Below, one piece after another: positions 1 through 29,397 of a stretch of DNA of 29,397 nucleotides. The DNA lies in IMG/VR virus record IMGVR_UViG_3300050025_000072, positions 1-29,397 of that record. The stretch is one strand, 5' to 3'. Below the pieces are notes generated by a model. It saw only the letters and a list, made by a program, of their open reading frames with translations, did no database searches and was not told where the DNA came from. Position numbers and translations under genes: made by a program. Within the stretch, counting starts at the first letter, position 1, and the number at the start of each line of letters is the position of its first letter. This stretch comes from a virus.

Positions 1-1
1 A

Positions 2-322
2 ATGGACCATCTAAGATATAGAATTTGGGCGTCTCTCAAGTTCAATAAAAAGGTGGGGTCAGTAACAAAAGAACTTGGTTGTTCGATTCAGGAGCTTAGA
101 CAACATCTCGAGGCCTTATTTTATCCAAATAGCGAAACTGGAGAGACTATGACATGGGGTAATTATGGAAAATGGCATGTAGACCATATCTATCCTTTGT
201 CCAAACTAAATCTCAAAGATCCGAAACAGTTCCAGATGGCCTGTCGTTATACAAACTTGCAACCGTTATGGGCGCACGATAATTTGGTTAAAGGCGCAAG
301 GGTGGAGGCGACTGATGAATAA
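2..322 (+). CDS. HNH homing endonuclease, C-terminal part (cut by window edge)
   Basis: This is the C-terminal 106 residues of a free-standing HNH endonuclease. The HNH core is visible as GKWHVDHIYPLSKLN followed by CRYTNLQPLWAHDN, giving the His-Asn-Asn metal-binding arrangement of HNH nucleases that nick or cut DNA. The protein aligns along its whole length with the C-terminal half of the complete HNH protein at 3127-3816, including the LGC...L...L...F.PN.ETGE.M stretch before the core. The Met at position 2 matches an internal position of that paralogue, so the true start lies upstream of the window. The stop overlaps the next gene by 8 bases. Such genes usually spread as homing elements between phage genes. 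The family is clear; the DNA target is not known. Confidence 0.85.
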   Translation: MDHLRYRIWASLKFNKKVGSVTKELGCSIQELRQHLEALFYPNSETGETMTWGNYGKWHVDHIYPLSKLNLKDPKQFQMACRYTNLQPLWAHDNLVKGARVEATDE

Positions 323-1100
323 AATCGCAATCATAAGAAGACTGCCGGGATCGGGGCGATATAGACTTTACAGCAAGAAAAAGGATAAGTCTGGGCGAAG
401 AAAAAATCTTGGAACCTTTGATTCTCTTTCGGCCGCCCAAAAACACGAGGGTCAGGTTCAGTTTTTTAAAGGCCAGGGAGCGGACGACCAATATGCTGAC
501 GACAAACACGGAAAGACCCTACACGACATAAGCCGCATAGCACAATATTTAGAGCGCGCAGGTTTTATAGCCCACGCAAAAGAGCTCTATGCCGTGATGG
601 ATTCGATTGATGGCAGCTTAGACGACAGCTGCGATGACATACCCGACGCCCAACTTAACCCCGAAAATATCAACCATACAGATGCGGTTTGGTCTGACAG
701 AGAGTATTCCCCAATCGATATGGCCGGCGTTGGGCAGTTTGGTCTTCCTGGGCCTGTTACCGTAGCTTTTTTACAGCAGCTAACCAAAACGGCCCATGAG
801 TTTGACTTAAAAGGACTAATCGAAGAAGCAGATGAACTGGACGAACTACTTGTCCAACTAACGAGAGAACACGAAGAGCAAGACAACATAGACTCCGTTG
901 TGGGCGCTAATGGTTTGGTTGGTTCAAGCGTTACAGACAATCAGAACTGTGGTTTGTTCCAGGGTATGAGTGATTCCTATTTCTACACCGGATATCAGCA
1001 ACAAGAGGGGGTGTTTGATCACGGACAAGACAAGAGCAGGAATAGTAATGTTGGTGGAGGTTATAATCGTGAAGAAACAGAAAGAAAACTTACCCTTTAA
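315..1100 (+). CDS. Unknown phage protein: basic N-terminal domain plus two helical-hairpin modules
   Basis: This 261-residue protein is not assigned to a named family. Residues 1-52 form a basic, beta-rich segment (IIRRLPGSGRYRLYS, then KNLGTFDS and Q.QFFK). It resembles a short domain I associate with many phage hypothetical proteins that reads as K-Y-R-v-y-S...KNLGT...A. Residues 69-100 and 151-185 each fit the helical-hairpin module that recurs through this window (L..iA..L...G....A...D). The C-terminal 70 residues are polar, rich in Gly, Asn and Gln, and probably disordered. A GGAGG lies just before the ATG at 315, which overlaps the stop of the HNH gene. It ends just before a promoter-like motif, so it closes the upstream transcription unit. 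A virion or assembly role is inferred from context only. Confidence 0.7.
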   Translation: MNKIAIIRRLPGSGRYRLYSKKKDKSGRRKNLGTFDSLSAAQKHEGQVQFFKGQGADDQYADDKHGKTLHDISRIAQYLERAGFIAHAKELYAVMDSIDGSLDDSCDDIPDAQLNPENINHTDAVWSDREYSPIDMAGVGQFGLPGPVTVAFLQQLTKTAHEFDLKGLIEEADELDELLVQLTREHEEQDNIDSVVGANGLVGSSVTDNQNCGLFQGMSDSYFYTGYQQQEGVFDHGQDKSRNSNVGGGYNREETERKLTL

Positions 1101-1106
1101 CAACCC

Positions 1107-1135
1107 AATCTACTAATAATCACATCTAAATATAG
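1107..1135 (+). promoter_or_regulatory. Bipartite promoter-like motif, copy 1
   Basis: AATCTACTAATA at 1107-1118 is followed after exactly 8 bases by TAAATATAG at 1127-1135. The same two blocks with the same spacing occur at 14980, 17854 and 19704, and with more divergence at 19008 and 26681. This copy lies between the stop at 1100 and the ATG at 1165, where a promoter for the next genes would be expected. The promoter role is inferred from position and recurrence. Confidence 0.6.
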
Positions 1136-1164
1136 ACGTAGTGTATTTTGTATCAGGGAGTGGT

Positions 1165-1755
1165 ATGTTCAAAGCATCTGATCTTGGCCCACGATTAACA
1201 GTTCAGATCTCGCCAGAAGAGAAGCAACTGGCCAAGAATGCCAAGATCGAGTTTAAGGCCGTGTTAAAGGAGCTCAAAGATGTTATTGGGACTATTCTGG
1301 ACCTGCGTGACTCTATAAACGACCAGCACCCCAGCAAAGAGGATCTGGACAACAAATACAAAGGCCGGCTGCTGAGATATAAACGCAAAATAGTCAAATC
1401 ATTCAACATCTTTCTGAAACATCTCCAAACGAATATGGGGAATCTGGCCAAAATAAATGACCCCGATATGATTAGACTTCGCGAGATCTTAGTAGCAGAA
1501 GTAAGCGAACTGACTGATGGAGTTGAGAAAGTGTTGGATTTGCTTGATGATGCCGGCAAGGATAACTTCACGCAGACACTTCAACAAATAACGGCACAAC
1601 TCGAAAAGCGCCAGGGATCAATAAACGACGCGATCGGCAACCAACTTTTCAATAAACTGGATCATGATTTGCTGGGCGTTATGAGAATCGGGCAACTTAA
1701 ATTCAACATACAGAAACGATCCAGGCTTATGCTGATGTTGGTCAAGGGGCAATAA
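1165..1755 (+). CDS. Unknown, predicted all-helical protein
   Basis: This 196-residue protein of unknown function is highly charged and apparently all-helical. Lys/Glu-rich stretches occur around residues 20-90 (KFKAVLKELKDVI-like heptads) and again around 110-160, compatible with coiled coils. The C-terminus is basic and hydrophobic (QKRSRLMLMLVKG). I chose ATG 1165 because GGGAG lies 4 bases upstream; an in-frame GTG at 1141 has no ribosome binding site. It is the first gene after promoter-like motif copy 1, and its TAA overlaps the next ATG by one base, so the two are probably translationally coupled. No signal peptide or clear membrane helix is seen. A structural or chaperone role is possible but unproven. 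Confidence 0.7.
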   Translation: MFKASDLGPRLTVQISPEEKQLAKNAKIEFKAVLKELKDVIGTILDLRDSINDQHPSKEDLDNKYKGRLLRYKRKIVKSFNIFLKHLQTNMGNLAKINDPDMIRLREILVAEVSELTDGVEKVLDLLDDAGKDNFTQTLQQITAQLEKRQGSINDAIGNQLFNKLDHDLLGVMRIGQLKFNIQKRSRLMLMLVKGQ

Positions 1756-1916
1756 TGGCGTTCGTAAAAGTTGGAGATGCTGAAAAGATCAACGCTTTCT
1801 TTGATGAGGATAAAGTAGTGATTTGCTCCAAGTGCGGCAAGATTCTGGATACACTTCAAATCTCCGCCGACCAAAATGCGCCTATTTGTACTTGCGAGAA
1901 AGATGACGAACAATAG
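1755..1916 (+). CDS. Small zinc-ribbon-like protein
   Basis: This 53-residue ORF starts at an ATG overlapping the preceding TAA by one base, and its end overlaps the start of the next gene. It carries CSKCGK at residues 24-29 and CTC at 45-47, a CxxC...CxC set that could bind one zinc ion as a small zinc ribbon. The rest is short and acidic. The tight overlap on both sides argues that it is a real, coupled gene. It has no obvious DNA-binding helix. A role in virion assembly or protein-protein contact is inferred only from position. Confidence 0.6.
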   Translation: MAFVKVGDAEKINAFFDEDKVVICSKCGKILDTLQISADQNAPICTCEKDDEQ

Positions 1917-2958
1917 ACAGGCAGCAAAAATCTATATGGGGCCGCAGAAAGTTGAGACCCCTAAAAGAGAAAAAGCGCCCGAAGTTATTAGCATTCCAGA
2001 GGGTAAGCGATATCCAAGAGACGTATATATAGCCAAGCCAAACAGTACAAAGATACGCGAAATGGCTGCCAAAGTATTAGAGTTGGTGAAGGATATACAT
2101 TTTGGTGATGATGCGCTAAAAGAGGCCGCGCGCAATGAACTGATTAGGCTTATTGTCGTTGAGGCGGGGGCAACAGTTAATAATGCAGAGTCTTTCGTGA
2201 CCAAAATACTACGAAGGGACATTGCGGATAGTGAAGGTAGTGGTGAGGTTAGATTTGTAGAGTTCTTGACGTCGGAACTTAATGATATGGTTTCGCACAT
2301 CCCAAGTACTCGATTTGATACACGAAAAGACAAGAGCGATGAAAGAGTTGGACCGGTAGCTATAAAGTATCCAAAAAGCCAAGATGATTCGCCGGCAGAG
2401 TTAGCTTTTATGTTCGCACCAAAATTCGTTGCTCTATCACAAAAGACTGGCGACGAATATAGAAACGCGCTAATAAACATCGTAAATGAAATGGCGTCGG
2501 CAACCGCTATATCACACGAATCGATCAGTAGGTTTGTAGATAAAATGCTCAAAGAAAAGGGAGAAATGGCAAGAAGGGGCATTCCATATTTTGAATCATT
2601 CCTGCTGAGCGCATTTCGTAGATTAATGAGATCACAGGAGCTTACAATGGCGTCTTTTCAACTAATCCAACTTACTAAACTGGCAGACCGATTAGATCAC
2701 GCCGGCAGAACACACCTGGCTAACTTGGTTGATGATGCGATTAAAGAGATCACTGCCGGCAAAGAGGAGACTGGCACTCAAGATTCAAGTGGCGCCAGTT
2801 CAGAAGAGGATTTTGGCGACGAACTTGATCGCCGTTCACTACGAGACATTCCAGATCCAGCGCAAGTAGAGTTTGATCAGTTGTATAAAGAGCTTGGAAG
2901 AGACCCTACTGATGAGGAATTGGCTGCATTTATGGGAGAAGAGGAAAGCCATGAGTAA
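1903..2958 (+). CDS. Unknown phage protein with one helical-hairpin module
   Basis: This 351-residue protein of unknown function starts at ATG 1903, with a GAGAA-type ribosome binding site just upstream inside the zinc-ribbon ORF; an in-frame ATG at 1876 has no such site. Residues 1-40 are basic and Pro-rich; the middle is helical and charged. Residues about 251-286 (LIQLTKLADRLD, then AGRTHLANLVDDAIKEI) are a clear copy of the helical-hairpin module. It is followed by an acidic linker and a C-terminal segment, LYKELGRDPTDEELAAFMG, which resembles a short helix pair found in sigma-70 region 3. No other sigma region is present, so it is not called a sigma factor. The stop overlaps the next start by 8 bases. 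A virion-assembly role is inferred. Confidence 0.7.
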   Translation: MTNNRQAAKIYMGPQKVETPKREKAPEVISIPEGKRYPRDVYIAKPNSTKIREMAAKVLELVKDIHFGDDALKEAARNELIRLIVVEAGATVNNAESFVTKILRRDIADSEGSGEVRFVEFLTSELNDMVSHIPSTRFDTRKDKSDERVGPVAIKYPKSQDDSPAELAFMFAPKFVALSQKTGDEYRNALINIVNEMASATAISHESISRFVDKMLKEKGEMARRGIPYFESFLLSAFRRLMRSQELTMASFQLIQLTKLADRLDHAGRTHLANLVDDAIKEITAGKEETGTQDSSGASSEEDFGDELDRRSLRDIPDPAQVEFDQLYKELGRDPTDEELAAFMGEEESHE

Positions 2959-3115
2959 CGCCAGCAACACTATTCAGTCTCTCGTGAAGTTGGCCGAGCT
3001 TTTAGAATCAAAGGGCCTATGCGAATATGCCAAACAAATCGAAGAAATAATCGAAGCAGTGGCAGAAGACAAGATGATACTTGACAACAGCGGCCAAGAA
3101 GAGAATAAGGAGTAA
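2951..3115 (+). CDS. Stand-alone helical-hairpin module protein
   Basis: This 54-residue protein consists almost entirely of one copy of the recurrent helical hairpin. Residues 8-40 read IQSLVKLAELLESKG, then LCEYAKQIEEIIEAVAED, with an acidic tail after it. It starts at ATG 2951, preceded by GAGGAA within the last codons of the upstream gene, and overlaps that gene by 8 bases. A gene that encodes only the module suggests that the hairpin folds and works by itself, perhaps by pairing with the same module in neighbouring proteins. That binding idea is inference. No other domain is visible. Confidence 0.65.
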   Translation: MSNASNTIQSLVKLAELLESKGLCEYAKQIEEIIEAVAEDKMILDNSGQEENKE

Positions 3116-3126
3116 TAGAATCTACA

Positions 3127-3816
3127 ATGTGTAATTCTACTAACAAAACATGTAAGCTATGCAAGCAAGAAAAATTGCTCGATGATTACTATGTTGACAG
3201 TAGGACCAGCAAGCATATGTCTACCTGCAAGGCCTGCTTAAAAGACAAACAAAAGGCATATTATGAGGAGAACAAAGCGAAATGCCTCGAATCGAGCAAG
3301 GAGTATGCCAAGAAACACATAAATGAAACAAGAGAGACAAAGCGTCGTTGGAAGAAGAACAACCCAGAATATGTCAAGGCGGAAAACGCAAAAAGGGCGC
3401 CTAAAATCAAAGCATGGCGACAGAAAAATAGGGTAAGGATTAATGAGAAAAATATTGCACGAAGAAAGAACGATGTTTGCTTTAAGATTCGATGTTATTT
3501 GCGCTCCAGGCTGTCAGCAGTAATTCGTGGCAACGTCAAGAATGGGTCGGCGATCAAAGACTTGGGATGCACTCTTGATGAACTTAAGACCTATTTACAG
3601 GAAAAATTCCAGCCCAACAGAGAAACTGGCGAGGAGATGACATTTGATAATTATGGCAAATGGCACATAGACCATATTATGCCGCTCTCTGCCTTTAACT
3701 TGACTGATCCCGAACAGCTTAAGAAAGCCTGCCACTATACGAATCTTCAGCCATTATGGGCCAAAGACAACATATCAAAGGGCGGGACTAACAGGAGAGA
3801 TTATGGCATTCACTAA
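3127..3816 (+). CDS. HNH homing endonuclease, complete
   Basis: This is a 229-residue free-standing HNH endonuclease. Residues 9-40 form a Cys-rich zinc finger (CKLCKQEK, then STCKACLKDKQ). A long, very basic helical stretch suited to DNA contact covers about residues 45-120. The HNH core is at about residues 173-217: NYGKWHIDHIMPLSAFNL and CHYTNLQPLWAKDN. The paralogue at 2-322 has the same core and the same pre-core segment. The nearest GGAG is about 14 bases before the ATG, longer than usual, so translation may be weak. Its 3' end overlaps the protease start by 14 bases and carries that gene's ribosome binding site. It is probably a homing insertion placed before the protease gene without disrupting it. 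Confidence 0.88.
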   Translation: MCNSTNKTCKLCKQEKLLDDYYVDSRTSKHMSTCKACLKDKQKAYYEENKAKCLESSKEYAKKHINETRETKRRWKKNNPEYVKAENAKRAPKIKAWRQKNRVRINEKNIARRKNDVCFKIRCYLRSRLSAVIRGNVKNGSAIKDLGCTLDELKTYLQEKFQPNRETGEEMTFDNYGKWHIDHIMPLSAFNLTDPEQLKKACHYTNLQPLWAKDNISKGGTNRRDYGIH

Positions 3817-6800
3817 GCTTGGAGAGTCTTTAGAGTTCAACCCTGCGCATGACATCCTGGCGGCCAAAGACGCGCTTGCTGACGTCGATATAGCCAAACG
3901 GTTCATCAAGCTGGCCAAGAATCTCAAGCGTATAGCTCCAAAAGCAAATGACTTTTTGTATTTCTCAGCAATCATGATGCATGCTGCCGAAGCTGCCCTG
4001 GTTGATCAAAAAACAGGAGAACCACTTAAGAACGTCAGGGGCGAAGCTGTGGATGGGCACTTTGAAGTCTTCATCAACAAGAAGGGCCAAGAATCGGTTC
4101 GTTGGCTTAGCGGAGATGGTATTAAACCCTATGCTAATGCCAATAAGGACATTTTTCCAGAAGACCATCTCATAGTAGCCCACAAGAAGTGGATAGGAAA
4201 AAGTTTGTGCAAAGATCACAAATCAGAATCAGTAGACGGCATTCGTGGCATTATTATCGATACTTACTACGATCACAAGTTCAAGCGACTTCATGCCTTG
4301 TGTGCTTTAGATCGTAAGAACTACGGCGATTTGGCTCGCAAGGTTGAAACAGGTTATGCCAACTGCGTTTCCATGGGTACAGCAGTAGGTCGTAGCATTT
4401 GCACTGAGTGTGGAAACATTGCCCTGACAGAACGAGATTACTGCCCGTGCATCAAAAACCGCACGCATTACGGGGAAATAAACTTAGATCTTAACCCGCT
4501 TGAGCTTAGTCTGGTCGTCAACGGTGCAGATGGTTTAGCCAAGGTCAAACAAATAATCGCGTCTATGAATGAGTACGTACAAACCAAGACAGCGCGTATA
4601 GAACAGCTTAAGTGCGATCGTTGCGTTAATCCGACTGAACTGCAACAACTGGCTGAGTCTATGGCCGATATGCAAAAACGATTGGGCGCTTTGATGGGCA
4701 CTACGCAAACTGTAACAAAACAGGCCGGCGAAATGGGTGAGCTGGCCAAGATGATCGCTACGCTGCAAGACCAACTCGAACTTGAAACTGATCCGAGCAA
4801 ACAGGCCGACTTAAAGAGCAAAATAGACTCGTTAATCGCCAAACTAAATCCAACAAATGAAACCACCACACAGCCTTCACGGGCAACAGTGGGTGGCGGC
4901 GAGGGTTATTCGGCACAAAACCCCGAAACAAGCTTGCCGACTCCGAGCTGGGCTTTTGGTCCGGATCAGAGGTTCGCTTCAAATTCTAATGTTACTGGAG
5001 ACGAAAATCAGGGTGCAACCAAAGAAATTCGTCTCCTTCGATCCAAGGTAGAGAGTATGATGAAATCGTTTGAAGAACTAAAAGCAAACATCCACAAGGA
5101 GGATACTATGAATTCTGCTAGAATCAAAGCTCGCGCAAAGGCTCGTAGGGCGTATTGGATGGGTGGTGAGGGTCTTAATGATCCAAAGAACCTCCCGTAC
5201 CCAAAGGAAGACTCGGACAAGATCCGTGACAAAGAGGACAAGCAAATGGTAGGCGAACCGCTAGAGACTGGATCAGAAGGCTTGCACCCTGGCGATAAAG
5301 AGACACTGACTGAGGTAAATCGTGACGGCCTCAATCTTAGCAAAGCCCAACTTGAGGAGCGTAGCATGCGTCGTCGTGCTTACTTCCAGGGCGGTGGCGG
5401 TCTTAATGAGCCAACACCAGGTGCAATCAAGTATCCCAAAGAGAACGGCGATGGCATTCGTAACGAGGGCGATCGGCAAATGGAAGACATCAAAGATATG
5501 GGTGGCACGGACGGTATGGTTCCTGGCGACAAAGAAATAAAGGAGAAACTACTCCGCGCTAAACTTAAAGCCAAATTCACGAAGTCAGCGTCAAAGGCCG
5601 ACTCGAAGTGGGAAGTTTATGCTGATGACAAGCTCATTCTTACGGCTTCAATCAAGGAAGCTTTTGAGGATGACAAGACCATCGACGAGAATTGGGAGTA
5701 TGCCAGTTCCGCTCAGTATGGTAAAGATGTCATGGCAGAGATCCGAAGCAAAGGTCTCGATAAAGTTGCGTACTTGCTCAAGGGTGCAGAGGGTGAAGTT
5801 CCTGCTCCAGCACCAGTAGCTCCAGACGCGGGTGGTCCTGTTTCTGCTCCTGTTCCTGATGCGGCTCCAGCACCGGCACCAGATGCTAAGCCGGAAGAGC
5901 CCAAGAAAGATGACATGAGCGATAAGGTTAATGCCGCTCTCAGTGCTATGGAAGAGAAGATCAGTGAAATCCGTGACCTTCTTGGCGGCGGAAAAGGTAA
6001 AGAGTCAGGTTTGGCCGAGTTAGACGTTAGCACAGACGCACCAATGGACAAGGTATTGGCGTCCGTTGAAGATTTGCTTGATGACGCGGCTGACGAGTTG
6101 GCTTTGATCAGCGAAGCATTTGACGGCAAGTTGGACGAGGCTGCTAAGGCTAAGGCTATCAAGTTGGCCGGTCAGGCTCTTGAAGATTCACAGGCTATTA
6201 TCTCCGAAGCAAATCAGGCCATTGAGTCGGCCAAAAAGTGCTGCGGTAGCGTTTCGGCAGTAGAGGGGACAATTCAGGCTCGCGCAAATAAACGTGCTGC
6301 TTTGCTCGCTAAGGCAATGGAAGAGATGGCGGCAGAGGCACCAGTAGTTTCACAGCCGGCCAAAGACAAAGATGGCGACAAAGATGAAGTTGCCAAGCTC
6401 AAAGAAGAGATTAAAGAACTCAAAGAAGAGCTGAAAGAATGCAAGAAGGGCGAGGAAGATGTCGTTGAGGTAGAGGAAGAGGAAGCCGAGAAGGAAGATG
6501 ACGGCAAAGATGGTCAGTGCGCTCATGGGCCGGAAACTACTTGCGACTATTGCATGCCGGCAGTTGATATGGCCAATACAGTAACGGTTAAGCCTGGTGA
6601 TAAGGTTGAGGTAAAAGCAGCAAAGAGGACCCGTGAAGAGATTATTGCCCAGGCCGAAGCTATCCTCGGCAAATATCAGCTCACGTTAGACAAGGCACAG
6701 ACCGTTACAGAGCCTACTTTTACCCAGGCTCATCCAAAGGGCGGAACAGTTACAGAGCTAACCGGCACCAAGACTCCAGAAGCAAAAGTTGAGACCATTG

Positions 6801-7345
6801 CAGAGCAGCATGAAGTGATTGAAGAGATCGCTTTGTCTGGCCCGCGCAATGTTCGTGAAGCCGCTGCCATACTTAACGAGAAGATTGTAGAAGGCAAGAT
6901 CAAAGTAGAAGATCTTGACCGGCTCGTTGCGGAAGGCAAAGCTGATGCGGAGTGCGTTGCCTACTTTAAGAAGTTCTGGGCACAAGCTCCTGGCACTGGC
7001 TCTTTTGGGGCAGATCTAAGCAAGGATTTTGATGGCGCAAAGAAGAAGGCCTCGGTTGATGAAGTCAAGGCCAAGTACCGCCGCGCCTATGATGTTGGTC
7101 TCGTTGCGCAGGAGAAGGGCTTTATCAATGCTAACCGTGAAGCTCTAAACTCCTATGTGGACGAAATCATGAAGTTTGATGACGCTGCATTTGAGTCAAA
7201 CCGCAGGGTAATGGCCGGATACAAGACCAAGAAAGGTGGTCTCCCCGTGATTACCGCTGGGGCCGATAGTGCAGATCTAAGCTCCTCAGTCAATGAGCAA
7301 CCAGAAAGTGCGGCTGACCAACTTAGCGTTTTGTGGCGTAAGTAA
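3803..7345 (+). CDS. Prohead protease fused to a long scaffold-like region
   Basis: This 1180-residue protein combines two assembly functions. Residues about 85-250 resemble T4 gp21-like prohead proteases of the herpesvirus assemblin fold. The likely catalytic His139 lies in CKDHKS, and the likely nucleophile Ser190 in NCVSMG. The segment NPLELSLVVNGAD at 231-243 matches the usual end of this domain. Inserted just after Ser190 is a Cys set (C200, C203, C214, C216) that could bind zinc. Downstream come helical, acidic regions, two copies of a RRAY..GG.GLN.P repeat, an Ala/Pro linker near residues 665-705 and a Lys/Glu coiled coil near 865-905, all typical of scaffold or core proteins. A GGAGAG precedes ATG 3803. 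Such proteases mature the capsid and degrade the scaffold. A terminator follows at 7376. Confidence 0.8.
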   Translation: MAFTKLGESLEFNPAHDILAAKDALADVDIAKRFIKLAKNLKRIAPKANDFLYFSAIMMHAAEAALVDQKTGEPLKNVRGEAVDGHFEVFINKKGQESVRWLSGDGIKPYANANKDIFPEDHLIVAHKKWIGKSLCKDHKSESVDGIRGIIIDTYYDHKFKRLHALCALDRKNYGDLARKVETGYANCVSMGTAVGRSICTECGNIALTERDYCPCIKNRTHYGEINLDLNPLELSLVVNGADGLAKVKQIIASMNEYVQTKTARIEQLKCDRCVNPTELQQLAESMADMQKRLGALMGTTQTVTKQAGEMGELAKMIATLQDQLELETDPSKQADLKSKIDSLIAKLNPTNETTTQPSRATVGGGEGYSAQNPETSLPTPSWAFGPDQRFASNSNVTGDENQGATKEIRLLRSKVESMMKSFEELKANIHKEDTMNSARIKARAKARRAYWMGGEGLNDPKNLPYPKEDSDKIRDKEDKQMVGEPLETGSEGLHPGDKETLTEVNRDGLNLSKAQLEERSMRRRAYFQGGGGLNEPTPGAIKYPKENGDGIRNEGDRQMEDIKDMGGTDGMVPGDKEIKEKLLRAKLKAKFTKSASKADSKWEVYADDKLILTASIKEAFEDDKTIDENWEYASSAQYGKDVMAEIRSKGLDKVAYLLKGAEGEVPAPAPVAPDAGGPVSAPVPDAAPAPAPDAKPEEPKKDDMSDKVNAALSAMEEKISEIRDLLGGGKGKESGLAELDVSTDAPMDKVLASVEDLLDDAADELALISEAFDGKLDEAAKAKAIKLAGQALEDSQAIISEANQAIESAKKCCGSVSAVEGTIQARANKRAALLAKAMEEMAAEAPVVSQPAKDKDGDKDEVAKLKEEIKELKEELKECKKGEEDVVEVEEEEAEKEDDGKDGQCAHGPETTCDYCMPAVDMANTVTVKPGDKVEVKAAKRTREEIIAQAEAILGKYQLTLDKAQTVTEPTFTQAHPKGGTVTELTGTKTPEAKVETIAEQHEVIEEIALSGPRNVREAAAILNEKIVEGKIKVEDLDRLVAEGKADAECVAYFKKFWAQAPGTGSFGADLSKDFDGAKKKASVDEVKAKYRRAYDVGLVAQEKGFINANREALNSYVDEIMKFDDAAFESNRRVMAGYKTKKGGLPVITAGADSADLSSSVNEQPESAADQLSVLWRK
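5108..7345 (+). CDS. Nested in-frame scaffold start inside the protease gene
   Basis: A perfect AAGGAGG at 5096-5102 lies 5 bases before an in-frame ATG at 5108, codon 436 of the protease-scaffold gene. Translation from here would give a 745-residue scaffold without the protease domain. The start falls between a low-complexity linker and the RRAY..GG.GLN repeats, which is where a domain boundary would be expected. Lambda C/Nu3 and herpesvirus UL26/UL26.5 use the same nested arrangement to make more scaffold than protease. The ribosome binding site and frame are seen directly; use of the start is inferred. Confidence 0.6.
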   Translation: MNSARIKARAKARRAYWMGGEGLNDPKNLPYPKEDSDKIRDKEDKQMVGEPLETGSEGLHPGDKETLTEVNRDGLNLSKAQLEERSMRRRAYFQGGGGLNEPTPGAIKYPKENGDGIRNEGDRQMEDIKDMGGTDGMVPGDKEIKEKLLRAKLKAKFTKSASKADSKWEVYADDKLILTASIKEAFEDDKTIDENWEYASSAQYGKDVMAEIRSKGLDKVAYLLKGAEGEVPAPAPVAPDAGGPVSAPVPDAAPAPAPDAKPEEPKKDDMSDKVNAALSAMEEKISEIRDLLGGGKGKESGLAELDVSTDAPMDKVLASVEDLLDDAADELALISEAFDGKLDEAAKAKAIKLAGQALEDSQAIISEANQAIESAKKCCGSVSAVEGTIQARANKRAALLAKAMEEMAAEAPVVSQPAKDKDGDKDEVAKLKEEIKELKEELKECKKGEEDVVEVEEEEAEKEDDGKDGQCAHGPETTCDYCMPAVDMANTVTVKPGDKVEVKAAKRTREEIIAQAEAILGKYQLTLDKAQTVTEPTFTQAHPKGGTVTELTGTKTPEAKVETIAEQHEVIEEIALSGPRNVREAAAILNEKIVEGKIKVEDLDRLVAEGKADAECVAYFKKFWAQAPGTGSFGADLSKDFDGAKKKASVDEVKAKYRRAYDVGLVAQEKGFINANREALNSYVDEIMKFDDAAFESNRRVMAGYKTKKGGLPVITAGADSADLSSSVNEQPESAADQLSVLWRK
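5144..5536 (+). repeat. Tandem protein repeat in the scaffold region (two units)
   Basis: Unit 1 (5144-5302) and unit 2 (5372-5536) encode the same pattern: RRAY-x2-GG-x-GLN[D/E]P, then YPKE..D.IR...D.QM, then G...G..PGDKE. Each unit is 53-55 residues, with a charged spacer between them. A shorter echo, KYRRAYDVG, occurs near 7075. The DNA is diverged but the residue pattern is clear, so the repeat is an old duplication kept for function. Confidence 0.7.
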
Positions 7346-7375
7346 ATAGTGCGTTAAACCCAGCAGAATTCAGGT

Positions 7376-7409
7376 GGGGGAGCGGGTCTAAACCATCCGC
7401 TCCCTTCCT
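7376..7409 (+). terminator. Hairpin terminator after the protease-scaffold gene
   Basis: GGGAGCGG at 7378-7385 pairs perfectly with CCGCTCCC at 7397-7404 around an 11-base loop, and two G-U pairs can extend the stem. The tail is TTCCTCCTT, pyrimidine-rich but without a clean run of T, so termination may be partial. It lies 30 bases after the stop at 7345. Confidence 0.6.
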
Positions 7410-7424
7410 CCTTAAAGAGATCAT

Positions 7425-7574
7425 ATGAACACCAGAATAGTTCGAGACCTTGAGCTGAGACTGGAAATGCAAGAGCTAAGAGAGCTGGGTTTGAATGATG
7501 ATGATTTGGATGGATTTTTAGATCTGTATTATGAAGAGTGGGGGCTTGATGACGTTGAGGCATTCAATAACTAA
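7425..7574 (+). CDS. Small acidic helical protein
   Basis: This 49-residue ORF starts at ATG 7425 with AAAGAGA just upstream, directly after the terminator hairpin. The product is acidic, with an N-terminal amphipathic helix (residues 5-22, LELRLEMQELRELG-like) and a C-terminal Asp/Glu-rich part containing Tyr and Trp. It overlaps the next gene's start by 26 bases. I do not recognise it. Its size and position fit a small regulator or an assembly accessory factor, but neither is shown. Confidence 0.45.
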   Translation: MNTRIVRDLELRLEMQELRELGLNDDDLDGFLDLYYEEWGLDDVEAFNN

Positions 7575-8211
7575 ACGGGCTGATGCCGATATTTGGCAGT
7601 TGGATCCCAAGATTAATGCTCTTGGTCCGATAGTGAATAAGTATTTGGCCCTGCTGCACTCTAATCAAGTCGTCAGGGATCGTGCTTGCGCCGAGTTGGA
7701 CCACTTGTTTGAAAGCAATCCAAAGGTTTTCTTCGAGCAGGGGTTTGACCAGGTAGAGGATCGTTTCTTCTCCGCTAACACGAAAAGGCCTCGATTTAGT
7801 AACTGGGCGCATAAAGCTGCTGAGAGTCTGGCTAAAAAAGATCCCATGACCTATCTAAAATGGGGGCTCTATTTTGATGAGCGCTTCTATGATATATTGG
7901 GAACTCTATACATTTCGATACGTATTCGAATTGCCCCGACTGGTAAAGAGCTAAAAGAAAAGGTCCCAAACTTATTCCCGCAAATACTCGAGGTTGTCGA
8001 TTTGCTGTCCCAAAAGAATCCCGGCTTCTTCATTCGTCATTTGGCCGATGATCCCGAATACGCTAAGTTTTTTCCAAATGTAGGCGTTAAGGCCGAAGCA
8101 ATTTACACGCTAACCAAAATAGCGAACCAACTCGATCAAGACCATAAGTTTGACGCGGCTAACAGAGTAGACGCGATAATACAGAAAATAGGAGAAGGCA
8201 ATGGAACATAA
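7549..8211 (+). CDS. Unknown protein with C-terminal helical-hairpin module
   Basis: This 220-residue protein starts most likely at ATG 7549, with a G-rich GTGGGGG stretch upstream. An in-frame ATG at 7531 has no ribosome binding site. The body is helical with aromatic-rich patches (WAHKAAESL, TYLKWGLYFDERFYD) and is not assigned to a family. Residues about 183-217 form a copy of the recurrent module: YTLTKIANQLDQDHKFDAAN, then RVDAIIQKIGEG. The end overlaps the next start by 11 bases, which implies coupled translation. Its placement between scaffold and capsid genes suggests a head or internal virion protein. Confidence 0.65.
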   Translation: MTLRHSITKRADADIWQLDPKINALGPIVNKYLALLHSNQVVRDRACAELDHLFESNPKVFFEQGFDQVEDRFFSANTKRPRFSNWAHKAAESLAKKDPMTYLKWGLYFDERFYDILGTLYISIRIRIAPTGKELKEKVPNLFPQILEVVDLLSQKNPGFFIRHLADDPEYAKFFPNVGVKAEAIYTLTKIANQLDQDHKFDAANRVDAIIQKIGEGNGT

Positions 8212-8698
8212 CAAGAACAGCTTCTATAACGAACTAACGAAAAATCTAAAACAATGGGAGAAGACAGCAAGTTCTCCGGAGGTATCTGCTACAAATGCGC
8301 CCGAAACCCAAACGGCCAAAGAAAAGACCCAAACGCCACAGACAGTTCAAGTGGCGGAAGTTCTTAGAGAGCTGGTTAAGATTGCCCAAGAACTCGACAA
8401 TAACGGCTCCACGAAAGCTGCTGATTTAGTCGATGCTACGATTAAAAAGATGGCTGGAGACCTTGATGACGAGCTGGCCGAAGAAGAGACTGATCCAACT
8501 TTTACCGGCACAGAAGAGGGCACGGGAACAAGATCGAGGAAGGATCCACTGTACGAAAAAGAGTATGAAGGGGCCCCAGAAGGATTGGCTCCCGAAGACC
8601 ATGGCGAGCAAGGGCCTTTTAACGACGATAGGATAGATGCTTTACTTGCCGACCCCACTACACGAGACTACTTGAAGCGCAAACTACAGGGACTCTAA
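8201..8698 (+). CDS. Unknown acidic protein with central helical-hairpin module
   Basis: This 165-residue protein has three parts. The N-terminal 20 residues form an amphipathic helix (SFYNELTKNLKQWEKTA). A Thr/Gln/Pro-rich linker covers about 22-50. A strong copy of the recurrent hairpin covers 51-87: LRELVKIAQELDNNG, then STKAADLVDATIKKMAG. The rest is acidic and probably disordered, ending in a short helix (IDALLADPTTRDYLKRKLQ). GGAGAAGG lies just before ATG 8201, inside the end of the upstream gene. The role is not known; the layout fits a tagged internal head protein. Confidence 0.65.
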   Translation: MEHNKNSFYNELTKNLKQWEKTASSPEVSATNAPETQTAKEKTQTPQTVQVAEVLRELVKIAQELDNNGSTKAADLVDATIKKMAGDLDDELAEEETDPTFTGTEEGTGTRSRKDPLYEKEYEGAPEGLAPEDHGEQGPFNDDRIDALLADPTTRDYLKRKLQGL

Positions 8699-8713
8699 CA
8701 GGAGAGGTGTGCC

Positions 8714-9403
8714 ATTTTAAGAATAATACAAGCCGGAAATAGCCTCCCCGTAAGCTATGCCGTAGATTCGACTGCCGTTTTTCTTCCCGGCATGATAGGA
8801 CAACTCAAGGTTATAGGCAACGAAGTAGTTTGCGGAACATCAGATGGTACTGCGCCTGTCGGGATACTGGATGACGTTAATGCTACGGCTTTTACTGCCA
8901 ACTCAATAGATGAGGTGGTGGATATAACCGTAGTGGGTGTTCATACTGTTGACGGTTATGTTTCGGCCGCAGAAGCAATGCAAACCCTGGACTTCTCAAA
9001 TGTGGTGCGCAGTAGCTTTGTTTCTAATATAGAAGGCCTTACCCTAATAGACACGAATGGAGTACTTGTTGCGCCGGCAGGAACTCCATTGAACTACGAT
9101 AGAGATGGCGACGGAATACCTGATACCATAAGAGCAGTAGTGAGCTATGTTTATCGCATAGCCAATATACCCGGAGATTCGAGTATATTGGGGAGTGGCC
9201 GCGTAACGTTATGGTTTCAAAGAGGCATTTTTGAAACTGATCAATTTGACACAACCCAGCGGTATGTGGTCAATACTACCCTGTTTGTAAATGCAGAGGG
9301 CAAGCTAACATCTAAGCAAACTGGACCCGGCTATCCTGGAATTGCGTTGTGTACGGGCCCGGCGACAACACTAAATGGAATTATGGAATTCTTGTGGTAC
9401 TAA
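8714..9403 (+). CDS. Decoration-like virion protein, probable ATT start
   Basis: This 229-residue beta-rich protein has a layout similar to the paralogous pair at 15078 and 15908. All three open with a Leu/Ile-rich strand, then Q-x-G, then a conserved G-M-I-G about 25 residues in, and carry a GSG[KR]VT.W strand later. From the in-frame stop of the previous gene (8696-8698) to 8792 there is no in-frame ATG, GTG or TTG. ATT at 8714 has GGAGAGG at 8701-8707 with 6-base spacing, and starting there aligns the N-terminus with its relatives. Starting at ATG 8792 would remove the first strand. Function as a capsid decoration or head fibre protein is inferred from resemblance and neighbourhood. The C-terminus LNGIMEFLWY looks like a buried strand. 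Confidence 0.7.
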   Translation: MLRIIQAGNSLPVSYAVDSTAVFLPGMIGQLKVIGNEVVCGTSDGTAPVGILDDVNATAFTANSIDEVVDITVVGVHTVDGYVSAAEAMQTLDFSNVVRSSFVSNIEGLTLIDTNGVLVAPAGTPLNYDRDGDGIPDTIRAVVSYVYRIANIPGDSSILGSGRVTLWFQRGIFETDQFDTTQRYVVNTTLFVNAEGKLTSKQTGPGYPGIALCTGPATTLNGIMEFLWY

Positions 9404-9404
9404 A

Positions 9405-9415
9405 AATCTACTAAT
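9405..9415 (+). promoter_or_regulatory. Partial copy of the intergenic motif
   Basis: AATCTACTAAT follows the stop at 9403 directly and matches the first block of the bipartite motif, but the final A is C. A TATATG at 9424-9429 could stand for the second block. It overlaps the ATG at 9427, so a transcript starting downstream would lose the ribosome binding site. This copy may be decayed, or the motif may act partly at RNA level. Confidence 0.3.
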
Positions 9416-9426
9416 CGGAGCTGTAT

Positions 9427-9876
9427 ATGAGTATTGTGAATGGATTGCTGGCGAACAAGTCTTTCATCATTGAGTCGTTGCTTGCTTTTGTGGAGGAGGA
9501 GCGGCATAGGATTGTGGGGGCTGGGCTGGTAAAACAAGAGAGCTGCGACCGATTCTTGGGCGGCTTTTTGAAGAAGTTGGCCGGCGATACAAACAGCGAC
9601 GAAATGGTCTCAAAGCTCACTGCTCTTTATGAATCGATGCAGAACGTACAGCTTCACGGCGATCGATTCTTTGAGGAAGAGGCTAAAATGCCTACCAACA
9701 CAGTAAATACCACAGTGTCCATCACGCCGGCAACAGAAGAAGTAAGAGTCGATAAAGCGGCCCTGTTTTTGGAGAGCAGGTTAGAGAAGTTGGCATACTC
9801 TTTGGGCAGCACAGGTAATCACGCAATGGCCTATGAAGTTGAAAAGGTCATACAGAATATAAAACGAGGAGAATAA
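9427..9876 (+). CDS. Unknown protein with C-terminal helical-hairpin module
   Basis: This 149-residue protein starts at ATG 9427 with GGAG 6 bases upstream. The N-terminal 80 residues are helical (LLANKSFIIESLLAFVEEE). A Thr/Val-rich linker (NTVNTTVSITPATEE) leads into residues 110-149, a variant of the recurrent module: LFLESRLEKLAYSLGSTG, then NHAMAYEVEKVIQNI. Only 2 bases separate its stop from the next ATG, and GAGGAG in its last codons serves that gene. No family is recognised. The same order of helical body, disordered linker and hairpin is seen in other genes of this cluster. Confidence 0.65.
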   Translation: MSIVNGLLANKSFIIESLLAFVEEERHRIVGAGLVKQESCDRFLGGFLKKLAGDTNSDEMVSKLTALYESMQNVQLHGDRFFEEEAKMPTNTVNTTVSITPATEEVRVDKAALFLESRLEKLAYSLGSTGNHAMAYEVEKVIQNIKRGE

Positions 9877-9878
9877 CA

Positions 9879-11126
9879 ATGAAACACATAGGCTTTGATG
9901 AATCGTCCGTACTACAAGAGTTCGCCCGTATTGCTGTCGACAAGGGAATGGTCAAGATGGCAGAGGCTACTGGTGATGGCGCTCAGTATTTTGTTGAGTT
10001 TGCGGCCCAAATACGCAAGATCGTTGGCGGTGGTGTTGCCGAACGATATGCCGGCAGTTTTGAGAGTTTGGCCAAGCAAACCCCCCAGATTCCACTCAAA
10101 GACGCTATGTTTAAGGCTAATGAGGTGTCCAAGTCTCAAGGTGGTGGATATGTTGCTGCCAAAGCTGCTGCGGATGCGAAGTTCAATGCTAAACTCGTGG
10201 CTTCTACTTCTGCTGATCTAACCAAAGAGGGCGCTGGTGAGAAATGCTATGATGTCAGCGGCGAAACTGGTGAGAAGCTTGTGGATTCAGCTCACCCCGA
10301 CGGCAGCCCCGAAGTCACAGTTCCTAACACGAAAGAAGTAGTTGAGACAATAGTAGATCAACAAAAGGCAGATATAGCGGTGGTTGAGAAGAAACCCCAC
10401 GGTAAGTACGCCGCATTGGTTATTTTGGCCGACGAACTGGATGCTATGGGACTACACAAACACGCCGAAAAGATTGATGGGATGCTGAAGAAGTTGGCAG
10501 TGGGTGGATGGAATGATCCATATCCGCAGGCACCCGCCGCCCCCGATACCAAAATGCCTGATTTTAATCCGGCCAACCCAACTGATCAAAGCATACCGGA
10601 ACCAGCTTTGCCAGCGCAACCTACGACACCAACTACCGAACAGAGCAAGAATAATCAGGTTCGCAAGGGATTGGACCCGAAAACAGTTGCTTTATTCAAG
10701 GCACTATACAATCGATATGCTGATCTTTTGGCGCAAGCAAACAAGCAATCACGAACAGACCAACAGAATCATCAAATGGGTAAAACGTGGCCCGATTTTA
10801 ACACGCTATGGAAACAGTTTGGCGGAATTGATGGCATGAAGAAAAGTGTATTAGAGGTTCAGCATCAAACCCAACAAGTTACGCCGTCAAAGGGTATTGG
10901 TTTTGACCCGGATTTACTGGCTGAGGTAAGGAAGCGCCTTCGTGGTATAGGTGCTCAACCAACACAGCAGGAATTGTTTTTGATGGGCGAAAACGTAAGA
11001 AACATATCGCAATCCATTCCCCCTGGTCCTGCGCGCGATAAGGCGGTTAATGAGTTGGTTGCGGCCTTTGAAAACAAGGCTCCAGCAGCACCATACGCAC
11101 CATCAGAACCAGCAATCAAATTTTAG
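9879..11126 (+). CDS. Unknown virion-type protein with internal helical-hairpin module
   Basis: This 415-residue protein starts at ATG 9879 after GAGGAG. Its N-terminus (FDESSVLQEFARIA) resembles the N-termini of the genes at 11143 and 13064. Residues about 20-110 are Ala/Gly/Lys-rich and helical. The recurrent hairpin is at about residues 176-209: YAALVILADELDAMG, then LHKHAEKIDGMLKKLAVG. A long Pro/Thr/Gln-rich disordered linker follows (about 212-260), then a helical C-terminal domain with ALYNRYADLLAQANKQ and LLAEVRKRLRGIG. I cannot name a family. The modular build and its place in a cluster of helical genes fit a head-internal or ejected protein, but this is inference. Confidence 0.65.
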   Translation: MKHIGFDESSVLQEFARIAVDKGMVKMAEATGDGAQYFVEFAAQIRKIVGGGVAERYAGSFESLAKQTPQIPLKDAMFKANEVSKSQGGGYVAAKAAADAKFNAKLVASTSADLTKEGAGEKCYDVSGETGEKLVDSAHPDGSPEVTVPNTKEVVETIVDQQKADIAVVEKKPHGKYAALVILADELDAMGLHKHAEKIDGMLKKLAVGGWNDPYPQAPAAPDTKMPDFNPANPTDQSIPEPALPAQPTTPTTEQSKNNQVRKGLDPKTVALFKALYNRYADLLAQANKQSRTDQQNHQMGKTWPDFNTLWKQFGGIDGMKKSVLEVQHQTQQVTPSKGIGFDPDLLAEVRKRLRGIGAQPTQQELFLMGENVRNISQSIPPGPARDKAVNELVAAFENKAPAAPYAPSEPAIKF

Positions 11127-11142
11127 GGCATAGGGGAGCGGC

Positions 11143-13062
11143 GTGATCAATCAAAACGAAATACTAACCAACTATGCATCCCTGATCAAAGAAGCTGCCG
11201 ATTGGGAAGACGTACTTAAAGCGCTTGGCCTTGACTCCTTGATTGGGGCCGGAATAGGTGCTGGTGGTGCGGCTATAACTGGTGGCGGTATAGGCTCTGG
11301 CATTCTTACTGGACTGACTGGAGTAGGAGTAGGTGTCGGCGCTGCTACTGGTGTTCTGGAGGCGGCTGGTATTCTGGCCGCTGTGGGTGCTGCTGCCTAT
11401 ACAATCTACTCCGTACTGCAACATACCGATGACAACTTGGATGACTTGGTTGATAGACTTGATGCTTTGGATCCGAACGAAAAGGTAAAGACGCAGCTGG
11501 ACGGATTTATAGCGGCATTCAAGGATCTGCAAGAACGTAAGGCTTTCGACCCTATTACTTATTCAACAGACTCCAAGATTAAAGCCCAGCAAATGGCCCA
11601 GCAAATAAACGTCCTGCAATACTTCTACGACAAGTTAGAGGAGTTGTTTAAGTCCTGGCCGCAAATAAAGATTAATCTGACTGATTGGGGATTCGACCCT
11701 GATCACGCCGAAACTGCCATCGCAAAGACTTGTGGCGCAACCAGACAACAAATCGCAGGCATCAAAAATACAATACGAGAAGAGGCCGAAAAAGCCATCA
11801 AATCTCCGCAAGCTAACCAGAGGATCACTATGCTAAATCGAGACGAGTTAATGTGCAGATACGCAGATATTATGAAGAACAGTGGATTCCTTGGTGTAGA
11901 TTGGGACGGTCTTGTTTCCGATAGTCTTACTCTATTGGGGCTGCTAACGCCGGGGGTTCAGTTGGGTGTTGCTTATTACCTTACGACACGAACTAAATCT
12001 GCGCTGAATGAGCTATATCGCGCCATTAGTACTCTGGATCCGATAGATGACGGAGCAAAAACAGAGCAAACAAAGTGGAAAACTAACATACAGAACTTTA
12101 ACGGCATACTTTCGGACAACCCACCGATGCAGGCTGACGCAAAAAGTCAGGCTATTTGGTCTGCGCAGCGAGTTCAATCTACCGGGCCAATCTTGTCGTT
12201 TCTTGGCGAACTAAAAAGAGACTTTGCTGCCGCCCAAGATCGTTTTAGAGGGTTGGGAAAAGACACTGCCACTGCCGAAATAGATAAAGCAATAGCGGCC
12301 GTTCAGAAAGCGCTAACCGACGCTAAAACCAAAGCCACCGCAGACTCACAAGGTATGGCAACTCAAATCAAAGATAAGGGAACCGATATACTTGCCCTGA
12401 CCAAAGAAATAGCCGGTCTTGATGCTCAACTTGTTTCTGTTTACGGCCAGGATAAAGTTGTCTATACCGACGCAGAAAAACAAATGATTGACTTCGTGCG
12501 CCAAGTAGCAGCTCACCCAGATCAACTCGGAGATCCTGCGCAACTCGAACAATATGCCGGCGCCCTACAATCCTTCAAAGTAGTGGTTCAACAGGCGCTC
12601 TCAAAGGCCAAAGCAAAGCGCAGCAGCCTCAGGTTGATTTCTAAACGCGCCCTTCTAAAAACACCAGGCGGGACTTTTAGAATGAACTTGCCCGGACAAC
12701 AAGAACAGGCCAAAGAAGATCGCGCGGCCTGGAAGAATCAAAACGTCGGAATCATACAGCACGGCATCAACTACATGAACAAGGCATTCCAAACCGGAGC
12801 ACCACCCATTGAATATGACCTGGTGTATGGTAATGAAACCTGTACCGCTCTGCTGGCCTTTATAAACGCTTGGAAGGGTCCAATATCGGATAAACTTGTC
12901 GATACACTGGACGACGTAGGGCTATCCACAGAGGATCTAAAAGACGCAAAGAAACTCTACGCCAACCCGCAAGCTTTTCCCGCTATTGCCAACCTATTTA
13001 GCGCTTGGGTTGCTGAGATTAAAAAGGGACACCAAGGCCAGCAAGAGACACAAGGAGAATAG
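11143..13062 (+). CDS. Large internal or ejection-type protein with hydrophobic Gly-rich segment and internal duplication
   Basis: This 639-residue protein starts at GTG 11143 with GGGGAG 5 bases upstream. Residues about 30-92 form a long Gly/Ala/Ile-rich hydrophobic stretch (IGAGIGAGGAAITGGGIGSG and onward) able to insert in a membrane. A second hydrophobic stretch lies near 250-268. The N-terminal half and residues from 230 on share a layout: M[I/L]N..E[I/L]...YA...K, a hydrophobic stretch, then L..L...LDP and a charged helix, suggesting duplication and fusion. In-frame ATG 11830 (codon 230) has an AGAGGA just upstream and may be a second start. The C-terminal third is helical and ends in a Gln-rich tail. 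Such features fit phage proteins ejected to cross the cell envelope; this role is inferred. Confidence 0.6.
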   Translation: MINQNEILTNYASLIKEAADWEDVLKALGLDSLIGAGIGAGGAAITGGGIGSGILTGLTGVGVGVGAATGVLEAAGILAAVGAAAYTIYSVLQHTDDNLDDLVDRLDALDPNEKVKTQLDGFIAAFKDLQERKAFDPITYSTDSKIKAQQMAQQINVLQYFYDKLEELFKSWPQIKINLTDWGFDPDHAETAIAKTCGATRQQIAGIKNTIREEAEKAIKSPQANQRITMLNRDELMCRYADIMKNSGFLGVDWDGLVSDSLTLLGLLTPGVQLGVAYYLTTRTKSALNELYRAISTLDPIDDGAKTEQTKWKTNIQNFNGILSDNPPMQADAKSQAIWSAQRVQSTGPILSFLGELKRDFAAAQDRFRGLGKDTATAEIDKAIAAVQKALTDAKTKATADSQGMATQIKDKGTDILALTKEIAGLDAQLVSVYGQDKVVYTDAEKQMIDFVRQVAAHPDQLGDPAQLEQYAGALQSFKVVVQQALSKAKAKRSSLRLISKRALLKTPGGTFRMNLPGQQEQAKEDRAAWKNQNVGIIQHGINYMNKAFQTGAPPIEYDLVYGNETCTALLAFINAWKGPISDKLVDTLDDVGLSTEDLKDAKKLYANPQAFPAIANLFSAWVAEIKKGHQGQQETQGE

Positions 13063-13063
13063 C

Positions 13064-13444
13064 ATGAACATATTTGACAACTCAGAAGTAATGAACGAAT
13101 TCTACAAAATCGCCTACACCGAAAGCCCAAAAGAAATAGAAGATAAGGTTTTGGTAGTGGATGAGGACTTGATCGAACAAGCCCACCCAGAGCCAGTTTA
13201 TGTTGCTGAGGCTTTGGGCGATGGAGCACTTGTAGAAAACCAGAATGAACAGGCCAAGAAGGACCACGACATAATCAACAAGATGCCTACTGGTTTGCTG
13301 ATACACAACTATGCTTCATGCTTCAATGACCTAATCAAACTGGCCGAAGAGTGTGAGGCTGCCGGCGATCTTGAATCTGCTTCGTTGGTTGCTGAGTTGG
13401 CTCGAGGTATTACAAACAACCTCCCTTTCGTCTCGGCTCCTTAG
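13064..13444 (+). CDS. Small protein with C-terminal helical-hairpin module
   Basis: This 126-residue protein starts at ATG 13064 with GGAG in the preceding gene's last codons. Its N-terminus (IFDNSEVMNEFYKIAYTE) resembles those of the genes at 9879 and 11143. A polar acidic middle leads to residues 86-120, a copy of the recurrent module: FNDLIKLAEECEAAGDLE, then SASLVAELARGI. Its stop is 50 bases before the next likely start. No family is recognised. Both end motifs are shared with neighbours while the middle is unique, so it may be an adaptor or minor internal protein. Confidence 0.65.
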   Translation: MNIFDNSEVMNEFYKIAYTESPKEIEDKVLVVDEDLIEQAHPEPVYVAEALGDGALVENQNEQAKKDHDIINKMPTGLLIHNYASCFNDLIKLAEECEAAGDLESASLVAELARGITNNLPFVSAP

Positions 13445-13494
13445 GGGTAAGTCCGTTAAGTAAAGAAGCTGGGAGATTAAGTGGCCTGTGGAGA

Positions 13495-14967
13495 GTGATT
13501 AAGTCCCTTACGTCGCTCATTGGAAAAGCCGCTTCTGAAACCAAAGCACTGAGTGAAGACGCCGTTCGTGTGTTGTCCCATGATGACGGTATTGTGTCCG
13601 GCCTTCGTCAGTTCTTTACCAAAAGCGCTGTACCAAAAGAAACCATGGAGATAATAAGCGGTCTCAGCGGTAATATTGAGGAAGCTGGCGCATTAATAGC
13701 AAAGTCTTCTCCCGAGCTACAAAAGCAAGTAACGCAAAAGGTACTGGCTCGTTTTGGAAATAAAATTACCAACCAAATGGAACAACTAAAAGCAAGTAGG
13801 ACCCTTTTTGAGAAGAGCGTAATCACATCAGGCCGACAACTTCAAGTGATGCCTCAGCGCATCGAAGAACTGGAGCAAGTGGTGGCCAAAATAGAAGATC
13901 CCGTGGTTAAATCCACGAAAATTGCTGAATTGAACGGAATGAAGGACAAGATGGAGGAGCTGAAGGCCGCGTTGGAGACTAATCAGGACAAGCTTAACTA
14001 TGTCGATGGAAAGCTAATACCAGTAGTTACCGAGTTTCATAACAAGCTGGAGACGCAGGGATATTCGGAAGCCATGGACTACATAAAGCAGGCAGAAGAG
14101 ACGATGCTACAACCTTCATACGGATCAGAGGAAGCCAAGGGTGCCTTGCTTCAAGAGCTCTCAAAGGTTCAGGTTTTCGTGGATAATATGCGAGTTGAAA
14201 CGGCCAAATATGTTCCTGAGGCGGCGTCTGAACTGTTAAAGTCGAGCAACTTAGATAGTGCTCGTTCTATACTAAAAGAGTATGCCCACAATAAAGCAAC
14301 TATGCCGGAAAGCGCACTTAATCTGTGGAAATCGAATCATGATAACGCCACAATGCTAAACAAAATAGACAACTCTCTTTATGGCAGCAAGTTTAAATCT
14401 TTATTGGCAGAGATTAAGGAAACCAAAACACCAAGAAAATTTGCTGGATCATTTGCTGGATACTCGCCTCAAGAAATTGCGCAAAACATAGGCGTTCCCG
14501 GTGCTGTCGGTGTAGTTGCCGGATCTATGGGCCTATTTGGTTTGTTTGGATGGCTTTCTGGCAGTGGTTTGACCTATGTTGGCTCAGAGTCCGAACGAAT
14601 AATGGGCAAATTGGACAAACTACAAACATCTGGAAACAGTGCTGTCGTTTCTGGTTCTACACGTAAAGCGCTTAACACCATCAAATCTGCCATTGATGTT
14701 CTTAACGAGGATTTAAAGGGCGATATTAAAAAGGCCATTAATGAGGATTTGGATCTACTATATAAGGGATCAGATTCTTTGAATGCCACTATTAATCAGT
14801 GGCCGGCTCTGATCGCGCAGTCTAATAATAAACAGCTGGCGAACGAAATATACAACGATATCTTGGCCCTTCTAAAAAAGATCACCGAGGAGATACAGAG
14901 CTTAATAGCAGACCTCAAACAAAAGCAACAAGGGCAGCAGGAGCAACAAAATCAGCAAGAGCAATAA
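13495..14967 (+). CDS. Long coiled-coil protein with Gly-rich hydrophobic segment
   Basis: This protein of about 490 residues is mostly helical, with extended coiled-coil regions near 85-165 and 370-480. A Gly-rich hydrophobic segment (VPGAVGVVAGSMGLFGLFGW) near residues 330-355 could span a membrane. The C-terminus is a Gln-rich tail (KQKQQGQQEQQNQQ), like that of the gene at 11143. The start is uncertain. GTG 13495 is only one base after a GGAG, CTG 13486 is 10 bases after a GGGAG, and ATT 13498 is 4 bases after GGAG; the reading frame is open further upstream. It closes the cluster before a promoter-like motif. An internal-virion or ejected role is inferred from its resemblance to the 11143 product. 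Confidence 0.6.
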   Translation: MIKSLTSLIGKAASETKALSEDAVRVLSHDDGIVSGLRQFFTKSAVPKETMEIISGLSGNIEEAGALIAKSSPELQKQVTQKVLARFGNKITNQMEQLKASRTLFEKSVITSGRQLQVMPQRIEELEQVVAKIEDPVVKSTKIAELNGMKDKMEELKAALETNQDKLNYVDGKLIPVVTEFHNKLETQGYSEAMDYIKQAEETMLQPSYGSEEAKGALLQELSKVQVFVDNMRVETAKYVPEAASELLKSSNLDSARSILKEYAHNKATMPESALNLWKSNHDNATMLNKIDNSLYGSKFKSLLAEIKETKTPRKFAGSFAGYSPQEIAQNIGVPGAVGVVAGSMGLFGLFGWLSGSGLTYVGSESERIMGKLDKLQTSGNSAVVSGSTRKALNTIKSAIDVLNEDLKGDIKKAINEDLDLLYKGSDSLNATINQWPALIAQSNNKQLANEIYNDILALLKKITEEIQSLIADLKQKQQGQQEQQNQQEQ

Positions 14968-14979
14968 ATATTTTGCTTA

Positions 14980-15008
14980 AATCTACTAATATTCATCTCT
15001 AATAATAG
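14980..15008 (+). promoter_or_regulatory. Bipartite promoter-like motif, copy 2 (capsid unit)
   Basis: AATCTACTAATA at 14980-14991 is followed after 8 bases by TAATAATAG at 15000-15008. It lies 69 bases before the start of the first decoration-like gene, a normal promoter distance. No terminator separates it from the upstream gene. It is the only copy ahead of the 15078-17822 block, so it would drive both decoration-like genes and the capsid gene. Confidence 0.65.
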
Positions 15009-15077
15009 ATGATCCTAATAGCGGACTTATCCTCTAACCGGGTCTTTCAAATCACAAAATCCATGGAGGATTAACAA

Positions 15078-15809
15078 ATGGCATTATTTTTGCTACAACC
15101 AGGTATTCAGCCGCTTGGACAGTTTGACGTACTAAACACCGACGCTTCTACTATCGTTGGCGGCATGATCGGTACGTGGAGTGTTGCCTCACTTACTGAC
15201 ACTTCGACAGAGACCGCCGACGCTGATGTATTCGACGGCTACACTTCACCTTATATTTCTGAATCGGCAGGTCCAGGCAATCCAGGAACTACAACTGGCA
15301 ACACTACAGGCTATCGTCCCGTAATTCGCATCGCCAGCAACACGACTCTTGATGAGAACAAGGCAATGTATCTTATGGATGAAGGAACAGCCAACTACGG
15401 CACTTTGTTCGGCTCAATCATCGGCATGTACAATCCGAGCGGTACAGTGGTCGGTCCAAACACAATGACAGGTTCCGGCAAGGTAACGATTTGGGATAAA
15501 CCCGGTATGTTCGCCGTTTCATTTGAGGCTTGCTACTCAAATAAGAACGTAACTAACGGTGCCCTTGAAGCCGGCCAAGATACCCCACTTCCAGGCGACC
15601 TTCTCTATCGTCACGTAGCAGATGGGAAGATTTGTCGTTTGGCCACTGCAACAGACAACGGTGGTACGGCTGCTAACAACAAGATCGCTACTTACGTAGA
15701 ACACGCTTCTAAGGGTGCTCTCGTAAACACACCTGCTAAGCTTGTAGGTGCGACTGAGGTGTTTGATCGTATCGTAATCAACTACTTCGGCTTTAGCAAA
15801 AATATGTAA
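15078..15809 (+). CDS. Decoration-like virion protein, paralogue A
   Basis: This 243-residue beta-rich protein starts at ATG 15078 behind GGAGG. It is a close tandem paralogue of the next gene and more distantly resembles the 8714 product. Shared blocks are the N-terminal LQ.GI.PLGQFDVLNTDAST, a GSGKVT.WDKPG strand, an EAGQDTPLPGD loop and the C-terminal LVGATEV.DRIV.NYFG. No helix-rich capsid fold or catalytic motif is visible. Placement immediately before the capsid gene, with its own terminator, suggests an abundant virion protein, most likely a capsid decoration or head fibre component. That assignment is inference; it could also be a minor head protein of another kind. Confidence 0.65.
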   Translation: MALFLLQPGIQPLGQFDVLNTDASTIVGGMIGTWSVASLTDTSTETADADVFDGYTSPYISESAGPGNPGTTTGNTTGYRPVIRIASNTTLDENKAMYLMDEGTANYGTLFGSIIGMYNPSGTVVGPNTMTGSGKVTIWDKPGMFAVSFEACYSNKNVTNGALEAGQDTPLPGDLLYRHVADGKICRLATATDNGGTAANNKIATYVEHASKGALVNTPAKLVGATEVFDRIVINYFGFSKNM

Positions 15810-15826
15810 TCAGGCAAAAGTAATTT

Positions 15827-15865
15827 GGGCGCTGAGTTTAAAGACTCTGCCCGGCGCCCTGTTTT
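15827..15865 (+). terminator. Hairpin after decoration-like paralogue A
   Basis: GGGCGC at 15827-15832 pairs with GCGCCC at 15854-15859, and GAGT at 15834-15837 pairs with ACTC at 15844-15847 inside it. TGTTTT follows. No promoter-like motif lies between this hairpin and the next gene, so it is probably a partial terminator or an mRNA stabiliser. Confidence 0.65.
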
Positions 15866-15907
15866 CAGGCAATAAACAAATCGCAACACTAAGCGGAGGA
15901 TTCTTAA

Positions 15908-16627
15908 ATGGCACTATATATTCTACAGTCGGGCATTGAGCCCCTTGGACAGTTTGACGTACTAAACACCGACGCTTCTACTATCGTCGGTGGCATGATT
16001 GGAACTTGGGATGAGTCGTTGAGAACTCAATCCTCAACAGAAACCGCCGCAGCTGACGTTTTCGATGGTTACGTTGACGCAGAGATTTCAGAGTCGGCAG
16101 GTTCAGGCAACCCAGGAACTACAACGGGCAGTACAGCGGCTTATCGTCCGTTGATTCGCATTGCCGACAGCACCACGACCGATGACAGCAAGGCAATGTT
16201 TCTTATGGATGAGGGCATTTCGAGCTATGGGACGTTATTTGGCTCAGTCATTGGCATGTTCAACGTTTCCGGTACAGCAGTTGGTCCAAGCACTCTAACA
16301 GGTTCAGGCAAAGTAACCTGCTGGGATAAGCCTGGCCTTTATGCCGTTTCGTTTGAGGCTTGCTACTCAAATAAGAACGTAACTAACGGCGCCCTTGAAG
16401 CCGGCCAAGACACTCCACTTCCAGGCGACTGTCTTTGCCGTTATGGCGCTACTGGTAAGATTTGCCGTTATGCTACTGCGACTAACCCCACACTCAACAA
16501 GATCGGCGTTTACATTGAGCATGCCACGGGCGGTTCACTTGTACATACCCCCGCCAAGCTTGTGGGAGCAACTGAAGTGGCTGATCGTATTGTGTTCAAT
16601 TACTTCGGAGCAAATAAGAACGTATAA
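15908..16627 (+). CDS. Decoration-like virion protein, paralogue B
   Basis: This 239-residue protein starts at ATG 15908 behind GCGGAGG. It matches paralogue A from end to end. Two DNA stretches are identical between the copies: 44 bases at 15114 and 15944, and 38 bases at 15522 and 16352, including third codon positions. Regions between them differ at many residues, for example the segment after MIGTW. This mosaic pattern points to a tandem duplication with later local exchange. It ends just before a perfect 8-base-pair terminator. A role as an abundant outer-capsid protein is inferred, as for paralogue A; the variable blocks may be exposed surfaces. Confidence 0.65.
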   Translation: MALYILQSGIEPLGQFDVLNTDASTIVGGMIGTWDESLRTQSSTETAAADVFDGYVDAEISESAGSGNPGTTTGSTAAYRPLIRIADSTTTDDSKAMFLMDEGISSYGTLFGSVIGMFNVSGTAVGPSTLTGSGKVTCWDKPGLYAVSFEACYSNKNVTNGALEAGQDTPLPGDCLCRYGATGKICRYATATNPTLNKIGVYIEHATGGSLVHTPAKLVGATEVADRIVFNYFGANKNV

Positions 16628-16638
16628 TTAGTCAAACC

Positions 16639-16676
16639 GTGGGGCCTTAGTTTCGACTCGGGCCCCACTTATTCTT
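16639..16676 (+). terminator. Hairpin terminator after decoration-like paralogue B
   Basis: GTGGGGCC at 16639-16646 pairs perfectly with GGCCCCAC at 16661-16668 around a 14-base loop, followed by the T-rich tail TTATTCTTT. It looks like a strong intrinsic terminator, yet no promoter-like motif is seen between it and the capsid gene. Confidence 0.75.
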
Positions 16677-16737
16677 TCGTTGAGCAGAACCAGTTGGCAA
16701 AGTCCAACGAAAGACAAACAAACACCGCTTAGTGCGG
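16674..16737 (+). promoter_or_regulatory. Structured leader of the capsid gene
   Basis: Between the terminator and the capsid start, CTTTCGTTG at 16674-16682 pairs perfectly with CAACGAAAG at 16705-16713. A competing pairing of GTTGG (16693-16697) with CCAAC (16704-16708) uses part of the same arm, so two alternative folds are possible. A second small hairpin, CCGC-TTAGT-GCGG (16725-16737), sits 8 bases before the GGAGG. The leader could control capsid translation, stabilise the mRNA or be a processing site; none is shown. Confidence 0.45.
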
Positions 16738-16758
16738 AATCAAATGGAGGATATTTTT

Positions 16759-17760
16759 ATGGGTTTATTTAACACACATGGAGAGTTGAATGCCGTTAGC
16801 GAAAAAGACGCCCTTGGTCAAATCGTTAAGTATGCATCAATTCTTGAGCGAAATCAGTCTGCAAATTCAGGTCTTGCAGGTCAGCCATCGTTCACTGACG
16901 AGCAGAAGGATGAGCTTATTCGTAGAGCTCTTATGACACAGGAAGGCAAGATAGCACTGGGTCAAGCAATGGCGAATCCAATCCGACGCAACCTCGACTA
17001 TCAGGGTGTAGGCCGTCGAGTTCTTGTGGTTGATCCGCTTCCACAAGGCGCTCTACCAGTTTACGATCGTGATATTGACGTCGCTGCATGCGTTGTTTCA
17101 AGCAACGGTTCAGCACCAGAATCACGCGTATTTGGTGATCGCGTAACAGTTCCTGAGTTTGAAATCGTATCAAACCCAACCGTACGTATCGCAGAAGTTA
17201 AGCGTCGTCGGTTTAACGTTATTGACCGCGCCCAGCAGAAGGCCCGTCAAGAAATCCAGGCACAAGAAGACGCCAATATCTTCGCAGCTTTGGACTTCGC
17301 AGCTGACGCAACATTGGGCGGCGAAAACACTGCTCAAGTAGTAACGTCGAGCATGAAGAAGAGTGACCTGAGCGAAATCAAGGTTCAGGTTGATCGTTGG
17401 GACCTCGTAACCAGCAAATTCCTCATGAACATCGTAGAGTTTAACGACATACTCAATTGGGGCGCAAACAGTGGCTCAAGCGCTGGCGAAGTGGACATGG
17501 TAACGCAGCGTGAAATTCTACAGACTGGTTTGTTTGCTCATCTTTGGGGTGCTGACCTCATCGTAAGCAAAGTGATTCCAGTAGGTATGGTGTTTGGCGT
17601 TGCAGATCCAGAGTTCGTTGGTGTAATGCCAATCCGCCAAGATATAGAAGTGTTGCCGGCAGATGAGCCTAAGCAGCTGAAGCTTGGTTGGGTAGTGAAT
17701 GAGATCGTTGGTATTGGTATCGTAAATGCTCGTGGTTGTGCTGTTGGAAAGAAGGCCTAA
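16759..17760 (+). CDS. Major capsid protein (HK97-type fold, probable)
   Basis: This 333-residue protein is the best candidate for the major capsid subunit. After a polar N-terminal arm, residues about 75-120 (RRNLDYQGVGRRVLVVDPLP) and the basic strand RIAEVKRRRFNVIDRAQQKA lead into a long helix (QEIQAQEDANIFAALDFAA) like the HK97 spine helix. The C-terminus has the beta pattern of an axial domain (KQLKLGWVVNEIVGIGIVNA). ATG 16759 has GGAGG 8 bases upstream; an in-frame ATG at 16732 lacks one. It stands alone between two strong terminators and has a structured leader, as expected for a highly expressed capsid gene. The nearby prohead protease should process it or its scaffold. The fold assignment comes from sequence pattern only. 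Confidence 0.75.
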   Translation: MGLFNTHGELNAVSEKDALGQIVKYASILERNQSANSGLAGQPSFTDEQKDELIRRALMTQEGKIALGQAMANPIRRNLDYQGVGRRVLVVDPLPQGALPVYDRDIDVAACVVSSNGSAPESRVFGDRVTVPEFEIVSNPTVRIAEVKRRRFNVIDRAQQKARQEIQAQEDANIFAALDFAADATLGGENTAQVVTSSMKKSDLSEIKVQVDRWDLVTSKFLMNIVEFNDILNWGANSGSSAGEVDMVTQREILQTGLFAHLWGADLIVSKVIPVGMVFGVADPEFVGVMPIRQDIEVLPADEPKQLKLGWVVNEIVGIGIVNARGCAVGKKA

Positions 17761-17797
17761 CCAACTAACTTAACTACATAATAAGATAGGATAATTA

Positions 17798-17824
17798 GGG
17801 CGGCCTTTGAGCCGCCCTTTTTCT
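17798..17824 (+). terminator. Intrinsic terminator after the capsid gene
   Basis: GGGCGGC at 17798-17804 pairs perfectly with GCCGCCC at 17811-17817 around a 6-base loop and is followed by TTTTTCTT. This is a textbook intrinsic terminator, 38 bases after the capsid stop. Confidence 0.9.
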
Positions 17825-17853
17825 TGTCACTTTTTTCGCAAACAACCCGACCA

Positions 17854-17884
17854 AATCTACTAATAAGTCCATGTAATAGTATGG
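17854..17884 (+). promoter_or_regulatory. Bipartite promoter-like motif, copy 3
   Basis: AATCTACTAATA at 17854-17865 is followed after 8 bases by TAATAGTATGG at 17874-17884. The GGAGGG ribosome binding site of the next gene begins right at the end of the second block. A sigma-70-like start 7 bases downstream would remove that site. A start inside or at the edge of the block, as single-subunit phage polymerases do, would keep it. Confidence 0.6.
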
Positions 17885-17892
17885 AGGGCATT

Positions 17893-19017
17893 ATGACAAA
17901 AAGATTTGATCCAGGCACAATTTCTGATGATGAGCTATTAAACGAACTACGTATATTGGCCGCTACACTTGGAAAGACTCCAAGCAGGTCTGATATGACA
18001 AAGCGTGGCAATTCAACAACTAAACGATTGTATCTATATGATCGCAGATTTGGCGGGTTATCAGAGGCTTGTGAGGTGGCCGGACTTTCTGCAAATCTTG
18101 GCGGCAAAGATCTTGAATACTCAGATGATGAGCTATTGCAGCACATAGTAGATTTAAAATCGTTACTTGGCAGGACACCAACCCAAGAAGATATAACTAC
18201 CGCAGGAAAATATGCTATCGGCGCATTCAAACGACATTTCGGTACGTATAACAACGCGCTTAAAAGATTAGGGTTAAGACACAATATGAAGTTTGGATTT
18301 AGCCCTCAGGAGATAATTAATGACATACTGCGTGTTGCCGTGGAGATTGGCCGCAGCCCAACGGCATACGAGTTTTGGCATAGGTCCAATACCGTTTCAT
18401 ACATAACAGCCAGCGAAAAATTAGGACTAAATAGGAATTGGAACAAGACATTAAAGAAGTGTGGCCTCAAAGTGTTAAACAATCGTAACATAACCGACGA
18501 TGAACTTAAAGAAGAGGTGGAACGACTTAATATCAAACTGGGTCGCCTACCTGGTTATTACGACATGGTTCAGGTTGGTGTTTATTCGCCAGAGACCTAC
18601 GCCGATCGTTTTGGCAGCTACACAAAGGCCCTTAAACATTTTGGGTATGATTATGTACCAGACAGTCAGTGGCAGAACCAAACATACACAAAGGGTAGTG
18701 ATGGAGTACTTTACAGATCAAAGTTCGAGGCCAACATTGCAAATGCGCTTCTCAGCCTGAAAACATCCGGGGTTATTACATCTTACGAATATGAAAAGAT
18801 TGTCTGCTCGGAGAGAAAATGGACCTGCGACTTTTTTGTCAAGACGCAAAGTAAAGAATTGTGGATTGAGGCGGATGGCATGGGCAAGAATAGATTTGAT
18901 CCGTACGACCTAGACAATGAGAAAATCGAGTTCTACACTGCCAACAATTACAAGTACCTAATCATACCCTACAAGAAAATAGATCTGGAAAAATACATTC
19001 TAGGTCTAATCTACTAA
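17893..19017 (+). CDS. Homing endonuclease: four helical repeats plus PD-(D/E)XK-like nuclease domain
   Basis: This 374-residue protein starts at ATG 17893 with GGAGGG 5 bases upstream. It contains four repeats of about 55 residues (starting near 10, 76, 136 and 199), each with [S/T]-x-x-E-[L/I], then LG[K/R]-x-P, then a FG...A....G ending. These match the homing-endonuclease-associated repeat often fused to HNH or other nuclease domains and are likely DNA-reading units. Residues about 270-374 look like a PD-(D/E)XK or Vsr-like nuclease: Glu279 in SKFEANIA, Asp313 in WTCDFFV, Glu326 and Asp328 in WIEADG. It lies directly after the capsid gene's terminator with its own promoter-like motif, a typical place for a free-standing homing gene. 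Its stop codon lies within the next promoter-like motif. Confidence 0.8.
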   Translation: MTKRFDPGTISDDELLNELRILAATLGKTPSRSDMTKRGNSTTKRLYLYDRRFGGLSEACEVAGLSANLGGKDLEYSDDELLQHIVDLKSLLGRTPTQEDITTAGKYAIGAFKRHFGTYNNALKRLGLRHNMKFGFSPQEIINDILRVAVEIGRSPTAYEFWHRSNTVSYITASEKLGLNRNWNKTLKKCGLKVLNNRNITDDELKEEVERLNIKLGRLPGYYDMVQVGVYSPETYADRFGSYTKALKHFGYDYVPDSQWQNQTYTKGSDGVLYRSKFEANIANALLSLKTSGVITSYEYEKIVCSERKWTCDFFVKTQSKELWIEADGMGKNRFDPYDLDNEKIEFYTANNYKYLIIPYKKIDLEKYILGLIY

Positions 19018-19039
19018 TAACACAAACTTATATTATAAG
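19008..19039 (+). promoter_or_regulatory. Bipartite promoter-like motif, copy 4
   Basis: AATCTACTAATA at 19008-19019 overlaps the last codons and stop of the homing endonuclease. After 8 bases comes TTATATTATAAG at 19028-19039. It lies 31 bases before the ATT start of the phosphoesterase. The second block is shifted by one base relative to copies 1 and 2. Confidence 0.55.
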
Positions 19040-19070
19040 CAGAATAATCTGTCTGTATGCGAGGCTTTAA

Positions 19071-19700
19071 ATTAGAACTCTTGTAATTTCAGATACCCAC
19101 ATAGGAAATCCCGCTTTTGATGAATCGGTTGTTCTGACACTTCTACAAACCGAAAAATTTGACTCTTTGCTTCTGAACGGCGATATAGTAGATCTTTGGC
19201 TCACTACTTTTGAATTTGCCCAAGAGAGTCCGCTGTTCAAATATCTGCTCTCCCTGTCTTTTTTGAAGCCGGTGATTTGGGTGCTGGGAAATCACGACAC
19301 CCGCATAAGTACCGGCTCCAACATACAAATAGTTGATAGCTTCGTTACAGGGCCCAGCAAAGACATACTCATAATTCACGGCCACCAAGCATACAAAGGT
19401 GGCAACACGTCTATAATTGACAAAATGCTGTATCGTTTGGTGTTTTGGGCCTGGCGGTTGTTTGCTTGCGATCTACAAATAAAACTAAACGAGACCAAGT
19501 TATACAAGAGATATATCAACCTCAAACGACTCAAGATTCTAAAAATATTCTCTGCGTTTAGACATATTATAATGGGCCACACTCACGTCGCCGGCATTTT
19601 AGAGCACAATCAAACCATCCTAATAGACACTGGAAGCTGTCCAATTACCCGCTCTTACGTAATTATTGACGGCGATTCGGTTCAGCTCAAATATTTCTAA
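19071..19700 (+). CDS. Calcineurin-like metallophosphoesterase with ATT start (LpxH-like)
   Basis: This 209-residue enzyme has every motif of the calcineurin-like phosphoesterase family in order: SDTH (Asp8, His10), NGDIVD (Asp38), GNHD (Asn73, His74), HGH (His103, His105) and GHTH (His170, His172). These bind two metal ions and hydrolyse phosphate esters. The GDIVDLW signature and overall size resemble UDP-2,3-diacylglucosamine pyrophosphatase LpxH-type proteins, but a hydrophobic segment (YRLVFWAWRLF) and the lack of a full LpxH pattern leave the substrate open. Between the in-frame stop at 19068 and the first motif there is no ATG, GTG or TTG. ATT 19071 has GAGG 6 bases upstream and is the only sensible start. 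The first in-frame TTG (19167) would delete Asp8 and His10. Confidence 0.85.
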   Translation: MRTLVISDTHIGNPAFDESVVLTLLQTEKFDSLLLNGDIVDLWLTTFEFAQESPLFKYLLSLSFLKPVIWVLGNHDTRISTGSNIQIVDSFVTGPSKDILIIHGHQAYKGGNTSIIDKMLYRLVFWAWRLFACDLQIKLNETKLYKRYINLKRLKILKIFSAFRHIIMGHTHVAGILEHNQTILIDTGSCPITRSYVIIDGDSVQLKYF

Positions 19701-19703
19701 CCC

Positions 19704-19734
19704 AATCTACTAATATTCCTACCTATATTGATAG
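19704..19734 (+). promoter_or_regulatory. Bipartite promoter-like motif, copy 5 (tail unit)
   Basis: AATCTACTAATA at 19704-19715 is followed after 8 bases by TATATTGATAG at 19724-19734. It lies 27 bases before the first tail gene at 19762. The next full copy downstream is at 26681, so this one probably drives the tail genes to the spike. Confidence 0.6.
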
Positions 19735-19761
19735 CCCAATTTCTATCTATGGAGTCTAACC

Positions 19762-20061
19762 ATGCAACAGGCCACACAAAGAGCAAGCGATTATTTTAAA
19801 CGAGTAACAGTAACGTCATCGAATTTTGCTGACTGTCTATTGGCTTGGGGTTTCACATCACAGGGCATATCTTTGTTGAATGAAGCTTCGTCAGGGACCG
19901 TCGTGGAGTATAGTTTTAATGGTACAGACTTATGCGGTGATTTAGATCCGAGTGAAGCTACTACCGGCCTAATATTCGACAACCGAGGGCGAGATCGAGT
20001 GTTTCTCCGGCTAAAATCAGGAACAAGCGCCAGTGTACGTGTTGAGACCTGGGCGGAATAG
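19762..20061 (+). CDS. Small beta-rich tail-region protein
   Basis: This 99-residue protein starts at ATG 19762 with GGAG 9 bases upstream. After a short N-terminal helix it alternates hydrophobic and polar residues (TVVEYSFNGTDLCGDL, RVFLRLKSGTSASVRVETW), the pattern of a compact beta-sandwich. No catalytic motif is seen. It is the first gene behind promoter-like motif copy 5 and lies 8 bases before the next gene, which is also beta-rich. A small baseplate or fibre-attachment protein is plausible by position; no named family is recognised. Confidence 0.6.
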   Translation: MQQATQRASDYFKRVTVTSSNFADCLLAWGFTSQGISLLNEASSGTVVEYSFNGTDLCGDLDPSEATTGLIFDNRGRDRVFLRLKSGTSASVRVETWAE

Positions 20062-20069
20062 GAGAGCAC

Positions 20070-20462
20070 ATGTCTACATTTTTAAACAATCACTTGGGCG
20101 CTGCAACTGCGACATCTCTAACTGTGGCGGGGCAAGCAGTTTCGGCCCAACCTGCTATTTTGGCGCCTACTGGAATGGCCCAAACAATAGACTGGGCGGC
20201 CGGGAACTGTCAGATTTTGAGTTTGGCCGCCGCAACTGGTACCGTCACCGTATCATTTTTAAACCCAAAGGCAGGCGGATCTTATATTATTGAGGTAGAG
20301 CAACATTTAACAGTACCCCAAAATATTACTTGGCCAATAAACGTAAAATGGCCCAGCGCAACGGCCCCTACAATATCAACTGGTGCTGGCGCTGTTGATA
20401 TGATCTCTCTTTACTACAACGGAAGCTTTTATCGCGGAAACTATGGACAGGATTACAGATAG
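20070..20462 (+). CDS. Beta-rich tail fibre-type protein
   Basis: This 130-residue protein starts at ATG 20070 behind GGAGAG. It is rich in Ala, Thr, Val and Gly, with short beta strands. The C-terminal half (ITWPINVKWPSATAP, then VDMISLYYNGSFYRG) matches a pattern common in phage tail fibre and spike domains: W-P..V.WP....P, then a strand with V-D-x-I and Y-N-G near the end. It is therefore likely a fibre or receptor-binding-tip component. It sits between two other tail-type genes with short spacers. The pattern match is from memory, so the family is not named. Confidence 0.65.
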   Translation: MSTFLNNHLGAATATSLTVAGQAVSAQPAILAPTGMAQTIDWAAGNCQILSLAAATGTVTVSFLNPKAGGSYIIEVEQHLTVPQNITWPINVKWPSATAPTISTGAGAVDMISLYYNGSFYRGNYGQDYR

Positions 20463-20473
20463 GAGCCTGACCA

Positions 20474-21325
20474 ATGACAGCACCTATATTTTTAACTCCA
20501 TTGGGAACGCCGGCAGACAGTCCTAATCTAACTGTCAATGGCGTTACAGTTACTCCGATGTTTAGTTATAAGGCCAATGACGCCGGAACTACTTGGAACT
20601 CTTGGAATGGCTATGGACTACAATTAAGCCAAGAGTTCGCCGGCACGATAGCAACGGGACAAGCCGGCCCCCTTAACTCTCCGCTAAACAAGTCAGTACT
20701 ATTCGATGGCTCCAAGGTTTACTACGAACCCACTGCTGTAACGGGCACCATAGGGTTGGAGGACTTTGCTATTCATATTGTGTTTCAAAGTTGCGATGCG
20801 GGTGGGTATCTTGGTGGCAGATGGAATAGTGGGACGTCAGGATGGGGGATTTTTATGACGCCCCTTGCGTGGTACGGCGGGGTATCAGGCATAGCTTTCT
20901 TTGCAATGGACGCAGGACTCAACGAAAGCTATGAGTATTCGGGGATAGATATAGCTTCAAGTTCCTGGTATGACTTTTGGATTTTCTGCAACAGAAGCGT
21001 AAATAGCGCTACGGGAACCAAGTTTTATCTCAATGGGCACGATTCTATAACCGGATCTACGAATCTTTACGCCCTCCATGCTGCAACTCTTGATGGTCCG
21101 GGCCAGCATTTGACTGTTGGCGGCTTAGATTTAGATGTTGGGACTACTTGGAAATACCCAGGCAAGATAGCTTTGTTTGAGGGATGGAAATGTCAAGATT
21201 GGTTCAAAGAGGGTGCAGCCGGGCCAACTGAATGGCAAGGAATAGTAACAGCAAGGTATAATGCTTTGGCTGGTGTAGCGGGCGTAACGGGGTCAAAGTT
21301 GGTATATTGGAAGTCGCCGTTTTAA
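20474..21325 (+). CDS. LamG/concanavalin-like tail protein
   Basis: This 283-residue protein starts at ATG 20474 behind GGAG. Residues about 60-260 show the layout of a LamG or concanavalin-like jelly roll: SVLFDGSKVYYE, DFAIHIVFQS, GGRWNSGTSGWGIFM, SWYDFWIFCNRS, KFYLNGHD, then LTVGGLDLDVG and KIALFEGWK. Such domains bind sugars or other cell-surface ligands and occur in phage fibres. No catalytic residues are recognised. The C-terminus (IVTARYNALAGV) resembles the end of other LamG-type phage proteins. A role in host-surface binding is inferred from the domain and from its tail-gene neighbours. Confidence 0.7.
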   Translation: MTAPIFLTPLGTPADSPNLTVNGVTVTPMFSYKANDAGTTWNSWNGYGLQLSQEFAGTIATGQAGPLNSPLNKSVLFDGSKVYYEPTAVTGTIGLEDFAIHIVFQSCDAGGYLGGRWNSGTSGWGIFMTPLAWYGGVSGIAFFAMDAGLNESYEYSGIDIASSSWYDFWIFCNRSVNSATGTKFYLNGHDSITGSTNLYALHAATLDGPGQHLTVGGLDLDVGTTWKYPGKIALFEGWKCQDWFKEGAAGPTEWQGIVTARYNALAGVAGVTGSKLVYWKSPF

Positions 21326-21366
21326 ATTAAGCGCATCGTATAGATGTAGCATAAAGGAGAAGTAAA

Positions 21367-21621
21367 ATGAGTGAAGTTACAGAAGGCAAGAAGTACACAG
21401 GCAAGATTTTATGGTTCGATGCACATAAGGGCTACGGATTCCTCGCTCCCGATTCTGGCGAAAAAGATTTGTTTTGCTATTGGAGCAACATACTTATGGA
21501 CGGTTTTAAGGTTTTGAAGCCTGACCAAATCGTTGAATATGAGATCGGCGAGAATTCAAAAGGCCCACAAGCTATAAACGTAAAAATCATCAAAGACGTA
21601 GAAGACAAGCAAGACTACTAA
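21367..21621 (+). CDS. Cold-shock domain protein
   Basis: This 84-residue protein is a cold-shock domain (OB fold) of the CspA type. GKILWFDAHKGYGFLAPD covers RNP1 (KGYGF), DLFCYWSNI is the RNP2 equivalent (normally V-F-V-H-F), and KGPQAINVKII matches the C-terminal strand. Binding of single-stranded RNA or DNA is expected. Compared with CspA the RNP2 residues are altered (FCYW instead of FVHF), which may change specificity. GGAG precedes ATG 21367. It lies in a tail-gene run and shares the transcript, so it is likely made late rather than on cold shock. It could act as an RNA chaperone or antiterminator for late messages. Confidence 0.85.
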   Translation: MSEVTEGKKYTGKILWFDAHKGYGFLAPDSGEKDLFCYWSNILMDGFKVLKPDQIVEYEIGENSKGPQAINVKIIKDVEDKQDY

Positions 21622-21636
21622 ATTAAGGAGAAAGTC

Positions 21637-22437
21637 ATGAAGCAGAGAACGAATAAAGAGTTGTGGATACTCAACTTATCGAAGAAAATTGTTGCCGTAG
21701 AGGATTTAAATTTCAAGGTTCAAATTGGCGCGGTGATTAATGTTTATAGTCATAACCCAGATCTAACAGAAGACCAAGTTGAAAGATCTATGAAGAGTGG
21801 GTCGTTGCTTGAAAGTTTGGACAGCGAAAAACTTAAAATTGTCACCAAGAAAGCATCCGGCGGCAAAGCACACATAAGGCAAATAACACAATCAAATGAG
21901 CCGATCAAGGCAATTAAGACCAGAACTTCGATCCTAATAAAGCCAACCGTTGATGAAGCAACTGACGAACCAGGATTTGATTTTGCTGATTATGGGTTTG
22001 ATGCCAGCGTGATGACCCCAAAGAAAGATGGTGCCGGCGTAGTGCTTGAGGCGAAAGAAGACCCGGTAGAGATAATTAATGCTCCGAAGGCCACTATAAA
22101 TCATGAGCCGTTGGGTAGTATGTTAGAAACTTCAGCCCCTACCAGTTCGTTTGTGGTTGTTAAAAATGAAACCAAGCCGGCCGAAGTAAAAGTTGAAGTG
22201 CCAAAAGCAAAAGAGCCAGGTAAAGTTTCAAGCCTCGAAACTGTTGGACACGAAGCCAAAATAGAAATAGCCGAAGTGAAACCGCAAGAATTAGTGGCCG
22301 TAAAGAAAGGTAGCGGCGTAGTAATCGAGAACAAATCTGACGTTGATTTTCTTGATTCCCTGCCGACTAAAGAAGATGGAATGAGAGTGGCCAGTAGAAC
22401 CAAGAACGGCATAACCATAATGAAGATCAAAGAGTAA
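21637..22437 (+). CDS. Unknown protein with low-complexity C-terminal half
   Basis: This 266-residue protein starts at ATG 21637 behind AAGGAG. Residues 1-65 look folded and beta-rich (ELWILNLSKKIVAVEDLNFK, then VINVYS). From about residue 95 the sequence is low-complexity, dominated by Lys, Glu, Val, Pro and Ala (PAEVKVEVPKAKEPGKV), and probably disordered. A short basic beta end (RVASRTKNGITIMKIK) closes it. I do not recognise the family. Position between a cold-shock gene and a connector-like gene suggests a structural or assembly protein. Confidence 0.6.
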   Translation: MKQRTNKELWILNLSKKIVAVEDLNFKVQIGAVINVYSHNPDLTEDQVERSMKSGSLLESLDSEKLKIVTKKASGGKAHIRQITQSNEPIKAIKTRTSILIKPTVDEATDEPGFDFADYGFDASVMTPKKDGAGVVLEAKEDPVEIINAPKATINHEPLGSMLETSAPTSSFVVVKNETKPAEVKVEVPKAKEPGKVSSLETVGHEAKIEIAEVKPQELVAVKKGSGVVIENKSDVDFLDSLPTKEDGMRVASRTKNGITIMKIKE

Positions 22438-22466
22438 ACGAGCAAAAAAGTAAGACGGAGGATGAT

Positions 22467-23354
22467 TTGTCTAATAGCGTAGGCATTCCCGGCAAAAATC
22501 TCGAATCGTATGTGAGATTTGTTGATCAGTTCAATAATCCCATAGACGCCGAAAGCTCACCCAAAGTTACGATTACTGATGTCAATGGTAAAATTTGGCA
22601 GTCAGCATCAAGTAATGGCGTCAGTTTGTATGAGGAGCCGGGTATTTACAAGCTAACCTACGTAATACCCACAAATTTCCCAGATGGATACGGAGAAATT
22701 AACTGGGCAACGCAAATTGGCTCTGACGCAATAACTCTGACTTCTCCTTTCTTGGTCAGCTCTACGGCCAGTTTTGAAGACACTACTAAACCTGACTATG
22801 AACCCGGAGCAGACATAAACTTCGGGTTCACAAAAGAAGAAGTAGATGGAATGAATATACTGGTGAAGATACTAAAAAGTCGAGTGAAAAACACTGGCAC
22901 ACGAAAAGTTCCTGATGGGGCGGGCGGTTTTGTAGATGAGGTTTGTAGCATTTTTAGTGACGATGAGTTGACTTGCTTTTTGGTCAGTAGCTTGAGTGAC
23001 TTTAATTCTACGCCCCATTTTACGACCTTTAAGTTTTCTGATCCGGCCATCTACGGTATTTTTGCCGACATAGTAATTCAGGGAGCGAATCTACTTGCTT
23101 TGGCCGCGCAGACTTTGATTGAACGAGGTAGAGAGTTTAATATTACCGACAATGGTATTAATTTTCAACCCCCAGCAGTTAGCGAAATTTTGAATTCACA
23201 ATATACCGCGCAACTGACTGTATATAGAGAGAAACTGAAAAGTATAAAATGCTCTATTAAGCCTCACTGCATTGGCCTCGGAACTTTCAGAACCAGTGCG
23301 ATGGCGCCAGCTTTTATAAGGTTGAGGCATCTTCGTGCTCGCCAGGTGATTTAG
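22467..23354 (+). CDS. Virion structural protein with N-terminal Ig-like domain, possible connector
   Basis: This 295-residue protein starts at TTG 22467 with GGAGG 5 bases upstream; no other in-frame start with a ribosome binding site is present. Residues about 10-100 form an Ig-like beta-sandwich (VRFVDQFNNPI, KVTITDVNGKI, PGIYKLTYVIP). A similar domain opens the fibre gene at 28030. Residues 110-295 form a different domain with helical parts (NLLALAAQTLIERGREFN) and a basic C-terminus (LGTFRTSAMAPAFIRLRHLR). That second part resembles a family I associate with phage head-tail or neck proteins, but I cannot name it firmly. The stop is 26 bases before the homing endonuclease. Confidence 0.6.
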   Translation: MSNSVGIPGKNLESYVRFVDQFNNPIDAESSPKVTITDVNGKIWQSASSNGVSLYEEPGIYKLTYVIPTNFPDGYGEINWATQIGSDAITLTSPFLVSSTASFEDTTKPDYEPGADINFGFTKEEVDGMNILVKILKSRVKNTGTRKVPDGAGGFVDEVCSIFSDDELTCFLVSSLSDFNSTPHFTTFKFSDPAIYGIFADIVIQGANLLALAAQTLIERGREFNITDNGINFQPPAVSEILNSQYTAQLTVYREKLKSIKCSIKPHCIGLGTFRTSAMAPAFIRLRHLRARQVI

Positions 23355-23380
23355 AAGTGCCTGATATCATTGAGGTTTTG

Positions 23381-24535
23381 ATGAATGGAATAGACGACGC
23401 AACATTGATCGAATCATACGCCAGGCTTGGTAGCGGTCCGAAGGTGGCTGCTGAATTTGGCATGTCTTCAGCCACAGTTGCCTATAGACTCAAGAAACTG
23501 GGGGTACTAAAGGCTCACAAGAAGAACGTTGGCATTGAGCTGCTAAAGAGCTTATATTCTCAATATCAATCAGCTGCTAGGGTGGCCCAGGTTGTTGGCA
23601 CCTCCCCTGACTATGTCGCGTACACACTTCGAGACCTTGGTGTGTTGAATTCGCGGGTACGATATACGTGTAGTGACGACTTCTTCTCCAACAACACCCC
23701 CGAGTCTTTTTACTGGGCCGGTTTTATAGCAGCGGATGGCTGCGTCAAACTCGGAAATAAAAAATATAAGCAACTATCGATAGGGTTGGCCAGTACAGAT
23801 GTTGGGCATTTGCGTAAATTTAAGGAAGCGGTTCAGTTCTCCGGGCCTGTTCATGAGTATGCTGATTGTGTTACTCCACGTTGCGAGGTGTTAATCTCCT
23901 CTGATCGTATGTTTGATGATCTAGCGCGATTTAATATAGTACCACGTAAGTCGCTAACCCTTACGTTTCCGGCATGGTTGGTTCAGCATGATCTCGTTCA
24001 TCACTTTATGCGCGGATATAATGATGGAGATGGTAGTTTCTTCGTACAACAGCTCAAAGGCGGCCGGACAGTTAATCAGTTAATGTTTGGTCTTCGCGGC
24101 ACCAAAGAGTTTCTGACCACTTATCGCGACATACTGGAAAACAAGTGCGGCTTCGATCATAACGATAAGAAGCCGAGAGCTAATTCAGGCATATATAGCT
24201 TGGAATACGGCGGCAATAGGAAAGTACTTAAAATACGTGACTTCCTATATGGAGATGTAGGAAATAATATGGTGCTGGATCGCAAGTATGATCTTGCCTT
24301 CTCTGAGCAGTTCAATCTGCCGGCCAATTTTCGCTTCAAGGGCGTAATTGGAACAGAGGTAACAACGGGCAAAGAGTTAGTATTTGGCTCAATGCAAGAA
24401 GCTGAAAAGTCTGGATTTAGATATCAGGGAATAAGCGCTTGTTGCCGAGGAATTCAGTCTTCGTACAAAGGCTACACTTGGTCCTATGCCACACAAGACG
24501 AGAAGAAAGAGTTACTGGACAAGGAGCAGATATGA
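23381..24535 (+). CDS. LAGLIDADG homing endonuclease with N-terminal HTH repeats and NUMOD1-like end
   Basis: This 384-residue free-standing homing endonuclease has two LAGLIDADG helices: YWAGFIAADG at about 111-120 and HHFMRGYNDGDGSF at about 207-220, each ending in the catalytic acidic residue. The N-terminal 90 residues hold two helix-turn-helix-like repeats (KVAAEFGMSSATVAYRLKKL and RVAQVVGTSPDYVAYTLRDL), likely DNA-binding. The C-terminal 60 residues resemble a NUMOD1-like module (KELVFGSMQEAEKSG, then GYTWSY). I chose ATG 23381 because GAGG lies 5 bases upstream; GTG 23357 has no site. Both flanking genes look intact with their own starts, so this is a gene inserted between them, not an intron or intein. 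Its stop overlaps the spike start by 4 bases. Confidence 0.85.
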   Translation: MNGIDDATLIESYARLGSGPKVAAEFGMSSATVAYRLKKLGVLKAHKKNVGIELLKSLYSQYQSAARVAQVVGTSPDYVAYTLRDLGVLNSRVRYTCSDDFFSNNTPESFYWAGFIAADGCVKLGNKKYKQLSIGLASTDVGHLRKFKEAVQFSGPVHEYADCVTPRCEVLISSDRMFDDLARFNIVPRKSLTLTFPAWLVQHDLVHHFMRGYNDGDGSFFVQQLKGGRTVNQLMFGLRGTKEFLTTYRDILENKCGFDHNDKKPRANSGIYSLEYGGNRKVLKIRDFLYGDVGNNMVLDRKYDLAFSEQFNLPANFRFKGVIGTEVTTGKELVFGSMQEAEKSGFRYQGISACCRGIQSSYKGYTWSYATQDEKKELLDKEQI

Positions 24536-26661
24536 CCAACTTTATCAATACCGGAAATAACTCCGTCGTAAACGCAAAAGATTATGGGGCCGTGGGTAAT
24601 GGTACAACTGATGATACAATAGCCATACAGTCCGCCCTTACCAATGCCGCTGCTGTCGGAAGCAACGTACTTTTGCCGGCAGGAACGTATGCCATTAGTG
24701 CTCCGCTGCAAATAGTAACCGGAAATTATTTAACCGGCGCAACGCAGAAAACCACAATCGTAACTTTGCCCGGATTTTCTGGTGATGCCTTGATTGAACT
24801 TATTGGCGGGGCAGGTGGTTGCGAGCGATTTTATATTGCTGATCTAAAACTCCAATCCAGCAGTCTAACAGCATGGGCCATCAAATTAGTCTCTATTCTT
24901 GGGACAAACGGAATAATCGAACGAATCGACATAGAAACATCCTGGGGCATATCGCTGAACACTTATGCGCAAAGCATGACCGTTCGGGATATTTTGTTCG
25001 TGTCAGATATTCAGCAACTTCTTGTATGTACCGGCAACCACAACCTATACGAGAATCTGGACAAAGAAGGTGGTGGTACTGCATCGACAAGTTCGGACCC
25101 TTACATCTATCTCTGCGGCACAAACTATTTAGAAGCGACAAGCGTTGGCAGTACATTTCGCAAAATTCTAATCGAGGGCGTTTGCAGCGTTAATAAACCA
25201 GGAATAGTCTGCCGTAACGCCGAGCATGTGAATATCGAAAATACGTGGATGGAGCGCCCCAATGGAACAAATCCGTACGGTTTCATTTTTGATAATTGTC
25301 ACGGCTTTTATTTGCGCGGATATCAGTACGGAATCAGTAACGAGCAAATCATTCAATGCACTAATTCGTGGGGCAACATCGAGCTTCTTGATCTTACCTT
25401 CGACGACAGCAGGGTAGATCAGGTTTTGAGCGTGGACAGTACATCAAGTGTTTATATTGATACGGCCCTTAGTCGCGTAAACAGAAATGCCTTTCCTTTG
25501 GCATCTCATAACATTCACGTATCATCTTTTCGCAATGGGGATCCAAACATACTACCTGCCAGTATTACGGGTCGTTCCGAGCTGCACAGACACGGCAGCA
25601 ACCTCTTTTTGGCAAACCCATCTTTTGAAGCAGGATACTATGGGTGGACATACTATAGTCAGAAGGGTGGGACCAATACCGCAATAGCAAGCACTGTTTC
25701 TTGCGGTTTGATGGCTCACATAGTAACGGGGGTAAGCGTTGATTACGAACAGTTGCAGCAATCAGTAACAATACCCACTGACTTAGTGGGCGCGTCCATT
25801 ACGTTCACAGCAATGGTTCGCGCAAGCGGAGCAACTGGTGCGCCCGCTGTTATCCCACTCATTAGTGGCTGTGGAATAACGTATGAGGGCGGCGAGACTT
25901 ATAATGCTGTCAATGTGGTGATGCCGACAGGCGATTGGCAAATATTTTCCGCGACCGTTGTACCGCAAACTGCCGGGGCTCTTAGCGTTGGTTTTGAGAT
26001 AAATGTAACCAGCGTGGGTGTAACGGTTGATATAGACGAATGTTGCCTCTCTGTTGGTGACGTTGGGCAGTTAAATCCTGGCCGCTTTGTGCAGGTGGAA
26101 CTCAATAATTCATCATTCACTTCTCTTGCCGCTTTTCCAACTACGGGAACATGGAAGTTGGGAGACGTGTGTTTTAATAGTGTCCCAACTTCTGGAGGTA
26201 CACCTGGATGGGTGTGCGTAACTGCTGGGTCACCTGGCGCGTGGATGGCAATGGCGAATTTGGTGCCAGCCAATAGTTTCGTGGATGGAAATATGGAAGC
26301 ATCTGGTATGTCTATTTGGCAGATCATGGCGGGTTCGGCGGCAAAAACTACAAGTACTCCACATTTAGGCTCCCAGTGTATGCGTATAAATGCCGGCAGT
26401 TTGATCTTTCAATATAGCGTGTCGCTATTCCCTATTGCAAACTTCACAATCCATGGGTGGGCTCGTGGAGATGGTACGAGCACTCCCTGTTTGGCATATG
26501 GTGGCAGTGGTGCTCACTTCTGGACGGGCACATCAAGTACTTCATGGCAATATTTCAGCGTTTCTTTTCTAAATGATGCTGCCAGCTATTCGTGCATGCT
26601 GGGTGCTGTTGGTGGCAGTTATTCTGATTTTGATGATGTTTATATCAGTATCAATACGTAA
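24532..26661 (+). CDS. Tail spike, pectate-lyase-like beta helix with carbohydrate-binding-like domains
   Basis: This 709-residue protein is a receptor-binding tail spike. Residues about 12-280 begin with NAKDYGAVGNGTTDDTIAIQ, the hallmark start of the pectate-lyase superfamily right-handed beta helix found in spikes, and continue with Asn/Ile/Gly-rich turns. From about 356 (LFLANPSFEAGYYGW) comes a CBM-like beta sandwich, near 538 a short W-C domain (GTWKLGDVCFN, GWVCVTAGSPGAW), and near 580 a second CBM-like sandwich (FVDGNMEASGMSIW). Enzymatic activity on a surface polysaccharide is likely from the fold, but catalytic residues cannot be pinpointed. ATG 24532 has AAGGAG 6 bases upstream and overlaps the upstream homing endonuclease stop. 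It ends 19 bases before a promoter-like motif. Confidence 0.82.
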   Translation: MTNFINTGNNSVVNAKDYGAVGNGTTDDTIAIQSALTNAAAVGSNVLLPAGTYAISAPLQIVTGNYLTGATQKTTIVTLPGFSGDALIELIGGAGGCERFYIADLKLQSSSLTAWAIKLVSILGTNGIIERIDIETSWGISLNTYAQSMTVRDILFVSDIQQLLVCTGNHNLYENLDKEGGGTASTSSDPYIYLCGTNYLEATSVGSTFRKILIEGVCSVNKPGIVCRNAEHVNIENTWMERPNGTNPYGFIFDNCHGFYLRGYQYGISNEQIIQCTNSWGNIELLDLTFDDSRVDQVLSVDSTSSVYIDTALSRVNRNAFPLASHNIHVSSFRNGDPNILPASITGRSELHRHGSNLFLANPSFEAGYYGWTYYSQKGGTNTAIASTVSCGLMAHIVTGVSVDYEQLQQSVTIPTDLVGASITFTAMVRASGATGAPAVIPLISGCGITYEGGETYNAVNVVMPTGDWQIFSATVVPQTAGALSVGFEINVTSVGVTVDIDECCLSVGDVGQLNPGRFVQVELNNSSFTSLAAFPTTGTWKLGDVCFNSVPTSGGTPGWVCVTAGSPGAWMAMANLVPANSFVDGNMEASGMSIWQIMAGSAAKTTSTPHLGSQCMRINAGSLIFQYSVSLFPIANFTIHGWARGDGTSTPCLAYGGSGAHFWTGTSSTSWQYFSVSFLNDAASYSCMLGAVGGSYSDFDDVYISINT

Positions 26662-26680
26662 AAGAATTGCAAACTGCTCA

Positions 26681-26708
26681 AAACTACTAATAATGACATT
26701 AAGTAAGC
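26681..26708 (+). promoter_or_regulatory. Bipartite promoter-like motif, copy 6 (diverged)
   Basis: AAACTACTAATA at 26681-26692 is followed after 8 bases by AAGTAAGC at 26701-26708. The first block is intact from CTACTAATA on, but the second is poor. It lies 10 bases before the next ATG, after the tail-spike stop, where a new transcription unit would begin. Confidence 0.45.
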
Positions 26709-26718
26709 GGGAGTAATT

Positions 26719-26838
26719 ATGGACAAAGAACTGGAAAAAGTGCTCAAAGAACTTAAAAAGCACCTGGACGAGTTAAATCAGGCCCTTCTGGATCGGTTTA
26801 AACAGGAGGAAATAGAAGTGGTGGTGAATGGCAACTAA
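26719..26838 (+). CDS. Small coiled-coil protein
   Basis: This 39-residue ORF starts at ATG 26719 with CGGGAG upstream. Residues 2-29 are a single amphipathic helix with leucines on a heptad-like pattern (ELEKVLKELKKHLDELNQAL), ending in a short Val-rich tail. Its end overlaps the next start by 11 bases. Its position behind a promoter-like motif and before a membrane protein fits a small lysis-cassette or regulatory protein. It is not assigned to a family. Confidence 0.45.
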   Translation: MDKELEKVLKELKKHLDELNQALLDRFKQEEIEVVVNGN

Positions 26839-27247
26839 TCCCCACTACGAAGCTCTTTTGGAGAGTATAAAAACTACTACTTCTCTTATCCATACGCTCA
26901 ATAAAGACCTCAAAGATAACGAGGTGGGGCTGGCAACAATCAAGGCGCGGTTGGATGCCGTAGATGAAGTGACGCATGTTTTGACTGGTATGGTGCGCGA
27001 CGGAAATGGTTGTAACTCCATTATGACTCGCCTGGCTTTAATGGAAGGGAATATCGCAACCCTGACCGATCGAGACACGCATTTTAGAAAGTTCGTCTAT
27101 TCAAAATTCGAAGAGGTAAGAGATGACAAGAGGGAAGAGGCGGACAAAAATGGCAAGTTTAATCGAAAGAAGATATTAAACCTGCTAAAGATAGTTCCGG
27201 GGGTAGTAGCTCTTATTGCTTTGTTGGTAGAGCATTTAATCAAGTAG
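26828..27247 (+). CDS. Coiled-coil protein with C-terminal membrane helix, holin-like or XhlA-like
   Basis: This 139-residue protein has coiled-coil stretches at about 5-60 and 75-115 and one C-terminal hydrophobic helix (VPGVVALIALLVEHLI, about 122-138) with basic residues before it (KFNRKKILNLLK). That layout matches XhlA-type holin-associated proteins: a long cytoplasmic coiled coil and one C-terminal membrane anchor. No signal peptide is seen. ATG 26828 overlaps the upstream ORF; its ribosome binding site is weak. It lies just after the tail spike, where many phages carry lysis genes. A holin or antiholin role is plausible but a membrane-anchored tail or fibre chaperone is also possible. 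Confidence 0.55.
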   Translation: MATNPHYEALLESIKTTTSLIHTLNKDLKDNEVGLATIKARLDAVDEVTHVLTGMVRDGNGCNSIMTRLALMEGNIATLTDRDTHFRKFVYSKFEEVRDDKREEADKNGKFNRKKILNLLKIVPGVVALIALLVEHLIK

Positions 27248-27306
27248 TAAGTAGTATATATTCCGTGTTTTGTTAACTATAAGTATTTATATCCTGCGCG
27301 GCGAAA

Positions 27307-27528
27307 ATGTCAAGCGCGGGAATAAAGAAAAGGCAAAAAATGAGACAAGTCGAAGAGCTAAAAGTACAGTACGTCGGATACAGTCAGCCCACGACAGAGG
27401 GTGAGTTGCTTTTTGAAATCGCGGGTTTAGAGCTCGCCGTGTGTGAAATTCAGAGCAGAATCGCAAAGTTACGGCAAGCAAATCAGTTACGCAAGTTAAT
27501 AGAGGCGGCCAATGAAACGAATCAGTAG
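27307..27528 (+). CDS. Small helical protein of unknown function
   Basis: This 73-residue ORF starts at ATG 27307, which has no clear ribosome binding site; an in-frame ATG at 27340 has only a weak AAAAGG. The product is basic at the N-terminus and then forms a helix with coiled-coil features (FEIAGLELAVCEIQSRIAKL). It overlaps the next gene by 17 bases. The 59-base gap before it is AT-rich and has no good copy of the bipartite motif. It is not assigned to a family. Confidence 0.45.
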   Translation: MSSAGIKKRQKMRQVEELKVQYVGYSQPTTEGELLFEIAGLELAVCEIQSRIAKLRQANQLRKLIEAANETNQ

Positions 27529-28021
27529 CAGGTGTTGGGTGTTGGTAAAAATAGCCAAGCGCGAGCCGGACGAAGATGCGCTGATTCGAAAGATGCGGGC
27601 CAAAGTTAAAAAGGACCCGGTAGTGATAGAGGCGTTTCGAGAGTACGACGTTCCTTTGTCCAAGCTTGATGGAGTGGAGATCGAGTTTGATGATTTGGAC
27701 GTTTCAGCCAAGACCAAAGACTGCCGAATATACCTGAACCGAAAGCTGCTCGAAAAACTGGATGAGACCGACGTTACTTCCTACCTTGTTCATGAAATCC
27801 AGCACTTTTTACAGCAATCAACTGGAGATACGAAAGGAAGTCAAGCCAAAGACTACCTCGACAAAGAAACAGAAATGGACGCTTTTCAAAAACAGGTGGA
27901 GTTCAAGCGCGAAAACAAAGGCGACGAGAAGGCAAGTGAATACATTGAAGATTTACTCGACTACCACGAAATAGACGGAAAAGAGCGCAAAGAGAAGAAG
28001 AAAGAACTACTGGGTAAATAG
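27512..28021 (+). CDS. HExxH zincin-like metallopeptidase domain protein
   Basis: This 169-residue protein carries HEIQH at residues 94-98, the zinc-binding HExxH motif of zincin metallopeptidases. A candidate third ligand, Glu120 or Glu121, lies in KETEMDAF. The region before HEIQH contains CRIYLNRKLLEK, the strand-helix order usual before the active-site helix. The C-terminus is a Lys/Glu-rich coiled-coil-like tail. AGAGG lies 6 bases before ATG 27512. It sits between a coiled-coil gene and a fibre gene. A protease for virion maturation, lysis or host-envelope penetration is possible; the target is not visible from sequence. Confidence 0.65.
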   Translation: MKRISSRCWVLVKIAKREPDEDALIRKMRAKVKKDPVVIEAFREYDVPLSKLDGVEIEFDDLDVSAKTKDCRIYLNRKLLEKLDETDVTSYLVHEIQHFLQQSTGDTKGSQAKDYLDKETEMDAFQKQVEFKRENKGDEKASEYIEDLLDYHEIDGKERKEKKKELLGK

Positions 28022-28029
28022 GAGAGCAG

Positions 28030-29397
28030 ATGGGGCAACTTCAAACATTCCTGGGCAACACGACGTATTTGGATGTAGTACTGACTGACGGTAACGCAGT
28101 TCAGTACGTACAGGCGTTAGTGTATAGCTCGGCAGGTTCATTGTTGTCCACTATAAACTTGGGGCAGGCGAGTGTAGGGGTTATTTATCAGGGCAGCTAC
28201 ACACCTCCAAGCACAGGGGTATATAACATAGTCTATACGGCTTATTCGGATGCTGGATATTCGACGCCCAACACAACCTACCCGCGAATGTTAGACCAGG
28301 TTAATGTAATACCCAGCACTTTGGGTTGGCCAAATGTGAACGTGGTACAAATCGACGGGCAGACGACAGTAGGCACAAACGCTACTCTTAACTTGAAGAA
28401 GCTGAATATCGTAAATGCGGTAGGGGATGCGGTAACTATAACTTCATCGGGCAATAACGGCAACGGCATGTGGTTGGCTGGTAACGGAACTGGCAACGGA
28501 TTTAAGGCTGTTGGTGGAAGTACAGCGGCAGGTATGATGCTTCAGGGTGGCAATATTTCAGGCGCCGGCATGGTTTCTTCGGGCCAGATGGGAATGTATG
28601 CGGCAAGTACAATGGCCGGTTATGCTGGTATTACGGCTAGTGGTTTAACAAGCGGGGCAGGAATCTTGGCCGCAGGTGGAAGTACAGCGGCTGGTATGAT
28701 GCTTCGAGGCGGTTCGATATCGGGTGCTGGTTTGGTGGCTTCGGGTCAGTACGGTATAAATGCGACGAGTAGTTCGGCCGGTTATGCCGGCATTCTAGCT
28801 AGCGGGTATATGGCTGGTCCTGGTATGCTAGCAGTTGGTAATACAACAGGTGTTGGCATTCAAGCAACAGGTGGAGTAAGCGGTCACGGAATGAGCTTAC
28901 TCGGTGGAACATCACAAGGTATGGGCCTTAATGCCATAGCACAAGCAAGCAGTGCAAATGGTATATTTGCACAAGCTGGGGCTTCTGCTGCTGGACTTTA
29001 CTGTTACGGTGGTTCAGGCGGTGATGGCATTAAAGCTGGATCACAAGGTAACGCTAACGGTTTAAACCTAGTTGGCACTGGAACTGGTGCTGGTTTACTT
29101 TCCACTGGCGGCACAACAGGTCATGGTATCTCGGCAGTAGCGGGAAGCAGCTCTGGTACACAACACGGAATAAACGCAGCAGGCGGATATACTGGAAACG
29201 GCATCAAGGCCACAGCAGGCACTTTCGCAGGAACGCAGGCAGGCATTCTATCAACAGGTGGTCCGGCCGGCGCGGGGTTGTCACTTCAAGGTGGTAGCAC
29301 AACAGGAGCTGGTTTGCTTGTTGCCGGAAACGCAGGCAACTCGGCTGGTATTTCGATTGCTGGACAGGGTACGGGAGCTGGTATTCAATCAGCGGGT
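28030..29397 (+). CDS. Glycine-rich repeat tail fibre, N-terminal part (cut by window edge)
   Basis: Open from ATG 28030 (GGAG 5 bases upstream) to the window end, 456 codons without a stop. Residues about 1-90 form an Ig-like beta sandwich (TYLDVVLTDGNAV, STGVYNIVYTAYS), comparable with the N-terminus of the 22467 product. From about 145 on there is an irregular repeat of about 11-12 residues built on small residues: G-x-G-[IML]-x-[A/L]-x-G-G-[S/T]-x. More than twenty copies are visible. This Gly/Ala/Ser/Thr-rich repeat fits a stacked-turn or polyglycine-II-type fibre shaft or adhesin. It is probably a long tail fibre or receptor-binding protein. The true length and tip are outside the window. 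Confidence 0.7.
   Translation, partial: MGQLQTFLGNTTYLDVVLTDGNAVQYVQALVYSSAGSLLSTINLGQASVGVIYQGSYTPPSTGVYNIVYTAYSDAGYSTPNTTYPRMLDQVNVIPSTLGWPNVNVVQIDGQTTVGTNATLNLKKLNIVNAVGDAVTITSSGNNGNGMWLAGNGTGNGFKAVGGSTAAGMMLQGGNISGAGMVSSGQMGMYAASTMAGYAGITASGLTSGAGILAAGGSTAAGMMLRGGSISGAGLVASGQYGINATSSSAGYAGILASGYMAGPGMLAVGNTTGVGIQATGGVSGHGMSLLGGTSQGMGLNAIAQASSANGIFAQAGASAAGLYCYGGSGGDGIKAGSQGNANGLNLVGTGTGAGLLSTGGTTGHGISAVAGSSSGTQHGINAAGGYTGNGIKATAGTFAGTQAGILSTGGPAGAGLSLQGGSTTGAGLLVAGNAGNSAGISIAGQGTGAGIQSAG

Follow-up and report, generated by a model that had tools for sequence, protein, structure and literature searches.

The capsid targeting sequence (CTS) of phage T4 is 10-20 residues long, lies at the N terminus and is removed by gp21 (PMC3012670, PMC5694885); it is the sole feature common to the T4 internal proteins, which are diverse defence proteins (PMC3012670). 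In phage P1, about 30 N-terminal residues of DarB are enough to bring a reporter into the head, and the Dar proteins, which have a link to antirestriction, share no common consensus (PMC9024508). The head propeptides of SPN3US and phiKZ are mostly 111-254 residues long, are cleaved and are shared at most by paralogues; for the long N-terminal ones a role in prohead targeting has been proposed (PMC10052503, PMC5694885). The choice of proteins for giant-phage heads is an open question, with long propeptides and little shared sequence reported in the papers cited here, and a recognisable portable tag would turn it into a sequence search.

The stretch of DNA analysed here (the window) is a complete virus record of 29,397 bases, which is all of the genome that the record holds. 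An earlier note on this DNA had claimed that one helical-hairpin module recurs nine times in eight otherwise different genes. All nine copies were located, each within a few bases of the site given for it, and the anatomy described was borne out: there are eight carrier genes, the gene at 315 has two copies and the gene at 2951 is the module almost alone. The genes placed at 1903 and 7549 are ORFs that reach further upstream (to 1876 and 7531), and either start is possible. The carriers are as follows.

315 to 1100, plus strand: carrier gene whose product has a beta-beta-beta-alpha domain at its N terminus and two modules
1876 to 2958, plus strand: carrier gene; the ORF opens at 1876, and 1903 is an internal ATG
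2951 to 3115, plus strand: gene of 54 residues with little beyond the module (residues 8-39)
7531 to 8211, plus strand: carrier gene with a C-terminal module; the ORF opens at 7531, upstream of 7549
8201 to 8698, plus strand: carrier gene whose module adjoins a charged low-complexity stretch
9427 to 9876, plus strand: carrier gene; its positional counterparts in relatives combine a linker that varies with a C-terminal module that is conserved
9879 to 11126, plus strand: carrier gene with an AHP box followed by the module
13064 to 13444, plus strand: carrier gene with an AHP box followed by the module

Once the module is masked, these eight carriers form seven groups, since the AHP box (described below) unites 9879 with 13064. 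The consensus of the 32-residue module is L4-x-K6-x-A8-x2-L11-D12-x2-G15-x4-A20-x3-D24-x2-I27. Each copy was scored with a leave-one-out profile, in which the other eight copies formed the training set and the control was 1000 shuffles of the host protein.

522 to 614, plus strand: module copy 1 (HDISRIAQYLERAGFIAHAKELYAVMDSIDG), the weakest at 5.9 bits, a score that one of the 1000 shuffles surpassed
771 to 866, plus strand: module copy 2 (LQQLTKTAHEFDLKGLIEEADELDELLVQLTR), 15.2 bits
2662 to 2757, plus strand: module copy 3, 22.1 bits
2972 to 3067, plus strand: module copy 4, 24.3 bits
8101 to 8196, plus strand: module copy 5, 14.9 bits
8363 to 8458, plus strand: module copy 6, 30.4 bits, nearest to the family consensus
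9769 to 9867, plus strand: module copy 7, 7.4 bits, a small margin above all 1000 shuffles
10407 to 10502, plus strand: module copy 8, 14.6 bits
13322 to 13417, plus strand: module copy 9, 8.0 bits, a small margin above all 1000 shuffles

The profile built from the copies, which was the check proposed at the outset, separated them from shuffled sequence: eight of the nine outscored all 1000 shuffles of their own protein. Run on all 32 ORFs of the window, the full profile gave 40-48 bits for the nine copies, which are its training set, and at most -0.9 for the rest. Searches of Pfam and PHROGs with the module matched no family, in agreement with the earlier note, which knew of no named one.

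Relatives of the window were collected through its major capsid protein (MCP):

16732 to 17760, plus strand: major capsid protein (phrog_2522, 7.6e-80)

In IMG/VR, relatives of this protein are encoded by about 290 stretches, of which 80, at 68-87% identity, were kept. An iterated model run over 84 loci found 119 copies of the module that scored at least 15 bits, against none in the reversed versions of the same proteins. Whole-record searches revealed the module in 18 of 24 records, and not in phage G, Rctr197k or Tunturi_5; G014 and G019 also gave no module match, so the family is absent from some relatives. A scan for N-terminal tags added further contigs, among them G024, which has no MCP match and yet ends right at the gene usually found before the MCP. 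Across twelve related contigs, 106 proteins carry between them 114 copies with scores of at least 15 bits. The module could in principle be a set of generic amphipathic helical hairpins that converged, with neither a common origin nor a common partner, since the motif is short, its mean column identity is 42% and the weakest window copies lie near noise in the leave-one-out scores. This is highly improbable, and already disfavoured by three controls: the reversed proteins of the twelve contigs gave no copy at 8 bits or more against 141 in the real ones, the 497 kb of phage G gave no match, and the N-terminal tags keep 64% mean column identity across unrelated proteins. The module is a real, large and portable family, and its carriers come from a large, uncultured group of giant phages in which otherwise unrelated proteins share one hairpin. 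None of the cultured phages in the searched collection was found to have the module, and scans of bacterial and archaeal genomes with the tag and with the MCP gave no relative, so no host is suggested. An aquatic jumbo lineage (Arch Virol 2025) was considered as the same lineage, and identity with it was not established.

We then analysed where the module sits and what it is attached to. Forty-four of the 114 copies start within the first six residues of the protein (4.9 expected) and 17 end no more than seven residues from the C terminus (6.5 expected); the rest are internal (38) or near the N terminus. In the N-terminal tags the conserved stretch begins at residue 2 and ends at about residue 31, and comparison of these tags showed neither a conserved residue nor a conserved cleavage site after them. 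When the module was masked, 132 carriers separated into 83 unrelated clusters, of which 71 had a single member. One and the same body may be tagged in one protein and untagged in another: DUF5591 proteins bear the tag in G023, bear it marginally in G011 and lack it inside a larger protein of G026, and a conserved family of 160-370 residues has it in eight contigs and lacks it in G026, in which the adjoining gene begins with a tag. Recognised bodies on carriers include an ArdC-N antirestriction domain (24.1 bits, Pfam cut-off 22.6; the module match on this carrier is weak, 9.3 bits), DUF5591 (31.1 bits, cut-off 26) and Cupin_2 (53.3 bits, cut-off 27.2), with LysM just under its Pfam cut-off and GYF_2 under its own; the majority of carriers have no recognisable function. 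In our own reading, made without profile support, several carriers contain HExxH motifs, and the tagged protein at 155144-155653 of G026 continues, by eye, into a hydrophobic lipoprotein-like segment. Two identifications made by inspection, a kinase at G022 39725-40723 and a RelE-like protein at G002 201726-202124, were dropped after unsupportive PDB and NCBIfam searches.

AlphaFold2 (AF2) modelling of the 13064 product placed helices at residues 76-100 and 103-118, with pLDDT of about 90-98 in blocks over residues 81-120, mostly 56-79 elsewhere, and pTM 0.41. From these values the hairpin is well predicted and the AHP box is not, and we are confident in the prediction that the module is a helical hairpin; the two-module protein 315 was modelled at low confidence (mean pLDDT 50). 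A PDB fold search with the 13064 model returned only generic hairpins, none at E of 0.001 or less. The predicted helix-turn-helix has the length of about 34 residues that a TPR would have, the spacing of L4, A8, L11, G15 and A20 resembles a single TPR motif, and designed repeat/TPR proteins rank first in a PDB profile search, as weak single-repeat matches (E 0.012-0.028). This raised the possibility that the module is a general TPR-like protein-protein interaction hairpin, used for oligomerising or binding and with no part in head sorting, as would also suit the internal copies, the proteins with two or three copies and the few genes that consist almost wholly of the module (2951, G022 36857-36991 and L012 16668-16799). 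However, no Pfam TPR model matched the module at E of 0.05 or less, and an address tag better accounts for the strong preference for either end of the protein and for the large number of unrelated bodies; we regard the TPR-like reading as unlikely.

In ten contigs all 82 carriers lie on the MCP strand and 5' of the MCP, with 507 ORFs lying 3' of it, although direction over long distances means little if the genomes are circular. Outside these ten contigs there are exceptions: L012 has a module ORF of 43 residues 3' of the MCP, L064 has one on the minus strand, and G024 has carriers on both strands. The block in G005 reads terminase large subunit (1.3e-57), portal (2.8e-58), protease-scaffold and MCP, with carriers in between, and in the window and its freshwater-type relatives the carriers likewise sit inside the terminase-portal-scaffold-MCP block. 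Marine relatives have additional tandem arrays of short, diverse tagged genes, some of them about 100 kb away from the head block. The earlier claim that all carriers lie among head-region genes therefore holds for the window and fails for the family as a whole, because the marine arrays lie so far off.

The block of the window contains, downstream of the first carriers:

3803 to 7345, plus strand: prohead protease-scaffold fusion of 1180 residues (phrog_18299 head maturation protease, 3.9e-10)
5108 to 7345, plus strand: predicted nested scaffold, from an in-frame ATG after AAGGAGGATACT, conserved in complete relatives

The scaffold that the earlier note placed at 5108-7345 is the 3' part of the single ORF 3803-7345, and 5108 is a conserved in-frame internal start. 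The AHP box links this scaffold to two carriers. It spans about 50 residues with the pattern ETGxxLVxxAHP...GGLVENxxEQ...P-T/S-G, and in 9879 and 13064 it lies shortly before the module.

10254 to 10406, plus strand: AHP box in the 9879 gene, directly upstream of module copy 8
13160 to 13294, plus strand: AHP box in the 13064 gene, x-AHP-x...GxGALVENxxEQ...KMPTG
6692 to 6850, plus strand: AHP box form inside the scaffold part of 3803-7345

In relatives the AHP box recurs, at times without the module, and G002 187842-189464 connects the carrier and scaffold forms (E about 1e-7). Within the box, [L/K]VE is only a candidate for a cleavage site. These observations also bear on another possibility, a localisation tag that leads to the membrane or a cell pole, to a replication compartment, or to a chaperone or protease of the phage. 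Such a destination would fit the marine tandem arrays of small tagged proteins distant from the head genes and the lipoprotein-like segment seen by eye in the tagged G026 protein, but not the position of the window and freshwater-type carriers inside the head block, nor the AHP box common to two carriers and the protease-scaffold, and we consider it quite unlikely.

The short element shared by diverse bodies, its terminal position, the head-gene context and at least one antirestriction-like body together make a transferable capsid-loading tag the most likely reading of the module, with a probability of roughly 0.6. The tandem arrays of tagged genes, which resemble the T4 internal proteins, also favour it. 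We infer from the gene context and the shared AHP box that docking would be to the scaffold core: during head assembly the hairpin would dock into a core built from the 3803-7345 protease-scaffold and the nested 5108-7345 scaffold, and docking would enclose the tagged proteins, which would in this way enter the head. Proteins of the 9427, 9879 and 13064 types would be enclosed as core or structural parts, some other tagged proteins, for example the ArdC-N-like carrier, would be cargo exiting with the DNA, and the AHP box would mark the most conserved core parts. The capsid-loading reading is weakened by the arrays some 100 kb off, the lack of an adjoining cleavage site and the weak module of the ArdC-N carrier. 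It is weakened too by the scaffold, in which no significant module was found (best -0.7 bits), by the MCP arm, which has no profile match, and by the absence of a recognisable function in most carriers; the half-tag that we had seen by eye in the N-terminal arm of the MCP (DALxQIVKYASI) was rejected at a profile-profile comparison probability of 0.3%. Of the docking tag first suggested, what stood is a real, portable and unnamed hairpin family, whose terminal placement, varied cargo and head-block site are as a sorting tag predicts; entry into the head stays at the strength given above. It is an even bet that one folded 32-residue hairpin serves as an import code loading about 5-20 proteins per contig, antirestriction and other host-takeover proteins among them, so that the injected proteins of a phage that has no isolate could be listed from sequence alone. 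If true, the label could predict the proteins that such phages bring into their hosts, giving candidate lists, counter-defence included, for phages never cultured, and a compact tag for packing selected proteins into phage heads would suggest itself.

Like the CTS of the T4 internal proteins and Alt, the module is one short sequence found on varied proteins, anti-restriction included (132 carriers in 83 clusters), and it shares with T4 a head block with a prohead protease and sets of small, diverse tagged proteins. Unlike the CTS, it has about 32 residues, is predicted to fold as a hairpin, may be N-terminal (44 copies), C-terminal (17) or internal, and in the comparison of N-terminal tags showed no adjoining conserved cleavage site of the kind found in T4 propeptides; by length, position or demonstrated cleavage it is not the T4 CTS. 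The P1 DarB signal is comparable in its length of about 30 residues at the N terminus and in its link to antirestriction; the module differs from the Dar signals in being a single recognisable element, present on as many as about 20 proteins of one contig. SPN3US and phiKZ are likewise giant phages with a prohead protease, whereas their propeptides are longer than the 32-residue module, which occurs on unrelated proteins. Judged by the MCP, the closest relative in culture is Bacillus phage G, whose gp27 is 54% identical and whose gp19 matches the protease part of 3803-7345 (4e-22); it differs in that its 497 kb genome gave no module match, and the first 50 or so residues are missing from its MCP.

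Lambda C/Nu3 and herpesvirus UL26/UL26.5 are nested protease-scaffold genes, and 3803-7345 resembles them in its conserved in-frame ATG, from which a product with the scaffold alone would start; we know of no counterpart of the tag system in either. P22-type scaffolds bind coat through a C-terminal helix-turn-helix, and our literature search gave no supporting paper for a comparison with the P22 scaffold. Untagged upstream genes have a general excess of [KR]xA close to the N terminus, 10.7% where 6.9% would be expected, which is too weak to use. One further gene is conserved directly 5' of the MCP in relatives, and its product is possibly a decoration protein:

15078 to 15809, plus strand: conserved protein directly 5' of the MCP in relatives, with a paralogue at 15908-16627

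The prohead protease-scaffold fusion gene (3803-7345, + strand) contains an internal, in-frame ATG at 5108, preceded by AAGGAGGATACT. In all complete relatives examined, the gene likewise has a homologous start inside it, served by a strong ribosome-binding site. Together, these starts suggest that a scaffold gene is nested within the protease-scaffold gene, as it is in lambda C/Nu3. Within the scaffold part, at about 5126-5560, lie two direct repeats, beginning RRAYWMGGEGLNDP and RRAYFQGGGGLNEP and both ending in PGDKE.

Immediately 5' of the major capsid protein gene (16732-17760, + strand) are two paralogues in tandem (15078-15809 and 15908-16627), a gene type that is mostly single-copy in the relatives. 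By-eye reading revealed an HNH-like C-terminal sequence common to ORFs 2-322 and 3127-3816, and a homing endonuclease-like ORF at 23357-24535; these three ORFs are likely mobile elements amid the structural genes. In the related IMG/VR phage contig G005, a gene (74861-83017) located between portal and protease-scaffold codes for a 2718-aa protein matching ATP-dependent DNA ligase phrog_114 (1.1e-22), a putative activity that is unusual for a head block.

Two further short sequences accompany the hairpin tag. An RIxKLAELMSREFT-like stretch recurs at the C terminus of several tagged proteins, and MKKIAADRNY, a recurrent N-terminal sequence, may be another tag: it turns up in the gene arrays that also carry the hairpin, in one case fused as a hybrid to the hairpin's first helix.

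Loci with the two sequences in related contigs
RIxKLAELMSREFT-like, C-terminal:
G012 191855-192412
G012 192427-193380
G011 32229-33158
G022 33283-34053
MKKIAADRNY-type:
G026 161007-161237
G023 104712-105116
G011 1508-1867
G026 156259-156624
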